Source: Solwaraspora sp. WMMD792 (GTDB taxonomy: Bacteria; Actinomycetota; Actinomycetes; Mycobacteriales; Micromonosporaceae). Taken from it: DNA of 64,000 nucleotides. The position numbers were made by a program, and so were the translations under genes. Positions 1 to 64,000 of this stretch are shown here, in pieces (within the stretch, counting starts at the first letter, position 1; the number at the start of each line of letters is the position of its first letter). The notes under the pieces are model-generated. The model did not search any database, was not told where the DNA came from, and saw only the letters and a program-made list of their open reading frames with translations. The stretch is from assembly GCF_029626105.1 (NCBI RefSeq), contig NZ_JARUBH010000009.1, positions 1,116,001-1,180,000 on the forward strand. The letters are read 5' to 3'.

Positions 1-1373
1 TGCACCGGCGGCGCACGATGACCCGGCGGACGCTGGTCATCCTCGACGAGATCCACCACGCCGGTGACTCCCGGTCCTGGGGCGACGGGATCAAGGCCGC
101 GTTCGAGCCGGCCGTCCGCCGGCTGATGCTCACCGGTACGCCGTTCCGCTCGGACGACAACCCGATCCCGTTCGTGCGTTACGAAGCGGGCGGCGACGGC
201 CTGCCGAGGTCTCGGGCGGACAGCATCTACGGCTACTCCGACGCGCTGCGCGACGGAGTGGTCCGGCCGGTGCTGTTCCTGGCGTACTCGGGGGAGACCC
301 GGTGGCGGACCAGCGCCGGGGACGAACTCGCCGCCCGGCTGGGCGAGCCGATGACCCAGGACCTCATCGCCCAGGCCTGGCGGACCGCGCTGGATCCGGC
401 CGGGGACTGGATGCCGGCGGTGCTGCGCGCGGCCGACGCCCGGCTGACCTTCCTACGTGACGGCGGCATGTCCGACGCCGGTGGTCTGGTCATCGCCAGC
501 GATCAGGCGGCGGCCCGCTCGTACGCCCGGCTGCTGGAGCGACTGACCGGGGAGAAGGCCGCAGTGGTGCTCTCCGACGACGCCGGCGCGTCGGCCCGGA
601 TCGCCGCGTTCGCCCGGTCCGAGCAGCGCTGGATGGTGGCGGTCCGGATGGTCTCCGAAGGGGTGGACATCCCCCGGCTGGCTGTCGGCGTGTACGCGAC
701 CAGCGCCTCGACGCCGCTGTACTTCGCCCAGGCGATCGGCCGGTTCGTCCGGGCCCGCCGGCCGGGGGAGTCGGCGACGGTGTTCCTGCCCAGTGTCCCG
801 CACCTGCTCGGGCTGGCCAGTGAGATGGAGGCCGAGCGGGACCATGTGATCGGGGCGGCCAAGAAACGGGAGGGCTTCGACGACGATCTGCTGGAGCGTG
901 CCCAGCGCAACGAGCAGGCCAGCGGGGAGCTGGAGAAGCGGTTCGAGGCGTTGTCGGCCACCGCCGAGCTGGACCAGGTGATCTTCGACGGCGCCTCGTT
1001 CGGTACCGGGGCCCAGGCCGGCACCCTCGAGGAGGAGGAGTACCTCGGCCTGCCCGGCCTGCTCACCCCCGATCAGGTCACGGTACTGCTGAACCGTAGG
1101 CAGGCCGAGCAGGTCGCGGCGCAGCGGCGGGCCCGGTCGGCGGATCAACCGGTACCCGCCGCCCGGCCGGCGGAACGGCCACCGACCGCCGGGGAGCGGC
1201 GGATCACCCTGCGCCGTCAGCTGAACGCCCTGGTCGCCGCGCACCACCACCGCACCGGGCTGCCGCACGGCAAGATCCACGCCGAGTTGCGGCGGCGGTG
1301 CGGCGGCCCACCGAGCGCGCAGGCCACCATCGAGCAGCTGGAGGAGCGGATCGCGATGGTGCAGACGCTGTGA
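1..1373 (+). CDS. DEAD/DEAH-box helicase, C-terminal part (5' truncated by window edge)
   Basis: The reading frame is open from the first base, so the N-terminus with the Walker A motif lies outside the window. The visible part begins just before the Walker B/DEAH-type box (LVILDEIHHAG), followed by motif III-like LTGTPFR. The second RecA-like domain carries MVSEGVDIPRL and the arginine-finger region AIGRFVRARR, so this is a superfamily 2 helicase acting on nucleic acid with ATP. A predicted helical C-terminal tail of about 150 residues ends in HxxxGxPHGKIHAELRRR. The family is clear, but the pathway cannot be told from this fragment. The ATG at 18 is internal to the gene, not its start. Confidence 0.9.
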   Translation, partial: HRRRTMTRRTLVILDEIHHAGDSRSWGDGIKAAFEPAVRRLMLTGTPFRSDDNPIPFVRYEAGGDGLPRSRADSIYGYSDALRDGVVRPVLFLAYSGETRWRTSAGDELAARLGEPMTQDLIAQAWRTALDPAGDWMPAVLRAADARLTFLRDGGMSDAGGLVIASDQAAARSYARLLERLTGEKAAVVLSDDAGASARIAAFARSEQRWMVAVRMVSEGVDIPRLAVGVYATSASTPLYFAQAIGRFVRARRPGESATVFLPSVPHLLGLASEMEAERDHVIGAAKKREGFDDDLLERAQRNEQASGELEKRFEALSATAELDQVIFDGASFGTGAQAGTLEEEEYLGLPGLLTPDQVTVLLNRRQAEQVAAQRRARSADQPVPAARPAERPPTAGERRITLRRQLNALVAAHHHRTGLPHGKIHAELRRRCGGPPSAQATIEQLEERIAMVQTL

Positions 1374-1389
1374 CCCGGGTAGGTGCCGG

Positions 1390-1893
1390 TCAGCCGGTCG
1401 CCAGCAGGTGGTCCAGCTTCTCGTACCCCTCGCGGACGCCGTGCTCCATCCCGCTGGCCAGCATCTGGTCGCGAGCGACCAGGTTCTCGACCAGCGACAG
1501 TACGGTGACCCGGGTACCGCCGTCCGGCAGGTCCTCGAAGGTGGCGGTGTCCAGGCTGACCCCGTCGGGCACCCCGTCGTAGGTGAAGGTCTGCACCAGC
1601 CGCTCGTCGGGGCGTACCTCGTGGAAGGAACCGTAGAATCCGGCGATCTGCTCGCCGTCGCGCCAGTTCGCGTAGCGGTAGCTGCCGCCGGTGCGGCCGT
1701 CCCAGTGTTCGATCCGCAGTTCCAGGTCCTTCGGGCCGAGCCACTGGCTGACCAGGTCGGGGTCGATCCAGGCGCGGAACACCCGGGTCCGGGGCGCGGC
1801 GAAGTCGCGGATGATCCGGATCCAGGGCAGGTCGGGGTGCGCCTCGATGCGGGTACGGGCGGTCGGGTCGTCGGTCGTGGTCGTGGCTTTCAC
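1390..1893 (-). CDS. SRPBCC (AHSA1/START-like) domain protein
   Basis: This 167-residue protein has the hallmarks of the AHSA1-type SRPBCC fold: a start region IRDFAAPRTRVFRAWIDP, then WLGPKDLEL, then GGSYRY and GFYGSFHEV. The fold is a hydrophobic ligand-binding cavity; the ligand is unknown. The GTG start at 1893 overlaps the TGA of the upstream ArsR gene (GTGA), so the two are translationally coupled. ArsR-SRPBCC pairs are common in actinomycetes, and the regulator probably controls both genes. Longer in-frame extensions into the ArsR gene are not credible. Confidence 0.9.
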   Translation of the reverse strand: MKATTTTDDPTARTRIEAHPDLPWIRIIRDFAAPRTRVFRAWIDPDLVSQWLGPKDLELRIEHWDGRTGGSYRYANWRDGEQIAGFYGSFHEVRPDERLVQTFTYDGVPDGVSLDTATFEDLPDGGTRVTVLSLVENLVARDQMLASGMEHGVREGYEKLDHLLATG

Positions 1894-2276
1894 GCTGCTC
1901 CTTGCTGTTCGGGGTCGACTCCGTGGGTGCTGTGCCGGTCGGTGGTCGGCTGGTCGTCGTCCAGCGCGGCCAGTACGGCGTCCAGCCGGCTGAACCGCTC
2001 CTCCGCGCGTTGGCGGTACCGGTCGAGCCACCGGGACACCAGGTCGAAGACCTCGGCTTCCAGGTGGCAGGGCCGCCGCTGGGCGTCCTGGCTGCGACTG
2101 ACCAGGCCGGCGTCCTCAAGCACCTTGATGTGCCGGGAGACCGCCTGCACGGAGATGTCGTAGGGCGCGGCCAGTTGGTTGACGGTGGCGTCGCCGTCGG
2201 TCAGCCGGGTGACGATGTCCCGGCGGGTCGGATCGGCCAGCGCCGCGAACACCCGCGACAGCTGGTCCTCGCTCAC
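1890..2276 (-). CDS. ArsR-family winged-helix transcriptional regulator
   Basis: At 128 residues it is typical ArsR size. The N-terminal winged helix shows VFAALADPTRRDIVTRL, then the recognition region ISVQAVSRHIKVLEDAGLVSR. No cysteine cluster typical of metal-sensing ArsR proteins is seen, which fits the non-metal subgroup coupled to SRPBCC proteins. It lies immediately downstream of a perfect 10-bp inverted repeat (2291-2314) that is the likely autoregulatory operator. The gene overlaps the SRPBCC gene by four bases. Confidence 0.92.
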   Translation of the reverse strand: MSEDQLSRVFAALADPTRRDIVTRLTDGDATVNQLAAPYDISVQAVSRHIKVLEDAGLVSRSQDAQRRPCHLEAEVFDLVSRWLDRYRQRAEERFSRLDAVLAALDDDQPTTDRHSTHGVDPEQQGAA

Positions 2277-2290
2277 CCGGCACCTCCCTG

Positions 2291-2314
2291 TTGTTCAACC
2301 TTCTGGTTGAACAA
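2291..2314. promoter_or_regulatory. Probable ArsR operator (inverted repeat)
   Basis: The arms TTGTTCAACC (2291-2300) and GGTTGAACAA (2305-2314) are exact inverse complements separated by 4 bp. They sit 15 bp upstream of the ArsR start. A further half-site GGTTGAATAA lies at 2352-2361. Placement and symmetry fit a dimeric winged-helix repressor; binding is inferred. Confidence 0.75.
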
Positions 2315-2376
2315 GAGGGTATGCTGATCCCGGGCAGCTTCGCAACAACTTGGTTGAATAAGCAGCTGGCGCGGCC

Positions 2377-2417
2377 AAAAAGAAGGGCTGGGCCCCACCG
2401 TCCGGTGGGGCCCAGCC
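2377..2417 (-). terminator. Intrinsic terminator of the small zinc-ribbon gene
   Basis: A perfect 14-bp GC-rich stem (2386-2399 pairs with 2404-2417) with a 4-nt loop is followed, on the minus strand, by TTCTTTTT (complement of 2377-2384). This is a canonical rho-independent terminator, located 30 bp after the stop of the gene at 2447-2677. Confidence 0.9.
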
Positions 2418-2446
2418 GTCGTCGCTGTCCAGGTGGTCTCGTCGTG

Positions 2447-2677
2447 TCAGTTGGCCATCAGATCGGCGCCACGCCAAGTGAACTCAGGGTCGGCCTTGAA
2501 CTGCACCGCGATCTTGACGAGATCGTCGGCGTACTTGTTGGCGTGGTGTCCGCAGAACACCAACTCGCTGCCGCCCGCCAAGGTCACCCGTAGTTTGCCG
2601 GCCGCGTTGCACCGGTCGCACCGTTCATCGGCGCCTAGGGCATCCACCGTCTCCGGAGGCGTGAGAGTCGGGGTCAT
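2447..2677 (-). CDS. Small zinc-ribbon-like protein (DUF7455 type)
   Basis: The product is 76 residues long. It has a CDRC pair near residue 20 and FCGHH near residue 44, giving a plausible Cys/His metal site, followed by a helix (YADDLVKIAVQF). Small proteins of this layout are widespread next to or near the principal sigma factor in actinomycetes; function is unknown. The ATG at 2677 is chosen because GAGGAGG lies at good spacing upstream; a longer in-frame extension to 2803 lacks support. It ends at a strong intrinsic terminator. Confidence 0.8.
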   Translation of the reverse strand: MTPTLTPPETVDALGADERCDRCNAAGKLRVTLAGGSELVFCGHHANKYADDLVKIAVQFKADPEFTWRGADLMAN

Positions 2678-2919
2678 CGCCTTCCTCCTCTGGTCGTCAC
2701 CGATGAACACACTCTTCGGTCTGTCACCCATCGTCCAACACCGGCGGGGGTCCCCGCCTTCCCGATGTGCCCCCGGGGGACCGGGCTCACACCTGGTAGG
2801 CACAGTGTGCCGTGAACCAAGGGTGCCACGTCAACGATCACCGCCGGGTAACGCCGTGATGACCTGGGCTTGGTAGACGCCAAGTGACCAAAGTTACACA
2901 TTGGGTTGTCCTGAACCGG

Positions 2920-4608
2920 TCAGTCCAAGTAGTCCCGGAGCACCTGTGAACGTGACGGGTGTCGCAACTTGGACATCGTCTTGGACTCGATCTGGCGGAT
3001 CCGTTCCCGGGTGACCCCGTAGACCTGTCCGATCTCGTCCAGCGTCCGCGGCTGCCCGTCGGTGAGACCGAACCGCAACCTGACCACCCCGGCCTCGCGT
3101 TCCGACAGGGTCTGCAGCACCTGCTGCAGCTGGTCCTGCAGCAACGAGAAGGAGACCGCGTCCACCGCCACCACGGCTTCGGAGTCCTCGATGAAGTCAC
3201 CGAGCTGGCTGTCGCCCTCGTCGCCGATGGTCTGGTCCAACGAGATGGGCTCCCGGGCGTACTGCTGAATCTCCAGCACCTTCTCCGGTGTGATGTCCAT
3301 CTCCTTGGCCAGCTCCTCCGGCGTGGGCTCCCGGCCCAGGTCCTGCAGCAGCTCGCGTTGGATACGACCCAGCTTGTTGATCACCTCGACCATGTGCACC
3401 GGGATCCGGATGGTGCGGGCCTGGTCGGCCATGGCACGGGTGATGGCCTGGCGGATCCACCAGGTGGCGTAGGTGGAGAACTTGTAGCCCTTGGTGTAGT
3501 CGAACTTCTCGACGGCCCGGATCAGGCCGAGGTTGCCCTCCTGGATCAGGTCGAGGAAGGCCATCCCCCGACCGGTGTACCGCTTGGCCAGCGAGACCAC
3601 CAGCCGCAGGTTCGCCTCCAGCAGGTGGTTCTTGGCCCGCTCCCCGTCCCGGGAGATCCAGCCCAGGTCCCGGGTCAGCTGGGTGGGCATCTTCTGGTCG
3701 CTCTCGTCGGCGGCCCGCAGTCGCTCCGCCGCGTACAGCCCGGCCTCGATCCGCTTGGCCAGCTCGACTTCCTGCTCGGCGTTGAGCAGCGGCACCTTGC
3801 CGATCTGCTTCAGGTACGCCCGGACCGAGTCGGCCGAGGCGGTCAGCTCGGCGTCCCGGCGGGCCTGCTTGAGCGCCTCGGACTCCTCGTCGTCCCACTC
3901 GAAGTCGTTGTCCCGGGTGGCGTCGGCCTCGGCCGCCTGGGCGAGCTCGGCCGGCTCCTCCACCACGACGTCCTCGATCTCTGCCGCGAGTGTCTCCGGA
4001 TCGATCTCCTCGTCCGGCGTGTCCGGGTTGTTGCCGTCCTTCGCTGTGGCCTTGCCCGCCTTGGCCGGGGCCTTGCCGGCCGGCGTGGCGCCGGCGGCCT
4101 TGGCCGGGGCGGCACCACCGGCCGCCTTGGCGGCCCGGGTCCGGGTGCTCTTCGGCGCGGGCTTCGCGGCGGGCTTGGCCGCCGACTCCTCGGCCGGGGT
4201 GCCGTTCTGCGCTGCGGCCGGCACCGCCGCCGTGGTGGCCTTGCGGGTGGTGGCCTTTTTCGCCGGCACAGCCACCGCCGGGGCCGGCTCGTCGGGGCCC
4301 GGCGCCTGTTTCGGGGCGGTCGGGGCCCGACGGGTGGTCTTGGCCGTGGTGGCTTTGGACGCCGGGGTGGCGGACCGGGCCGCGGCGACCCGGCGTCGGG
4401 TACTGGCCGAGCCGTCCACCACGACGGTGACGCCGGCGTCGGCGAGCGCGCGGAGAATCTTCTTGGCTTGGGCCGGAGTCACTTCGGCGGACTCAACCGT
4501 CCGTGCGACCTCGGCCGACGTTAGCTGACCGCCGGCCTGTTCGGCATGGGCGATCAGGGTGTCGGTTAGCGAGCGTACGTCGGCGCCGGTGTGGCGGAGT
4601 TCTGTCAC
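2920..4608 (-). CDS. sigA: RNA polymerase principal sigma factor (SigA/HrdB)
   Basis: This 562-residue protein directs core RNA polymerase to housekeeping promoters. Residues 1-60 are ordered, and about 75-230 form a long Ala/Pro/Lys-rich then acidic extension typical of actinobacterial HrdB. Region 1.2 begins near 259 ([11 protein letters not shown]). Region 2 covers 331-401 with [17 protein letters not shown] and the core sequence [15 protein letters not shown]. Region 3 follows, and region 4 ends with the HTH around 523-548 ([20 protein letters not shown]). The GTG start at 4608 gives the family-typical MTELRH-like beginning and has GGAAGG upstream; the larger upstream extension is non-coding. 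The divergent neighbour is suhB, as in M. tuberculosis. Confidence 0.97.
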
Positions 4609-4968
4609 GAATGACCTTCCGGAGGCGATGAACGAGCACGGCCGGACCGGCCACCGCAGCGCGGAGCGACGTGCCGGTTGTGATTGTGTCCCCCCGCGAC
4701 CGCTCCACCGGCCGGACCGGCTGACCGTGACACGAGGGCAGGCGTGAATTGTAACGCCGTTTGTGGGGATCATCCCGCCACGCGCGAGCCAGCCGCCGGT
4801 CGGGGGCCACCGACATGGAACGAACGTGGACTTTGACAGGATGTTACCCCTGCCGTACGGGTGATTGTCGCTGACCACCCGGCCGAGGCGGCCACCCGGT
4901 CCCCGGCCGGCCCTCGCGGGTCCGTCAGCGGGGCCGGCGACCGGGCGTACGGCGGAGAAGGGGAGACG
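4609..4968. other. Divergent intergenic region sigA / suhB
   Basis: This 360-bp region presumably holds promoters for both neighbours. On the minus strand TACAAT (complement of 4748-4753) is a good -10 for sigA and would give a leader of about 135 nt. On the plus strand a perfect TTGACA occurs at 4833-4838, about 130 bp before suhB, but a convincing -10 at 17 bp is lacking. No ORF here is credible. Confidence 0.4.
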
Positions 4969-5781
4969 ATGGCGGAGCGGACACCCGAACCGGACCACCT
5001 GTTGGAGATCGCGGTCGACGTCGCGCGGGCGGCGGCGCGTACCGCGGCCGAGATGCGCCGGGCCGGGGTCTCCGGGCTGGCCACCAAGAGCACCGCGACC
5101 GACGTGGTCACCGCCGCGGACCGAGCGGTCGAACGGCAGGCCGTCGCGGCGCTGCGCGAGCGGCGCCCGACCGACTCCGTGCTGGGCGAGGAGTACGGCG
5201 ACTCCGCCCCGGCCGGGGGCCGGGTGCGCTGGATCCTCGACCCGATCGACGGCACGGTGAACTACCTGTACGGGCTGCCGAACTACGCCGTGTCGCTCGC
5301 CGCTGAGGTGGACGGCGAAGTGGTCGCGGGAGTGGTGCGCAACGCCGCCACCGGGGCCGAATGGACCGCCGTGCGGGGCGGCGGTGCCTACCGCGACGGG
5401 CGACGGCTGGCCGGCTCCGATCAGTCGGAGCTGGCCCAGGCCCTGGTCGCCACCGGGTTCGGCTACGACTCGGCGCGTCGGGTACACCAGGCGCAGGTGC
5501 TCGTCGGCCTGATACCGCACGTGCGGGACATCCGCCGGTTCGGCGCGGCGGCGATCGACCTGTGCCTGGCCGCCGAGGGCCAGGTCGACGCGTACTTCGA
5601 GAAGGGGCTCAACCCCTGGGACCACGCGGCGGGGGGTCTGGTGGCGGCGGAGGCGGGTCTGCTGGTCGCCGGACTGGCCGGGGCTCCGGTCGGCCCGCAG
5701 ATGGTGGTGGCCGCCCCACCGGCGCTGTTCCCGGCGCTGCAGGGGCACCTGATCCGGTTGGACGCCGCCGGTGGGCCGTGA
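4969..5781 (+). CDS. suhB: Inositol monophosphatase family protein (SuhB-like)
   Basis: This 270-residue member of the Mg2+-dependent FIG/IMPase phosphatase superfamily shows all motifs: the metal-binding GEEYG, then [12 protein letters not shown] (metal-binding Asp residues), and the C-terminal [16 protein letters not shown]. It likely hydrolyses myo-inositol 1-phosphate or a related sugar phosphate, feeding inositol lipid or mycothiol synthesis. The ATG at 4969 is preceded by GGAGAAGGGGAG. It sits next to sigA as in M. tuberculosis (Rv2701c). Exact substrate cannot be decided by sequence. Confidence 0.92.
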
Positions 5782-5812
5782 CGCCCGGGTCGGTCAGTCC
5801 AGTCGCGGTCGG

Positions 5813-6346
5813 TCAGTCCTCGGGCGCGGCGCAGGTCTGCGGCGGCAGCACCGGCTTGCCCAGTGCCGCCAGTGACTGGTTCACCTCGGTGGTGGTCGCC
5901 AGTTGCCGGAAGGCGTTGCCGATGACCACGTCCACGATGTCGTCCTCGCGGGCCGGGTCGTACTCGGTCCTGGCCTGGTCGAGGAAGTAGGCGCGCATCA
6001 GGTGGGCGGAGCCGACCGCCTCGGGGCCGTACCGCAGTACGGCCACGTCGTCGATCCGCCGGCCCTCCGGGTCGTTGGCCGCCTCCTCGATCTGGAAGTT
6101 GCGGTTGCTCAGATCGTCGGCGATGTTGGTGGCGAGCCCGCTGGTGTCGGTCGCATTGTAGACATTGAGCCGGACGTCCTTGGCCTCCCGTAGCTGGACG
6201 TCGGCCAGGGCCCAGCCGTCCGGGCAGGCGGTCGCGGTGGCCTCGCCACCCTGGCTGTCGCGGACCATCGCGACGATGACGAAGACCAGGGCGAACACGA
6301 CAAGTCCACCGATGACGACGAGCGCTCGCACGCGCGCAAAGCTCAT
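5813..6346 (-). CDS. LytR C-terminal domain membrane protein (Cei-like)
   Basis: The 177-residue protein has an N-terminal membrane anchor (about residues 8-28, VRALVVIGGLVVFALVFVIV) and an extracytoplasmic LytR_C-type domain. The domain start is visible as KDVRLNVYNATDTSGLATNIADDL. The family member Rv2700 (Cei) of M. tuberculosis contributes to cell-envelope integrity and occupies the same genomic position. Residues after the anchor include a Cys near the start (TACPDGW) and one near the end (PQTCAAPED), which could form a disulfide outside the cell. The ATG at 6346 has AGGGGG upstream. The role is inferred from family and synteny. Confidence 0.85.
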   Translation of the reverse strand: MSFARVRALVVIGGLVVFALVFVIVAMVRDSQGGEATATACPDGWALADVQLREAKDVRLNVYNATDTSGLATNIADDLSNRNFQIEEAANDPEGRRIDDVAVLRYGPEAVGSAHLMRAYFLDQARTEYDPAREDDIVDVVIGNAFRQLATTTEVNQSLAALGKPVLPPQTCAAPED

Positions 6347-6766
6347 GGATCTGGCCCCCTGCGAGGTGTGGCGGTGCCGGGTGTCGGCCCGCCGCACTGG
6401 CGAGTACCGAGTATGCCCGCCGAGGTTAGCGGTTGTCCGGACGGCACGGTAAACAGCTCGCCGTCCGGCCGGCGTGCCGGCGCCGATCGGCCGGCGGGTA
6501 CCCCTATCTTCGTGTCGCCTGAGTCACACTGGGAACAACTTCCGGCGTCTGGGCGTACATCAGTCCCACAAGGGCGGTATACATGCGTCGGCCAGAGAGG
6601 GGTAAGGTACCGCGCTCGCGGGGGGAGTTTCCTGCGGCAACCGCAAAACGGCGCAAAACGGGACGTTTCGCCGGGATGTGGTCCCACCAAGGCTCGCATG
6701 GGAACCGAAATACCGTCGTCCGGCGTTATCACCGGAAGCGACTGAACGATACGGGAGAGTGAACCG
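6347..6766. other. 420-bp divergent intergenic region
   Basis: The region separates the Cei-like gene from the DUF4193 gene. It must hold both promoters but shows no unambiguous -35/-10 pair. A short imperfect repeat GCAAAACGG occurs twice around 6641-6660. Short ORFs here have no Shine-Dalgarno sequence and look like random open frames. No tRNA or recognised riboswitch fold is seen. Confidence 0.4.
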
Positions 6767-7063
6767 ATGGCCACCGACTACGACGCTCCGCGTCGCGACG
6801 AGGTCGACCTCGGCGAGGACAGCCTGGAGGAGCTCAAGGCACGGCGCGTCGACTCACAGTCGGGCGCCGTCGATGTGGACGAAGCCGAGGTGGCCGAGAG
6901 CTTCGAGCTGCCCGGTGCCGACCTGGCGGACGAGGAACTGACGGTGAAGGTGCTGCCGATGCAGTCGGACGAGTTCCGCTGCGCGCGCTGCTTCCTGGTC
7001 CACCACCGCAGCCAACTCGCCGTCGAGCGCAACAACGAGCTGATCTGTCGCGAGTGCACCTGA
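6767..7063 (+). CDS. DUF4193 family protein
   Basis: At 98 residues it matches the DUF4193 layout. The N-terminal half is acidic (RRDEVDLGEDSLEELKARR). The C-terminal zinc-ribbon-like part has FRCARCFLVHHRSQL and a final LICRECT, giving a CxxC plus CxxC metal site. Function is unknown but the family is conserved through actinobacteria (Rv2699c in the same syntenic place). The ATG at 6767 follows GGGAGAG. A hairpin downstream (7091-7117) probably ends the transcript. Confidence 0.93.
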   Translation: MATDYDAPRRDEVDLGEDSLEELKARRVDSQSGAVDVDEAEVAESFELPGADLADEELTVKVLPMQSDEFRCARCFLVHHRSQLAVERNNELICRECT

Positions 7064-7090
7064 CGACAAACGGGGGGAAGAGGGGGACAC

Positions 7091-7117
7091 GCGGCGACCT
7101 CGACACGAGGTCGCCGC
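7091..7117 (+). terminator. Hairpin terminator after DUF4193 gene
   Basis: A 12-bp perfect stem (7091-7102 with 7106-7117) around a 3-nt loop lies 28 bp after the stop codon. There is no U-tract, which is usual for high-GC actinomycete terminators. Confidence 0.6.
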
Positions 7118-7158
7118 AGTCGCCGTGACCGCGTCCGGCCGTCGGCTCTGGAGGCAGC

Positions 7159-7983
7159 ATGACCGATCCCGACCGTTCCGCGCCGGACGGCGACCGGGCC
7201 GGGACCGACCGGTTCGCCGCCACAGTGGCCGAACTGACCGGGGACGCGACTCCGCCGGTCGACCGGCGACGCCTGCTCGGGCGGCTCGTGGAACAACTGC
7301 GTCGGCGCGGCGTGACCGAGCTGTTCAAGCCGGCGGCGGCGGGCCGGTGGCTGGTCCAGGCGGTGGCCGACGTCGCCCCGTACCTCCCGGTCCGCGACCT
7401 GGCCACGTTGCGCCGGCACCATCCGGGCCTCGACGACGAGGAACTGGCCGAGCGGTTGATCCGCAACGCCAGCCGGGTCAGCGCCGGGATCGGCGCGGCG
7501 GGTGGCGGCGTCTCGGCGGTCCAGTGGACCGTCACCCCGACCCTGCTGTCCGCGCCGGTACTGCTGGCTGCCGAGACGGTCGCCGTCGTGGCCGTGGAGC
7601 TCAAACTGGTCGGCGAGCTGCACCAGGTGTACGGCGTACCGGTGCCCGGCGCCGGCACGGAACGCGCCGTCAACATGATCCACGCCTGGGCCAACCAGCG
7701 GGGCGTCAACCCGATGGTGCCCGGTGTCGGAGTGGGCGCGGTGCTCGGTACCGCGGCCCGTCGCGAGCTGGGCGAGCTGCTGCTCCGCCGGTTCGGCCGC
7801 AACCTCACCACCCTCGGCCCGTTCCTGACCGGCGCGGCGGTGGCCAGCTACCTCAACCGTCGGGCGACCCGGGCTCTCGCCGACCGCGTCCGCGCCGACC
7901 TGCGCAGCCAGCGGCGGGCGCTCGGTCTGATGCATCCGCCGGCTCCACCGGCGATCGGGGGCGTGCGCCCACGGCCCGAATGA
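7159..7983 (+). CDS. Conserved hypothetical protein with hydrophobic core
   Basis: This 274-residue protein of unknown function starts with a polar N-terminus. A helical segment (RRLLGRLVEQLRRRGVTELF) is followed by two Gly/Ala-rich hydrophobic stretches (about 112-155 and 190-240) that could insert in or associate with a membrane (SAGIGAAGGGVSAVQW, LLSAPVLLAAETVAVVAVEL). The second part reads GVGVGAVLGTAARRELGELL. No catalytic motif is apparent. ATG at 7159 with GGAGGCAG upstream. It lies on the plus strand between DUF4193 and the minus-strand DUF3093 gene. Confidence 0.75.
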   Translation: MTDPDRSAPDGDRAGTDRFAATVAELTGDATPPVDRRRLLGRLVEQLRRRGVTELFKPAAAGRWLVQAVADVAPYLPVRDLATLRRHHPGLDDEELAERLIRNASRVSAGIGAAGGGVSAVQWTVTPTLLSAPVLLAAETVAVVAVELKLVGELHQVYGVPVPGAGTERAVNMIHAWANQRGVNPMVPGVGVGAVLGTAARRELGELLLRRFGRNLTTLGPFLTGAAVASYLNRRATRALADRVRADLRSQRRALGLMHPPAPPAIGGVRPRPE

Positions 7984-7993
7984 TCCGGGCGTC

Positions 7994-8650
7994 TCAGCTG
8001 GCCGGCGGGTCGGCAGTGGCGCCGCCATCCGTCGCGCGGTCACCGGTCGCGCCGGCTGCCTGGCTCTGCTGGGCGGCGCGGATCTCGCCGGCCAACCGGA
8101 CCGGGTCCCGGGTGCTCACCACCCAGTACGGCGTGGGGTCCGCCGGATCGTCCAGTACGACCTGTACGGCGCCGGCGATCCACGGCCGTTGGATGACGAA
8201 CGCCAGTGGGTCGGCGCCTACTCCGAGCAGTTCCCGGCGCCCGTCCCCGTCCAGGGCGACGACCTCGGCGACGTACCGCAGGGGAAGTCGGGCGTCGTCG
8301 ACCTGAAGTTCGTCCGAGGTGACCCGGATCGGGATTCGCCCCAGCCACCACAGGCCGGCGACGGTCGACGGCAGCAGCACACTGAACGGCAGCCAGGCCC
8401 GGACCCCGGAGGTGCCCATCCAGACCTCGGCCGCCAGGAAGGCCGCGAGCGCCGACCCGCCCACCCAGAGCCACCACGGCAGGCGGAGTCGCTCCCGGTA
8501 GTGCACGACGGCCCGGTACGGTGTGTCGGGTTCGGCGGAAGCGGGTGCCACGTCGTCCGAGGGTACGGGCCCGGCAGCGGGGTGTGTTCGGCGGCCTGTG
8601 GTCTGCAGAGGTCGTCCCGGTCGGCGGTGGCGGAGAGGGTGGGGGTCCAT
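7994..8650 (-). CDS. DUF3093 family membrane protein
   Basis: The protein of about 218 residues has two adjacent membrane spans after [13 protein letters not shown] (about residues 50-90), then a soluble domain with [21 protein letters not shown] and [13 protein letters not shown] typical of DUF3093. Function is unknown; it belongs to the dut neighbourhood as in M. tuberculosis (Rv2698). The start is uncertain. The ATG at 8650 overlaps the divergent dut start codon by two bases, so a shorter form from a GTG at 8551 is plausible because the conserved domain begins after it. Confidence 0.85.
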
Positions 8651-9146
8651 GTCTGACACGGTGCGGGTGGCGGTACGCCGGCTCGATCCGGGTCTGCCGG
8701 TGCCGGGCTACGCCCATCCGGGCGACGCCGGAGCCGATCTGTACGCCGCCGAGGACGCCGAGTTGGCGCCCGGCGCGCGGGCGCTGGTGCGTACCGGGGT
8801 GGCGGTCGCGTTGCCGGCCGGGTACGTCGGGCTGGTCCACCCCCGCTCCGGCCTCGCCGCGCGGCTGGGCGTCACCGTGCTGAACGCCCCCGGTACGGTC
8901 GACGCGGGCTACCGCGGTGAGATCCTGGTGAACCTGATCAACCACGATCTGTCCCGGCCGGCCCGGATCTGTCGAGGTGACCGGATAGCGCAACTTGTGA
9001 TACAACGCGTCGAAACAGCAGAGTTCTCTGTCGTTGACGAGTTGCCCGACTCGGCGCGAGGTTCCGCCGGGCACGGCTCGACCGGCGGCCATGCCGGCCT
9101 GTCCGTCGTGGCCCAGCCGACCCCGGCCGAACCGGCAGCCCGCTGA
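8649..9146 (+). CDS. dut: dUTP diphosphatase (trimeric dUTPase)
   Basis: The 165-residue enzyme hydrolyses dUTP to dUMP and PPi, keeping uracil out of DNA and supplying dTMP synthesis. All five dUTPase motifs are present: [11 protein letters not shown] (1), HPRSGLAAR (2), [14 protein letters not shown] with the catalytic Asp (3), [11 protein letters not shown] (4) and [12 protein letters not shown] (5). Motif 5 has His in place of the usual stacking Phe, as in mycobacterial dUTPases. The ATG at 8649 gives standard length. It precedes the DUF3710 gene by 31 bp and is probably co-transcribed with it. Confidence 0.96.
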
Positions 9147-9177
9147 CCAACGACAGCACATACGGAAGGTTGGCATC

Positions 9178-9816
9178 GTGGTCTTCTCCCGCGGCCGCGG
9201 GCGCGGCCGGCACGCGCAGGACGGACCCGTCGGTCCCGAGACCGACGACCTGGCGCCCGGCAACCCGACGCAGGGCCCGTACGACGTGACCGAGGCCCCG
9301 ACCGGCGTCCGCCGGCTCGACCTGGGCAGCCTGCAGATCCCCGCGATCGAAGGGGTCGAGGTCCGGGTGCAGGCCAACCCCGACGGGGCGATCCAGCAGG
9401 TGGTCCTCGCCAACCGGGGCAGCGCGCTGCAGCTCGGGGTCTTCGCCGCACCGCGTACCGAGGGCATCTGGGACGAGGTGCGCGTCGAGATCACCGAATC
9501 GCTGCGCCGCGACGGGGCGACCGTCCGGGAGACCACCGGCGAGTACGGCCCTGAGCTGCTGGCCCAGGTGCGTACTCCGGACGGCGGCACCGACCTGCGG
9601 TTCGTCGGCATCGACGGACCACGCTGGATGGTGCGGGCGCTGTTCCAGGGCCCGGCCGCCGTGGACCCGGCGGCCGCCGCGACGCTCACCGAGGTGCTGC
9701 GCGGGTTGGTCGTCGACCGCGGCCAGGAGGCGAAGCCGGTACGCGAACCGCTGCCGCTGCGGCTGCCCCGCGAGCTCGCCGAGCAGGCGCGGCAGTCGCC
9801 GCCGGCCACGCCGTAG
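9178..9816 (+). CDS. DUF3710 family protein
   Basis: This 212-residue protein has a basic/acidic flexible N-terminus (FSRGRGRGRH) and a conserved globular domain beginning RRLDLGSLQIPA. The domain continues with VFAAPRTEGIWDEVRVEI and a later GPRWMVRALFQGPAA, diagnostic of DUF3710. Function is unknown. A GTG start at 9178 has GGAAGG upstream. It follows dut, as Rv2696c does in M. tuberculosis. Confidence 0.92.
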   Translation: MVFSRGRGRGRHAQDGPVGPETDDLAPGNPTQGPYDVTEAPTGVRRLDLGSLQIPAIEGVEVRVQANPDGAIQQVVLANRGSALQLGVFAAPRTEGIWDEVRVEITESLRRDGATVRETTGEYGPELLAQVRTPDGGTDLRFVGIDGPRWMVRALFQGPAAVDPAAAATLTEVLRGLVVDRGQEAKPVREPLPLRLPRELAEQARQSPPATP

Positions 9817-10000
9817 CGCGCCGCCGCCATGCCGTAAGCCGTCTCCGGCCATGCCGTAGCGGCACCGGCGGGTCGGGCGCACCGATGGCCGGGCGCACCG
9901 GCCAGTTGGCCGGTGCCGGTCGCGGCGTACCCTGGTGGGGCGGTCCGCACCCGACGTGGATCCGCGCCGCACCGGCGACGTCGAGGAGGGGCAGACGGTC

Positions 10001-10381
10001 ATGGCGATCGATGAACGCCGTCCGTCGCTGCGCCGGTTCCTGCGCCGGCTCGCCGCCACCGAAGCCGAGCTGGACGCCGAACAGCTACAGCGGGAGAGCG
10101 CCGAGTGCGGAGCTACCCCCGCCGGGCAGTGTCACCGCGGCGAGGTTGTCTCGGTCTCCGGTCGGCTCCGTACCGTGGTCTACTGCCCTCGGACCAACCT
10201 GCCGAGCCTGGAGGCCGACCTCTACGACGGTAGCGACGTCGTCACCCTGGTCTGGCTGGGCCGGCGACGGATCGCCGGTATCGAACCGGGTCGCCAGCTC
10301 ACCGCCCGCGGCCGGGTCGCGGTCCGCGACGACCGTAAGGTGATCTACAACCCGCACTACGAGTTGGAATCCCCCCGGTGA
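10001..10381 (+). CDS. OB-fold nucleic-acid-binding domain protein
   Basis: This 126-residue protein has a helical N-terminus (RRFLRRLAATEAELDAEQLQ) and a small OB-fold: GEVVSVSGRLRTVVY, LEADLYDGSDVVTLVWLGRR, then GRQLTARGRVAV. It is related to the OB protein next to DUF3159 and ceoC in mycobacteria (Rv2694c). The ligand is probably nucleic acid by fold, but this is inferred. The ATG at 10001 is chosen over an upstream in-frame GTG because GAGGAGGGG precedes it. Likely one operon with the DUF3159 gene 49 bp downstream. Confidence 0.85.
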   Translation: MAIDERRPSLRRFLRRLAATEAELDAEQLQRESAECGATPAGQCHRGEVVSVSGRLRTVVYCPRTNLPSLEADLYDGSDVVTLVWLGRRRIAGIEPGRQLTARGRVAVRDDRKVIYNPHYELESPR

Positions 10382-10430
10382 GCCGGCCGGTCACGTCCGG
10401 CGCCGCCACCAACAAAGGAAGGCGGTGCCG

Positions 10431-11114
10431 ATGACCTCTGGACAGCACCCCCCGGCAGCCGGCAGTGACGACGAGGAACGCCTGCCGAGCATCACCGAGC
10501 AGATGGCCGAGCAGCTCGGCGGCTGGCGCGGGCTCGTCGAGTCGAGCGTGCCGATCGCCGTCTTCGTGGTCTGCAACGTCATCTGGGACCTGTCGGTGGC
10601 GCTGATCGCCGCGGTGAGTGTCGCGGTCGGTATCGCGGTGGTCCGGCTGCTGCAGCGCCGTCCGATCCGGCACGCGGTCAACGGGCTGTTCGGCATCGGC
10701 ATCGGTGCCCTGCTCGCCTGGCGGACCGGCGAGGAACGCGACTTCTACCTGCCGGGCATCCTGTACGGCATCGGCTACGGGCTGGCCCTGCTCGGCTCAG
10801 TGGTGATCCGCCAACCGCTGGTCGGCTGGATCTGGTCGGTGCTCGCGGCAGGTGGCCGGTCCGAGTGGCGCGCCGACCCCGTGCTGATCCGCACCTTCAA
10901 CCGGCTGACCGTGCTCTGGGGCGTCGTCTGGCTGCTCAAGGTCGGTGTGCAGGCCGGCTTCTACCTGGCCTCGATGGAGACCGCGCTGGGCGTCTCCCGG
11001 CTGCTGCTCGGTTATCCGCCGTACGCGGTGCTGCTGGCGATCACCATCTGGGTGGTCCGCCGGGTCAACCGTGAGCGCCACGACTCCGGACCGGTGCTGG
11101 CCGCCTCGAACTGA
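10431..11114 (+). CDS. DUF3159 family integral membrane protein
   Basis: The protein is about 227 residues with a short acidic cytoplasmic N-terminus and several membrane spans. These include SVPIAVFVVCNVIWDL, then two spans around a GIGIGALLAWRTG signature, LYGIGYGLALLGSVVI, and a C-terminal pair ending AVLLAITIWVV. The family is conserved near trkA genes in actinobacteria (Rv2693c); function is unknown. An ATG at 10431 with AAAGGAAGGCGG upstream is preferred over the GTG at 10425. Its proximity to the potassium-transport cluster is suggestive only. Confidence 0.9.
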   Translation: MTSGQHPPAAGSDDEERLPSITEQMAEQLGGWRGLVESSVPIAVFVVCNVIWDLSVALIAAVSVAVGIAVVRLLQRRPIRHAVNGLFGIGIGALLAWRTGEERDFYLPGILYGIGYGLALLGSVVIRQPLVGWIWSVLAAGGRSEWRADPVLIRTFNRLTVLWGVVWLLKVGVQAGFYLASMETALGVSRLLLGYPPYAVLLAITIWVVRRVNRERHDSGPVLAASN

Positions 11115-11151
11115 CGCCCGCCCGCTCGTCCGTCCGCTGGCTGGCTGGGGC

Positions 11152-11886
11152 TTAGTCCTGCGGTGCCGGTTGCCCGTCGCGGACCGGCGCCGGCGGTTGG
11201 TCGCCGCGCCGGGTGCGGGCCACGCTGTCCGCCCCGAGGACCACCGCCCGGACGTCGTCCTCCACCTCAGCGGTGCAGACGAAGACGAGTTCGTCACCGG
11301 GTTCGAGCGGGTCGTCCGGGCCCGGGGTCAGCACCCGCTTGCCCCGGACGATCGCCACCAGGGCGGAGTCGCGGGGCAGCGGCACGGTGCGGACGGCGTG
11401 CCCGACGTACGGGGCGTCGGTCGGTAGGGTGATCTCCACCAGGTTCGCCTCACCCTGCCGGAAGGTCATCAGCCGGACCAGGTCGCCGACCGTCACCGCC
11501 TCCTCGACCAGCGCCGCCATCACCCGTGGCTTGCTGACCGCCACGTCAACGCCCCACTGCTCGGTGAACAGCCACTCGTTCTCGGCCCGGTTCACCCGCG
11601 CCACCACCCGGGGGACGCTGAACTCCGTCTTGGCCAGCAGCGAGACCACCAGGTTCACCTTGTCGTCACCGGTGGCCGCGACGACCACGTCGTACAAGCT
11701 CAGCTCGACGTCCTCCAGGCTGGCCACCTCGCACGCGTCGGCCAACACCCAGTCGGCCTCCGGCACCCGGTCCGGCAGGAACAGCGCGGGATTACGTTCG
11801 ATGAGGGTCACCTGATGGCCGTTGCCGATCAGTTCCTGGGCGATGGAGCGGCCGACGTTGCCGGCACCCGCGATGGCCACCCGCAT
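11152..11886 (-). CDS. TrkA/RCK NAD-binding protein (CeoC-like)
   Basis: The 244-residue product has an N-terminal Rossmann RCK_N domain (MRVAIAGAGNVGRSIAQEL, then a charged LIERNP end of strand 2) and a C-terminal TrkA_C domain (LPRDSALVAIVRG, LEPGDELVFVC). Such proteins gate potassium channels or transporters in response to nucleotides. Its ATG overlaps the TGA of the upstream RCK gene (TGATG), so the pair forms a heteromeric unit by inference. GGAAGGAG precedes the start. A C-terminal Pro-rich tail follows the TrkA_C domain. Confidence 0.92.
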   Translation of the reverse strand: MRVAIAGAGNVGRSIAQELIGNGHQVTLIERNPALFLPDRVPEADWVLADACEVASLEDVELSLYDVVVAATGDDKVNLVVSLLAKTEFSVPRVVARVNRAENEWLFTEQWGVDVAVSKPRVMAALVEEAVTVGDLVRLMTFRQGEANLVEITLPTDAPYVGHAVRTVPLPRDSALVAIVRGKRVLTPGPDDPLEPGDELVFVCTAEVEDDVRAVVLGADSVARTRRGDQPPAPVRDGQPAPQD

Positions 11887-12551
11887 CACCGGGCTCCTTC
11901 CGGCAGGCTGCTGGCGGTCAACGTGACGGCGTCGGCGATGTCGTCGGTGACCAGCATGAAGACCTGATCACCCTCCTGCAGCACGGTGGACGGGGTCGGC
12001 AGCGTGCCGATTCCGAACCGCATCAGGTACGCCGCCCGGGTGCCGGCCGCCCGCTCCAGCGCCTGCAGCGGCCGCCCGATCCACTCCCGGTGCAGTGGCA
12101 CCTCGACGATCGAGACCGTGCTGGTCGGGTCCCGGAAGATCTCCACGTGCCCCTCGGGGACCAGGTGACGCAGCATCCGGTCGGCGGTCCACCGTACGGT
12201 CGCCACCGTCGGGATGCCGAGCCGTTCGTAGACCTCGGCCCGCCGCTGGTCGTAGATCCGGGCGGCGACCCGGGACACGCCGAACGTCTCGCGGGCCAGC
12301 CGGGCCGAGATGATGTTGGAGTTGTCGCCGCTGGAGACTGCGGCGAACGCGTCGGCCTGCTCGATCCCGGCGGACTGCAGCACGTCGCGGTCGTAGCCGG
12401 AGCCGGTGACCCGGGTGCCGGCGAAGTCGTTGGGCAGCCGCCGGAACGCGTTGGCGTCCTTGTCGATCACCGCGACCGAGTGGCCGCGGTCCTCCAGGTT
12501 GTGTGCCAGGGTCGAGCCGACCCGGCCGCAACCCATGATCACGACGTGCAC
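11886..12551 (-). CDS. TrkA/RCK NAD-binding protein (CeoB-like)
   Basis: The protein has 221 residues: an RCK_N domain with VIMGCGRVGSTLAHNL and VAVIDKDANAFRRL, then a TrkA_C domain (HREWIGRPLQALE, LQEGDQVFMLV). It regulates potassium flux through a membrane partner. The start is a GTG at 12551 because GGGAGGG lies just upstream and the glycine motif then begins immediately, as in the family. A longer GTG at 12584 is less likely. It is divergent from the KimA-like permease at 12727, an arrangement matching Rv2690c-ceoB-ceoC. Confidence 0.9.
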   Translation of the reverse strand: MHVVIMGCGRVGSTLAHNLEDRGHSVAVIDKDANAFRRLPNDFAGTRVTGSGYDRDVLQSAGIEQADAFAAVSSGDNSNIISARLARETFGVSRVAARIYDQRRAEVYERLGIPTVATVRWTADRMLRHLVPEGHVEIFRDPTSTVSIVEVPLHREWIGRPLQALERAAGTRAAYLMRFGIGTLPTPSTVLQEGDQVFMLVTDDIADAVTLTASSLPEGAR

Positions 12552-12712
12552 CTGCGCCCTCCCGCCGGGCGATCCGCCGGACACGTGCCGGTACGGTCGC
12601 CACGTTCACCTGCCAGCCTGCCACGCGGCGGCCGGATGACGCGCCGACCGTACCGTGCCGGCGGGCGGGCCGCGTGATCAGCCACCCGGATTCGTCGGGA
12701 GCCGGACGGCCG

Positions 12713-12718
12713 TACCCT
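12713..12718 (+). promoter_or_regulatory. Putative -10 (TACCCT) for leaderless KimA-like mRNA
   Basis: TACCCT fits the TANNNT actinomycete -10 pattern and lies 8 nt before the GTG start, with no Shine-Dalgarno between. A leaderless transcript is inferred. Confidence 0.5.
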
Positions 12719-12726
12719 TAGCGCTT

Positions 12727-14853
12727 GTGGCCAGTCCGACCTCCCTGATCAAACGGCTGCTGCTGGGCCGGCCGTTCCGGTCCGACCGGCTCCAGCACAC
12801 CCTGCTGCCCAAGCGGGTGGCGCTGCCGGTCTTCTCGTCCGACGCGCTCTCCTCGGTGGCGTACGCGCCGGACGAGATCCTGCTGACCCTGTCCATCGCC
12901 GGGGCGGCCGCGTTCGTCTACTCGCCGTGGGTCACTCTGGCGGTGGCGGTGGTGATGGTCACCGTGGTCGCCAGCTACCGGCAGAACGTGCACGCCTACC
13001 CGTCGGGCGGCGGCGACTACGAGGTGGCCAGCGTCAACCTCGGCCCTCGGTTCGGCGTCGGGGTGGCCAGCGCCCTGCTGATCGACTACGTCCTCACCGT
13101 CGCCGTCTCGGTCGCCTCCGGGGTGGCCAACCTGGGCTCGGTGCTGCCGTTCGTGGCCGAGCACAAGGTGCCGGTGGCGGTGGCCGCCATCGTCCTGCTC
13201 ACCGCCCTCAACCTGCGCGGGGTGCGCGAGTCCGGGCGGATGTTCGCCGTCCCGACGTACGGCTTCGTCATCGTGATCACCGCGGTGATCGCCACCGGCC
13301 TGATCCGGATCTTCATCCTCGGGCACGACCTGCGCGCGCCCAGCGCGGACCTGGTCATCGCCGCCGAATGGGTCGACCTGACCGGCTTCGCGATGGCGTT
13401 CCTGCTGCTGAGGGCCTTCTCGTCGGGCTGCGCGGCGTTGACCGGGGTGGAGGCGATCTCCAACGGGGTGCCGGCGTTTCGCCCACCGAAGAGCCGCAAC
13501 GCGGCCACCACCCTGGTGCTGCTCGGCGCGCTGTCGGTGACCATGATCGCCGGGATCATCTGGTTGGCCCAGCTCACCGGGCTGCAGTTCGTGGAGAACC
13601 CGGCGCTGCAGATCGAGTCCGGCCCGGACGGCTACGTGCAGAAGACGGTGGTGGCCCAACTGGCCGAGACCGTCTTCGGCTCCGGTGTGCTGCTCTTCGT
13701 CGCCGCCGGGGTGACCGCGCTGATCCTGTTCCTCGCCGCGAACACCGCGTTCAGCGGTTTCCCGGTGCTCGGCTCGATCCTCGCCCAGGACCGGTACCTG
13801 CCCCGCCAACTGCACACCCGGGGCGACCGGCTGGCGTTCAGCAACGGCATCCTGTTCCTCGCCGGCTTTGCGATCGTGCTGACCGTGGTGCTGCAGGCCG
13901 AGGTGACCCGGCTGATCCAGCTCTACATCGTCGGGGTGTTCGTCTCGTTCACCCTGTCCCAGGCCGGCATGCTGCGGCACTGGAACCGGCGGCTGCGTAC
14001 CGAGCGGGACCCGGCGGTCCGCCGTCGGATGCACCGGGCGCGGGCGATCAACGGATTCGGCATGACGCTGACCGGCGCCGTCCTGGTCGTCGTGCTGGTC
14101 ACCAAGTTCGCCCTCGGCGCGTGGATCGCGATCGCCGCGATGGCCGGCGTGTACGCGCTGATGCTGGGCATCCGTCGGCACTACGACACGGTGGCCCGGG
14201 AACTCACCCCGGCCGAGGGCCGGCCGGTGCTGCCCGCCCGCAACCACGCCGTGGTGCTGGTCAGCAAGGTCCACCTGCCGACGCTGCGGGCGGTCGCGTA
14301 CGCCCAGGCCACCCGCCCGGACTCGCTGGCCGCGCTCACCGTACGGGTGGACGACGCGGACACCCGCGCGGTGCAGGCCGAGTGGGACCGCCGTGAGCTG
14401 CCGGTGCCGCTGACCGTGGTCGACTCGCCGTACCGGGAGATCACCCGGCCGATCATCGACTACGTCAAGTCGGTGCGCCGCGACGCGCCGCGCGACGTGG
14501 TCACCGTGTTCATCCCCGAGTACGTGGTCGGCCACTGGTGGGAGAACCTGCTGCACAACCAGAGCGCGCTGCGGCTCAAGGGCCGGCTGCTGTTCGAACC
14601 GGGGGTGATGGTGACCAGCGTCCCATGGCAGCTGGCATCGAGCGTGGGCCGGGACCTGAGCCGGTACGACGAGTCGCTCAGTCGCGGCCCGGCGCGCGGT
14701 CCGCGCCCGATGCCCACTGATCCGATCGACCCGGTCGACCCGGACGATCTGGCTGTCGCGTCCGATCCGGCCGGGCCGACGGCGCCGGCGGATCCCGCCG
14801 GGTCGGGCGGCCAACGGCCGGCGTCGGAGGGGCAGGTACGCGGTGACCGGTGA
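12727..14853 (+). CDS. APC-superfamily permease, KimA-like potassium importer
   Basis: This 708-residue protein starts FRSDRLQHTLLPKRVALPVF, then SSDALSSVAYAPDEIL, followed by about twelve membrane spans. The YPSGGGDYEVA motif and SSDALSSVAY are strikingly like Bacillus KimA (YdaO), a high-affinity K+/H+ symporter, rather than classical amino acid permeases. After the membrane part (to about residue 500) comes a cytoplasmic domain and an Asp/Pro/Ala-rich tail. Divergent trkA-type genes support a potassium role. The GTG start at 12727 is probably leaderless. Its 3' end overlaps the next gene by 11 bp. The substrate assignment is an inference from similarity and context. Confidence 0.85.
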   Translation: MASPTSLIKRLLLGRPFRSDRLQHTLLPKRVALPVFSSDALSSVAYAPDEILLTLSIAGAAAFVYSPWVTLAVAVVMVTVVASYRQNVHAYPSGGGDYEVASVNLGPRFGVGVASALLIDYVLTVAVSVASGVANLGSVLPFVAEHKVPVAVAAIVLLTALNLRGVRESGRMFAVPTYGFVIVITAVIATGLIRIFILGHDLRAPSADLVIAAEWVDLTGFAMAFLLLRAFSSGCAALTGVEAISNGVPAFRPPKSRNAATTLVLLGALSVTMIAGIIWLAQLTGLQFVENPALQIESGPDGYVQKTVVAQLAETVFGSGVLLFVAAGVTALILFLAANTAFSGFPVLGSILAQDRYLPRQLHTRGDRLAFSNGILFLAGFAIVLTVVLQAEVTRLIQLYIVGVFVSFTLSQAGMLRHWNRRLRTERDPAVRRRMHRARAINGFGMTLTGAVLVVVLVTKFALGAWIAIAAMAGVYALMLGIRRHYDTVARELTPAEGRPVLPARNHAVVLVSKVHLPTLRAVAYAQATRPDSLAALTVRVDDADTRAVQAEWDRRELPVPLTVVDSPYREITRPIIDYVKSVRRDAPRDVVTVFIPEYVVGHWWENLLHNQSALRLKGRLLFEPGVMVTSVPWQLASSVGRDLSRYDESLSRGPARGPRPMPTDPIDPVDPDDLAVASDPAGPTAPADPAGSGGQRPASEGQVRGDR

Positions 14854-16195
14854 CGCCGTGAGTTCAGCAGGGGCCGTGAGTTCAGCACGGGCCGACCTGG
14901 CGGAAGGCGATCGGACGACGGTACGGGTGGGCGCTGTGGCGCACGGCGGGCACTGCGTCGCCCGGGTCGACGGCCAGGTGGTCTTCGTCCGGCACGCCCT
15001 GCCGGGCGAACTGGTCACCGTCGAGATCACCGAGACGCACCGGGGCTACCTGCGCGGTGACGCGGTGACCGTGCACGAACCGGCCCCGGACCGGGTCGAG
15101 CCGCCCTGCCGGTACGCCGGCCCTGGCCGCTGCGGCGGCTGCGATCTGCAGCACGTCACCGTGGCCGGTCAGCTGGCCTGGAAGGAGGCGGTGGTCCGGG
15201 AGCAGTTGCGGCGGCTCGGTGGACTGACCGAGGCCGAGGTCGACGGGTTGGCGCCGCAGGTCCGGGCGCTGCCGGGCGGACCGCTCGGCTGGCGGACCCG
15301 GGTGCGCTACACCGTCGACGCCGCGGACCGGGCCGGCCTGCTCAAGCACCGGTCACACGAGGTGGTGCCGGTGGACCGCTGCCTGATCGCCCACCCGACC
15401 GTGCAGGCGGCACCCGTGGTGCCGGCCAGCGGACGTCGGTGGCCGGGTGTCGACGCGGTCGAGGTGGTCGCCTCGGCCGCCGGCGAGGTCGTCGTCACCC
15501 CGGTCGGCGGGTCGGCACCCCAGCCGGCGGGGACGTCCGGCGCTGGGTCCGGTGCGCAGTCGGACCTGCCCGACGCGATGTCCGGCGTGGTGTCCGACAC
15601 GCTGCCCGGTCCGGTGACGCAGATCACCGAATCTGCCGCCGGCCGCCGCTGGCGGCTGCCGGCCGGGGCGTTCTGGCAGGTGCACCCGGCGGCCGCCGAT
15701 ACCCTGGTCACCTCGGTGCTGGACCTGCTGCGTCCCCGTCCCGGCGAGTCGGCGTGGGACCTGTACGGCGGTGCCGGTCTGTTCGCCGCTGCGGTGGCCG
15801 GCCGGACCGGGCCGCACGGGCGGGTCACGATGGTCGAATCGTCGCCCGCCGGGGTGGCTGCGGCCCGACTCAACCTGGCCGACCTGCCCCGGATCGAGGT
15901 GGTCGCGGCCCGGGTGGAGACGGCGCTGACCCGCCGCCGGATCACCGGACCGGTCGACCTGGTGGTGCTCGATCCACCCCGGGCCGGTGCGGGCGCAAGG
16001 GCGGTCGCCGGGATCGCAGCGGCCACCCGGCGGGCCATCGCCTACGTCGCCTGCGACCCGGCCGCGCTCGCCCGGGACGTGCGCACCTTCCGCGACCTCG
16101 GCTGGTCGCTGACGGCGTTGCACGGCTACGACTGCTTCCCGATGACCCGGCACGTCGAGTGCGTCGCCCTGCTCACCCCGGCCGCCGGTCGATGA
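14843..16195 (+). CDS. TRAM-domain class I SAM-dependent RNA (uracil-5-)methyltransferase
   Basis: The 450-residue protein resembles RumA/TrmA 5-methyluridine transferases. A TRAM RNA-binding domain (about 20-78) is followed by cysteines C89, C97 and C100 ([11 protein letters not shown]) for an iron-sulfur cluster. The C-terminal methyltransferase has [15 protein letters not shown] (SAM), [10 protein letters not shown] and the catalytic-Cys motif [12 protein letters not shown]. The usual first SAM-domain linker is expanded by a Pro/Ser-rich insert near 225-260. The GTG at 14843 has GGAGGGG upstream; an 18-bp duplication near the start creates further in-frame GTG codons. Target RNA (tRNA or 23S rRNA) is unknown. 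Confidence 0.92.
14855..14890 (+). repeat. 18-bp tandem duplication at the methyltransferase N-terminus
   Basis: Two copies (14855-14872 and 14873-14890) differ only near the end and encode the peptide repeat [12 protein letters not shown]. Each copy carries an in-frame GTG that could serve as an alternative start. Confidence 0.85.
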
Positions 16196-16400
16196 CCCCG
16201 GTCGGACGGATCCGCCGGCCGGCCGCGCATCGGCCCGCCGGCAGGCCGCACGTCGACTGGTCGGCGGCGCTGCGCAGCGGCGCGATCCCGATAGACTCTG
16301 CGGTCATGGGCGGACGCCGTACGCGGGCCGGAGCGTACGCCGCCGCCGGGTAGCCGCCCAGCGCCGCACATTGACGCGCGCCGGGCAGTTGGGAGCGAAA

Positions 16401-18392
16401 TTGAGCCAGGTAGAGGCAGGATCCGACGGCCGCTTGCTGGCCACCGTCCGCACACCTCAGGACGTCAAGCGGCTCTCCGCCGACGAGTTGGCGGTGCTGT
16501 CCGCCGAGATCCGTGACTTCCTGGTCGCCAAGGTGTCCCGCACCGGCGGGCACCTGGGGCCCAACCTCGGTGTGGTGGAGCTGACCATCGCCATGCACCG
16601 GGTCTTCGACTCACCTCGGGACCGGTTCCTGTTCGACACCGGTCACCAGGCGTACGTACACAAGATTCTGACCGGCCGGCAGGCCGCCTTCGACCAGCTC
16701 CGCCAGCGCGGTGGCCTGTCCGGCTATCCGAGCCAGGCCGAGAGCGAGCACGACCTGATCGAGAACTCGCACGCCTCCACCGCGCTGTCCTACGCGGATG
16801 GTCTGGCCAAGGCGTACGCGTTGCGCGGCGAGGCGCGCAGCGTGGTCGCCGTCGTCGGCGACGGGGCACTGACCGGCGGCATGTGCTGGGAAGCGCTGAA
16901 CAACATCGCCGGTGCCCGCAACCCGCTGGTCATCGTGGTCAACGACAACGGCCGGTCGTACGCGCCGACCATCGGTGGTCTGGCCGACCACCTGGCGGCG
17001 CTGCGGCTGAACCCGGGCTACGAGAAGGTCCTCGACCTGGTCAAGGACACCCTCGGCGCCACCCCGATGGTCGGCCGGCCGATGTACGAGGTGCTGCACG
17101 CGGTCAAGAAGGGCATCAAGGACGCGGTCGCGCCGCAGACCATGTTCGAGGATCTCGGCATCAAGTACGTCGGCCCGATCGACGGGCACGAGCTGGCCGC
17201 CGTCGAGTCGGCGTTGCAGCGGGCCAAGGGTTTCGGCGGGCCGGTCATCGTGCACGTGGTGACCCGCAAGGGGTACGGCTACCGGCCGGCCGAGGAGGAC
17301 GAGGCCGACTGCCTGCACGGTCCGAGCAGCGCTTTCGATGTGGAGACCGGCAAACTGCTGGCCGCCCCGGCGGTGAAGTGGACCCATGTCTTCGCCGACG
17401 AGCTGGTGGCGGTCGCCGACGAGCGGCCCGACGTCGTCGGGATCACCGCGGCGATGGCCGAACCGACCGGTATCGCGTCGCTGGCCCGCAAGTACCCGCA
17501 CCGGGTGTACGACGTCGGTATCGCGGAGCAGCACGCCACCACCTCGGCCGCCGGCCTGGCGATGGGCGGGCTGCACCCGGTGGTCGCGGTCTACGCGACG
17601 TTCCTCAACCGGGCGTTCGACCAGGTGCTGCTGGACGTGGCGATGCACAAGCTGCCGGTGACCTTCGTGCTGGACCGGGCCGGGGTGACCGGCCCGGACG
17701 GGCCCAGCCACTACGGCATCTGGGACATGTCGGTCTTCGGGGTGGTGCCAGGGCTGCGGATCGCCGCTCCTCGGGACGCGGCGACCCTGCGTGAGGAGCT
17801 ACGCGAGGCGGTGGCGGTCGACGACGGCCCGACCCTGGTGCGCTTCCCGACCGGTTCGGTCGCCGCCGACCTGCCGGCGCTACGTCGGGTTGGCGGGGTG
17901 GACGTGCTGGCCGAGTCCGACCGGCGCGACGTGCTGCTGGTCGCCGTCGGCGCGTTCGGACACCTCGGCGTCGACGTGGCGGCCCGGGTCGCCGAGCAGG
18001 GCTACGGGGTGACCGTGGTCGACCCGCGCTGGGTCCGTCCGGTCGCCGCCGAGCTGGTCGAGCTCGCCGCCGCGCACCGGCTGGTGGTCACCGTCGAGGA
18101 CGGGGTACGTACCGGCGGTGTCGGGGACGCCGTTGCCAAGGCGCTGCGCGATGCCGACGTGCCGGTGCCGCTGCGTGATCTTGGCGTACCGGCCGACTGG
18201 CATCCGCACGGCAGCCGGACGCAGATCCTCGCCGATCTGCGGCTGACCGCGCAGGACGTGGCGCGCGACGTGACCGGCTGGATCTCCGGGCTGGACGATC
18301 CGGACAATGATCCGCCGGCCGGCACGGGCTTTGTCGGTGACGTTCCCGGCGAAAGGTCCACCACTCGACGTGGTGCCGGCCGGCGCAGCTGA
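16401..18392 (+). CDS. dxs: 1-deoxy-D-xylulose-5-phosphate synthase
   Basis: This 663-residue thiamine-diphosphate enzyme condenses pyruvate and glyceraldehyde 3-phosphate, the first step of the MEP isoprenoid pathway. Motifs include [11 protein letters not shown], the ThDP-binding [25 protein letters not shown], and the pyrimidine-domain [15 protein letters not shown]. The C-terminal transketolase domain ends normally and is followed by a 40-residue polar tail. A TTG start at 16401 is preferred because GGGAGCGAAA lies at proper spacing and the upstream extension is not conserved-looking. Hairpins downstream separate it from the convergent xylanase gene. Confidence 0.96.
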
Positions 18393-18457
18393 GCGTCGAG
18401 TCAGTCGCTCGCGCACCGGTTCCCGCGAGCTCAGTCTGACGAAGCCTGACGGCGTGG

Positions 18458-18504
18458 GAACCCGCATGACCCTCACCCGGCCGGTATGACGGTCATGCGG
18501 GTTC
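18458..18504 (+). terminator. Hairpin downstream of dxs
   Basis: A perfect 14-bp stem (18458-18471 with 18491-18504) with a 19-nt loop lies 66 bp after the dxs stop. No U-tract follows. Confidence 0.55.
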
Positions 18505-18638
18505 GCTCGACAGCCGCGCCTGGGGATCCCAGCGAACGGCTGTCGTCCGGGGTTGATCCACTACGCCCTATCGACTCGACACGCCGACACTGAGTCAGCT
18601 GGGCCGCATCCGATCACGCCTCACCGTGCGGCATGACG

Positions 18639-18668
18639 GGCGGGCCCGGCGTGAATGCCGGGCCCGCC
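18639..18668. terminator. Bidirectional GC hairpin terminator between dxs and xylanase
   Basis: A 12-bp all-G/C stem (18639-18650 with 18657-18668) and 6-nt loop, followed on the plus strand by TTGT, sits 26 bp after the xylanase stop. It could end both convergent transcripts. Confidence 0.65.
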
Positions 18669-18694
18669 TTGTCATGGTGTGGTGTGGGCGTCGG

Positions 18695-21265
<2,571 letters not shown>

Positions 21266-21522
21266 TCACTCTTCAGGTGAGAGCTGGCCAGCGGCGATGC
21301 GTGTCCGTGGCCGGCGGGGGACGTTTGGTGACGCTAAGCGGACGGCCAACCACACAGGTGGCGCGGAGAGTGCCGACTGCCGTCGGCGTCGGCGTCGGCG
21401 TCGGGCACCTGAGCTAGTTGGGGGAGCCGGTGTGGGTGTTCGGGTGCCTCGGTGCTGAAGCACCATGCCGGTGAATCGGTCATATCTGCACTGTTTCGAA
21501 CATGTCCTCCAAAGCCGGCTAA

Positions 21523-21538
21523 GTGTTAGCGTTAACAC
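21523..21538. promoter_or_regulatory. LacI-family-type operator upstream of the xylanase gene
   Basis: GTGTTAGCGTTAACAC is a 16-bp palindrome with one mismatched pair and the central CG typical of LacI-family operators. It lies about 290 bp before the GH10-GH62 start and downstream of an AT-rich -10-like stretch on the minus strand. The LacI regulator at 24609 is the obvious candidate to bind it. Confidence 0.6.
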
Positions 21539-21543
21539 GCCAA

Positions 21544-21572
21544 TCGATGTATCTAGATTTTCAGAAACTTCC
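21544..21572 (-). promoter_or_regulatory. Promoter-like region with GAAA/TTTC element, xylanase gene
   Basis: On the minus strand GGAAGTTTCTGAAAATC (21556-21572) precedes TAGATACA and the 11-mer AGATACATCGA (21544-21554). The same 11-mer occurs upstream of the GH5 gene at 24150-24160. The GAAA/TTTC pattern resembles cis elements known upstream of actinomycete xylanase genes. Exact promoter assignment is uncertain. Confidence 0.4.
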
Positions 21573-21959
21573 GGAGTTGGCAAGCGGTGGATTCCGGCCA
21601 TGACTGCTCGTGGTTGTCGACCGCGTTGCCCGGCCTGTCGGCCCGTGGTGCGCTCCCTGGGCCTCCTCGATCGGATCGGTGGCCTGGCTGTGCTCTCTTC
21701 TGAGCTGGACCTTCCTATCCAGCCACAGTGGATACAAGTGGCTGTTGAGGGTGTCGGCGGAGGCAGCCGAGGTGCCGCGCGGCTCTGCCTTCTCATGGGC
21801 ACGCTGCCGGCGGCATTCGTCGCGCGACCCCGTCGCACTTCGAGAAAACGGCTCGAGTTACCGGAAACGTTGCGGACAGTGCGCCCGCAGTGACTGGTCA
21901 GCCGTGGGCGCCGGGCCATTGACGCCGGCAACGGGCAGACAACGGCAGGCGACATGCAT

Positions 21960-21994
21960 CGACGGGGCCGCGACGATCCGTCGCGGCCCCGTCG
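21960..21994 (-). terminator. Hairpin terminator of the GH5 gene
   Basis: A perfect 16-bp GC-rich stem (21960-21975 with 21979-21994) around a 3-nt loop begins 14 bp after the GH5 stop codon. No U-tract, as usual in this genome. Confidence 0.75.
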
Positions 21995-22008
21995 AACTAC
22001 GGATCAGG

Positions 22009-24129
22009 TCAGCTGGCCTGCCCGGTAACCGAGCTGCCGTCCTTGGTGAGGTGGTAGGTGACCTGGGTGCCACTCCAGAAGTGGAAGGTGAGGGTGACCG
22101 GGCCGTCGGTCACCTCGGCGAAGAACTCGGGCTTCAGGATGATCGTGTTCGCGTCGTAGTCGGGTTGGAAGTGGGTCCAGAACTCCTTGTACGGGGTCCA
22201 GTTGGCCGGCCCGGCGGGACTGCCGTCGGCATACTCGGCCTCCATCGTGGCGAGTTGGTCACCGTGGAACTCGGTGGGAATCGCGAACGAGTTGGTCGTG
22301 CCGGTGGCCGCTGCCTGGGTCGGTGGGTCGTAGCTGATGATGCTGATCTGCCACGGCACGCCGGCGGAGAACCGAGCCTCGATGGTGGCGTTGACCCCCT
22401 GGGTGCGGTCGCCGACCAGCCGGTTCATCGCCGGCCGGGTCAGGGTGAGGGTATCCCCGGAGACCGTGTAGTCGGTGCCGTCGACCAGTCGGGTGTCGCC
22501 CTGCCACAGGCTGCGGAACGAGAGGCCGTTGCGGTTGAGGGTGAGCGTCCTGCTGGTGACGGCGCCGGCGCGGTCCACGTAGATCTGGTCCGAGGAGGCC
22601 GTGGCGGATCGGGTCGTCAGGTTCGCCATCATCAGCTGGTAGATGCCCTGGTCCCGCCACCGCAGCTCGGGGCGGTGCAGGAAGGAGCCCGCGTCCCACA
22701 ACATGGTGGTGAGGTTCCTGATCCGAGCGTGGTATCCGACGGCCTCGAAGAACTTCAGCAGTTCGCCCCGCTCGATGATGCCGGGCCGGGTGTAGTCGTA
22801 GCTGAGCAGGGCCCACTCGCCGATGACCACCGGGATGTCGCGGGAGATGAAGGTGTCGTACGCCCGATCGAAGGTGTTGAGAATGTCCTGCTCGACGTTG
22901 CTGTCGTACCGGGTGCCGCCGGCGATGTTGACGCTGAACGGCCACCAGCCGTAAAAGTGGATGGTCGCGGCGAGGTTGGGGTCGTCCAGTTCGTCGAACG
23001 TGCCGAGGAGGGCGTCCATCCGGGCCTGCTCGCCGCTGGTGTGCAAGGTGGGCAGCACCAGCAGCCGGGTGGCGTTGTTTCCGTCGGTCTGCCGTACGAG
23101 GCGGACGAATTCGACGTTGAGCTCGTGCAGTAGCTGGTCGCTCTCGGTGTCGCCGGACGTGCCGGCGAACTGCGGCTCGTTGATGCTCTCGAACACGAGC
23201 TTCCGCGAGTGGCCCCGGAAGGAGGTGGCGACCTGGGTCCAGAGGGCGCGGTACCGGTCCATGACTCCGGCGCGGTCAGTCGGGTAGGTGTTGATCCACT
23301 GCCAGGAGTCGTGATGCAGGTTGATCATCACGTAGAAGCCCTCCGCCAGTGACCAGTCCACCACCTCGTGGATGCGGTTCAGCCAGGCGGGGTCGATGGT
23401 GTAGTCAGGCGCGGATCCGTGGTGGTTGCTCCAGGTGATCGGGATCCGGATGCTGTTGTACCCCTGGGTGCGTAGGTGGTGCAGCATCGCCCGGGTCGTT
23501 CGTGGATTTCCCCACGAGGTCTCGTCTGGGATGGCGTCGAACGTGTTGCCCAGGTTCCAACCGGGCTGCATCGCGGCCACCATCGCCATCGGGTCGCCCG
23601 GCTGCGGCGTCGGCGAGACTGACGGCGAGACCGATGGCGAGACCGATGGCGAGACCGACGGCGACGGGGAGATGCTGGGGGTCGGTGTCGCGGTGGGGCT
23701 GACGTTCCCTGTGCAGGCGACGCCGTTGAGTGAGAACGCGGTGGGCGGGGTGTTGCTGGTCGACCAGGCTCCGTTGAAGCCGAACGAAACCGTCGCGTTG
23801 GTGGCGATGGTCGCGTTGTAGCTCATGTTGGTCGCGGTGACCTGGCTGCCCGCCGAGGTGACCGTCGCGTTCCAGGGATGGGTCACCCGCTGGCCGGACG
23901 GGAACGTCCAGGCCAGATCCCAGCCGTTGATCGGGTCACCGAGGTTGGTGACGTTCACGTTGGCGGTGAAGCCACCTGGCCACTGGGCCGAGACGGCGTA
24001 GGCCACCCGGCATCCGGCCGCGGCCTGCGCGCTGGTGGTCACCACCACCCCGGCCAGCAGTAGTGCGGCCATTCCACCTGCGACGACGCTGGCCCGCCAG
24101 GGGATCTTCCGGACGCTGTGCGAACTCAT
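22009..24129 (-). CDS. Secreted GH5 endoglucanase with N-terminal CBM2 and C-terminal X2-like domain
   Basis: The 706-residue cellulase has a signal peptide (about 1-36). CBM2 (about 39-139, with cysteines C40 and C139 forming the family disulfide) is followed by a Ser/Pro linker with SPSV repeats (142-178). The GH5 catalytic domain (about 180-505) has PGWNLGNTFDA, acid/base E318 (SINEPQF) and nucleophile E438 (VVIGEWAL). A C-terminal immunoglobulin-like X2-type region follows (about 516-610), then a last beta-rich module to residue 706. It likely cleaves cellulose or glucan outside the cell. The ATG at 24129 follows GGAG; the upstream 60-codon extension is low-complexity and rejected. Confidence 0.92.
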   Translation of the reverse strand: MSSHSVRKIPWRASVVAGGMAALLLAGVVVTTSAQAAAGCRVAYAVSAQWPGGFTANVNVTNLGDPINGWDLAWTFPSGQRVTHPWNATVTSAGSQVTATNMSYNATIATNATVSFGFNGAWSTSNTPPTAFSLNGVACTGNVSPTATPTPSISPSPSVSPSVSPSVSPSVSPTPQPGDPMAMVAAMQPGWNLGNTFDAIPDETSWGNPRTTRAMLHHLRTQGYNSIRIPITWSNHHGSAPDYTIDPAWLNRIHEVVDWSLAEGFYVMINLHHDSWQWINTYPTDRAGVMDRYRALWTQVATSFRGHSRKLVFESINEPQFAGTSGDTESDQLLHELNVEFVRLVRQTDGNNATRLLVLPTLHTSGEQARMDALLGTFDELDDPNLAATIHFYGWWPFSVNIAGGTRYDSNVEQDILNTFDRAYDTFISRDIPVVIGEWALLSYDYTRPGIIERGELLKFFEAVGYHARIRNLTTMLWDAGSFLHRPELRWRDQGIYQLMMANLTTRSATASSDQIYVDRAGAVTSRTLTLNRNGLSFRSLWQGDTRLVDGTDYTVSGDTLTLTRPAMNRLVGDRTQGVNATIEARFSAGVPWQISIISYDPPTQAAATGTTNSFAIPTEFHGDQLATMEAEYADGSPAGPANWTPYKEFWTHFQPDYDANTIILKPEFFAEVTDGPVTLTFHFWSGTQVTYHLTKDGSSVTGQAS
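23615..23662. repeat. Four 12-bp tandem repeats in the GH5 linker
   Basis: Four near-identical copies of GAGACCGATGGC encode the SPSV linker repeats. Coding microsatellites like this vary in copy number between strains. Confidence 0.85.
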
Positions 24130-24608
24130 CAGGAAACTCCATATCGCTGTCGATGTATCTCGCTGGGGAGGAGCCAGGGCGTAGGGCGGTGTCGACGGCC
24201 CAACCCATGGCGGGGTGCCTGTCGGACGGTGCGCAGGCGGCCGGAGGCGGCCTGTCGGACGGTGCGCAGGTGGATGAGGCGGTGTACGGAGGTTGCCCTG
24301 CCTCCGCGACAAGCGTGAGCTCCCGCCGGAAACTATCGGTCATCAGAGCTCGAAAGTTTCCTTGGCGAACGTTACAGTTTCTACTGATCGGCGTCAACGG
24401 TCGTCGATGTCATTGGCTTCGGGTGGGGGCGCCATCCGCCGAGCGGCCAGGGACGGATCGTGGCGTCCTGCGGCTACGACGCGGGTCGATGCCCGATGGC
24501 GCCGAGGCTATCCTTACGCTGAGCGGAGACCCGGCCGCGCTGGCGGCGGCGTGGCTCGGGTGAGGCGGCTCGGGCGGTGACCGCCCGGTTGGCAGGAGAG
24601 GGGCCAGG
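24130..24608. other. 479-bp divergent region GH5 / LacI regulator
   Basis: The region carries a 21-bp direct repeat (24217-24237 and 24250-24270, GCCTGTCGGACGGTGCGCAGG), the shared 11-mer at 24150-24160, and three GGAAACT/GAAAGTTTCC/AGTTTC elements between 24328 and 24381. These are probable activator or repressor sites. No credible ORF is present. Confidence 0.55.
24328..24381. promoter_or_regulatory. Cluster of GAAA/TTTC elements upstream of GH5
   Basis: GGAAACT (24328-24334), CGAAAGTTTCC (24351-24361) and CAGTTTC (24375-24381) are spaced by 13-17 bp. The same core appears upstream of the xylanase gene, so a shared regulator is likely. Confidence 0.45.
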
Positions 24609-25664
24609 TTGGCAGACGTCGAGTCGGGCGAACCGGTCACCGAACTGGGCCAACTGCTCGGCGACCCGTCGCGACCGGTGACGATCGCCGCGATCGCCGA
24701 GTCGGCCGGGGTGTCGATCCCGACCGTCTCCAAGGTCATCAATGGTCGGTCCGGCGTCGCGGCGGACACCCGGGCCCGGGTCGAGGCATTGATCAGCCAG
24801 TACGGATACCGCCGGCCGTCGCCGGTCACCCGGAGCAACACGATGGAACTCGTCTTCGACCAGATCGAGGACATGTGGGGGCTGCAAATCATCCGCGGTG
24901 TCGAACGGGCGGCCCGGCAACAGCGCGTCGGTGTCGTCCTGACCGAGTTCGGCCCGGAGCGCAACGCGATCCGATACTGGATCGACGGCACTCTCGCCCG
25001 CCGCCCGGACTGCCTGGTCAGCGTTGCCCAACTGGACGAGGAGCAGCGCAGCCAGCTACGGGCCCGGGGGATTCCGTTCGTGGTGTTCGACCCCACCACC
25101 GCGCTGCCCGACGACGTACCGTTCGTCGGCGCGACGAACTGGGCCGGCGGCCGCTCCGCCACCCGCCACCTCATCGAACAGGGGCACCGCCGGATCGCGA
25201 TGATCGCCGGCCCGGAACGGGTTCTGTGCTGTCGTGCCCGGCTGGACGGCTATCGCTCCGCCATCGACGCCGCCGGTCTGCCCGCTCAGCCGGACCTGAT
25301 CGTCCATGCCGGGCTGAACCGGGAGGACGGCGAGGCCGCCGCGCGGGAGCTGCTGGGGCGTCCCGACCGCCCCACAGCCGTCTTCGCCTGCAACGACCTC
25401 CAGGCACTCGGTGTGTACCAGGCCGCGCGAAAGGCCGGGCTGCGCATTCCGTCGGATCTCAGCGTGGTGGGCTTCGACGATCTGCCGTTGGCTGAGCTGG
25501 TGGATCCTCCGCTGACCACCATCCACCAACCACTGGTCGAGATGGCCACCACCGCCACCGAGTTGGCTCTCGCGCTGGCCCGTGGCGAAAAGACCAGGCA
25601 GATCGGGCTGGAGCTGGCGACGACCCTGACGGTACGGCAGAGCACCGCACCGCCGGCACCCTGA
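24609..25664 (+). CDS. LacI-family transcriptional regulator
   Basis: The 351-residue protein has an N-terminal HTH (about 24-70: TIAAIAESAGVSIPTVSKVING, hinge near YGYRRP). A periplasmic-binding-protein-like sensor domain follows, containing VFACNDLQALGVYQAARKAG, LSVVGFDDLPLAELVDPPLTT and IHQPLVEMATTATELAL. It likely represses the adjacent GH5 and GH10-GH62 genes until a cello- or xylo-oligosaccharide binds. The TTG start at 24609 is supported by GGCAGGAGAGGGG and normal spacing. It is divergent from the cellulase. The inducer is not determinable from sequence. Confidence 0.93.
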   Translation: MADVESGEPVTELGQLLGDPSRPVTIAAIAESAGVSIPTVSKVINGRSGVAADTRARVEALISQYGYRRPSPVTRSNTMELVFDQIEDMWGLQIIRGVERAARQQRVGVVLTEFGPERNAIRYWIDGTLARRPDCLVSVAQLDEEQRSQLRARGIPFVVFDPTTALPDDVPFVGATNWAGGRSATRHLIEQGHRRIAMIAGPERVLCCRARLDGYRSAIDAAGLPAQPDLIVHAGLNREDGEAAARELLGRPDRPTAVFACNDLQALGVYQAARKAGLRIPSDLSVVGFDDLPLAELVDPPLTTIHQPLVEMATTATELALALARGEKTRQIGLELATTLTVRQSTAPPAP

Positions 25665-25738
25665 ACCTGTGCACGTAGGCTCGGCCCAGGTGCGAGCAGG
25701 GTGGCACCGGGTGGTTACCGAAGGCCGCGAGGGTACGG

Positions 25739-27142
25739 ATGGACAAGGGCGAGAACAACCTTGGCGACGGACCACTGATCGATCTCGGCGAGGTCGGCCG
25801 TGCCGGCCGGTCCCAGCCATCGACGGCGGACCGCTGGGCGGTCGGGGCCACCACCGTCACGGGGGCACCGGCGGCGCGCCGCTGGCGCTCCGCGGCAATC
25901 CTGACCATCGCCGTACTGGCCACGGTCGCCGGCGCCGGGCCGTTTCCCGCGCTGCCGGACCCGGCCTACCTCGAGGTCGGTTTCGAAGCCCAGCTGGTGC
26001 TCGACGGCGACCTGCTGTTCGTCTTCGACGGTGCGCTCGGCGGGGACCCGGCCGACAGCAGCACCGGCGGTCAGTCGATCGCCGCCTACGAGGTGCCCGG
26101 CGGCGACCTTCGCTGGCAGGTCCCGGTACCGGAGCACGGTGACGGGCTGCTTCGCCGCGAGGTGATCGGTATGCAGCCCGTCGGCGACCTGCTGCTGGTC
26201 GGCTCCGTCGACCTGGCCGGAGTGCTGCGCACCGTCGCCGTCGACACCGCCGACGGGTCGGTGCGCTGGTTGGCCGACGGCCAACTGGTGGGTGCCACCT
26301 CGGACGGCTCGGTGGCCCTGTGGAGCCTGCTGAGTGTGGTCGACCCGGAATCCCAGGAAGCGGTCCGGGCCGGGGTGACAGTGCAGGTCGTCGAGACCGG
26401 TTCCGGGCGTACCCGCTGGGCCGCGACGACCTCGGCGCAGGGTGAGTTCGTCTACCGATTCGACGGCGACCGGCTCGCCGAGGTGATCGAACTCGAGTCC
26501 GGCGACCGGGTCCGGGTCCGCGACGCGCGGACCGGGCAGGTGCATACCGCCGGGAGGATCGAGACGGAGCAACCGGTGGAGCCGTGGCGCAGCTGGGCGG
26601 TGGCCGACGTGCTGGTGAGGGCGACCGACGACACCCTGTCGGCCTTCGACCTGGACGGATTGACCCTGCGATGGTCGGTGCCGGCAGCACCGCCCAACGG
26701 CATCACCTCCTGCGCGTCGCTGCTGTGCGTCACTCATCCGGGTGGCGGGGTACGTGGGCTGGAACCGACCGACGGTGTGACCCGGTGGGTCAACGACGAC
26801 TGGGACCTGGACTCCGCGTTCGGCCGCTACCTGCTGATCGCCCCGGGCCGACAGGCCGGACTGCCGTCGACGCTGCGGCTGGTGGTCGATCCGGCCACTG
26901 GCGAGCCGGTGACATCCGACCCGTACTGGGTGCCGTTCGCCGTCACCGGCGACGGCTGGCTCGGCCTGCGGCACGATCGCTTCCAGCCGGCGGTGTGGGT
27001 GGCCCGGATCACCCCGGGCGCACCGCGCCCACGGGTGGTGCTCCGGTTGGCCGACGCGAGGGACAGTTGCCAGGCGAGCGCCGAGGCGCTGGTGTGCCGA
27101 CATGTCAGTGGCGGACTCGGCATCTGGCGGTTGCCCGACTAG
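25739..27142 (+). CDS. Membrane-anchored PQQ-like beta-propeller protein
   Basis: The 467-residue protein has one membrane anchor (about 51-68, SAAILTIAVLATVAGAG) after a cytoplasmic Gly/Ser-rich N-terminus. The outside part has repeated blades typical of quinoprotein-like propellers: YEVPGGDLRWQVPVPE, VDTADGSVRWLADG, VETGSGRTRWAA, FDLDGLTLRWSVP, and a cysteine pair near TSCASLLCV. No catalytic residues are recognised, so it may be a scaffold or sensor. It is followed 81 bp downstream by a two-component system on the same strand, with which it may work. Confidence 0.8.
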   Translation: MDKGENNLGDGPLIDLGEVGRAGRSQPSTADRWAVGATTVTGAPAARRWRSAAILTIAVLATVAGAGPFPALPDPAYLEVGFEAQLVLDGDLLFVFDGALGGDPADSSTGGQSIAAYEVPGGDLRWQVPVPEHGDGLLRREVIGMQPVGDLLLVGSVDLAGVLRTVAVDTADGSVRWLADGQLVGATSDGSVALWSLLSVVDPESQEAVRAGVTVQVVETGSGRTRWAATTSAQGEFVYRFDGDRLAEVIELESGDRVRVRDARTGQVHTAGRIETEQPVEPWRSWAVADVLVRATDDTLSAFDLDGLTLRWSVPAAPPNGITSCASLLCVTHPGGGVRGLEPTDGVTRWVNDDWDLDSAFGRYLLIAPGRQAGLPSTLRLVVDPATGEPVTSDPYWVPFAVTGDGWLGLRHDRFQPAVWVARITPGAPRPRVVLRLADARDSCQASAEALVCRHVSGGLGIWRLPD

Positions 27143-27223
27143 TTTCGGCGTCACCCCTGCGGTTTCACGCAGGCTTAACACCGTGGCACGCAGGGTGGGA
27201 ACCGACGTTGACAGGAGGCGGTC

Positions 27224-27910
27224 GTGCGGGTACTGGTGGTCGAGGACGAGCGGAACCTCGCCGACGCGATCGTCCGTGGGCTGCGTCGGCAGGGCATGGC
27301 GGTCGACGTGGCGTACGACGGCTCCGCCGGACACGAGATGGCCTTCGTGACCCGCTACGACGTGGTGGTGCTCGACCGCGACCTGCCCGGCGTGCACGGT
27401 GACCAGATCTGCGCGGACCTGGTCGGCTCCGGCGCTCTCACCCGGGTGCTGATGCTGACCGCCAGCGGCACCGTCGCCGACCGCGTCGAAGGTCTGCAGT
27501 TGGGCGCCGACGACTACCTGCCGAAGCCGTTCGCGTTCACCGAGCTCGTCGCCCGGGTGCAGGCCCTCGGCCGGCGGGCCACCCCGGCGGCCCCGCCGGT
27601 GCTGACCATCGCCGACCTGACCGTCGACCCCGCCCGCCGGGTGGCCACCCGGGACGGCCAGCCGGTCGACCTCACCCGCAAGGAGTTCGGCGTGTTGGAG
27701 GAGCTGGTCAAGGCGCGCGGCGCGGTGGTGTCCAGCGAGGAGCTGCTGGAGCGGGTCTGGGACGCCAACACTGATCCGTTCACCACCACCGTACGGGTGA
27801 CGGTAATGACGCTGCGCCGCAAGCTCGGGGAACCTCCGCTGATCGAGACCGTGGTCGGTGCCGGGTACCGGGTCGCCGGACCGGAGCTGCCCGACGAGGC
27901 GTACCAGTGA
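27224..27910 (+). CDS. OmpR/PhoB-family response regulator
   Basis: A receiver domain (about 1-120) has acidic pocket EDE (residues 7-9), phospho-acceptor D51 (VVLDRDLPG), T-x-S (LTASG) and the conserved LPKPF lysine. A winged-helix DNA-binding domain follows (LTRKEFGVLEELVKARG, TVRVTVMTLRRKLGEPPLIETV, GAGYRV). It is 228 residues with a GTG start and GGAGG upstream. The stop overlaps the histidine-kinase GTG start by four bases (GTGA), so the pair is co-translated. Confidence 0.95.
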   Translation: MRVLVVEDERNLADAIVRGLRRQGMAVDVAYDGSAGHEMAFVTRYDVVVLDRDLPGVHGDQICADLVGSGALTRVLMLTASGTVADRVEGLQLGADDYLPKPFAFTELVARVQALGRRATPAAPPVLTIADLTVDPARRVATRDGQPVDLTRKEFGVLEELVKARGAVVSSEELLERVWDANTDPFTTTVRVTVMTLRRKLGEPPLIETVVGAGYRVAGPELPDEAYQ

Positions 27911-29154
27911 ACCGGCTGCCCGGATCCGCCGCCCCGGCGGCGTCGACGGCGGGTTCGCCGGGTCGACGCTGGCCGACGCTGCGCACCCCCCGGCCGACCC
28001 TGCGGCTGCGGCTCACCCTGTTCAACGCCGTCCTGTTGGTCGGCTCGTTGGCCGTCTTCGTCCTGCTCGCCTGGCTGCTGGTCACCGACGCGCTGCGCCC
28101 GGCGGACCAGCTCGTGCCCGGGACCACCGTGGTGCTCGCCGACGGTCGCGAGCTGGACGCGGCCGCCTGGCAGGACGGGATCGTCGAGCGGGCGTCCCGT
28201 GAGCTGCTGGCCAAGGCGCTGGTCGCGCTGCTGGCGATCAGCGTGGTCGGGGTGGTCGGTGCGTACGCCGTCGTCGGTCGGGCGCTGCGCCCACTGCAGC
28301 AGGTGACGTCGACCGCCCGGCGGCTCGGCGAACAGACCCTGGACCAGCGGATCGGCTACTCCGGCACCGGTGACGAGGTGGCCGAGCTCGCCGCGACCTT
28401 CGACGACATGCTGGACCGGCTCAGCGCGTCGTTCGAGGCCCAGAAGCGGTTCGTCGCCAATGCCTCCCACGAGCTGCGTACCCCACTGGCGGTGATGCGC
28501 ACCGAGATCGACGTGACGATGGCCGACGACACCGCCGACCTGGCCGAGTACAAGCGGATGGCGACGGTGGTCCGGGACGCGTCGGAGCGGGCCAACGGGC
28601 TGTTCGACGCGTTGCTGGTGCTGGCCAGCAGCGAGGCGCAGTCCGGCCGGCGGCTGGTCCGTAAGGTGCCCCGGGACCTGGCCGAGGGGGTCTGCGCGGC
28701 GTTGTCGGCCGTCCAGGCTGAGACCCGCCGGTTGAAGCTGGACGTGCGTACCGCCCTGGATCCGGCAGTGGTGGTGGGTGACCCCAGCCTGCTGGACCGG
28801 TTGGCCGGCAACCTGATCGAGAACGCGGTGCGCTACAACCACCTGCACGGCCGGCTGTGGGTGCGTACCGGCAGCCACGGCTCGCACGTCTACCTGCTGG
28901 TCGGCAACACCGGCTTCGAGGTGGACCAGGCCGACGTGCCGGGCCTGTTCGAGCCGTTCCGCCGGGGCGGCCGGGAACGGACCGGAGCGCGCGGATCCGG
29001 CCTGGGCCTGTCGATCGTGCGGGCAGTGGCCGACGCACACGGCGGCACCGTGTCCGCGGTGGCCCAGCCCGGGGGCGGGCTTGAAGTCACCTTGATGTTG
29101 CCGGCTGCTGACACGCCACTGCCGGTGGCTGCCTCGCCGGTACGTCGGAACTGA
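27907..29154 (+). CDS. Two-component sensor histidine kinase
   Basis: The 415-residue inner-membrane kinase has two membrane spans (about 36-60 and 103-125) enclosing a short extracytoplasmic loop of about 40 residues, a HAMP linker, and a DHp domain with phospho-acceptor H188 (NASHELRTPLAV). The ATPase domain has N box LIENAVRYN, GRERTGARGSGLGLSIVRAV (G1/G2) and ends with GGLEVTLML. The small sensing loop suggests it senses the membrane or a partner, perhaps the neighbouring propeller protein. The signal is unknown. Confidence 0.95.
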   Translation: MNRLPGSAAPAASTAGSPGRRWPTLRTPRPTLRLRLTLFNAVLLVGSLAVFVLLAWLLVTDALRPADQLVPGTTVVLADGRELDAAAWQDGIVERASRELLAKALVALLAISVVGVVGAYAVVGRALRPLQQVTSTARRLGEQTLDQRIGYSGTGDEVAELAATFDDMLDRLSASFEAQKRFVANASHELRTPLAVMRTEIDVTMADDTADLAEYKRMATVVRDASERANGLFDALLVLASSEAQSGRRLVRKVPRDLAEGVCAALSAVQAETRRLKLDVRTALDPAVVVGDPSLLDRLAGNLIENAVRYNHLHGRLWVRTGSHGSHVYLLVGNTGFEVDQADVPGLFEPFRRGGRERTGARGSGLGLSIVRAVADAHGGTVSAVAQPGGGLEVTLMLPAADTPLPVAASPVRRN

Positions 29155-29566
29155 CCTGCCACCGCGCCCTGACCCTGCGGCCCGCTTGCCGGGGCCCGGT
29201 GTCAGCAATGTTCACTTGACTCCATCGGTTTGACTTTGGGTTCGACAAATATGATTGCCGGAACCGGTTATGTGAATCATCTTCTCGAATCAACAGGTGT
29301 TGCGGTGCTGGCCGGTCATTTGGGGCGAAGTGGTCGGTTGGTGGGGTCGGGCGTCGTGGAAATTGCATCGGGGTGAAGATGTTGGTCGGCTTTGCTGACA
29401 AATTTTGTGTCTAGCCAAGGTGGTTGGGGTTGTCCTACCATTGAATTGGCACCGGATCGGGTGGGATAAATAGGTCGCGTCGATGGCTGAAGTGCGTCGA
29501 CTCCGATTCGGTCGTCCAGGGGAGTCGACCTACCGGAGGGATTCCGGGCAAACGAAAGGAGATCCG
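29155..29566. other. 412-bp AT-richer upstream region of the orphan gene
   Basis: Base composition shifts visibly here compared with neighbours, with A/T-rich runs such as GACAAATTTTGTGTC near 29397-29411. TTGACT occurs at 29216 and 29230, and TATGAT (29250-29255) is a good -10 although spacing to either is not ideal. GATAAATAG near 29465 is another candidate. The region may hold a long untranslated leader or foreign DNA; no second ORF is credible. Confidence 0.5.
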
Positions 29567-29869
29567 ATGCCCGACGTCGATCTTGGACTCGCAACGGATT
29601 GGGACGAGGGTGACACTCACGGACGCATCCGGCTCCGGCAGAACCAGGTCTACGAGAGCTCGCCCAAGAAGGACGTCCTGATCAGTTCGCCGGTCAGCAT
29701 CGAGCTTTCGGTCAACACGAACTACTCGACCTCGCAGGAAGCGGACAAGATCTACTTCACGACCCATCTCGGGAGTCAAAAGAAGATCATTGCGGTTCTC
29801 GACTCGAATGGCGATCTGTACATCGCCGGCCGGGTGATCGAGGGTCAGACGAACTTGTCCTACAGGTAG
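29567..29869 (+). CDS. Orphan 100-residue hypothetical protein
   Basis: I do not recognise this protein. It has 100 residues, no Cys, no signal peptide and no membrane span. It is rich in beta-prone segments: GRIRLRQNQVYESS, KDVLISSPVSIELSVNTNYS, KIYFTTHLGSQKKIIAVL and a final NGDLYIAGRVIEG, the last resembling beta-turn motifs of phage-fibre or beta-solenoid proteins. The ATG is preceded by AAAGGAGATCC, one of the best ribosome-binding sites in the window. Codon use is less GC-extreme than the neighbours. It is probably real and possibly horizontally acquired. Confidence 0.65.
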   Translation: MPDVDLGLATDWDEGDTHGRIRLRQNQVYESSPKKDVLISSPVSIELSVNTNYSTSQEADKIYFTTHLGSQKKIIAVLDSNGDLYIAGRVIEGQTNLSYR

Positions 29870-29893
29870 GTCTGGAATTTGTCCTGTAGGTAA
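29853..29893 (+). repeat. Imperfect direct repeat at the 3' end of the orphan gene
   Basis: ACTTGTCCTACAGGTAGG and ATTTGTCCTGTAGGTAAG lie about 23 bp apart, spanning the stop codon. This looks like a local duplication of the gene end. Confidence 0.5.
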
Positions 29894-29909
29894 GCCAGCT
29901 CAGGCGGCA

Positions 29910-29951
29910 AACGGGATGTCGAGGCCAAGGTGGCGGCCTCGACATCCCGTT
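29910..29951. terminator. Bidirectional terminator between orphan gene and fadB-like gene
   Basis: A perfect 17-bp stem (29910-29926 with 29935-29951) with an 8-nt loop sits between the convergent genes, 13 bp from the fadB-like stop. The plus side continues TCCGTTTCG. Confidence 0.8.
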
Positions 29952-29964
29952 CCGTTTCGTCCGG

Positions 29965-32034
29965 TCAATCGGCGGCTGGGCTGCTGGCCACCCCGGCGGG
30001 TAGGAACCGCCGGCCGGTCACCCGCTGCGCGGTGCCGGTCCGGTCCAGGTACGGGGTGATCCCGCCGAGGTGGAACGGCCACCCCGCGCCGAGGATCATG
30101 CACAGGTCGAGGTCCTGTGGTTCGGCGACCACACCCTCGTCGAGCATCAGCCGGGCCTCCTGCGCCAACGCGTCGAGGGCCCGTTGCCGGACCTGCTCGG
30201 CGGTCAACGGCTGCGACCCGACCTCCAGCAGCTTGCCGATCTCGGGGTTTATCTCGTCGTCCACCATCAACGGCAGCCCGGACTCGGCGATCCGCCGCAG
30301 GTTGTCGCTGACCGTGAACCGGTCGGGGTAGGCGGCGTGCAACGTACCGCCGACATGGTGGGCCACCGGCGGGCCGACCAGTTGCAGCAGGGCCAGCGGC
30401 CGCATCGGCAGGCCGAGCGGGTCCAGCGCGGCGTCGGCGACCTCCGGCGGGGTGCCGGCGTCCACCGCGGCGAAGATCTCGCCGAGGAACCGGGTCAGCA
30501 GCCGGTTGACCACGAAGGCCGGGGCGTCCGACACCAGCACGCAGGACTTGCGCAGCTGCTTGCCGATGGCGAACGCGGTGGCCAGGGCCGCGTCGTCGGT
30601 CCGCTCCCCGCGGACGATCTCCAGCAGGGGCAGGACGGCGACCGGGTTGAAGAAGTGGAAGCCGACCACCCGTTCGGGGTGGGCCAGGTCGGCGGCCATG
30701 TCGGAGACGGACAGCGACGAGGTGTTGGTGGCCAGGATCGTTTCGGGGCCGACGATCGACTCGACCTCGGCCCACACCTGCTTCTTGACCTTGAGGTCCT
30801 CGAAGACGGCCTCGATGACGAAATCGGCGTCGGCGAAGGCGCTCTTGTCGACCGACCCGCTCACCAGCGCCAGCAGCTTCGCCGCCGTTCCGGTGTCCAT
30901 CCGGCCCTTGCCGACCTGCTTCTCGATCTCGGAGTGCACGTAGCTCAGCCCGGCGTCCACCCGGGCCTGGTCCAGGTCGGTGAGCACCACCGGCACCTGC
31001 AGTCGGCGGGCGAACAGCAGCGCCAACTGGGAGGCCATCAACCCGGCCCCGACGACGCCGACCTTGGTGACCGGCCGGGCCAGGTCCGCCGAGGGAGCGC
31101 CGGCCGGCCGCTTGGCGCGTCGCTGGACCAGGTCGAACGCGTACAGCCCGCTGCGCAGTTCCTCGGACAGGATCAGGTCGGCGAGGGCCTCGTCCTCGGC
31201 GGCCGTGCCGTCGGCGAACGGGGTCTCCTTGGCCAGCGCGAGCAGGTCGAGGGCCCGGTAAGCGGCCGGTACCGCACCGTGTAGCCGCTGGTCGAGCAGC
31301 TGGCGGGCGAAGTAGAGCACCCCGTCCCACATGTCCCGGTCGACCTCCGGGCGGTCGACGGTGACCTCGCCGGTGACCACGCCGGCCGCCCACTGCAGGG
31401 ACCGCTCCAGGAAGTCGGCCGGTTCGAGCAGGATGTCGGCGATGCCCATCTCCGCGGCCTGCTTCGGCTTGAGCATCTTGTTCTGGGTCAACGGATTCTG
31501 GATGATCACCTGTGCGGCGGCCGGGATGCCGATCAGGTTCGGCAGCAACTGGGTGCCTCCCCAGCCCGGCACCAGACCGAGGGACACCTCCGGCAGGGCC
31601 AGCGGACCCGCTCCGCCGGACAGCGTCCGGTAGTGGCAGTGCAGGGCGAGTTCCAGCCCGCCACCCATCGCGGTGCCGTTGACGAAGGCGAAGGTCGGCA
31701 CCGCGCTGTCGCGCAGCCGGGCGAAGATCCGGTGGCCCGTCCGGCCGATCTCCAGCGCCTGCTCCCGGTCGACGAGCTGCGGCATAGCGGTGAGGTCGGC
31801 GCCGACGCAGAAGACGTACGGCTTGCCGGTGACCGCCACGAAGGCCGGCTCGCCGGCCAGTGCCTCGGTGATCGCCGCGTCCAGGCCGGCCAGCCCGGCC
31901 GGCCCGAGGGTGTTGGGTCTGCGGTGGTCCAGGCCGTTGTCCAGGGTGATCAGCGCGGCGGGCCGGTCCAGTCCGGGTACGTTCACCTGCCGGACCAGCG
32001 CCCGGGTGACCACCTCGTCGGGGTTGTGCAGCAT
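29965..32034 (-). CDS. fadB: Bifunctional enoyl-CoA hydratase / 3-hydroxyacyl-CoA dehydrogenase (FadB-type)
   Basis: The 689-residue beta-oxidation enzyme has an N-terminal crotonase domain (FCVGADLTAM, NGTAMGGGLELALHCHYR, PEVSLGLVPGWGGTQ). The NAD-binding dehydrogenase follows from about residue 317 (VGVVGAGLMASQLALLFARR, ATNTSSLSVSDMA, HPERVVGFHFFNPVAVLPLLEIV), then a C-terminal helical domain. It hydrates enoyl-CoA and oxidises the 3-hydroxy product. The ATG overlaps the thiolase TGA (TGATG), with GGGAGACGAGA upstream, so the two genes form a FadB-FadA-type trifunctional unit. Confidence 0.94.
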   Translation of the reverse strand: MLHNPDEVVTRALVRQVNVPGLDRPAALITLDNGLDHRRPNTLGPAGLAGLDAAITEALAGEPAFVAVTGKPYVFCVGADLTAMPQLVDREQALEIGRTGHRIFARLRDSAVPTFAFVNGTAMGGGLELALHCHYRTLSGGAGPLALPEVSLGLVPGWGGTQLLPNLIGIPAAAQVIIQNPLTQNKMLKPKQAAEMGIADILLEPADFLERSLQWAAGVVTGEVTVDRPEVDRDMWDGVLYFARQLLDQRLHGAVPAAYRALDLLALAKETPFADGTAAEDEALADLILSEELRSGLYAFDLVQRRAKRPAGAPSADLARPVTKVGVVGAGLMASQLALLFARRLQVPVVLTDLDQARVDAGLSYVHSEIEKQVGKGRMDTGTAAKLLALVSGSVDKSAFADADFVIEAVFEDLKVKKQVWAEVESIVGPETILATNTSSLSVSDMAADLAHPERVVGFHFFNPVAVLPLLEIVRGERTDDAALATAFAIGKQLRKSCVLVSDAPAFVVNRLLTRFLGEIFAAVDAGTPPEVADAALDPLGLPMRPLALLQLVGPPVAHHVGGTLHAAYPDRFTVSDNLRRIAESGLPLMVDDEINPEIGKLLEVGSQPLTAEQVRQRALDALAQEARLMLDEGVVAEPQDLDLCMILGAGWPFHLGGITPYLDRTGTAQRVTGRRFLPAGVASSPAAD

Positions 32035-33245
32035 CAGTTCTCGTCTCCCTGCTGTGCCGGGCCGGTCCAGGCCGGGTTCTCCCAGATGACCGAGCCGCCC
32101 ATGCCGATGCCGATGCACATGGCGGTCAGCCCGTAGCGCACCTCGGGATGTTCGGCGAACTGCCGGGCCAGCTGGGTCATCAGCCGTACGCCGGAGGAGG
32201 CCAGCGGGTGCCCGATGGCGATGGCGCCACCCCACGGGTTGACCCGTGGGTCGTCGGCGTCGACGCCGAAGTGGTCGAGGAAGGCCAGCACCTGGACGGC
32301 GAACGCCTCGTTCAGCTCGAACAGGCCGATGTCGTCGATGCCCAGCCCGGCCAGCCGCAGGGCCTTCTCGGTCGCCGGGATCGGGCCGACGCCCATCACC
32401 TCCGGTTCGACGCCGACAAAGCCGTACGAGACCAGCCGCATCGCCACCGGTAGCCCCAGCTCGCGGGCCACGTCCTCGGCGGCGACCACGCTGGCGGTCG
32501 CGCCGTCGTTGAGCCCGGCGGCGTTGCCGGCGGTGACCCGCCCGTGCGGCCGGAACGGGGTCTTGAGGGTGGCCAGCTTCTCCAGGGAGGTCTCCCGGGG
32601 CGCCTCGTCGACGACTGCCAGCCCCCAGCCGGCCTCCGGGTCGCGGACCGCCACCGGGACCAGGTCGGGCTGCAGCTTGCCGTTGGCGTACGCCTTGGCG
32701 GTCTTGACCTGGGAGGCGAGGGCGAAGGCGTCGGCGCGTGCCTTGGTGATGCCGGGCAGCCGGTCGTGCAGGTTCTCTGCGGTCGCGCCCATGATCAGCG
32801 CGGACGGGTCGACCAGCTTCTCGGCCAGGATGCGCGGGTTGGGGTCGACGCCTTCGCCCATCGGGTGCCGCCCCATGTGTTCGACGCCGCCGGCGATCGC
32901 CACGTCGTAGGCGCCCATCGCGATGCCGCCGGCTACCGAGGTGACCGCGGTCATCGCGCCGGCGCACATCCGGTCGATGGCGAAGCCGGGCACCGTCTTG
33001 GGTAGCCCGGCCAGCAGCGCGGCGGTGCGACCGATGGTGAGCCCCTGGTCCCCGGTCTGGGTGGTCGCCGCGATGGCTACCTCCTCGACCCGGTCGGGGG
33101 GTAGTTGCGGGTTGCGCCGCAGCAGTTCGCGGATGCAGCGGATGACGAGGTCGTCGGCGCGGGTGTGGGCGTACATCCCGCCGGCCTTGCCGAACGGGGT
33201 ACGGACGCCGTCGACGAAGACGACGTCCCGGACTTCACGCGGCAC
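32034..33245 (-). CDS. fadA: Acetyl-CoA C-acyltransferase (thiolase, FadA-type)
   Basis: The 403-residue thiolase releases acetyl-CoA from 3-ketoacyl-CoA. It has the active-site Cys in FAIDRMCAGAMTAV, the NEAFAVQ motif, GGAIAIGHPLASSG with the catalytic His, and the C-terminal CIGIGMGGS with the second catalytic Cys. The GTG start at 33245 has GGAGG upstream. It is the first gene of the fadAB pair. A 48-bp perfect palindrome lies 68 bp upstream. Confidence 0.95.
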   Translation of the reverse strand: MPREVRDVVFVDGVRTPFGKAGGMYAHTRADDLVIRCIRELLRRNPQLPPDRVEEVAIAATTQTGDQGLTIGRTAALLAGLPKTVPGFAIDRMCAGAMTAVTSVAGGIAMGAYDVAIAGGVEHMGRHPMGEGVDPNPRILAEKLVDPSALIMGATAENLHDRLPGITKARADAFALASQVKTAKAYANGKLQPDLVPVAVRDPEAGWGLAVVDEAPRETSLEKLATLKTPFRPHGRVTAGNAAGLNDGATASVVAAEDVARELGLPVAMRLVSYGFVGVEPEVMGVGPIPATEKALRLAGLGIDDIGLFELNEAFAVQVLAFLDHFGVDADDPRVNPWGGAIAIGHPLASSGVRLMTQLARQFAEHPEVRYGLTAMCIGIGMGGSVIWENPAWTGPAQQGDEN

Positions 33246-33312
33246 GATGGGGCCTCCTTGCCGGCCTGGGTACGCGGGGCAGGCCTCCATGCTACTTGTC
33301 GGTAACAATGGT

Positions 33313-33360
33313 CGACCGGTGCCCCTGGTGTGGCCCGGGCCACACCAGGGGCACCGGTCG
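33313..33360. repeat. 48-bp perfect palindrome between fadA and galE
   Basis: Positions 33313-33336 are the exact reverse complement of 33337-33360, with no spacer. It lies between divergent genes, about 70 bp from the fadA start and 150 bp from the galE-like start. It could extrude a cruciform or form a long RNA hairpin in either leader transcript. A terminator role is not expected since no gene ends here. Confidence 0.95.
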
Positions 33361-33507
33361 GGGTCTCCTCCGGCGGATCGGTCCGATCCGGCTCCGGTAC
33401 CGTGATTGTCAATCGTGCGCCACCGCCCGCACCGGACATTCGCGACCCGCCGGACGGGCGACGGACGACCAACCCCAGACGGACGACAACCCAACAGAGG
33501 AGACACG

Positions 33508-34509
33508 GTGAAGGTTCTGATCGCCGGAGGCGCGGGCTTCATCGGCAGTACGATCGCCTCCGCCTGCCTCGACGACGGCATCGAACCCGTGGTGCTGGAC
33601 AACCTGAGCACCGGGCGGATCGAGTTCACCCGCGACCGGATCTTCTACCAGGGCGACATCGCCGACGGTGCCCTGATCGACCGGATCTTCGCCGAACACC
33701 CGGACATCAGCGCAGTGGTGCACGCCGCGGCGCTGATCGTGGTGCCCGAATCGGTCGCCGAACCGCTGCGCTACTACCGGGAGAACGTCGCGAAGTCGAT
33801 CGACTTCATCGATCATGTGGCCCGCAACGGAGCCGAGCGGTACCTGTTCAGCTCCTCGGCGTCGATCTACCGGCCGGGTGAGGACTTCTCCGTCGACGAG
33901 TCCTCACCGCTCGAGCCGACCAGCCCGTACGCGCGGACCAAGGCGGTGATGGAGATGCTGCTCGCCGACTGCGCCGCCGCCATGCCGCTGCGGGCGCTGT
34001 CGCTGCGCTACTTCAACCCGATCGGCGCTGACCCGCAGCTGCGCACCGGCCTGCAGATCCGCCAGCCCACCCACGTCCTCGGCAAGCTGATCACCGCCGT
34101 GCAGACCGGGGCCGAGTTCACCATCACCGGGGTCGACTGGCCCACCCGTGACGGCTCGGGAATCCGCGACTACATCCACGTCTGGGACCTGGCCCGGGCG
34201 CACGTCCAGGCGCTGCGCCATTTCGACGAGATTCTGCCGGTCGGCGCCGACCGCCGCTACGAGGTGCTCAACCTCGGCACCGGCGACGGCACCACGGTGC
34301 GTGAGTTCGTCGAGGCCTTCCGCTCAGTGGTCGACCAGCCGCTGCGGGTCCGGGAGATTGGGCCCCGCCCCGGCGACGCCGCCGGCTCGTACACCCGCAG
34401 CGTACGGGCGCGTCGGCTGCTCGACTGGAAGCCCGAGCTGTCCATCGCCGACGGCATCCGGCACTCGCTGGCCTGGTCGGCGCGGCGGGACCAGGTGCTC
34501 AACGACTGA
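33508..34509 (+). CDS. galE: NAD-dependent sugar-nucleotide epimerase (UDP-glucose 4-epimerase type)
   Basis: The 333-residue short-chain dehydrogenase/reductase has an N-terminal GGAGFIGSTIA dinucleotide motif, the catalytic FSSSASIY strand, SPYARTK (YxxxK) and RYFNPIGADP, the last typical of GalE-like epimerases. The C-terminal sugar-binding part has GSGIRDYIHVWDLA and VLNLGTGDGTTVREF. It likely interconverts UDP-glucose and UDP-galactose for envelope polysaccharide synthesis. The GTG at 33508 has AGAGGAGA upstream. Epimerase specificity is inferred. Confidence 0.85.
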   Translation: MKVLIAGGAGFIGSTIASACLDDGIEPVVLDNLSTGRIEFTRDRIFYQGDIADGALIDRIFAEHPDISAVVHAAALIVVPESVAEPLRYYRENVAKSIDFIDHVARNGAERYLFSSSASIYRPGEDFSVDESSPLEPTSPYARTKAVMEMLLADCAAAMPLRALSLRYFNPIGADPQLRTGLQIRQPTHVLGKLITAVQTGAEFTITGVDWPTRDGSGIRDYIHVWDLARAHVQALRHFDEILPVGADRRYEVLNLGTGDGTTVREFVEAFRSVVDQPLRVREIGPRPGDAAGSYTRSVRARRLLDWKPELSIADGIRHSLAWSARRDQVLND

Positions 34510-34575
34510 GCACGGCCTCCGGCCGCGTCGACGGTAACCTTCATCGTGACGTTTCTGGCGACCCGCCGCAGCGGC

Positions 34576-35898
34576 CTACCGCGGCGGGTCCCGCAGCGCG
34601 GCGCTCAGCTCCGCCACGATCAGCGACACCTGCCAGGAGCGGGCACCGAACCCCTGCAACGTCGCCGCCACCGACTCCTCGCTGATCTCCTCCGGCGGAG
34701 TCCAGGCGAGCCGGCGGACCGAGTCCGGCGCGATCAGGTTCTCCGGCGGTAGCAGGTTCGCCGCAGCCGTCCGGATCACCACCTCCCGGCACCGGGCCAG
34801 CCGTGCCGCGGCCGCCGGATCCCGTTCCGCCCAGCGGTGCGGCGGGGGAGGGCCGTCGACCGGGGGCGTGGTCGGCAGGGCGTCGTCGGGCAGGGCGCGG
34901 GCGACGTCCAGCGCGTCCAGCCAGATCCGCGCCAACCGCCGGACCGAGCGGCCGTTGAAACCAGGCAACGCCAGCAGGGCCCGCTCGTCCCGGGGGTCGA
35001 GTTCGGCCGCCGCGATGATCGCCGAATCCGGCAGCACCCGGCCCGGTGCCGAATCGCGGCGGGCGGCGACGTCGTCCCGGGCCTGCCACAACGCGCGTAC
35101 CCGGGCCTGGGCCCGCGCTCCGCGTACCCGGTGGATGCCGGAGGTCCGCCGCCACGGCTCCGGCCGCACCCGGGTCGGCTGGCTGCCCCAGGCGACCAGG
35201 GCGGCGAACTCCTCGGCCGCCCACTGCTGCTTGCCCTGGCGTTCCAACTCCAGGGCGAGCACGTCCCGCAACTCGACCAGCAGTTCGACGTCGAGCGCCG
35301 CGTAGGTCAGCCACGACTCCGGAAGCGGGCGGGTCGACCAGTCAGCGGCGGAGTGATGCTTCTCCAGCGAGAAGCCGAGCAGCGCCTCGGTCAGCGCGGC
35401 CAACCCCACCCGCTCGTAGCCGGCCAGCCGGGCGGCCAACTCGGTGTCGAACAACCGGCGTGGGCGCAACCCGACATCGGCCAGGCAGGGCAGATCCTGG
35501 CTGGCGGCGTGCAGCACCCATTCGGCATCGGCGATCGCGGCGTCGAGCGTGCCCAGCTCAGGCAGCGGCAGCGGGTCGATCAGCGCCGTACCGGCACCCG
35601 CCCGGCGCAGCTGCACCAGATAGGCGCGTTGGGTGTAGCGGTATCCGGAGGCGCGCTCGGCGTCGATGGCGACCGGACCGGAGCCGGCAGCGAACCGGGC
35701 AACGGCCTCGGCGAGAGCGTCGTCGTCGGCTACCGGTGCAGGGGTGCCGTCGCGGGGAGCGGTCAGCGCAACGGGCCCGCCGGGCGAGGAGTCGGACCCC
35801 ACGACATCGGACGCCGGCGGCTGCGCCAGCGGGTGGTGCGGCTCGCTCCCTGCTGGGCGTTGCGCGGTCCGACGGCGCAGGGGGGATTCGTCGGTCAC
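34576..35898 (-). CDS. rnd: Ribonuclease D
   Basis: This 440-residue 3'-5' exoribonuclease has DEDD motifs: AIDAERASGYRY (Exo I), LHAASQDLPCLAD (Exo II) and LTYAALDVELLVEL (Exo III). Two HRDC-like helical regions follow (LWQARDDVAARRDSAPGRVL, and a C-terminal WQVSLIVAELSAAL). It trims tRNA and rRNA 3' ends. The N-terminal 50 residues are low-complexity Pro/Ser-rich. The start GTG at 35898 lies 6 nt after a TAGGGT -10-like motif, so it appears leaderless. This is the Rv2681 position of the conserved block. Confidence 0.94.
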   Translation of the reverse strand: MTDESPLRRRTAQRPAGSEPHHPLAQPPASDVVGSDSSPGGPVALTAPRDGTPAPVADDDALAEAVARFAAGSGPVAIDAERASGYRYTQRAYLVQLRRAGAGTALIDPLPLPELGTLDAAIADAEWVLHAASQDLPCLADVGLRPRRLFDTELAARLAGYERVGLAALTEALLGFSLEKHHSAADWSTRPLPESWLTYAALDVELLVELRDVLALELERQGKQQWAAEEFAALVAWGSQPTRVRPEPWRRTSGIHRVRGARAQARVRALWQARDDVAARRDSAPGRVLPDSAIIAAAELDPRDERALLALPGFNGRSVRRLARIWLDALDVARALPDDALPTTPPVDGPPPPHRWAERDPAAAARLARCREVVIRTAAANLLPPENLIAPDSVRRLAWTPPEEISEESVAATLQGFGARSWQVSLIVAELSAALRDPPR

Positions 35899-35904
35899 CT
35901 GACA

Positions 35905-35910
35905 ACCCTA
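35905..35910 (-). promoter_or_regulatory. Putative -10 (TAGGGT) of leaderless rnd mRNA
   Basis: TAGGGT on the minus strand matches the TAGRRT actinomycete -10 consensus and lies 6 nt before the GTG start, leaving no room for a Shine-Dalgarno leader. Confidence 0.6.
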
Positions 35911-36128
35911 GTGCCCGGCCTGCCGCCGGCCGCACGAGGTGTCACCGGCGCGTCGGCTCCGAGCCGGGCCGAGTTGACCGGCGACACCCCGGTGATGTGT
36001 CCAACGGGTGGCAATCGTGTGATCACCGGGCGAGAGGTGACGACAAACACCGTACTGCCCGGTACGGTCGTATCGCCGCTCAGCGGCAGGTGGGCCGGCT
36101 GCCGCGTTGAAGGAGAGGCTGCCACGAT

Positions 36129-37217
36129 ATGACCAGTGGGTACGACGATCCGCGCTCCACCAATGGGTACGACGATCCACGCTCCGTCGCTGCCCCCGAC
36201 ATCGCGGGCCCGCGACATGCCGCGCCGGAGGCGCATACGCTGCCGGCGGCCCACACCGTCGAGGACGCCTACGCCGCCGATAAGGATCATGCCGACGCCT
36301 ACGCCGCTGAGCAGGCTCATGCCGCCGGCGAGCCGCCCTCTGCTCCAGAGACGTCGACGTCCTGGTCGCCGGCCGGCGCGACCTCGGACCGCCCGGGCTC
36401 GTGGGCGCCGCCGGCCGACCAGCTCCGCCGGGTCACCCCGGTCCGGCGGGGATGGCCAGGGGTGACCGCGCTGCTGCTGGTCCTGCTCCTGGCCGGCCTG
36501 TCGGGTTTCCAGACGCACCAGATCCGCCAGTTGACCACCCGACTCGCCGAGGTCGACCAGCGGCTGGCCCGGGCGCAGGGAGCCGACGCCGATCGCTTTG
36601 AGCTGGTCGAGGCGCGCGCCGCCGAGCTGGAACGGCAGGTCGGCGCGGCCTTCGACCCCGAGGCGATCGCCACGGCGGTGCTGCCCAGCGTCTTCCGGGT
36701 CAGCGCCGGGCGGTTCACCGGCACGGCCTTCGCGGTGGGCGAGTCAGCCGACGGCGGCACCAATCTGCTGACCAACTACCACGTCGTCGAGCCCAGCTAT
36801 CTGGCCGGCAACCGGCGCGTCTTCCTGGAGCGCGACGGTGAACGAATCGAGGCCGCAGTCGTCGCGGTGGACGAGGACAGCGACGTGGCGCAACTGCGGA
36901 CCGACCGTTCCTTCCCCGGCCTGCCGCCAGCTCCCGACGAGGTCAAGTCCGGTCAGCAGATCGTGGTCGTCGGGGCCCCGCTCGGGCTCGTCGACTCGGT
37001 GACCACCGGGGTGGTCAGCGCGTTGCGGGACGCCGACGACAGCACCGGCCCGGTCATCCAGTTCGACGCTCCGATCAACCCCGGCAACTCGGGCGGGCCG
37101 GTGATCAACAGCGGCAAGCAGGTGGTGGGCATCGCCACCGCGAAGGCCCGCGACGCCGAGGGGATCGGGCTGGCTGTGCCGATCCGTACCGCCTGCGACG
37201 TGTTCGAGATCTGCTGA
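36129..37217 (+). CDS. Membrane-anchored trypsin-like serine protease (S1C, no PDZ)
   Basis: The 362-residue protein starts with a tandem GYDDPRS repeat and an acidic/Ala/His-rich cytoplasmic segment. One membrane span (about 109-127) and a predicted coiled coil (128-172) follow. The extracytoplasmic protease domain carries the triad H218 (TNYHVV), D252 (DSDVAQL) and S321 (NPGNSGGP). Unlike typical HtrA it ends right after the protease domain, without a PDZ module, giving a likely substrate-processing rather than chaperone role. The ATG is preceded by GAAGGAGAGG. The neighbour on the 3' side is DUF3000. Confidence 0.9.
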   Translation: MTSGYDDPRSTNGYDDPRSVAAPDIAGPRHAAPEAHTLPAAHTVEDAYAADKDHADAYAAEQAHAAGEPPSAPETSTSWSPAGATSDRPGSWAPPADQLRRVTPVRRGWPGVTALLLVLLLAGLSGFQTHQIRQLTTRLAEVDQRLARAQGADADRFELVEARAAELERQVGAAFDPEAIATAVLPSVFRVSAGRFTGTAFAVGESADGGTNLLTNYHVVEPSYLAGNRRVFLERDGERIEAAVVAVDEDSDVAQLRTDRSFPGLPPAPDEVKSGQQIVVVGAPLGLVDSVTTGVVSALRDADDSTGPVIQFDAPINPGNSGGPVINSGKQVVGIATAKARDAEGIGLAVPIRTACDVFEIC

Positions 37218-37222
37218 CCGGG

Positions 37223-37798
37223 TCAGGCCGTGCCGGCCGACCGCCGCCGGCCCGGCAGCACCGTCACCCCCGGCGGCGGCAGACCGGCGGTCGACGCCAG
37301 TAGGTCACACCAGGCCCTCAGATGGGCGTCGAGCCCAGTGGTCGACGGCGTCCACGAGGCGCGGATCTCGATGTCGCCACCCGCGGGCGGGCCGGCCAGC
37401 TCGCCGAACCGGGTGGAGCAGGTCTGGGTCACCGTGCCGCCCAGCGCGCCGTAGGCGGCGCCGTGCACCTCCAACGCATCGGTCAACCAGGTCCAGCCGA
37501 CGGTCGGCAGCAGTGGGTCCGCGACCAGGTCAACCTCCAGGTCGGCGGTGACGTAGGTCACCAGGCGCAGGGTGCCCTGCCAGGCGTCGTGTCCGTCCGG
37601 GTCGTGCAGCAGGACCAACCGTCCGGTGGCCACCTCGTCCGAGCCACGCAGCACCGTGGCGCTCAACGCGAACGCGTAGGGGGCCAGCCGCTGGGGGGCG
37701 CCGACCTCCTCGATCTGGATCTCCTCCCGGGGGGTCACCGCGCGCAGTCCGGCGACGGCGCGGTGGAACGCCTCGGGCAACGCGGTAAGGGGGGCCAT
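37223..37798 (-). CDS. DUF3000 family protein
   Basis: This 191-residue protein contains FHRAVAGLRAVTPREEIQIEEV, LAPYAFALSATV, GRLVLLHDPDGHDAWQG and VGWTWLTDALE, diagnostic for DUF3000. Function is unknown but it sits beside hemE throughout actinobacteria (Rv2680). The ATG at 37798 gives the family start. It lies 7 nt after TAGGCT on the minus strand, so it seems leaderless. The long upstream frame to 38500 is antisense to hemE and rejected. Confidence 0.92.
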   Translation of the reverse strand: MAPLTALPEAFHRAVAGLRAVTPREEIQIEEVGAPQRLAPYAFALSATVLRGSDEVATGRLVLLHDPDGHDAWQGTLRLVTYVTADLEVDLVADPLLPTVGWTWLTDALEVHGAAYGALGGTVTQTCSTRFGELAGPPAGGDIEIRASWTPSTTGLDAHLRAWCDLLASTAGLPPPGVTVLPGRRRSAGTA

Positions 37799-37805
37799 GG
37801 CCAAA

Positions 37806-37811
37806 AGCCTA
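37806..37811 (-). promoter_or_regulatory. Putative -10 (TAGGCT) of DUF3000 gene
   Basis: TAGGCT on the minus strand lies 7 nt before the ATG with no ribosome-binding site, fitting leaderless initiation. Confidence 0.55.
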
Positions 37812-37891
37812 GGCCGCGCTCCCACCAGATGGGGATCGGCGCGCCGGGGCCCAGTGGCGGTGACCGTGACGACAGCGCTTCGCCGGCGAAG

Positions 37892-37947
37892 GACCGGATC
37901 GGGGCGGCCCGCGACCGACCGGGGCGACCGGACCGGATCGGGGCGGC
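37892..37947. repeat. 17-bp direct repeat in the hemE/DUF3000 divergent region
   Basis: GACCGGATCGGGGCGGC occurs at 37892-37908 and again at 37931-37947, spaced 39 bp start to start (close to four helical turns). It may bind a regulator of hemE. Confidence 0.6.
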
Positions 37948-37974
37948 GGCTGCCGACCAGCCGTGCAACCGTGA

Positions 37975-37980
37975 CACCAT
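37975..37980 (+). promoter_or_regulatory. Putative -10 (CACCAT) of hemE
   Basis: CACCAT keeps the A2/T6 positions of the -10 and lies 8 nt before the hemE ATG, as in other leaderless-looking genes of this window. Confidence 0.4.
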
Positions 37981-37988
37981 AGGCGCCG

Positions 37989-39095
37989 ATGACCACGACG
38001 ACGCCGGGCAACGCCGCCCACGACGCGACACCCGACACACCCGCGCAGGCCCCGGCCCCGGTGGGACCGCTGGCCACCTCCGCCTTCGTCCGGGCCTGCC
38101 GCCGGGAACCGGTGCCGCACACGCCGGTGTGGTTCATGCGCCAGGCCGGTCGTTCGCTGCCCGAGTACCGCCAGCTGCGCAGCGGCATCGGCATGCTGGA
38201 GTCCTGCCGGCGGCCGGACCTGGTCGCCGAGATCACCATGCAGCCGGTACGGCGGCACGGCGTGGACGCCGCGATCCTGTTCAGCGACATCGTCGTCCCG
38301 GTGGCGGCGGCCGGCGTCGAATTGGACATCGTCGCCGGCACCGGGCCGGTCATCGCCGAACCGGTCCGCAGCGCTGCCGACGTCGGTCGGCTTCGTCGGA
38401 TCACCCCGGACGACGTCGGCTTCGTCGACGAGGCGGTTCGGCTGCTCGTCGCCGCGCTCGGTGCGACTCCGCTGATCGGGTTCGCGGGTGCGCCGTTCAC
38501 CCTGGCCAGCTACCTGGTCGAAGGCGGACCGTCACGTACCCACGGGCGGACCAAGGCCCTGATGTACGGCGATCCGCAGACCTGGCACGCGCTCTGCGCC
38601 CGGCTCGCCGAGATCACCCTGGAGTTTCTCCGGGTGCAGGTCGCGGCGGGCGTCGCCGCGGTCCAGCTGTTCGACTCCTGGGCCGGGACGCTCTCCGAGG
38701 CCGACTACCGTCGGCACGTCCTGCCGCACTCCGCGGCGGTGCTGCACGGCCTGGCCGACGCCGGAGTGCCCCGGATCCATTTCGGAGTGGGGACCGCCGA
38801 ACTGCTCAAAGCGATGGGCGAGGCCGGCGCGGACGTGGTCGGGGTGGACTGGCGTACCCCGCTGGACGCCGCGACCGCGCGGATCGGTCCGGACCGTGCC
38901 GTGCAGGGCAACCTCGACCCGTGTCTGCTGCTCGCGCCGTGGCCGGTGGTACGCACCGAGGTCCGGCGGGTACTGGCCGACGGGCGCGCCGCCCCCGGAC
39001 ACGTGTTCAACCTCGGTCACGGGGTGCTGCCGGAGACCGACCCCGACGTGCTGACCAGGGTCGTCGAGTTGGTGCACGAGACGTCGCAGCGCTGA
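37989..39095 (+). CDS. hemE: Uroporphyrinogen decarboxylase
   Basis: The 368-residue enzyme decarboxylates uroporphyrinogen III to coproporphyrinogen III in haem synthesis. It has the signature [46 protein letters not shown] and the final [13 protein letters not shown]. An N-terminal extension of about 25 residues is Thr/Pro/Ala-rich and probably disordered. It is followed 63 bp downstream by hemY and chdC, giving the coproporphyrin-dependent branch in one cluster. Confidence 0.97.
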
Positions 39096-39146
39096 CCCGC
39101 GTCACACCCGGGTAGGCCCGGCCGGCCGGGCCTACCGCCCGGGTGG

Positions 39147-39152
39147 CAAGGT
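39147..39152 (+). promoter_or_regulatory. Putative -10 (CAAGGT) of hemY
   Basis: CAAGGT lies 6 nt before the ATG. It fits a leaderless start, although read-through from hemE is also possible. Confidence 0.4.
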
Positions 39153-39158
39153 GACGGT

Positions 39159-40589
39159 ATGCAGCAACCGTGGCGGATCGCCGTGGTGGGTGGCGGGATC
39201 GCCGGGCTGGCCGCGGCGTTGCGGCTGCGCGACCGGGCACCCGCAGGGACCCGGATCACGGTCTACGAGCAGTCCGACGAGCTGGGCGGCAAGCTGCGTA
39301 CCAGGGAATTCGCCGGGCTGCCGGTGGAACGCGGCGCCGAGGCGTTCCTGATGCGGGATCCGGCCGGCGGCGACTCCGCCGCAGTCGCGCTGGCCCGTCG
39401 AGTCGGCCTCGGCGACCACCTGCGGCACCCGGCGGTCGGCCAGGCGGCGCTGGCCCGGGACGGACAGTTCGTCCCGCTACCCGCCGGGACGCTGATCGGC
39501 GTGCCCGGCGACCTCGCGGCGGTGGCCCGGGTGGCCCGCGCCGAACCGGAGCGCGACGCCGACCAGGGCCGGCCGTTGCTGCAGCCGGACGAGGACGTCG
39601 CCGTCGGTGAGCTGGTTCGTCGGCGGCTGGGTGACGAGGTCGTCGAGCAACTGGTCGACCCGATGCTCGGCGGGGTGTACGCGGGTCGGGCCGACACCTT
39701 GTCGTTGGCCACCACCATCCCAGGGCTGGCGACGGCGGCCCGCACGGAACACACCCTGGTCGCGGCGGTCCGCGCGGCGCTGGCCGCCCGGCCACCGGCC
39801 GCCGGCGCGCCGGTGTTCGCCACCGTCGACGGCGGGCTGAGCCGACTGGTGGCGGCGGTCCGGGCCGCGTTGTCGGCCGCCGACGGCGCAGCCGAGGTCC
39901 GGCTGCGGACCTCGGCGGTGGTGCGGGAGTTGGTCGCCTCGGCGGGCGGCTGGCGGTTGACCGTCGGTCCGACCCGCAGCACCGAGCGGGTGGACGTCGA
40001 CGCGGTGGTGCTGGCGGTGCCGGCCCGACCGGCAGCCCGGCTGCTCGCCGCGGTGGACGCCGCCGCGGCGGTCCGGGTCGGCGCGCTCGAGTACGCCAGC
40101 ATCGCCCTGGTCACCCTGGCGGTGCCGCGGCCGCAGCTACCGGAGATCTCCGGCTTCCTGGTACCGGCGACCGAGCGGACCATGACCAAGGCTGTCACCC
40201 TGTTCAGCACCAAGTGGACCCAACTGCGACGGTCGGACGGGCTGGCCGTGGTCCGTGCCTCGGTCGGCCGCCACGGCGACGAGCGGCTGCTGCAACGCTC
40301 CGACGACGAGCTGGTCGACGCCGTGCGTACCGAGCTGACCCGGCTCACCGGTGTCCGGCCACCGGCCGCCGTGCAGTCGCACGTGCAGCGGTGGGGTGGC
40401 GCGCTGCCGCAGTACCCGCCGGGGCACCTGAGCCGGGTGGCGGCGGCCCGTCGGTCGCTGCGGGCCACGGGGCGGCGGCTGGCGTTGGCCGGCGCGGCCT
40501 ACGACGGTATCGGCATCCCGGTGTGCGTGCGGTCCGGCGAGAACGCCGCCGATGAGATCCTGACAAACCTGGAAGGGGTACGCCGATGA
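39159..40589 (+). CDS. hemY: Coproporphyrinogen III oxidase (HemY/CgoX type FAD enzyme)
   Basis: This 476-residue FAD oxidase has the N-terminal dinucleotide motif [16 protein letters not shown], then [14 protein letters not shown] and [10 protein letters not shown]. The C-terminal [21 protein letters not shown] is the amine-oxidase-type FAD contact. In actinobacteria this family oxidises coproporphyrinogen III to coproporphyrin III. The next gene encodes the partner coprohaem decarboxylase and overlaps by four bases (ATGA). It is annotated protoporphyrinogen oxidase in older literature. Confidence 0.94.
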
Positions 40590-41293
40590 GCGGCGACGAG
40601 CAGACCAACGCGGCGCGGTTGCGTGAGCTGAATTCGACGATCCGGTACACCATGTGGTCGGTGTTCCGGGTCGCCGAGCGGCTGCCGGCGCTGCGCGACG
40701 ACCTGATCGGTGAGGTCGAGTCGCTGATCGGCGAGCTGACCGCCAAGGACGTCACGGTCCGGGGCACCTACGACGTCGCCGGGCTGCGGGCCGACGCCGA
40801 CATCATGATCTGGTGGCACGCGGCGGACAGCGACGAGCTGCAGGACGCGTACGGGCGGTTGCGCCGTACGGCGTTGGGTCGTCACCTCGCCCCGGTCTGG
40901 TCCCAGCTGGCGCTGCACCGCCCGGCCGAGTTCAACAAGAGCCATGTGCCGGCGTTCCTGGCCGGCGAGCCGGCCCGGGCGTACATCTGCGTGTACCCGT
41001 TCGTCCGCTCGTACGAGTGGTACCTGCTGCCGGAGGCGGAGCGGCGGGCGATGTTGGCCGAGCACGGGCAGATGGCCCGGCCGTATCCGGACGTCCGGGC
41101 GAACACCGTCGCATCCTTCGCACTCGGCGACTACGAGTGGATGCTCGCCTTCGAAGCCGACGAACTGCACCGGATCGTCGATCTGATGCGCGACCTGCGG
41201 GCCTCGTCTGCGCGCCGGCACGTCCGCGCGGAGGTGCCGTTCTTCACCGGACGGCACCGTACCGTCGCCGACCTGGTCGCAAATCTGCCCTGA
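40586..41293 (+). CDS. chdC: Coprohaem decarboxylase (HemQ/ChdC)
   Basis: The 235-residue chlorite-dismutase-fold protein turns Fe-coproporphyrin III into haem b, the last step of the Gram-positive pathway. Key positions are visible: [31 protein letters not shown] with the catalytic Tyr of the WYLL motif (about Y146), and the proximal haem His in [10 protein letters not shown] (about H160). Its ATG overlaps hemY (ATGA). Ferrochelatase is not in the window. Confidence 0.94.
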
Positions 41294-41409
41294 CGTTTCC
41301 GGGGTGCCGGCCCGGGTACCCATCCACTGCCCCCCGAGGTTGACCGGTCAGCCCGACCGGGTCGACCGGACCGGAGAAGGACCACTCATCTGATCCGGAG
41401 GAGGGTGTG

Positions 41410-41790
41410 ATGAGTACGCAAGCTCCGACCCGCAACACCACCGCCGTGAACCGGCCGATGGCCGGCCAGCCGATGGCCGACGGCCAGACACACCAGATGG
41501 ACATGAACGCCGGGATGCGCCCGGCGATCACCCCGGGCACCGAGACGAAGTCGGCGTTCCGCAGCACCGAGTTCTACGTCTACCTGATCGCGGTCGCCGG
41601 CGTACTGCTGGCCTCCCAGGTGATCAACCCGGACATCGACGGCGTGCAGGGTACCGCTGGTGGCGGGGACCCCTTCCCGGCCAGCACCGCATGGCTGTAC
41701 GTCGCGCTGCTGACCATCGGTTACGTGGTCAGCCGAGGGCTGGCCAAGGCCGGCAGCGCCTGGCGGAACTCGGGTGAGCGACAGCGCTGA
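41410..41790 (+). CDS. Small two-span membrane protein
   Basis: The 126-residue protein has an N-terminal polar Met/Gln/Gly-rich segment, then two membrane spans (about 55-73, FYVYLIAVAGVLLASQVI, and 95-113, AWLYVALLTIGYVVSRGL). The linker has NPDIDGVQGT. Function is unknown; similar proteins are common in actinomycetes. ATG at 41410 with GGAGGAGGGTG upstream; a GTG at 41407 is also possible. Confidence 0.75.
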   Translation: MSTQAPTRNTTAVNRPMAGQPMADGQTHQMDMNAGMRPAITPGTETKSAFRSTEFYVYLIAVAGVLLASQVINPDIDGVQGTAGGGDPFPASTAWLYVALLTIGYVVSRGLAKAGSAWRNSGERQR

Positions 41791-41898
41791 CCCGTGAAAG
41801 CGCCGCCGACCCGGTGACGGGTACGGCGGTCCGGGCCGGCGGCCGCGATGGACACGTCCATCCGGTCGCCGGTCTCTCGCACGGACCGCCCCGGTGGG

Positions 41899-42387
41899 TC
41901 AGGTCCCGCCGAGTGCGCCGTCCGGACCTGCCGGACGGCGCATCGGCGCGTGCCAGATGCCGTCCTCAAGGTATTCCGGTCCGACGACGACGAACCCGTA
42001 CCGCGCGTACAGCCCGGTCAGGTGGGCCTGGGCGTCGAGCACGCAGGGCCGTCCCGCGGCGAGCCGCAGCGCCGCCTCGACGAGCCGGCCGGCGTGACCC
42101 CGGCCGCGTTCGGCGGCGGCGACGGCCACCCGGCCGATCCTGGCCGTGGGCTCCGCGCCGCCGCCCGGTTCGTCGAGCAGCCGTAGGCAGGCCACCACCG
42201 TGTCACCCCGGGTCAGCCACAGTTGGCGGGCGTCCGGCTCGACGTCGCGGCCGTCCAGCTCCGGGTACGCGCACCGCTGCTCCACCACGAACACGTCGAC
42301 CCGCAGCTTGAGCAGCTGGTACAGCACCAACGGCGGCAGTTCGGCGGTATGCGCGACGTGCTGCGTCAGGCCAGTTTCGGGGGGCAC
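41899..42387 (-). CDS. GNAT N-acetyltransferase (ElaA-like)
   Basis: The 162-residue protein shows the acyl-CoA fold: LPPLVLYQLLKLRVDVFVVEQRC, the beta-strand ARIGRVAVAAAERGRGHAGRLVEAAL (the R-G-x-G-x-A/G pyrophosphate loop), and LDAQAHLTGLYARYGFVVVGPEYLEDGI. The VVEQRCAYPELDGRD start is ElaA-like. The GTG at 42387 lies 8 nt after TATCAT on the minus strand, suggesting a leaderless transcript. The substrate is unknown. Confidence 0.88.
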   Translation of the reverse strand: MPPETGLTQHVAHTAELPPLVLYQLLKLRVDVFVVEQRCAYPELDGRDVEPDARQLWLTRGDTVVACLRLLDEPGGGAEPTARIGRVAVAAAERGRGHAGRLVEAALRLAAGRPCVLDAQAHLTGLYARYGFVVVGPEYLEDGIWHAPMRRPAGPDGALGGT

Positions 42388-42395
42388 GCCGACGG

Positions 42396-42401
42396 ATGAT
42401 A
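42396..42401 (-). promoter_or_regulatory. Putative -10 (TATCAT) of GNAT gene
   Basis: TATCAT on the minus strand lies 8 nt before the GTG start with no Shine-Dalgarno sequence. Confidence 0.5.
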
Positions 42402-42407
42402 CGCGGC

Positions 42408-42668
42408 TCAGCCCGGCCGGCTGCCGACCGCGTCGCGGACCTCGGCACCCTGCTCCTGGTCGACTGCCCGGGCACAGTGGGCGCAGCAGAAGAACCGTCC
42501 GGACACCTCGACCCCGTGCCCGACGATCTTGCACTGGCAGTGCTCGCAGATCGGCGCGAGCAGTTGGATCGCGCACTCGAACGAGTCGAAGGTGTAGGTG
42601 TCCCCGCTGACCGTCCGGATGTCGAACGCCAGCCAGTAGTCGTTGCCGCAGACCTCACAGGTCGCCAT
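42408..42668 (-). CDS. Cys-rich small protein (zinc-binding, metallothionein-like layout)
   Basis: The 86-residue protein has eight cysteines: CEVCGND near the start, a lone Cys in FECAIQLL, CEHCQC, then FFCCAHCARA, enough for one or two zinc sites. The middle reads VSGDTYTFDSFECAIQ. It resembles conserved actinobacterial Cys-rich proteins of unknown role. ATG at 42668 with GGGAGAAG upstream. It stops 21 bp from the GNAT start and may be co-transcribed with it. No biochemical function can be claimed. Confidence 0.8.
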   Translation of the reverse strand: MATCEVCGNDYWLAFDIRTVSGDTYTFDSFECAIQLLAPICEHCQCKIVGHGVEVSGRFFCCAHCARAVDQEQGAEVRDAVGSRPG

Positions 42669-42789
42669 CGTGCTTCTCCCAACGTCAGCCTCATTCGCAG
42701 GGTGCGGCATCGGGGAGGCCCGGAACGGGCGAATCGCCGAAATGATGTGACCGAAATGCTGGGAAATGCGCGAAAAGCGGGGTGGGTCG

Positions 42790-43212
42790 TCAGCTCCGGG
42801 TGGCGTCGGTCGCCGGCTCCAGCCGCAGCGCTACCGAGTTCATGCAGTAGCGGGCGTTGCGGGGGGTGTACCGCTCGCCGTCGAACCGGTGCCCGAGGTG
42901 CGAGTCGCAGGTGGCGCAGCGCACCTCGGTGCGGACCATGCCGTGTGAGCGGTCCTCGATGTAGCGCACCGACCCGGGCAGCGCCTCGTCGAAGCTCGGC
43001 CAGCCACAGTGCGAGTCGAACTTGGTGTCACTGGTGAACAGCGGCGTGTCGCAGGCCCGGCAGTGGTACGTGCCGACCGTCGTGGTCTCGACGTACTCGC
43101 CGGACCAGGGCGCCTCGGTGCCGGACTGACGCAGCACCCGGAACTCCTCGGGGTTGAGCCGCGCCCGCCACTGCTCGTCGGTACGGGGCAGGGACGTCAT
43201 CTCGTCTGTCAT
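42790..43212 (-). CDS. msrB: Peptide-methionine (R)-S-oxide reductase
   Basis: The 140-residue enzyme repairs oxidised methionine. It has paired zinc-binding CRAC and CATC, the strand DSHCGWPSFDEAL, SHLGHRFDGERYTP and the catalytic Cys in NARYCMNSVALRL. The ATG at 43212 lies 7 nt after TACCGT, consistent with a leaderless mRNA. The DNA polymerase LigD gene is divergent. The synteny matches Rv2674. Confidence 0.96.
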   Translation of the reverse strand: MTDEMTSLPRTDEQWRARLNPEEFRVLRQSGTEAPWSGEYVETTTVGTYHCRACDTPLFTSDTKFDSHCGWPSFDEALPGSVRYIEDRSHGMVRTEVRCATCDSHLGHRFDGERYTPRNARYCMNSVALRLEPATDATRS

Positions 43213-43219
43213 GGTCACT

Positions 43220-43225
43220 ACGGTA
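43220..43225 (-). promoter_or_regulatory. Putative -10 (TACCGT) of msrB
   Basis: TACCGT on the minus strand lies 7 nt before the msrB ATG. No Shine-Dalgarno sequence is present. Confidence 0.5.
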
Positions 43226-43269
43226 CGGCGGTACGGCACCGCCGGCCGCCGATCACCGGCCGGCTGGCC

Positions 43270-43275
43270 TAAGGT
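43270..43275 (+). promoter_or_regulatory. Putative -10 (TAAGGT) of ligD-pol
   Basis: TAAGGT fits TANNNT and lies 6 nt before the GTG start. It is back to back with the msrB promoter within 45 bp. Confidence 0.55.
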
Positions 43276-43281
43276 CGAGGG

Positions 43282-44319
43282 GTGACAGGGCAGAGCCGGA
43301 GTTCCCGGGCCGCGACCACCGTCGAAGTGGCCGGCCACCAGGTGCGGCTGAGCAGCCCGGACCGGGTGTGCTTCCCCGGGCCGGGGTACACCAAGCGGGA
43401 CGTGTTCGACTACTACCTGGCCGTCGGCGACGGCATCCTGCGCGCGCTGCGCGACCGCCCCACCACGCTGCAGCGGTTCCCGGACGGCGTCGACGGCGAG
43501 ATGTTCTTCCAGAAGCGCGTGCCGGCCCGGGGCGTGCCGCCGTGGCTGCGTACCGCCCAGATCAAGTTTCCCAGCGGCCGTACCGCCGACGAACTCTGCC
43601 CGGCGGATCTGGCCCACGTCGCCTGGGCCGCGCAGATGGGCACCGTGGTGTTCCACCCCTGGCCGGTCCGTTCCGGTGACGTGGACCGGCCGGATGAGCT
43701 GCGGATCGATCTGGACCCGCAGCCGGGCACCGACTTCGCCGACGCGGTGGCGGCGGCGGGCGAAGTCCGGGCGATTCTCGACGAGCTCGGCGCCATCGGT
43801 TACCCGAAGACTTCCGGCGGCCGCGGGGTGCACATCTATCTGCGGATCCAGCCGCGCTGGCTGTTCACCGAGGTCCGTCGGGCGGTGATCGCGTTCGCCC
43901 GCGAGGTGCAGCGCCGCCGGCCCGACCTGGTCACCACGTCCTGGTGGAAGGAGGAGCGGGGGCGCAAGGTCTTCATCGACTACAACCAGATGGCCCGGGA
44001 CCGGACCATCGCCTGTGCCTACTCACTGCGGGCGAACGCCCGCGCCACCGTCTCCACCCCGGTCACCTGGGACGAGTTGACCCGGGTCGAGCCGGATGAC
44101 TTCGACCTGCGCACCGTACCGCCCCGGCTGGCCGCCGTCGGCGACCCGCACGCCGGGATCGACGACACGCCGTGGGACATCACTCCGCTGCTGGAGTGGG
44201 CCGACCGGGACGACCGCGACGGCGCCGGTGACATGCCGTACCCACCGGACCATCCGAAGATGCCCGGCGAACCGATGCGGGTGCAGCCGTCCCGGGCCCG
44301 TCCGGTGCCCGGCGACTGA
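43282..44319 (+). CDS. ligD: LigD-type polymerase/primase (non-homologous end-joining), stand-alone
   Basis: The 345-residue archaeo-eukaryotic primase-fold polymerase equals the PolDom of LigD, which fills gaps during end joining. Motifs seen are RFPDGVDGEMFFQKRVP, HPWPVRSGDVDRPDELRIDLDPQPG (catalytic D-x-D), TSGGRGVHIYLR, and RKVFIDYNQMARDRTIACAYSLRA. The ligase and phosphoesterase domains of full LigD are absent here; a ligase gene lies 1.6 kb away on the opposite strand. No Ku gene is in the window. Confidence 0.92.
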   Translation: MTGQSRSSRAATTVEVAGHQVRLSSPDRVCFPGPGYTKRDVFDYYLAVGDGILRALRDRPTTLQRFPDGVDGEMFFQKRVPARGVPPWLRTAQIKFPSGRTADELCPADLAHVAWAAQMGTVVFHPWPVRSGDVDRPDELRIDLDPQPGTDFADAVAAAGEVRAILDELGAIGYPKTSGGRGVHIYLRIQPRWLFTEVRRAVIAFAREVQRRRPDLVTTSWWKEERGRKVFIDYNQMARDRTIACAYSLRANARATVSTPVTWDELTRVEPDDFDLRTVPPRLAAVGDPHAGIDDTPWDITPLLEWADRDDRDGAGDMPYPPDHPKMPGEPMRVQPSRARPVPGD

Positions 44320-44379
44320 CCCGCCCAGGCCCGGCGACTGACCCGCCCGGAGCCGAGGGCAGTCCGCCCGGGGCCGAGG

Positions 44380-45924
44380 TCAGGACGAGCAGGTCAGGCC
44401 GTCGTCGGGCACCGTCAGATCGATCAGGTACGCGTCCACCACGTCGGCCACGCAAGCCACGTGCGGGTACGCCGTGTGCCCGTCGCCCTCGTGGGTCACC
44501 AGCACACCGGTGCCGAGCGACTCGGCCAACCGCGGTGCCTGCTCGTACGGGGTGGCCGGATCACCGGTGGTGCCGACGACGAGGATCGGCGCGGCACCGA
44601 CCGCCGGCCCGACCGGGTACGGGTCGGGCGCGACCGGCCAGTTGGCGCAGGCCAGCAGGCCGACGGCGAGCGCCGGACCGAACGTCGGATGCTGCCGGCG
44701 CCACTGCTGCTGCAACTGCCGGATCTCGTCGGTGCCCAGCGGCACCTCGGCGTCGGCGCAGTTGACCGCCAGGTTGGCGGCGAACAGGTTGCCGTACCGG
44801 CCGTCGTCGCCACGACCGGTGTAGCCGTCGGCGAGGTCGAACACCGGACCAGGGTCGCCGTCGCCCAGCTCGGCCAGCGCCCGGCCCAGCCGTGGCCAGC
44901 CGCTGCGGTCGTACAGCGAGGCGACCACCGCGTAGAAGATCCAGCCGGCGGTGGCCGCCCGGCCGTCCGCCCCGGTGACCGGTGCCTGCCGGGCCCGGTC
45001 CATCGCCTCAGTCAGCGTGCCGGCCGGGTCGGCACTGATCGGGCAGTCGGCCGGCGCGCCGGAACACCACTGCCCGAAGGCGGCGAACGCCCGTTCGAAG
45101 CCGGCGGCCTGGCTCAGCGAACCGGCGACCGGGTCCTGCCCGGGGTCGATCGCACCGTCCAGCACCAGCGCGCGGACCCGGTGCGGGAACAGATGCGCGT
45201 AGGTGGCTCCGAGTAGGCTCCCGTACGAGTAGCCGAGGAAAGTCAGCCGGTCGTCGCCGACCGCCGCCCGCACGGCATCCAGGTCACGGGCCGTCTGATG
45301 GGTGGAGTACGCGGTGAGCCGCTCGCCGTAGCGCGCCGCGCAGCCGGCCGCGATTCGTTGACCGAGCGCGGCGGCTTCGGCGAAGGCTGCCGGGTCACGG
45401 GGGTCCGGGTCCGCCCCGAAGGTGGCGTCCCAGTCGCTGTCGTCGACGCAGTCGACGGGGTCGGAGCGGCCCACCCCACGCGGGTCGAAGCCGACCACGT
45501 CGAACCGGCGCAGCACCGCCTCCGGCAGACCGCCGAGCCGTTCGCCCAGCGCCAACCGGGCGGCGGCGTCCACCCCGGAGACCCCGGGTCCGCCCGGATT
45601 GACCACCAGGGTGCCGATGCGATCCTGCTGCCGGGCCGATCGGGCCCGGATCAGCGCAACGGGGAGGGTGCCGGCGGTGGGACCGGCGGCCCAGTCGACC
45701 GGTACGTCGATCGTGGCGCAGTCGTAGCGCAGCCCCTCGGGCGGCTGGCCGTACCGCTGCCCGGTCGACTCCGGGCAGGGCTGCCAGTGCGGCGACGGGT
45801 CGGATCCGCCAGGCACCCCGGGGCCGGGCGGCGTCGCCGTACATCCGGTCAGGCCGACCAGCGCGGCCGCGACGGCAGGCAGCCAGCGGCGCCGGCTCGT
45901 GGGCAGCCAGCGGCGTCGGCTCAC
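44380..45924 (-). CDS. Secreted alpha/beta-hydrolase lipoprotein (tripeptidyl aminopeptidase type)
   Basis: This 514-residue S33-type hydrolase has a short N-region with a duplicated RRRWLP motif, then a lipobox ending LTGC (C28), so it is anchored outside the membrane. The catalytic core has LVVNPGGPGVSG (oxyanion), VVGFDPRGVGRSDPV, FLGYSYGSLLGATYA (nucleophile Ser), VGTTGDPATPYEQA (Asp) and GDGHTAYPHV (His). A cysteine-rich C-terminus ends DGLTCSS. It likely removes tripeptides or hydrolyses peptides for nutrition. The GTG start overlaps the upstream ligase TGA (GTGA). Confidence 0.9.
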   Translation of the reverse strand: MSRRRWLPTSRRRWLPAVAAALVGLTGCTATPPGPGVPGGSDPSPHWQPCPESTGQRYGQPPEGLRYDCATIDVPVDWAAGPTAGTLPVALIRARSARQQDRIGTLVVNPGGPGVSGVDAAARLALGERLGGLPEAVLRRFDVVGFDPRGVGRSDPVDCVDDSDWDATFGADPDPRDPAAFAEAAALGQRIAAGCAARYGERLTAYSTHQTARDLDAVRAAVGDDRLTFLGYSYGSLLGATYAHLFPHRVRALVLDGAIDPGQDPVAGSLSQAAGFERAFAAFGQWCSGAPADCPISADPAGTLTEAMDRARQAPVTGADGRAATAGWIFYAVVASLYDRSGWPRLGRALAELGDGDPGPVFDLADGYTGRGDDGRYGNLFAANLAVNCADAEVPLGTDEIRQLQQQWRRQHPTFGPALAVGLLACANWPVAPDPYPVGPAVGAAPILVVGTTGDPATPYEQAPRLAESLGTGVLVTHEGDGHTAYPHVACVADVVDAYLIDLTVPDDGLTCSS

Positions 45925-47006
45925 TGCTGGCTGGTCGGGTCGCCGGCCAGCACCCGGTCCACGTCGAACCGGACCGGCCGGTCCAGCTGGTCGTACCGGC
46001 AGGAGGCCGGCTCCCGGTCGGTACGCCAGCGTTGGAACCGTGCGGTGTGCCGGAACCGGTCGCCCTCCATCGCGTCGTAGGCGACCTCGGCGACCAGTTC
46101 GGGCCGCAGCGGCTGCCACTCGAGATTCTTGCCGCCGCTCCACCGGCTCGGCGCGCCCGGAATCCGCTGGCCGGAGCCGTCGTCACCCGACCCCCACGGG
46201 TGGTCCGCTGCAGTGGTGCGCAATGGCGCCAGCTCGTCGACGAGCTCCGCGCGCCGGGCGGCGGTGAACGACGCAGACACGCCGACGTGGTGCAGCACCC
46301 CGGCATCGTCGAAGAGCCCGAGCAGCAGTGACCCGACCACCGGGCCGGACTTGTGCCAGCGGAAGCCGGCGACGACCACGTCGGCGGTCCGCCCGTGCTT
46401 GACCTTGAACATCGTCCTTTTCCCGGGCTCGTAGCGCAGCTCGGCCGGCTTGGCGATGACGCCGTCGAGGCCGGCGCCTTCGAAGATCTCGAACCAGCGG
46501 CGGGCGGTGTCCGGGTCGGTGGTCACCGGGGTCAGATGAACCGGTGCGGTGACCGCCGCCAGCGCGTCGGTCAGCCGGGCCCGGCGGGTGGTGAACGGCT
46601 CGTCGAGCAGCACCTCGTCGCCCAGCGCCAGCAGGTCGAAGGCGACGAAGGAGGCCGGGGTCTGCTCGGCGAGCAGCCGCACCCGGGAGGCCGCCGGATG
46701 GATCCGCTGGCCGAGCAGGTCGAAGTCGAGCCGGGACCGCCCGGTCTCCGGCCGGATCACCACCAACTCGCCGTCCACCACGATCCGGGGCGGCAACTGC
46801 TGCCGGGCCTGCTCGATGACCTCGGGAAAATACCTGGTCAGCGTCTTTCCGCCGCGACTGGCCAGCTCGACCTGATCACCGTCACGGAAGATGACACAGC
46901 GGTAGCCGTCCCACTTGGGCTCGTAGCTCATCCCGGCGGCGACCGGCAGCGTCGCGACCGGTTTCGCCAGCATCGGCTCGATCGGTAGGGCGATCGGGAA
47001 AGTCAC
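45921..47006 (-). CDS. ATP-dependent DNA ligase (LigC / LigD ligase-domain type)
   Basis: The 361-residue ligase has the adenylation Lys in EPKWDGYR (K31), motif III-type SFVAFDLLAL, DGVIAKPAELRYEPG (motif IV) and MFKVKHGRTADVVV (motif V). An OB-fold C-terminus contains GSLLLGLFDDAGVLHHVG and VAEVAYDAMEGDRFRH. It seals nicks after LigD polymerase, likely in end joining or repair. A GTG start at 47006 is used; the 3' end overlaps the lipoprotein gene by four bases, an unusual functional pairing. Confidence 0.93.
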   Translation of the reverse strand: MTFPIALPIEPMLAKPVATLPVAAGMSYEPKWDGYRCVIFRDGDQVELASRGGKTLTRYFPEVIEQARQQLPPRIVVDGELVVIRPETGRSRLDFDLLGQRIHPAASRVRLLAEQTPASFVAFDLLALGDEVLLDEPFTTRRARLTDALAAVTAPVHLTPVTTDPDTARRWFEIFEGAGLDGVIAKPAELRYEPGKRTMFKVKHGRTADVVVAGFRWHKSGPVVGSLLLGLFDDAGVLHHVGVSASFTAARRAELVDELAPLRTTAADHPWGSGDDGSGQRIPGAPSRWSGGKNLEWQPLRPELVAEVAYDAMEGDRFRHTARFQRWRTDREPASCRYDQLDRPVRFDVDRVLAGDPTSQQ

Positions 47007-47065
47007 TCACCCAGTGAACCATCCCGGTCCGACGATCCGCCGGACCGCCGGCCGGCCGAGGACGA

Positions 47066-48079
47066 CTAGCGGGACCGCCGGACCACGGCACGGACCCGGC
47101 GCAACACCGGCCGGACCGGGCGAACCAGCCACGGGAGCCGGCGTGCCGCGCGCCGGTACAACGGCTGGGCCGCCGTCCGCAACTGCTGGCGGGTCGCGTC
47201 GAGCTGGCGGCGCGTCCTGTCGAGCTCCGCCCGGGCGGAGCGCAGTTGCTGTTCGAGCTCGGCGAGCCGGGCTGCGGTGATCGTCGCCATCAACTCGTGA
47301 CCGGTGACCGGTTCGCTGCGGCCGTCCTCGCCGCGTACCAGCCAGGGGCGGTCGCCGTAGACGTCGATCTGATGGCCGGCCAGCGGTACGTCGGCCTTCT
47401 CCAGCCCGTCCGGGAACTGCTCGGCGAACATCGCCCGGCAGTGTTTCGCCTGGTCGGTCGAGGTGGCCAGGATCAGCTTGTTGGGCACCAACACGGCGGG
47501 CACCAGGCTGCCGCCGTCGCCGAGGTAGCTGAACAGGCCGGTGATCACGCCGAGCCAGTGCCGGTTGAGTACGTCGTCGAGTACCACCAGCCCGTGGTCG
47601 ACCACGGTCCGCTCGGCGATTCGCAGGTCGTTCACCGTGATCTGGTCGGTGTGGCCACCGTCGATGGAGAAGATCCGGAAGCGGCGCCCGGCGGCGACGA
47701 AGCCGGCCTGCTCCAGGTCGAGACTCGACGACTGCACGATGTCGACGTTGTCGCCGGCGCCGTAGGTCGCGAGATTCTGCTCGAAGATGTCCCGGTCACC
47801 GCGTCCGGACTGGTCGAGGTTGGCAGCCTGGTCGTCGAAGACGTCGATGGCGACCGCCCGCTGATCCGCTGGCAGATCCAGGGCGAGGCACAGGAACGAC
47901 TTGCCGTGGTGAATGCCGATCTCGGCCACGTCGCCGCTCACCCCGGCCCCGCGCTGGGCGGCCTCCACGCCACTGAGGTACACGGCGGTCGAGACGTTCA
48001 GCCAGCCCTTGACCTGGTGCAGACCGGTCCGCAGGTAGCCGGCGGTCAGCTCGGGCAGGACCGGTGTGAACGCTGTCAT
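47066..48079 (-). CDS. Class I SAM methyltransferase with C-terminal coiled coil
   Basis: The 337-residue protein has an N-terminal lead (LRTGLHQVKGWLNVSTAVYL) followed by the SAM domain: GDVAEIGIHHGKSFLCLAL (motif I), VAIDVFDDQAANLDQSG, FRIFSIDGGHTDQITVNDL and VVLDDVLNRHWLGV. This resembles the Methyltransf_24/cephalosporin-hydroxylase-like group often involved in surface glycan or natural product O-methylation. The last 75 residues form a heptad-rich coiled coil (LEQQLRSARAELDRTRRQL) ending in a strongly basic tail, suggesting nucleic acid or membrane contact. The ATG is 8 nt after TATGGT, so probably leaderless. Confidence 0.82.
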   Translation of the reverse strand: MTAFTPVLPELTAGYLRTGLHQVKGWLNVSTAVYLSGVEAAQRGAGVSGDVAEIGIHHGKSFLCLALDLPADQRAVAIDVFDDQAANLDQSGRGDRDIFEQNLATYGAGDNVDIVQSSSLDLEQAGFVAAGRRFRIFSIDGGHTDQITVNDLRIAERTVVDHGLVVLDDVLNRHWLGVITGLFSYLGDGGSLVPAVLVPNKLILATSTDQAKHCRAMFAEQFPDGLEKADVPLAGHQIDVYGDRPWLVRGEDGRSEPVTGHELMATITAARLAELEQQLRSARAELDRTRRQLDATRQQLRTAAQPLYRRAARRLPWLVRPVRPVLRRVRAVVRRSR

Positions 48080-48087
48080 GGTGGCAG

Positions 48088-48093
48088 ACCATA
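48088..48093 (-). promoter_or_regulatory. Putative -10 (TATGGT) of the methyltransferase gene
   Basis: TATGGT on the minus strand lies 8 nt before the ATG, with no Shine-Dalgarno sequence. Confidence 0.5.
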
Positions 48094-48221
48094 CCGCTGA
48101 TTACCGCAGCGACAAACGGTTGATCGGAGGACAATCCAGGTGACCGGACCGGCCGTTTTGGCCGGTGTCCTGCTCCGCTCGTCGGCGCCGTCCCGGCGAC
48201 CGTACGGGGAAGGCGGATCGC

Positions 48222-48752
48222 ATGCCCAGCTTCACCTACCCGCAGACCGGTGCCACCGCCGTGTTGCGCCACCAGGCCGGATCGGTCCGGCAGGCCGTAC
48301 CGCCGCTGCCGGCGGGCTACCGCCACCTGCGGTCCCGTAGCCGGCTACGGCCGGGCAGCTTTCCGGCGGCGGCCGAGGCGGTGCTCACCTGGCGGATGCA
48401 CCGGGCCGCCGGTGCCCGGGTGACGGCGTCGGCTCCCCGGGCCGAGGCCGGTGTGCTGGTGACGGTCGGCCTCGGCGTGGGGCCGCTGCGGATCACCGCG
48501 CCGTGCGCGGTGGTGTGGGCGGTCGACGAGCCGGACCTTGCCGGATTCGCGTACGGCACCCTGCCCGGCCATCCGGCCAGTGGCGAGGAGGCGTTCCTGG
48601 TGCACCGCGACGGCGACCGGGTGTGGCTGTCGGTGGTGGCGTTCAGCCGGCCGGTGGCGCCGATCATGCGGCTGGCCGGCCCACTGGGTGCGCTGGCGCA
48701 GCGGGCCTACGCCCACCGGCTGGGCACCGCGCTGCGCCGGCTCACCCGCTGA
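48222..48752 (+). CDS. DUF1990 family protein
   Basis: The 176-residue protein shows the DUF1990 pattern: FPAAAEAVLTWRMHRAAG, then TVGLGVGPLRITAPCAVVW, FAYGTLPGHPASGEEAFLVHRD and VWLSVVAFSRPVAPIMRLAGPLG. The fold is START/SRPBCC-like; function unknown. ATG at 48222 with GGGGAAGGCGG upstream; a GTG/TTG extension is not favoured. It is divergent from the coiled-coil methyltransferase. Confidence 0.88.
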   Translation: MPSFTYPQTGATAVLRHQAGSVRQAVPPLPAGYRHLRSRSRLRPGSFPAAAEAVLTWRMHRAAGARVTASAPRAEAGVLVTVGLGVGPLRITAPCAVVWAVDEPDLAGFAYGTLPGHPASGEEAFLVHRDGDRVWLSVVAFSRPVAPIMRLAGPLGALAQRAYAHRLGTALRRLTR

Positions 48753-48769
48753 CCGCCGGCAACCCGGTT

Positions 48770-48801
48770 TAGAGCCAGCCCGGTGTAGAGCCAGCCCGGT
48801 G
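48770..48801. repeat. 16-bp tandem duplication after DUF1990 gene
   Basis: TAGAGCCAGCCCGGTG occurs twice in direct contact (48770-48785, 48786-48801) in the gap between two convergent genes. Confidence 0.85.
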
Positions 48802-48809
48802 AGAGCGGG

Positions 48810-49790
48810 TCAGTAGGTGGTGAAGGAGCGGACCGGGGCCCGGGGCCCGAACCGGGGCGCCCGTACCCCGGCCAGCTCCAGCAGCAGACAGACCCGACCA
48901 CGGTGCCCCCGGAACGGCTCCAGCAGTTCGAGCATCCGGGCGTCCGTCCCGCGGGCCTCGCCGGCCAGCGCCCAGGCCACCGTGTTCGGCAGGTGGTAGT
49001 CGCCGACGCTCACCGCGTCAGCCGCGCCGAACGCCACCCGGACCACCTCGGCGGCGGTCCACGGGCCGATCCCGGGCAGCGCGGTCAACCGCCGGGTGGC
49101 CGTCTGCGGGTCGCCGCTGTCCGACAGCCGGTCGGCGACCGCCGCCGCGCCGCACAGGGCCTGCGCCCGTCGTTGCTCGATGCCCAGCGGATGCAGCGAC
49201 CAGTACGGTGCGGCGGCGAGGGCCGCCGGCTCCGGGGGGACCCAGAGGCCGGTGACCGGGCCGGGAGCTGGTACGCCGAACCGGCGGACCGTCGCGGCGT
49301 ACCCGCGGTACGCCTCCGCGCCGGTGACCTTCTGCTCCAGCACGGCCCGCAGCAACCGGGCGAACACCTGCCTGGTGGCCGGGAGCCGGACGCCGGCGTA
49401 GCGGCGGACCACCGCCGCGACGACCGGATGCCGGCGGGCCAGGGGCAGGAAACCGGACACGTCGTCGCGGAGCCCGGCGACCGCATCGGCGATGTCGCAG
49501 ATCTGGCTGGCGCCGGGTCCGTAGCCGGCGGCGACGAGGTCGCCGCCGTGTCGGCGTAGCGCCAGGGTCGCCGGCCCGGCCGGGGTACGGGCGGTCCACC
49601 AGAAGGTGTCCGCCAGCCACCGGGCGCACGGGTCGTGTCGGCCCATCGCCAGCGTGCGTACCGAGCCGGCCAACTGGTAGTCGTTTGGTGGCCGCAGCAC
49701 CCGGACCCGCGCCGGTGTGGCACCGGTCAGCTCCGGTGCGGCCCTGGCCGGCTCCGGCGTGCCCTCGGACGTCCGTCTTTCCACGACCAT
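48810..49790 (-). CDS. DNA-3-methyladenine glycosylase II-like (AlkA/HhH-GPD) protein
   Basis: This HhH-GPD protein of about 326 residues is predicted to excise alkylated bases. The helix-hairpin-helix and catalytic region read RLTALPGIGPWTAAEVVRVAF and then DAVSVGDYHLPNTVA, with the catalytic Asp in VGDYHLPN. An upstream domain has LALRRHGGDLVAAGYGPG and the long helix TRQVFARLLRAVLEQKVTG. The start is uncertain: ATG at 49790 gives a sensible length but lacks a Shine-Dalgarno; an upstream start at 49880 is also open. It is convergent with DUF1990. Confidence 0.85.
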   Translation of the reverse strand: MVVERRTSEGTPEPARAAPELTGATPARVRVLRPPNDYQLAGSVRTLAMGRHDPCARWLADTFWWTARTPAGPATLALRRHGGDLVAAGYGPGASQICDIADAVAGLRDDVSGFLPLARRHPVVAAVVRRYAGVRLPATRQVFARLLRAVLEQKVTGAEAYRGYAATVRRFGVPAPGPVTGLWVPPEPAALAAAPYWSLHPLGIEQRRAQALCGAAAVADRLSDSGDPQTATRRLTALPGIGPWTAAEVVRVAFGAADAVSVGDYHLPNTVAWALAGEARGTDARMLELLEPFRGHRGRVCLLLELAGVRAPRFGPRAPVRSFTTY

Positions 49791-49908
49791 GCCGGTCACT
49801 GTGCCAGCAGCGGCGGACAGCATCGACGCCGGGACGAGTCTGCTGCTCGTCCCGGCGTCGGTTGGCTGGACCCGGGTCACCGGCGGTCACCGCCGGTGCC
49901 GGCCGACC

Positions 49909-50817
49909 TCATCGGGTGACGACAACCCGGACCACGTCGAAGGCGGGGATCTGGTTGGCCCGCTGCATCATCGGCACCCGGTGCGAGCCGTCGCCGGCCC
50001 ACGACGCGCACTGGGCGATGCCGGGGCCGGGCAGGCCGGGTACCTCGACGGTGACCTCGTCGGCGCCGGCGCCACCCCGACCGTCCTCTGTGGCTACGAA
50101 GAACGCCGGTACCGGGCCAGGTTCGGGAGCGGTGCGGTTGCTGGTCAGCATCCGGCACGCGGTGTGGAAGTGCCCCCGGGTCAGGCCGTCCTCGGTCAGG
50201 AACGAGCTTTCCAGGTAGTAGCCGCCCTGCCCGGCCGGCAGGAACCGGTCGCGTACCAGGTTGCGGGTGCTGATCCGCAGGGTGAACGGTTGGTTCGCGC
50301 GGACCCGCCTCGGCGACGAGATGATCATCAGCTGCGGGTTGGTGTCCGCGTCGCCGACCTCGCCGAACGCCGTACTGACACACCGCTCACCGTCCTGGAA
50401 ACCCTCGTGCGGGGCCAACGAACTGTCGGTGCAGTCGTCGCCGAGGATCTCCAACCCGGCCGGCGCGTCGGTCGGATCGCCGGGCGCGGGGGAGTCCTGG
50501 CACTGGTCCGGGCCGCGCTGGCCGTCACCCCAGTGGTGCCGTACGCCGTTGCTGTCCACGGTGGTCCCGGTGTCCGCCGGGTCGACCGACTCGCTCGGGC
50601 TTACACAGACCGCGGCGGCCCGGTCGCGACCACGGTCCCGGTCTCGGTCCCGGTCGCCGCGGGTTCCGGCAGACGAGATCTGGGTCACCGCCACCACGCC
50701 GCCGAAGACCGCCAACATCGTGGTCACCGCGATGACGCGGTTGCGGGTGCTGCCCGCCGATCTGCCCCGGCGTGTCGGCTGGTCGCTGGTACGCCTGCGG
50801 CGCTGTGAGCTGTTCAC
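49909..50817 (-). CDS. Secreted or membrane-anchored conserved protein with Arg/Asp repeat
   Basis: The 302-residue product has a membrane segment (about 27-48, RVIAVTTMLAVFGGVVAVTQ) then an alternating GDRDRDRDRGRDR stretch that is strongly zwitterionic. The extracytoplasmic domain contains five cysteines and sequences such as GVRHHWGDGQRGPDQC, FTLRISTRNLVRDRF and TRGHFHTACRMLTS. No family with known function is recognised. GTG at 50817 with AAGAGGTGG upstream. It is followed by the COG4315 lipoprotein gene 276 bp upstream on the same strand. Confidence 0.75.
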   Translation of the reverse strand: MNSSQRRRRTSDQPTRRGRSAGSTRNRVIAVTTMLAVFGGVVAVTQISSAGTRGDRDRDRDRGRDRAAAVCVSPSESVDPADTGTTVDSNGVRHHWGDGQRGPDQCQDSPAPGDPTDAPAGLEILGDDCTDSSLAPHEGFQDGERCVSTAFGEVGDADTNPQLMIISSPRRVRANQPFTLRISTRNLVRDRFLPAGQGGYYLESSFLTEDGLTRGHFHTACRMLTSNRTAPEPGPVPAFFVATEDGRGGAGADEVTVEVPGLPGPGIAQCASWAGDGSHRVPMMQRANQIPAFDVVRVVVTR

Positions 50818-51093
50818 GTGGTGCCACCTCTTTCGTCGAACGCCAATTGGTCGTCCGGGTGCAACGCAGTTGGTGATGGCTGTGGTTCGCCACTGCCGTC
50901 GACCGTATGGATGTCACTCCACAACAGTCAACAATCCTTGGAGCAACTACGGAACACTTAGGAGGCACTTAATGCGGGCTTCAAGAACCGGCTCGAGGCG
51001 CCGGTGGCGGATCCACCGTAAAACGTGGCGACGGCCGGCCGCGCCCTCCCTGGCAACGACCGGCCGCCGCGATTCACGGGCGCCCTGAAAGAG

Positions 51094-51804
51094 TCAGTAG
51101 TCGTAGTCGCCCGAGTCCTCAGAGTCACTGTCGAAGCTGTCCGAGTCCTCGCTCTGTGAGTCCTTGCTGTCGTCGAGGCCCTTGATGTTGTCGCGGCCGT
51201 CACCGTCCGGCACCGCAATCGGCTTGGGGGTGCCTTCCGGCAGGCACTCCAGGTTCTTCGTGCCGTCCGGCTGCACGACGTACCAGGTGCCGCCGACACC
51301 CTGGCCCTTCCAGTCACCGGGCTTCTCGTCACCGGCGTAGTAGTAGATTGGCCAGCCGTCGATGGTCAGTTGCCGGGTGCCGTCCGGCCGGTTCACCGTG
51401 CCGACCAGCTCCTCGTCCACCCCGGACAGAATGGGGTCGCCGTCGGTCAGCGCCGGCGGCCAGATCTTGGCGCAGTCACCCTCGCAGTTCGAGGTCGCCG
51501 GGTCGTTGGAGTCCTCCTCGAAGCGGTAGAGCAGCCAGCCGTCCTCGTCGGTGACGACGTCACCCATCTTGTCGACGGCCTTGCCGACCAGCTCCTTGGT
51601 GAGGTCCTCGTCGGCGACCTCGACCGCGATGTCCTCGGTCTCCACCGGCTCGGGCGCGGCCGACGCCGCGTTCGCCGCGTTGACGACCGGCTGGGCCTGA
51701 GCGCCGCCAAAGTCGTCCGGGTTGTAACCTGCCGGGGCGCAACCCGGCAACACGAGTGCCGCCAGCGCGCCTGCGACTATGACGGTCCGCTTTCCCAGTG
51801 CCAC
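51094..51804 (-). CDS. Lipoprotein with COG4315-type repeats
   Basis: The 236-residue lipoprotein has a lipobox ending LVLPGC, followed by an acidic spacer. Two related repeats follow: VVTDEDGWLLYRFEEDSND with CEGDCAKIWPPAL, and LTIDGWPIYYYAGDEKPGD with GTWYVVQPDG, as in the secreted repeat family COG4315 (YP-type). The C-terminus is an extreme Asp/Ser/Glu tail (DSQSEDSDSFDSDSEDSG) that may bind cations. GTG at 51804 has a strong GAGGGAGGG. It neighbours an ECF sigma/anti-sigma pair and may be in its regulon. Confidence 0.88.
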   Translation of the reverse strand: MALGKRTVIVAGALAALVLPGCAPAGYNPDDFGGAQAQPVVNAANAASAAPEPVETEDIAVEVADEDLTKELVGKAVDKMGDVVTDEDGWLLYRFEEDSNDPATSNCEGDCAKIWPPALTDGDPILSGVDEELVGTVNRPDGTRQLTIDGWPIYYYAGDEKPGDWKGQGVGGTWYVVQPDGTKNLECLPEGTPKPIAVPDGDGRDNIKGLDDSKDSQSEDSDSFDSDSEDSGDYDY

Positions 51805-52150
51805 GTGCCCTCCCTCATTCGTCCACATCGGGCTTCATCAAGGAGTACGCAGCGCATCCCGGATTGGATCGGTAATGCCGAGTGCATAATTTCACAGCCC
51901 GGCGTTGAACCGGGTCGTCGTGTCCTGCGTGCGGCCGGCCGACGTCATGCCGATCAGGAGCAGAATGCACCGGTCACGGGTTAGCGGCAAACGCGTGATG
52001 ACGACCAGAGACAGAACAGCCCGTGGGTATCCGTTAATTCGGACACCCACGGGCTGCACGTACGTCGGATCTGCTGGCGCAGATATCGCGACGCCCGTTC
52101 GTGGCGTACGTCAGAAATGGACGTCGACCCTCCGTTCAGACCGGTACTGT
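51805..52150. other. 346-bp intergenic region with terminator and lipoprotein promoter
   Basis: The region holds the terminator of the anti-sigma gene (52017-52056). Nearer the lipoprotein it has an AT-rich minus-strand stretch GAAATTATGC around 51885-51896 that could be a -10. No ORF is credible. Confidence 0.45.
52017..52056 (-). terminator. Terminator of the anti-sigma gene
   Basis: A 12-bp stem (52017-52028 with 52045-52056) with a 16-nt loop begins 95 bp after the anti-sigma stop. On the minus strand it is followed by TTCTGTCTC. The loop contains an inner TCCG/CGGA pairing. Confidence 0.65.
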
Positions 52151-53020
52151 TCAGACCGGTACGGTAACGATCGCGGTGGCGACCCCGGACTGGTCGACCG
52201 CCTGGAACTGGATCCGTTCGATGTCGTCCCGGGGTGCCGCCGTCGACGTGCTCAGCAGCAACGGCGCGGGTTGCTCCGCGGTGCCGTACCCGGCCTCGGG
52301 CACCGTCCAGGTGGAGAGCACCTCGGCGGTGCCGGAAGCCCGCAGCACCACGATCCGGCACTGCATCGGACCTGGCACCCGGCGTAGCGCGAACGACACC
52401 TGGGTGCCCCACGCGGCTTCCTCCAGCACCACGTCCGCCTCCACCCCGGTGGTGGGGTCGACCGCGTTGAACTTCTCGCCGGTGACCTCCGGACCACCGA
52501 CCCCGGACTGCGGATCGACCGGTGACGGGCTGGCCGAGACCGACGTCTGCGGCCCGGCCTGCGGTGTCGCCGAACCATCTGACCAGGCCGACCCGGCGAA
52601 GAACGAGAAACCGGTGAGCGTCGCCAGCAGCACGAACCCGGCGGCGATCTGTAGCGGGCGGCCCGCGAACAGCCGTCGGGACCTACCGGCGTGGCCGAGC
52701 GGACGGACCTGACCGTGGTCGCGACGCTGGTCGGCGTCGGACCGCACGGTCGGCCGGATCGGTACCGGCGCGCCGCTGTCGCCGTCGTCCGCCCCACCAG
52801 CCCGGTTCACACCGGTGGGGCCGGACTGAGGGAGGACGGGGCTGTCCTCCAACTGGTCGATGTCTACGGTGGACATCAACCCGACGATCGGAATGAGTGA
52901 CTCCAGCTCTGCCGCGCAGGCCCAGCAGCCGGCGAGATGCTCCTCGAACCGCTCGACGTCGTCGGCATCGAGTGCGCCGAGCGCGTACGCTCCGACGTCC
53001 CAGTGGGCGGACCGTGTCAT
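52151..53020 (-). CDS. Zinc-binding anti-sigma factor, membrane-anchored
   Basis: The 289-residue protein has an N-terminal cytoplasmic ZAS-like domain with H28-x3-C32-x2-C35 (EEHLAGCWAC). A Pro/Asp-rich linker leads to one membrane span (about 121-142, LQIAAGFVLLATLTGFSFF) and a C-terminal extracytoplasmic domain (DPTTGVEADVVLEEAAWGTQVSFALRRV) that probably senses envelope or oxidative signals. The ATG at 53020 overlaps the sigma-factor TGA (ATGA). The Cys-based motif is the type often redox-sensitive. Confidence 0.92.
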   Translation of the reverse strand: MTRSAHWDVGAYALGALDADDVERFEEHLAGCWACAAELESLIPIVGLMSTVDIDQLEDSPVLPQSGPTGVNRAGGADDGDSGAPVPIRPTVRSDADQRRDHGQVRPLGHAGRSRRLFAGRPLQIAAGFVLLATLTGFSFFAGSAWSDGSATPQAGPQTSVSASPSPVDPQSGVGGPEVTGEKFNAVDPTTGVEADVVLEEAAWGTQVSFALRRVPGPMQCRIVVLRASGTAEVLSTWTVPEAGYGTAEQPAPLLLSTSTAAPRDDIERIQFQAVDQSGVATAIVTVPV

Positions 53021-53712
53021 TCTGTAACCCCCCGCTGTTGCAGCGCCGTCCGCAGCGCTCGTAGCGCGTAGTAGACCCGCGACTTGGCGGTACCCAGTGG
53101 CAGCCCTAGCTCCGCGGCCGCCTCCGGGACCGTGCGGCCGCGGAAGTACGTCTCGACCAGGATCTCCCGGTGCGGCTGGCTGAGCGTGCGCAACGCGTCG
53201 GCGACGGTCATCTGCCGCAGCACCTGATCGGTGCCGTCGGACTCGGCGAAGCTCTCCAGATCCCGGTCGTACTCCTCGGTCGGTCGGGCCTTCTCGCTGC
53301 GGTGGTCGTCGATCGCGATGCGTCGGGCGACGGTCACCAGCCACGGTCGCAGCGACGCCTGGCCCTGCGCGCCGAGCCGGTGGGCGTTGCGCCACGCCCG
53401 CAGCAGTGTCTCCTGGACGATGTCCTCGGCCCGTTGCCGGTCCCCCCCGGTGAGCCGTAACACGAATCCCAGCAGCGGCCGGGCGTGCTCTGCGTACAGT
53501 GTGCGGACGAGATCGTCCCCGTGGCTGGACTCCGCTGTCCCGGCCTGCTGCCGGCTCCCTGCGGTCCGTGGCGTCACCGGCTCATCATCGCGCTCGGCCG
53601 CCCTCCCGTCGATGCTCTGCCAACGTTGCGTACTGCGGGCCGTGGCCGAACCGTTGCCGGTCGCCCCCGGCCGGATCCTCTCCGCCTGCCAGCCGCTGGC
53701 GACCGCGTACAT
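53017..53712 (-). CDS. ECF-family RNA polymerase sigma factor
   Basis: The 231-residue sigma factor has region 2 (LYAEHARPLLGFVLRLTGGD, RAEDIVQETLLRAWRNAHRL, WLVTVARRIAIDDHRS) and region 4 (LRTLSQPHREILVETYFRGRTVPEAAAELGLPLGTAKSRVYYALRALRTAL). It is co-translated with the anti-sigma gene, as in SigL/RslA-type pairs. The ATG at 53712 is preferred for its GGAGGT Shine-Dalgarno; an N-terminal extension of about 65 residues is not homologous to the core and may be disordered. Confidence 0.92.
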   Translation of the reverse strand: MYAVASGWQAERIRPGATGNGSATARSTQRWQSIDGRAAERDDEPVTPRTAGSRQQAGTAESSHGDDLVRTLYAEHARPLLGFVLRLTGGDRQRAEDIVQETLLRAWRNAHRLGAQGQASLRPWLVTVARRIAIDDHRSEKARPTEEYDRDLESFAESDGTDQVLRQMTVADALRTLSQPHREILVETYFRGRTVPEAAAELGLPLGTAKSRVYYALRALRTALQQRGVTE

Positions 53713-53790
53713 CGCAGGACCTCCATCCGACGTCGACATGGCCCGCGGCTGGGGGCCCACCCCGAGGTACGGAGCCGCCCGGCGGACGGA

Positions 53791-54648
53791 TCAACGTCCG
53801 CCGGGAAAAATTCCGTCCGGTGGCGGCGGCGACGGCTGCGCGGTCGCGTCGGCGATCGGCGACGCCGTCCCGATCAACCGGTCCAGCGCCGCAGTATGCA
53901 GCACCCGGCTGGGAAACCAGTCACCGGCGGCCCGCCGGGTCAGCTCTCCGACGTCCGGCGCGGCGCGTCCGGCGACCACCACCAGATTGCCGTACCGGCG
54001 CTGGCGCAGCACCGCCGCGTCGGCGATCAGGCAGATGCCGGGCAGCACCTGCCGTACCGACGCCAGATGCTGGCGGGCCCAGCCCAACGGCGGGCCGTCC
54101 GCCACGTTGGACAGCAGCTGACCGCCGGGTGCGAGTACCCGGGCGACCTCGGTGACGAACTCGACCGAGGTCAGCCGTGCCGGAGTGCGGGCACCGGCGA
54201 ACACGTCCGCGATCACCAGGTCGTAGCTGTCCGTACGAGCCTGCTCGACGGCGGACCGCGCGTCACCGACCCGGACCCGCAGATTGCGGTCGGCCGGCCA
54301 GGGCAGTTCGCGGCGGACCAGCTCGGTCAACGCGGCGTCGATCTCCACCACCCGCTGGCTCGACCCGGGACGGGTGGCGGCCAGGTAGCGCGGCAGGGTC
54401 AGCCCACCGCCGCCCAGGTGCAGCACCCGCAGCGGGGCACCGGCCGGGGCGGCCAGGTCGATCGCTGCGGCGATCCGGCGGACGTACTCGAACTCCAGGT
54501 GTGTCGGATCGTCGAGATCGACGTGTGACTGCTGGGTGCCGTCCAACAGCAGGGTGTACGCCCGCCGCCGGTCCGGGTCCGGGACGAGCCGCGCGGTGCC
54601 GGTGTCTACCTGGACCGCGGGCGGCGCTGTCCTGCGGGTACGGCCCAT
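53791..54648 (-). CDS. Spermidine-synthase-like SAM methyltransferase-fold protein
   Basis: This 285-residue Rossmann-fold protein has VLHLGGGGLTLPRYLAATRPG (SAM/dcSAM-binding loop), RVVEIDAALTELVRRELP, RVRVGDARSAVEQARTDSYDLVIADVF and SNVADGPPLG. The DAR-x-D and VIADVF segments match the spermidine synthase family, but the N-terminal beta-strand domain is reduced. Whether it makes a polyamine is unknown. The Pro-rich C-terminus (SPPPPDGIFPGGR) is disordered. ATG at 54648. It lies 16 bp downstream of the nurA gene on the same strand and may be in that operon. Confidence 0.82.
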   Translation of the reverse strand: MGRTRRTAPPAVQVDTGTARLVPDPDRRRAYTLLLDGTQQSHVDLDDPTHLEFEYVRRIAAAIDLAAPAGAPLRVLHLGGGGLTLPRYLAATRPGSSQRVVEIDAALTELVRRELPWPADRNLRVRVGDARSAVEQARTDSYDLVIADVFAGARTPARLTSVEFVTEVARVLAPGGQLLSNVADGPPLGWARQHLASVRQVLPGICLIADAAVLRQRRYGNLVVVAGRAAPDVGELTRRAAGDWFPSRVLHTAALDRLIGTASPIADATAQPSPPPPDGIFPGGR

Positions 54649-54664
54649 CGGCACAGTATGCCGG

Positions 54665-55684
54665 TCACCGCCACGCCGGACTCTCCTGCCCGGCCGCCGA
54701 GAGGCTGAGCGCCCGGTGCAGCAGCCGGGCGTCGCCGAGCATCGCCCGCAGCCGTCGCTCCAGCCCGGCGATCGGCACCAGGTTCTGCGGTGCCCGGGGG
54801 TCCTTGTACGGAGCCGAGGCGAACCGGGGCAGCGTCGCCAGCGTGAGGTCGGCCAGCGCGATCGCCGCCTGCGGCGTCAGGTCTGGCCGGCACTCCACCC
54901 GGACGATGCCCGCCCACGGCGCGCCCCGCGGTCCGGGCAGCCGCAGATACCACGAGTAGCTGCGCCACCGGGTGCCGCGCAGGAAGACCGGGCTGCGTTC
55001 CGCCGGTTGCAGCGCGGTCACCACCGGGATCAGACTCGCCGGCAGGTACGGCTGGCGCTGCGACTTGACGTAGCCGACCGTGTTCGGCAGCCGGCGCCCG
55101 CGCAGCGGACCGTCCACCACCAGCAGATCCGCCGGGTCGTCCGCGCCGTCGGCGCGGGCCTGCTCGGAGACGGCGATCTCCAGCGCGGCCAGCGCCGGCT
55201 GCACCGCCTGCGGCAGTACGGCCGGATCGGCGTCGTCGACCCGCCGCGCCGGATAGCGCACCCGCCCGACGACCAGGTCGGTGGCGGCGGTGCTCGGCGT
55301 GAACAGGCCCCGCTCGGTACGGGCTCCGGCCAACCGGGCAGCCCCGCGCCGCAGGTCACAGCGCACCACACCGGCGGCGTACGAGGCGGCCAGCGCCGGG
55401 TACGAGACTCCGTCGGGCTCCTCGCTCCACAACGAGGCGTCGATCCGACGCACCCCGTCGACCAGCAGCACCACGTCCGGTGCGCGCACGTCGGCCGGCT
55501 GGCGCAACGGCCGCCACGCCGCCGGATCCAGCTCCACGGCGAGGTCGGCGGCGTCCTGACCGTCGTCGGCGGCGCCGGGGCCACCCGGGTCGGCGGCCTC
55601 GAACGACGTGCCGTAGCCGGGTTGCCAGCCCTCGACGAACCAGCGGACCCCGGTGGCCGGCCGGCCCGTCACGGTCGCGGTCAC
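54665..55684 (-). CDS. nurA: NurA-like nuclease (DNA end resection)
   Basis: The 339-residue protein fits the NurA family by layout. Early DVVLLVDGVRRIDASLW supplies Asp near residue 76; DLLVVDGPLRGRRLP supplies Asp near 191; GYVKSQR a Lys near 207. A C-terminal beta-rich section follows (SWYLRLPGPRGAPWAGIVRVE). NurA is a 5'-3' single-strand and double-strand DNA exonuclease that works with HerA. The GTG start overlaps the sbcC TGA (GTGA) and the gene is last in the herA-sbcD-sbcC-nurA operon, strengthening the call. The family assignment is a reading of motifs plus context, not a search result. Confidence 0.75.
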   Translation of the reverse strand: MTATVTGRPATGVRWFVEGWQPGYGTSFEAADPGGPGAADDGQDAADLAVELDPAAWRPLRQPADVRAPDVVLLVDGVRRIDASLWSEEPDGVSYPALAASYAAGVVRCDLRRGAARLAGARTERGLFTPSTAATDLVVGRVRYPARRVDDADPAVLPQAVQPALAALEIAVSEQARADGADDPADLLVVDGPLRGRRLPNTVGYVKSQRQPYLPASLIPVVTALQPAERSPVFLRGTRWRSYSWYLRLPGPRGAPWAGIVRVECRPDLTPQAAIALADLTLATLPRFASAPYKDPRAPQNLVPIAGLERRLRAMLGDARLLHRALSLSAAGQESPAWR

Positions 55685-58170
55685 AGCCCGCTCCGCCGGA
55701 CCCGGGCCGTACGGGCGTCCTTGCTGACCTCGAACCGGACCGGTACCCGCTCGGCTAGCGCCGGGACGTGGGTCACCAGGCCGACCATCCGGTCACCTCG
55801 GGCGGCGAGCCCTTCCAAGGTCGCGGCGACGGTGTCCAAGGTGGCCGCGTCCAGTGAGCCGAAGCCCTCGTCCAGCACGATCGACTCCAGACTGGCGGCG
55901 CTGGCCGACATCCCGGCCAGTTGTTCCGACAACGACAGGGCGAGCGCCAGCGACGCCTGGAAGGTCTCCCCGCCGGACAGGGTGCGTACCCCGCGGCGCA
56001 GTCCGGCGTCGTGGTGGTCGACGACGAAGAACTCACCGGCGTCGTGCACCAGCTCGTACTGACCGCTGGAGAGCTCCCGCAGGATCCGCGACGCGCCGTC
56101 GACCAGCAGGTCCAGCGCCTCGACCAGCAGCCACCGCTCGAAGTTGTTGGCCCGCAGGTGCCCGGCCAACGTCCGGGCCAGCTGGGCCTGCCGCTCCTGG
56201 TCGGCCCGCCGGCCGCGCAGCTCACCTGCCTGGGCGAACCGTTCGGTGATCCGTTCGTGGTCGGTCTGCGCCCGCTGGACCGCCAGCGCGGCCGCCTGCC
56301 GGTAGCCGGCCGGATCGGCACCGGCCGGCGGTGCCAGCTCGGCGGCGACGAACAGCGCGTCGATGTCGGCGGCGACGCCGCTGGCCGCTGACCGGGCCGA
56401 AGCCAGCCGAGCGTCCGCCTCCGCCCGCGCCGTGCGGCGCTCGGCGAGCAACTGGTGCGCCCAGTCGGTCAGTAGCGTCCACGCTGCGGCCAGATCGGTG
56501 CGGTCGGCGGCCGGTGGCGCCAGCCGGGCGACGGCGTCCCGGCCGGCGTCGAACTCCCGCCAGCCGGCCTGCAGCCGCTGTTCGCCGGTCACGGCGGCGC
56601 GTTGCGCCTGACGGGCCGCCTCCCGGGCCCGGCGGACCTGGCCACCGGCGTCGTCGAGGGCGCGCTGTAACCGGTCGACCGTGGCCAGATCGGTGCGCAA
56701 CGCGTCGGCGCCGGGCGAGTCGGACAACCGGGCGTCGAGTTGCGCCAGCCGGGCGGTCAGCTGCTCTGCCCGTACCCTGGCCCGGTCGACGGCCCGCTCC
56801 ACCCCGCGCAGCGACTGCTCGGCCTCGGTGACCGCCTGGCGGGCCTGGTCGGCGGCGGCCCGGGCGGCCTGACCGGCGGACTTCGCCTCGGCGACCCGGG
56901 ACCCAGCCGGCACCGGCGGCACCGTGCTCACCGGCTGCGCGCAGACCGGACAGTCCGCCCCGGCGACGAGCTCGTGGCGTAACGCGGCGGCCAGGTCGGC
57001 GGACTGCGCCTCCTGGTACGTCTGCCGGGCGCGGTCCAACTCGCGGTCCGCCGCCTCGGCGGCGGACCGGGCCGACCGCAGCGCCGCCTGGCTGGCGACC
57101 TGTTCGGCCTGCGCGGCGGCGAGCGCCGGAGCCAGCTCGGCCGATTCGGCGGCGACCCGGTCCCGTTCGGCGTGTGTCTGCAGCAGCAGCCGCCGGTCGG
57201 CCGGGTCACCGATGGCGGCCAGTTCGGCGCGGACCTTCTCCTCGCGTTCCTCGGCGTCGGCGACGGCCCGGTCCGCGTCGACGGCGGCGACCCGGGCGGC
57301 CGCCGCCTGATCGGCCAGCCGGGCGGCAGCCGCCGGTGCGGCGACGCCGGCCAACAGCCCGACCTCGTCGTCCAGGGCCGTCACCTGGTCGGCCGCGGTC
57401 GCCACCGCCTGCTGGGCCTGCGCCAACCGGGGCAGCGCGGCGTCGACCGCGGTCGCCAACGCCCGCATCGCGTCGACCTGACCCGCCGCGGCCGCCACCG
57501 CCGCCTCGTCGGCGTCGGCGAGGCCGCCGAGCAGCTGGTCCACCGCCGCCACCGCCGCCTCGGCGGCCCCCGCCCGGGCGGTGGCCCGCTCCCGGACGCG
57601 TTCGTAGACGTGCAGCCCGAGCAGGTTGACCAGGATCTGCTGGCGGGTGGCCGGCTTGGCGTGCAGGAAGTCGGCGAACCGGCCCTGCGGCAGCAGCACG
57701 CAGGTGGTGAACTGCTCGTACGGCAGCCCGACCGCGTCCAGCACGGCCTGCTCCATCTCGGCAGGCGTGCCGGCCAGCACCTCGCCGAGATCGTCCGGGC
57801 TCATCCCGGTGTCCAGCCGGGTCACGTCGAACCCGGGCGGCATCAACTGCAGGCCGGCGTTGCCGGTCTTGACCGCGCCCCGCGAGTCGCGGCGGATCAC
57901 CCGGGTGGCGACGTAGCGGCTGCCGGCGCTCTCGAACACCAGCCGCACCCGGGCCTCGGTGGCCGACGGTGCCAGCGCGGAGGCGATGCCCCGGCTGCTG
58001 CCCCAGCGCGGCACCACGCCGTACAGGGCGAAACAGATCGCGTCGAGGATGCTGGACTTGCCCGACCCGGTCGGCCCGACGAGGGCGAAGAAGTCGGCGT
58101 CGGTGAAGTCGACCGTGGTCTCCTCCCGGAACACGGTGAATCCGGCCAGGTCCAGCCGTAGCGGCCTCAC
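55681..58170 (-). CDS. sbcC: Exonuclease SbcC (Rad50-like SMC ATPase)
   Basis: The 829-residue protein has an N-terminal P-loop GPTGSGKSSILDAI (about 32-45) and a long Ala/Arg-rich coiled coil. The zinc-hook CPVC lies at about residue 406, and a second coiled coil follows. The C-terminal head has signature LSGGETFQASLALALSLSEQ (about 728) and Walker B SIVLDEGFGSLDAATLDTV (about 762). With SbcD it forms the Mre11-Rad50-type complex that processes DNA ends and hairpins. GTG start overlaps sbcD TGA (GTGA); its own TGA overlaps nurA (GTGA). Confidence 0.97.
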   Translation of the reverse strand: MRPLRLDLAGFTVFREETTVDFTDADFFALVGPTGSGKSSILDAICFALYGVVPRWGSSRGIASALAPSATEARVRLVFESAGSRYVATRVIRRDSRGAVKTGNAGLQLMPPGFDVTRLDTGMSPDDLGEVLAGTPAEMEQAVLDAVGLPYEQFTTCVLLPQGRFADFLHAKPATRQQILVNLLGLHVYERVRERATARAGAAEAAVAAVDQLLGGLADADEAAVAAAAGQVDAMRALATAVDAALPRLAQAQQAVATAADQVTALDDEVGLLAGVAAPAAAARLADQAAAARVAAVDADRAVADAEEREEKVRAELAAIGDPADRRLLLQTHAERDRVAAESAELAPALAAAQAEQVASQAALRSARSAAEAADRELDRARQTYQEAQSADLAAALRHELVAGADCPVCAQPVSTVPPVPAGSRVAEAKSAGQAARAAADQARQAVTEAEQSLRGVERAVDRARVRAEQLTARLAQLDARLSDSPGADALRTDLATVDRLQRALDDAGGQVRRAREAARQAQRAAVTGEQRLQAGWREFDAGRDAVARLAPPAADRTDLAAAWTLLTDWAHQLLAERRTARAEADARLASARSAASGVAADIDALFVAAELAPPAGADPAGYRQAAALAVQRAQTDHERITERFAQAGELRGRRADQERQAQLARTLAGHLRANNFERWLLVEALDLLVDGASRILRELSSGQYELVHDAGEFFVVDHHDAGLRRGVRTLSGGETFQASLALALSLSEQLAGMSASAASLESIVLDEGFGSLDAATLDTVAATLEGLAARGDRMVGLVTHVPALAERVPVRFEVSKDARTARVRRSGL

Positions 58171-59324
58171 GACGAGGTCACCTCCTCGTACAGCGTGTCG
58201 AACAGGGTCCGTACGTCGTCGTCGCCGTGCCCGCGCGCGTCCAGGTAGTCGGCGAACAGTTGCCCGGGTGCCCGGCCGGCCCGCTGCGGGGTGCGCGTCG
58301 CACCGGCGGCGGACGCGGACCGGGCGAACTCCGGGTCGATGCGCACGTCCAACGCCCGGGGCAGCAGTGCCTGCACCTCCTCACGCAGCCCGGCCCGGGG
58401 TGTCTCCCGGATGAACACCCGCAGCCAGGCGTCGCCGTACTCGCCGGCGGCCAGTTCGTCGAGGGTGCCGCGGACGGTACGCAGCGGGGTCGCGGCGTCC
58501 ACCGGTACCTCGCGTACCCGGGCGGCGGTGCCGGCGGTGACGTCGACGATGCTGACCGACCCGACGTTGTCCTCCTCGCCGAAGTCGATGGGCAGCGGAC
58601 TGCCGCTGTAGCGCACCGGGCAGGGCGCTTCGAGCTGCTGGGCGCGGTGCAGGTGGCCGAGCGCCACGTAGTGCGCCCCGGTCGGGAAGACGGTGGCCGG
58701 TACGGCGTACCCGAGGACGGTGTGCACCTCCCGCTCGCCGCCGCCGGACCGCCCACCGACCACGGTCAGGTGGGCGGTGATCAGATCGACCACACCGGGC
58801 TCACCGAACCCTTCGGTGAGCCGGGCGAGCACCCGTCCGATGTGGTCGGCGTACGTCTGGTTGGCCTCGGCCGCGGTCAGTTGATACATCTCGGTGGCCC
58901 GGACGGCGTACCGCTGGGACAGGAACGGCAGCGCGACCAGCCGCCACCGTTCGCCGTCACCGGTGGTGCCGGTGATCACGTGCTCGTCCGGGGTGTCCCG
59001 GACGGCGCCGCGCATGGTGATGCCGGCGGCGTCGGCCCACGGCCGCAGCGCGTCCAGCGCGGCCCCGTTGTCATGGTTGCCGCCGATCGCCACCACGTCG
59101 GCGCCGGTGCCGCGCAACGCGGTCAACGCCCGGGTGACCACCCGGGTGGCGTCCGGTCCGGGAGCGGAGGTGTCGTACAGGTCACCGGCGACGATCACCA
59201 GGTCCGGGCGTTCGGTACGGGCGATCTCGACCACCCGGGCGAGCACCTTGATCTGCTCGGGCAACCGGGCCTGTCCCTTGAGGACCTTGCCGACGTGCCA
59301 GTCGGAGGTGTGCAGGATCCGCAT
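58167..59324 (-). CDS. sbcD: Exonuclease SbcD (Mre11-like phosphoesterase)
   Basis: The 385-residue Mn2+-dependent nuclease has all five phosphoesterase motifs: HTSDWHVGKVLKG, VIVAGDLYDTSAP, IGGNHDNGAAL, LITAHLTVVGGRS and VALGHLHRAQQ, followed by a capping domain. It is the nuclease subunit of SbcCD. The ATG at 59324 has GGAGG upstream. The gene lies 43 bp downstream of herA and overlaps sbcC. Confidence 0.97.
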   Translation of the reverse strand: MRILHTSDWHVGKVLKGQARLPEQIKVLARVVEIARTERPDLVIVAGDLYDTSAPGPDATRVVTRALTALRGTGADVVAIGGNHDNGAALDALRPWADAAGITMRGAVRDTPDEHVITGTTGDGERWRLVALPFLSQRYAVRATEMYQLTAAEANQTYADHIGRVLARLTEGFGEPGVVDLITAHLTVVGGRSGGGEREVHTVLGYAVPATVFPTGAHYVALGHLHRAQQLEAPCPVRYSGSPLPIDFGEEDNVGSVSIVDVTAGTAARVREVPVDAATPLRTVRGTLDELAAGEYGDAWLRVFIRETPRAGLREEVQALLPRALDVRIDPEFARSASAAGATRTPQRAGRAPGQLFADYLDARGHGDDDVRTLFDTLYEEVTSS

Positions 59325-59367
59325 CCGGGGGAACCTCCTCGACCTCAGGGTCAGAACGGCAGAACGG

Positions 59368-61113
59368 TTAGAACGGGATGTCGTCGTCGCCGGTGGACCG
59401 GCCGCCGACCACCGCGAACGGGTCAGCGGCCTGCACGATCGAGCGCAGTGTGCCCGACGGCGCGTCGCCGGCCTCCGACGAGCGGGTGGCCCAGGCCGGG
59501 AACGGGAACTCCAGGCACAGCGGGACCGGGATGTCCGGCTGGTTGACGAACATCGTGCCCGGCTTGGCCAGCAGCACCCGCTGCCGCTGCACCGCCGGCA
59601 GGAAGCCGTACTCCGGCCGGGACGCCTCGGCCGGGTCGAGCCGGCCGACCACCCGGACCGCCGAGTTGGTGACGATCCGCCGCTCCACCTCGCTGGCGGT
59701 CTGCTGGGCACCGATCAGGATCACCCCGAGCGAGCGGCCCCGCTCGGCGATGTCGAGCAGCACCTCCTTGATCGGCGACGACCCGTCCCGGGGGGCGTAC
59801 TTGTTGAGCTCGTCGAGCACGACGAACAGCAGCGGCTTGGCGGTGCCGGCCCGCTCCTTGCGCTCGAACTCGCCCTTGAGGGTCACGCCGACCACGAACC
59901 GCTGTGCCCGGTCCGGCAGGTTGTGCAGGTCGACGACGGTGACCTGGGCGCTCTCGGCGGTGTTGATCTGGTGCGGGCGACGGGCGGCCAGATCGCCGCG
60001 AATCAGCCGGGCCAGGTCGCGTTTGCTGCTGATCAGCCGGCGGGCGAAGGCGTTCACCGTGCCCATGCCGACCGCCGAGCCGGCCCACGCCGCCCGGGTC
60101 TCCTCGTCGCCGAGCTGGTCGACGATGTGGTCGACCAGATCCCCGTACGAGCCGATCCGTCGGCCGTCGATGCTGATGCCGCCGTCGGCCGGCTGCGCGT
60201 GCCGGTGCAGGTACGCGGTGACCGCGTGCACCACCATCGTGTACTGCTGGCGTTCGTCGTCGGCGTCGGCGAACACGTACGGCAGCAGCCGCTGGTCGCA
60301 GAACTCGGCGACCGTCCAGTAGAAGCTGTCCACGCCGGTGAGCCGGCTGGTCACGTCGGGGGTGCCGGAGGCGTCGCCGGCGCGCGGCGGGGCGTACACC
60401 CGTACGTCCGGGAAGGCGCCGGCGGGCAGGCCGAGCTTGGCGTACGCGGCGGTCGTCGCCTCGTCGAGCCGGACGTTGGGATGGTCGAGGAAGAGCAGGT
60501 CCTCGCCCTTGACGTTGAAGATCAGCGCCTTGGCGTTGACCGCGTCGCCGCCGAGAGTGCCGGAGCGGAACACCGAGTAGAGCAGGAACGTGGCGAAGCT
60601 GGTCTTGGTGGCGACGCCGGAGATGCCGGAGATGGACACGTGTGCGCCGCGCTGGCCGTCGAGGAAGTCGGCGTTGAGGTAGACCGGCACCCCGTCGCGG
60701 CCGGTGCCCATCGGGATCCGGCGCTCCATCCGGTCGAAGTGCAGGGCGCGGGCGCGGGCGTCGCCTTCGGCCCGCCACACCGGGGCGCCCGGCTCCGGCG
60801 GTACGTAGATCTCCGGATCGACCCGGGTGGCGGTGATCTCGGCGGCCTCCTGCACCTGGGCGGGCAGGGTGCCGTCGGCGATGGCGAACACGTCGGAGTC
60901 GAACTGCGCCCCTTCGTGGCGGGCCCGGACCTGGGTGACCACCCCGGCGATGGTCACCGGCTCGGTGCCCGGCAGCTCGCGGCGGGTCACCACGACGTCG
61001 TCCAGTTGCAGATAGCTGCCGGGGCCGACCGCGGTCCAGAACTGCAGTGGGGTGGCGTCGGCGGTACCCAGCACCCGGCCCACCGGCGCACCCTCCGGTG
61101 TTGTGTCACTCAT
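59368..61113 (-). CDS. herA: HerA-like bipolar DNA helicase/translocase
   Basis: The hexameric HerA/FtsK-type ATPase has about 581 residues. An N-terminal HAS-barrel-like beta domain (PVGRVLGTADATPLQFW onward) precedes the ATPase, with Walker A GISGVATKTS (about 163-172), Walker B LLFVVLDELNKY (D434-E435) and a downstream sensor GAQQTASEVERRIVTNSAV. In archaea HerA pumps DNA for NurA during end resection. The start is uncertain: ATG at 61113 begins the domain; an ATG at 61164 is also open. It heads the operon ending in nurA. Confidence 0.9.
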   Translation of the reverse strand: MSDTTPEGAPVGRVLGTADATPLQFWTAVGPGSYLQLDDVVVTRRELPGTEPVTIAGVVTQVRARHEGAQFDSDVFAIADGTLPAQVQEAAEITATRVDPEIYVPPEPGAPVWRAEGDARARALHFDRMERRIPMGTGRDGVPVYLNADFLDGQRGAHVSISGISGVATKTSFATFLLYSVFRSGTLGGDAVNAKALIFNVKGEDLLFLDHPNVRLDEATTAAYAKLGLPAGAFPDVRVYAPPRAGDASGTPDVTSRLTGVDSFYWTVAEFCDQRLLPYVFADADDERQQYTMVVHAVTAYLHRHAQPADGGISIDGRRIGSYGDLVDHIVDQLGDEETRAAWAGSAVGMGTVNAFARRLISSKRDLARLIRGDLAARRPHQINTAESAQVTVVDLHNLPDRAQRFVVGVTLKGEFERKERAGTAKPLLFVVLDELNKYAPRDGSSPIKEVLLDIAERGRSLGVILIGAQQTASEVERRIVTNSAVRVVGRLDPAEASRPEYGFLPAVQRQRVLLAKPGTMFVNQPDIPVPLCLEFPFPAWATRSSEAGDAPSGTLRSIVQAADPFAVVGGRSTGDDDIPF

Positions 61114-61286
61114 GGTGATGGACTGGTCGCTGAAGTCCGGTTGCGTCGTGCCCACGGGTTGCATCCTGCCCCACGGGTACGACCAGTACGGCATCCGACT
61201 CGGCGCGGCCGGCTGAATTCGCCGACGGTGGGTTTCGGTCGACCCGATCCGCTGCCCTCAGGTGATCATTGCCTGACTCACAGTGA

Positions 61287-62087
61287 CTATCCGGTGGTGG
61301 TCGGGTCGGGCCGGGTGTAGCGGAGCAGCAGCGTGCCGTCGTCGGCGGCCAGCACCTGGCCCAGCCGTAGCTGCCGCACCGGGCTGGCCGGACCCGCGCT
61401 GATCCGGCCGGCACCGGCACCGGCGAGCAGCGGGGATACCGTCAGGCAGAGTTCGTCGACCAGGTCGGCGGCGGTCAGCGAACCGAGCAGCATCGGACCA
61501 CCCTCGCAGAGCAGCCGACGGTGGCCACGGGTGCGCAGCTGGCTCAGTCCGGCGGTCAGATCGAGGGTGCGCTCGCCGGCCGGGACGATCTCCGCGACCC
61601 GGGCCAGTCGACGTCGCCGTTCGGCCGGCGCGTCGGTCGTGGTGAGCACGATCGGCCGCGTCGGTGCGTCGGCCAGGGCCGGTTGGTCCGGGTCGAGATC
61701 GAGCGAGGCGGAGACGACGACCAGGGTGGGATGGGTGGGTAGGCCGTGCTGCCGGCGCCAGCGGCGGCGCCGGTCGTCCAGCCGCAGCGCCCGGTACTGC
61801 TCCTGGCGCAGGGTGCCGGCACCGACCAGCAGCGCGTCGCAGAGCATCCGTAGTACGCCGAAGACCCGTTTGTCCGCGCGTCCGGACAACCCGGCGGACC
61901 GGCCGGCCACCGCGACCGCCCCGTCCACGCTGGTCACGAAGTTCACCCTGAGCTGGTCGTGAGGCGCGACGGCGTACGCCTCGATCAGGGCCGGGTCGTC
62001 CAGCACGGACCCGGCCGGCTGTGGCCCGAACCGGCGGACCGGCGGGTCCGGGGTCCGCGCGTCCGGGGCCGGTGGGTGGTCGGTCAT
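61287..62087 (-). CDS. RibD C-terminal-type pyrimidine reductase family protein
   Basis: The 266-residue protein has the RibD_C/DHFR-like reductase pattern: VNFVTSVDGAVAVAGRSAGLSG, ADKRVFGVLRMLCDALLVGAGTLRQEQY, LLCEGGPMLLGSLTAADLVDELCLTVSPLLAG. This resembles the NADPH-dependent reductase of riboflavin synthesis, without the deaminase domain. ATG at 62087 is used; no Shine-Dalgarno is obvious. It could act in riboflavin or folate-like chemistry; the substrate is not determinable. Confidence 0.88.
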   Translation of the reverse strand: MTDHPPAPDARTPDPPVRRFGPQPAGSVLDDPALIEAYAVAPHDQLRVNFVTSVDGAVAVAGRSAGLSGRADKRVFGVLRMLCDALLVGAGTLRQEQYRALRLDDRRRRWRRQHGLPTHPTLVVVSASLDLDPDQPALADAPTRPIVLTTTDAPAERRRRLARVAEIVPAGERTLDLTAGLSQLRTRGHRRLLCEGGPMLLGSLTAADLVDELCLTVSPLLAGAGAGRISAGPASPVRQLRLGQVLAADDGTLLLRYTRPDPTTTG

Positions 62088-62235
62088 TCGCCGGCCGGAC
62101 CGGTGACCGGTGGAGTCGGAGCGGGGGTACGGTGCTGACAGTCGCACCAGTTACCACCCCGACACCCATCGTGCTGGCCTCTCCGGCACGCAGCGCAGAT
62201 CATGGGTTCGAGCCTAGGTCAGAGAAAGGGCGGCC

Positions 62236-62781
62236 ATGCCCCGTCAGATCTTCCACCTGCTGGTCACCCTGTCCGACATCGCGCCGCCGGTGTGGCGCCG
62301 CGTCCAGGTGCCGGGCGGGTACACGCTCGACCGGGTGCACCGGGTGATTCAGCACGCGATGGGCTGGCGCGACTGCCACCTGCACTCGTTCGAGATCAAC
62401 GGAGCGCAGTACGGCGAGCCGGATCCGGCCGGGGAACTGCTGCTGCGTGACGAACTGGACACCCGGTTGGACGCCGTGGCCACCAAGGGGGCCCGGTTCC
62501 GCTACACGTACGACTTCGGTGACTGGTGGGAGCACGACGTCGTCGTCGAGGACGTCACCGCGCCCGAACCGGACGTGCGCTATCCGCTCTGTGTCGACGG
62601 GGACCAGGCGTGCCCCCCAGAGGACGTCGGTGGTGCCTTCGGGTACACCGAGTTCCGGGCCGCGATCGCCGATCCGGCGCATCCGCGTCACGCCGAGATG
62701 GCCGACTGGGTGAGCGCGACGTTCGATCGGTTCGGGTTCGACCCGGCGCGGGTCACCACCCTGCTGCGCCGGCTGACCTGA
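62236..62781 (+). CDS. pRiA4b ORF-3 family protein
   Basis: The 181-residue protein matches the plasmid pRiA4b ORF-3 family: FHLLVTLSDIAPPVWRRVQVPG, LDRVHRVIQHAMGWRDCHLHSF, then FRYTYDFGDWWEHDVVVEDV and PLCVDGDQACPPEDVGGAFGY. The family is often plasmid- or island-borne and of unknown biochemical role, rich in His/Cys/acidic residues that could hold a metal. ATG at 62236 with AGAGAAAGGG upstream. Confidence 0.93.
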   Translation: MPRQIFHLLVTLSDIAPPVWRRVQVPGGYTLDRVHRVIQHAMGWRDCHLHSFEINGAQYGEPDPAGELLLRDELDTRLDAVATKGARFRYTYDFGDWWEHDVVVEDVTAPEPDVRYPLCVDGDQACPPEDVGGAFGYTEFRAAIADPAHPRHAEMADWVSATFDRFGFDPARVTTLLRRLT

Positions 62782-62861
62782 CCACCCGGTCGGCCTGACC
62801 ACCCGGTCGGCCTGACCACCCGGCTGACCTGACCACCCGGTCGGCCTGACCGCCGGGCCGG
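62777..62861. repeat. Five 17-bp tandem repeats
   Basis: The unit CCTGACCACCCGGTCGG occurs exactly at 62777, 62794 and 62828; units at 62811 and 62845 are diverged at their 3' side. The first unit overlaps the stop codon region of the pRiA4b gene. This is a candidate variable-number repeat. Confidence 0.85.
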
Positions 62862-62914
62862 CCGGGCCGACCTGAATCTGACCCGGGAGCGCCCGGGATT
62901 CGGCAGTAACGAAA

Positions 62915-62928
62915 TGGGAACGCTCCCA
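62915..62928 (+). promoter_or_regulatory. CebR-like operator 1 (upstream of -35)
   Basis: TGGGAACGCTCCCA differs by one base from the 14-bp CebR palindrome TGGGAGCGCTCCCA. It ends 8 bp before the -35 box. Confidence 0.85.
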
Positions 62929-62936
62929 TCGGCCTC

Positions 62937-62965
62937 TTGACACCTCCGAAACCTCCCGGCAATCT
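62937..62965 (+). promoter_or_regulatory. Promoter of the cebE-like operon
   Basis: TTGACA (62937-62942) and CAATCT (62960-62965) are separated by exactly 17 bp. The -35 is perfect; the -10 keeps A2 and T6. The two operators bracket this promoter. Confidence 0.75.
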
Positions 62966-62967
62966 CA

Positions 62968-62981
62968 TGGGAGCGCTCCCG
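62968..62981 (+). promoter_or_regulatory. CebR-like operator 2 (just after -10)
   Basis: TGGGAGCGCTCCCG matches the CebR consensus at 13 of 14 positions and covers the transcription start, a classic repressor position. Confidence 0.88.
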
Positions 62982-63148
62982 GCCGGGGTGAGTGAGATCC
63001 ACGTCACTTGCTTGACCAACCGCGGAGTGCGGTCGTGCAGTGCCCGCTCCCCGGCGACGGACCCCTTTCGCCAACGCAGTTCCCGTTGTCGCGGCGGACA
63101 CCACACGGTTACCCCCCACCACAGAAAGCGACCTTGAGAGGGGTCAGG

Positions 63149-64000
63149 ATGAGCGTCACGCTCCGGCGGTACGCCGCGGTCGCACTCGCCTCCGCTGTCA
63201 TGTTGACGGCCACGGCCTGCGGCTCCGACGACGCCGATTCAGATCCGGACGGCCCGATCACCCTGGTCGTCGACATCTTCGGCGACGCAGGCTTCGGATA
63301 CGACGAGTTGATCGAGCAGTACGAGGCCGACAACCCGAACGTCACCGTTCAGCAGCGAGGCATCGGCCTCGGCCTCGGCGACTACAACACCCGACTCACC
63401 CAGCAGATCACCGCCGGCTCCGGTGCCGGGGACGTGGTGGCGATCGAAGAGGGCACGATGTCGCAGTTCTTCGCCCAGGCCGACAAGTTCGTCGACCTCG
63501 GTGAGCACGGCGCCAACGAACTCGAGGGCAACTTCCTGCCGTGGAAGTGGGAAGCCGGCGTGCTGCCCGACGGCAAGGTGCTCGGGCTCGGCACCGACGT
63601 CGGCGGGATGGCCCTGTGCTACCGCTCGGACCTGTTCGAGGCGGCGGGTCTGCCGACCGACCGGGATGAGGTCGGCGCGCTCTGGTCGAGCTGGGACGAC
63701 TTCATCGCGGTCGGCCAGGAGTTCAAGGAGGCCACGCCGGACAAGGCGTTCGTCGACTCGGCGACCAGCTTCTACAACCTGGTGCTGAGCCAGATCGCCG
63801 GCGAGGGCACCGGGTACACCTACTACGACACTGAGAACCAGTTCGTCATGGAGAGCAACCCGGACGTGAAGGCCGCGTTCGACCTCACCACCGACATGAT
63901 CGAGGCAGGGCTGTCGAACAACCTGCAGTCGTTCTCCAACGAGTGGAACGCCGGCTTCAAGAACGCCACCTTCGCCACCATCGCCTGCCCGGCCTGGATG
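63149..64000 (+). CDS. cebE: Sugar ABC transporter solute-binding lipoprotein, CebE-like (3' truncated by window edge)
   Basis: The frame runs open to the window edge (284 codons visible). A signal peptide with basic LRRYA and hydrophobic core ends at the lipobox-like TATAC (C24), then a Gly/Ser/Asp linker. The mature part has VQQRGIGLGLGDYNTRLTQQITAGSGAGDVVAI, FLPWKWEAGVLPDGKVLGLGTDVGGMALCYRSDLF and FYNLVLSQIAGEGTGYTYYDT, typical of family 1 extracellular solute-binding proteins for oligosaccharides. Flanking CebR-type operators point to cellobiose/cellotriose uptake. ATG at 63149 with GAGAGGGG upstream. The permease genes should follow outside the window. Confidence 0.9.
   Translation, partial: MSVTLRRYAAVALASAVMLTATACGSDDADSDPDGPITLVVDIFGDAGFGYDELIEQYEADNPNVTVQQRGIGLGLGDYNTRLTQQITAGSGAGDVVAIEEGTMSQFFAQADKFVDLGEHGANELEGNFLPWKWEAGVLPDGKVLGLGTDVGGMALCYRSDLFEAAGLPTDRDEVGALWSSWDDFIAVGQEFKEATPDKAFVDSATSFYNLVLSQIAGEGTGYTYYDTENQFVMESNPDVKAAFDLTTDMIEAGLSNNLQSFSNEWNAGFKNATFATIACPAWM

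Follow-up and report, generated by a model that had tools for sequence, protein, structure and literature searches.

A conserved herA-sbcD-sbcC-nurA gene set in Micromonosporaceae as a probable second machine for trimming broken DNA

The stretch of DNA analysed here, referred to as the window, comprises 64,000 nt of Solwaraspora sp. WMMD792 and carries four adjacent reading frames on the minus strand, namely herA, sbcD, sbcC, and nurA. The herA gene (59368..61113; 581 aa) encodes a predicted hexameric FtsK/HerA-type DNA translocase of the Deinococcus type and starts at an ATG at 61113, with an alternative, longer ATG start at 61194. A 43-bp spacer (59325..59367) separates it from sbcD (58167..59324; 385 aa), encoding a bacterial SbcD (Mre11-like) metallophosphoesterase, which is followed by sbcC (55681..58170; 829 aa), encoding a bacterial SbcC (Rad50-like) ATPase, and nurA (54665..55684; 339 aa), encoding a NurA-type nuclease. 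The reading frames share 4-nt GTGA overlaps at sbcD/sbcC (58167..58170) and sbcC/nurA (55681..55684), both on the minus strand. Together, the four products would provide DNA pumping (HerA), two nuclease activities (SbcD and NurA), and an ATPase that senses breaks (SbcC). All four gene names, their order, the spacer, and the two overlaps given in a preliminary description agree with the reading frames and with homology, whereas its suggestion that the GTGA overlaps mark a dedicated machine does not hold, since short overlaps at sbcD/sbcC are ordinary among named Micromonosporaceae loci (a possible 1-nt overlap in 70/79 and a 4-nt overlap in 5/79). Scanning the window for Rfam families and tRNAs gave no matches.

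Both flanking genes are homologous over their full length to the NurA-HerA system of Deinococcus radiodurans. In phmmer searches, HerA matched D. radiodurans HerA (PDB 7f6d_B) at an E-value of 1.2e-145, and NurA matched D. radiodurans NurA (7f6d_H) at 4e-19 as a single sequence and at 4.4e-59 when a 31-sequence profile (A2) was used; from that profile the archaeal NurA 2ygk was reached only at 1.8. According to correspondences counted by hand along the phmmer alignments, NurA D76, K207, and R297 align to drNurA D53, K201, and R309, and HerA K170 and T171 (Walker A, GISGVATKTS), D205, D434 and E435 (Walker B), R442, and R499 align to DrHerA K175, T176, D220, D487, E488, R495, and R552, residues whose mutation is reported to abolish activity of the D. 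radiodurans complex (PMC9960219). These positions are strongly conserved: NurA D76, D191, K207, and R297 are invariant in 134/134 aligned rows, HerA K170, D205, D434, and E435 are kept in 162/162, and all seven HerA residues are kept in 152-162 of 162. The catalytic Asp on which the NurA assignment had been staked beforehand is therefore present (D76), and the homology together with the invariant residues excludes a chance or mis-called gene.

General-purpose family models perform poorly on these two proteins. With Pfam PF09376, whose gathering cut-off is 21 bits, NurA reaches only 19.5 bits, and searching all six frames of the genome with the same model at an E-value of 0.001 returned no matches; since just 6 of 31 diverse members of the NurA branch match at that threshold, PF09376 misses most of the branch. 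The profile search proposed earlier for this gene failed in PF09376, and the identity as NurA stands through homology to 7f6d. HerA has no notable Pfam match, and its NCBIfam matches all lie beneath their cut-offs (best, 17.4 bits), including the HerA model itself (12.3 bits vs a cut-off of 970). We suggest that the operon has been overlooked because NurA and HerA of this branch escape the Pfam and NCBIfam models.

The central pair is bacterial in type, both proteins scoring far higher in bacterial than in archaeal Mre11/Rad50 models. SbcD reaches 168.3 bits in TIGR00619 (cut-off 77.65) vs 47.2 bits in the best archaeal Mre11 model, and keeps D8, H10, and H84 in 156/156 aligned rows. SbcC, the single match of its kind in the genome, has TIGR00618 as its best family at 247.8 bits, beneath the cut-off of 478.5, and exceeds the cut-offs of Pfam AAA_23 and SbcC_Walker_B; it carries a P-loop, signature, Walker B, and a CxxC zinc-hook motif (CPVC), whose cysteines C407 and C410 are kept in 133/133 aligned rows. 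The SbcD of the four-gene set (hereafter the cassette) is the sole SbcD match in 12/12 Micromonosporaceae examined. In a quick tree with SH-aLRT support only and several long branches, a branch of support 100 splits the cassette SbcDs of the family and class from 15/17 SbcDs of class-mates devoid of HerA, and an ordinary SbcCD locus around which HerA and NurA were newly inserted is rejected on these grounds. The partnership is not strict, since two HerA-less genomes hold a cassette-like SbcCD with no HerA or NurA within ~9 kb.

For archaeal operons of this kind, the preliminary description gives the order herA-mre11-rad50-nurA. Their clustering was described by Constantinesco (2002/2004, cited in PMC2288612 and PMC12977600), and the window shares with them four functions encoded adjacently on one strand, but differs in having a bacterial SbcCD and a Deinococcus-type HerA-NurA. 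The term "archaeal-type" used in the preliminary description accordingly fits gene content and not lineage, and recent transfer of an archaeal operon is ruled out by the bacterial lineages of the proteins. The closest solved relatives of the window HerA and NurA are the D. radiodurans structures (PDB 7f6d, 7wrw, 7wrx; PMC9960219), where nurA and herA are treated as a two-gene operon, whereas in the window they bracket sbcDC. One bacterial precedent was found in print, the hepA-sbcD-sbcC cluster of Oceanithermus profundus (PMC5448004), in which a bacterial HerA is likewise followed by bacterial SbcD and SbcC; the source names these three genes for Oceanithermus and states that nurA precedes hepA for Thermus. 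This cluster, which belongs to one thermophile and is attributed there to SbcD and SbcC having been recruited locally, resembles the nurA-first arrangement found in 34 Actinomycetota loci (see below), and section 3.1 of that paper, which treats Oceanithermus, makes no mention of Actinomycetota or plasmids.

HerA was present in 120/121 Micromonosporaceae genomes, including 107/107 of high quality, in 21/394 genomes of the class, and, in an even sample of the phylum, in 63/246 genomes. Gene order was determined via stop codons with gaps allowed, the HerA-matching genomes G245, G087, G109, G041, and G026 (phylum) and G377 (class) being left out of the locus set. Among named Micromonosporaceae loci, 66/80 show herA-sbcD-sbcC-nurA (nurA being cut by a contig end in 3 of them), and in the remaining 14 the retrieved DNA runs out no more than 15 nt past the last visible gene. 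Linkage of all four genes extends to 62/73 other Actinomycetota loci, 28 with the window's order and 34 with nurA-herA-sbcD-sbcC, so that conservation of gene order in relatives, as previously proposed, is upheld in two arrangements; the herA-sbcD distance exceeds 400 nt in 12/77 loci outside the named set. The four proteins co-diverge, their pairwise identities correlating at 0.81-0.93 with one another vs 0.58-0.68 with RpoB.

The cassette also occurs in Nonomuraea and on a Streptomyces linear plasmid, where it adjoins a Wadjet type II set (JetA2, B2, C2). Three further plasmids, from Cyanobacteriota and Chloroflexota, carry it as well, and a nurA-herA pair is present on a Marinitoga phage. 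In the HerA tree, the Streptomyces plasmid copy groups with sample families f72/f80. Deeper transfers are likely because sample family f9 holds both arrangements; a recent transfer into Micromonosporaceae is unsupported, the within-class HerA tree being compatible with descent and losses. In annotated plasmid records, nurA appears as "hypothetical protein" and herA either likewise or as "ATP-binding protein", and our literature searches found no description of the four-gene set in actinobacteria, in keeping with the earlier remark that it is under-described there.

Upstream of herA lies a degenerate element resembling the P1/RecA-NDp promoter (61163..61184, minus strand; GGTCG-N11-CAGGAT), the consensus of which is tTGTCRgtg-8-TannnT (PMC5656591). 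The window copy departs from the strict motif in both halves (GGTCG; CAGGAT), and the strict motif was absent from all six same-genus relatives retrieved. The form TGTCR-N11-NANNNT is found in 72/78 named Micromonosporaceae loci, in which a TA-type -10 occurs in 0/78. Outside the family, TGTCR-N11-TANNNT is found in 26/75 loci vs 2/1500 shuffles and 14/3724 other windows of the same loci. In many relatives, with either arrangement, the motif lies ahead of the leading gene, and it also precedes recA in 17/17 loci scanned (of 20, L257-L259 being left out for split frames). A LexA box was discarded as an alternative, being seen in 1/78 stretches upstream of herA.

Actinobacteria already possess AdnAB, a UvrD/PD-(D/E)XK helicase-nuclease unrelated to HerA-NurA, for which the same task of end resection has been proposed as for the cassette. 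Both AdnA and AdnB are present in the genome of the window, and AdnA was matched (E <= 1e-20) in 28/28 cassette-bearing class genomes searched; the search covered 56 genomes, and distant matches beyond the class may represent different RecB-like proteins. The cassette is hence an addition, because the genome also keeps AdnAB, and the notion that the set is used in place of AdnAB must be abandoned.

With moderate confidence, we interpret the cassette as a chromosomal, family-wide operon that would process broken DNA ends beside AdnAB in a damage-linked manner. Since the set is conserved in the family, scattered through the phylum, and found on plasmids, it probably represents an additional trimming machine for DNA breaks that has so far been overlooked. 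By analogy with D. radiodurans HerA-NurA and the archaeal systems, SbcCD would bind a double-strand end, strip hairpins, adducts, or bound protein, and create an entry site; a HerA hexamer would then load, pump duplex DNA at the expense of ATP, and feed a NurA dimer, which would cut mainly the 5′ strand to leave a 3′ tail for RecA. Physical cooperation between SbcCD and HerA-NurA may be envisaged, and damage probably raises transcription from a LexA-independent promoter of the P1/RecA-NDp (PafBC) type ahead of the leading gene. For archaea, a contact between Mre11 and HerA has been reported (PMC2288612).

In favour of end processing beside AdnAB we count the NurA-HerA homology, residue conservation, kept gene order, co-divergence, the separate lineage of the SbcD and its being the sole one in 12/12 genomes, the promoter motif, and the UV sensitivity of Thermus thermophilus upon loss of HerA (HepA) (PMC5448004). 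Against it stand the degenerate promoter element of the window, the missing TA-type -10 across family loci, the loose SbcCD partnership, the herA-sbcD gaps above 400 nt, partial matches to MADS defence models (described below), and the fact that AdnAB alone could perform all resection. Experimental data also weigh against it: a D. radiodurans nurA-herA double deletion is reported to raise resistance to UV and to mitomycin C about tenfold (PMC9960219), HerA-NurA to contribute little to radioresistance in that organism (PMC4663267), and T. kodakarensis HerA-NurA mainly to degrade both strands (PMC12977600). Published work on HerA-NurA in bacteria and archaea, as represented by these sources and PMC5448004, is contradictory.

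The same enzymes might instead destroy DNA that is foreign or linear, such as phage DNA or plasmid ends, with HerA-NurA pumping it and degrading both strands while SbcCD opens protein- or hairpin-blocked ends. Such a role would accord with the cutting of both strands by the T. kodakarensis enzymes, for which its authors suggest an antiviral role, with the antiviral function known for other HerA-nuclease pairs (both PMC12977600), and with the plasmid, phage, and Wadjet associations of the cassette. The PADLOC MADS models also give partial-length matches to SbcC (mad3, 82.3 bits), HerA (mad8, 31.7 bits), and the gene 3′ of nurA (53791-54654; mad2, 49.3 bits), but these resemble shared ATPase and methyltransferase-fold domains, mad8 also matching SbcC at 25.8 bits. 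The best HerA defence model reaches only 22.2 bits, and no PADLOC model matches NurA, the sigma-factor gene, or either of the two frames that lie upstream of herA. Moreover, HerA in 107/107 high-quality family genomes is unlike patchy defence genes and leads us to expect housekeeping more than a defence island; with the damage-type promoter motif also speaking against it, we regard DNA destruction as unlikely.

Still less likely, in our estimation, is a role in restraining or quality-controlling recombination, whereby HerA-NurA would compete with RecJ or AdnAB and limit resection or remove recombination intermediates. The greater UV and mitomycin C resistance of the D. radiodurans deletion, the blocking by DrNurA of the stimulation of RecJ by HerA (PMC4663267), and the presence of AdnAB in the same genome would all suit it, but D. 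radiodurans herA and nurA mutants are reported to show reduced intermolecular recombination (Cheng 2015, cited in PMC4663267), and the link to SbcCD is better explained by end cleaning. It is quite improbable that SbcCD and HerA-NurA are two unrelated machines merely sharing a damage-type promoter and moving together: the stand-alone sbcD of HerA-less class-mates does have the P1/NDp motif (12/17), cassette-like SbcCD without HerA exists, and HerA-NurA of Deinococcus and Thermus is described as functioning without linked SbcCD (PMC9960219, PMC5448004), but the co-divergence, the separate SbcD lineage, and a linkage kept across phyla in two arrangements argue otherwise.

Extending the reading of end processing beside AdnAB, we tentatively raise the possibility, rated somewhat less likely than not, of a transferable, phylum-crossing HerA-NurA-SbcCD module with its own SbcCD lineage. 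In Micromonosporaceae such a module may have taken the place of stand-alone SbcCD and turned into a damage-regulated core machine for resection, second to and acting beside AdnAB, possibly as a single complex in which HerA is loaded via SbcD. Resection operons of four genes are generally regarded as archaeal, Deinococcus and Thermus having a version with two; here the full four-gene set belongs to the core of a large bacterial family of antibiotic producers. Micromonospora and Salinispora would be workable hosts in which to test the role of HerA-NurA beside SbcCD and AdnAB, where Deinococcus, Thermus, and archaeal data disagree.

The four minus-strand frames placed by the preliminary description, herA (59368-61113), sbcD (58167-59324), sbcC (55681-58170) and nurA (54665-55684), were all confirmed in position, and the window is chromosomal, since its contig covers 7.2 Mb of the 7.4 Mb genome. 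The genome belongs to Micromonosporaceae: the named loci of the genome scan, the best 80 of 292, all come from this family, and their HerA proteins share 86-90% identity with the window HerA. HMM searches, among the checks proposed at the outset, placed SbcD and SbcC in the bacterial SbcCD families rather than with archaeal Mre11/Rad50, and left NurA below the Pfam cut-off (19.5 bits vs 21), with no match in NCBIfam. HerA is matched by almost nothing in Pfam or NCBIfam, and Deinococcus radiodurans HerA is matched at E 1.2e-145. For the window NurA, the match to D. radiodurans NurA has E 4e-19 as a single sequence and 4.4e-59 when a profile built from 31 diverse sequences is used; that profile also reaches Thermotoga TM1739 at 2.7e-25, and the Sulfolobus NurA structure only at E 1.8. 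The label "archaeal-type" is therefore apt for the way the cassette would work, which is like the archaeal operon and also like the Oceanithermus hepA-sbcD-sbcC cluster (PMC5448004), but not for its proteins, which are bacterial by their SbcCD families and Deinococcus matches. In agreement with the view that the system is under-described in actinobacteria, no description of a herA/nurA cassette in Actinomycetota was found in the literature searched, in which subscription papers were thinly covered and an earlier mention is possible.

Residue equivalences were hand-counted from printed phmmer alignments against the mutagenesis in PMC9960219, with constant offsets of 0 for HerA and 20 (chain numbering) for NurA. 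D53, K201, and R309 of D. radiodurans NurA correspond to window NurA D76, K207, and R297, whereas K175, T176, D220, D487, E488, R495, and R552 of its HerA correspond to window HerA K170, T171, D205, D434, E435, R442, and R499. Among aligned relatives covering >70% of the length of the window protein, NurA D76, D191, K207, and R297 are invariant (134/134 rows). Lack of the metal-binding aspartates had been regarded as telling against a NurA; the catalytic aspartate is present. HerA K170, D205, D434, and E435 are kept in 162/162 rows, T171 in 161, R442 in 154, and R499 in 152, and the SbcC hook cysteines in 133/133. The HerA Walker A (residues ~163-172) reads GISGVATKTS; like D. radiodurans HerA, all 162/162 rows have a threonine in place of the glycine before the lysine, and 156 of them read ATKT.

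At a threshold of E <= 1e-20, HerA occurs in 120/121 genomes of the family (107/107 at >= 90% completeness and <= 5% contamination), in 21/394 of the class (3 of them Micromonosporaceae), and in 63/246 of the phylum (2 of them Micromonosporaceae). Loci were examined in 73 of the 79 non-family HerA-positive genomes and in three divergent family members, with order scored by stop codons and gaps of any size allowed. The order is conserved, a point on which the preliminary description had made its proposal depend: herA-sbcD-sbcC-nurA was found in 66/80 named Micromonosporaceae loci (a contig end cuts nurA in three of the 66), in all three divergent members, and in 28 of the 73 other Actinomycetota loci, with nurA-herA-sbcD-sbcC in 34 and an incomplete set in 11, among which G075 and G051 carry sbcD 10-15 kb away. 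The other 14 named loci (13 herA-sbcD-sbcC, one herA alone) all stop <=15 nt from the end of available sequence, and herA-sbcD spacing exceeds 400 nt in 12/77 loci outside the named set. The two arrangements are one order with a different starting gene. HerA was matched in 6 of 72,556 annotated plasmid records, of which five were opened: a Streptomyces sp. BB1-1-1 linear plasmid and an 11.85 Mb Nonomuraea gerenzanensis replicon labelled plasmid carry herA-sbcD-sbcC-nurA, and the Sphaerospermopsis, Aulosira, and Chlorohelix plasmids carry nurA-herA-sbcD-sbcC. HerA was also matched in two of 50,697 phage records. One of them, Marinitoga camini virus 1, was opened; the 13.6 kb examined contain nurA-herA but neither sbcD nor sbcC.

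Between any two of the four proteins, pairwise identities correlate at 0.81-0.93 (19-21 genomes, 171 pairs), compared with 0.58-0.68 against RpoB (19-21 genomes, 171-210 pairs). In a quick SbcD tree of 68 rows, with long branches and unsure deepest placements, one starred group of 23 unites cassette SbcDs of the family, other class members, the Streptomyces plasmid, and Nonomuraea, and 15 of the 17 SbcDs from HerA-less class genomes lie behind a branch marked 100*. The other two are second SbcDs, from genomes G474 and G182; they group with the cassette SbcDs, although neither HerA nor NurA was found within ~9 kb of them. Such second, cassette-like SbcCD pairs occupy L238 5548-10127 and L239 5683-10166 in two HerA-less class-mates, with no HerA or NurA nearby. 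With the window SbcD as query, the cassette SbcD is the sole match in 12/12 Micromonosporaceae; among 17 other cassette-bearing class genomes, six have one match and 11 another SbcD. Of 28 such genomes in other classes, 23 have one match, one has two, one has a single gene in two pieces, and three have none at E 1e-10 because their cassette SbcD, found by HMM, is too divergent. SbcC is single-copy in the source genome, and 15 of 25 HerA-less class genomes have SbcD while 10 have none.

AdnAB and HerA-NurA had been presented as alternative routes, a contrast that does not hold in the source genome. AdnA and AdnB are encoded there by two neighbouring frames, L183:1291-4740 and 4743-8087, both of which contain UvrD helicase and PDDEXK_1 domains. 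Among cassette-bearing genomes, AdnA was matched (E <= 1e-20) in 12/12 Micromonosporaceae, 16/16 other class members, and 11/28 from other classes, so that in class Actinomycetes the cassette is an addition to AdnAB.

Downstream on the minus strand, a spermidine-synthase-like gene (53791-54654; MADS model mad2, 49.3 bits) begins 10 bp after nurA and is followed by an ECF-type sigma factor gene (53017-53760); in 61 named loci with >2.5 kb beyond nurA, they are absent from three (Actinoplanes-like) and 12, respectively. Upstream of herA, minus-strand frames 61258-62169 and 62200-62943 were matched by nothing in Pfam, NCBIfam, PADLOC, and PHROGs; their relatives lie upstream of herA at variable distance in 39/80 and 64/80 named Micromonosporaceae loci. 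Elsewhere, at 20001-24000, GC falls to 65.8% and GC skew is 0.169, with no Rfam or tRNA match.

DNA before herA aligns poorly among named loci apart from one block containing TGTCR-N11-NANNNT, whose spacing equals that of the LexA-independent promoter tTGTCRgtg-8-TannnT (PMC5656591). A scan of the 300 nt that precede the first gene and a further 29 nt recovered it in 72/78 named family loci, which are close kin, against 22/1560 dinucleotide shuffles, 1/78 reverse strands, and 118/3900 other windows from these loci; none of the 78 has the TA of the -10. TGTCR-N11-TANNNT was found in 26/75 other Actinomycetota and plasmid loci of both arrangements (controls: 2/1500 shuffles, 1/75 reverse, 14/3724 other windows from these loci). 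The strict motif occurs in 9/20 further family genomes, of which one or more are probably represented in the named set as well, and in none of the six same-genus relatives included there; the window and four of these six keep GGTCG-N11-CAGGAT, at 61163-61184 in the window. If this element is a promoter, ATG 61194 falls upstream and 61113 is the correct herA start. TGTC[AG]-N11-TAGCGT precedes recA in 17 Micromonosporaceae genomes, the source genome among them, and the motif of this damage-promoter type (P1/RecA-NDp) was not found before adnA of the source genome. Such a motif lies 28-31 nt ahead of the aligned start in 12/17 stand-alone sbcD genes of HerA-less class-mates (L185-L201). In three Micromonosporaceae (L257, L258, L259), recA is matched in two pieces inside a frame of 732-771 aa, a pattern that resembles an intein.

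SbcCD cleans DNA ends. In the simplest scheme, SbcCD would clean the ends and NurA, driven by HerA, would then resect them; D. radiodurans HerA-NurA is reported to cut the 5' tail by translocation (PMC9960219). Easy acceptance is discouraged by the D. radiodurans double mutant, which withstands UV and MMC better (PMC9960219), by the small contribution of HerA-NurA to radioresistance and its competition with RecJ (PMC4663267), and by double-strand degradation in Thermococcus kodakarensis HerA-NurA (PMC12977600); loss of Thermus HepA, by contrast, leads to UV sensitivity (PMC5448004).

Alternatively, the cassette may act against foreign DNA. For T. kodakarensis HerA-NurA, with its double-strand degradation, an antiviral role has been suggested (PMC12977600), and the cassette is also plasmid-borne, in one case, on the Streptomyces plasmid (L202 1-8313), adjoining the Wadjet type II genes JetA2, JetB2, and JetC2 and an IrrE-type metallopeptidase; on the Chlorohelix plasmid, too, the cassette is preceded by a peptidase of IrrE type (L205 6062-6796). 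Partial matches to MADS defence models (SbcC 82.3, HerA 31.7, gene after nurA 49.3 bits) also keep this reading in play, though they were taken as shared fold domains, because the mad8 model matches SbcC too. Against this defence reading, conservation throughout the family and the damage-type promoter tilt the balance towards a role in repair. On the evidence of the motif sequences, the operon family belongs to the damage regulon, which for the source genome we infer from its kin.
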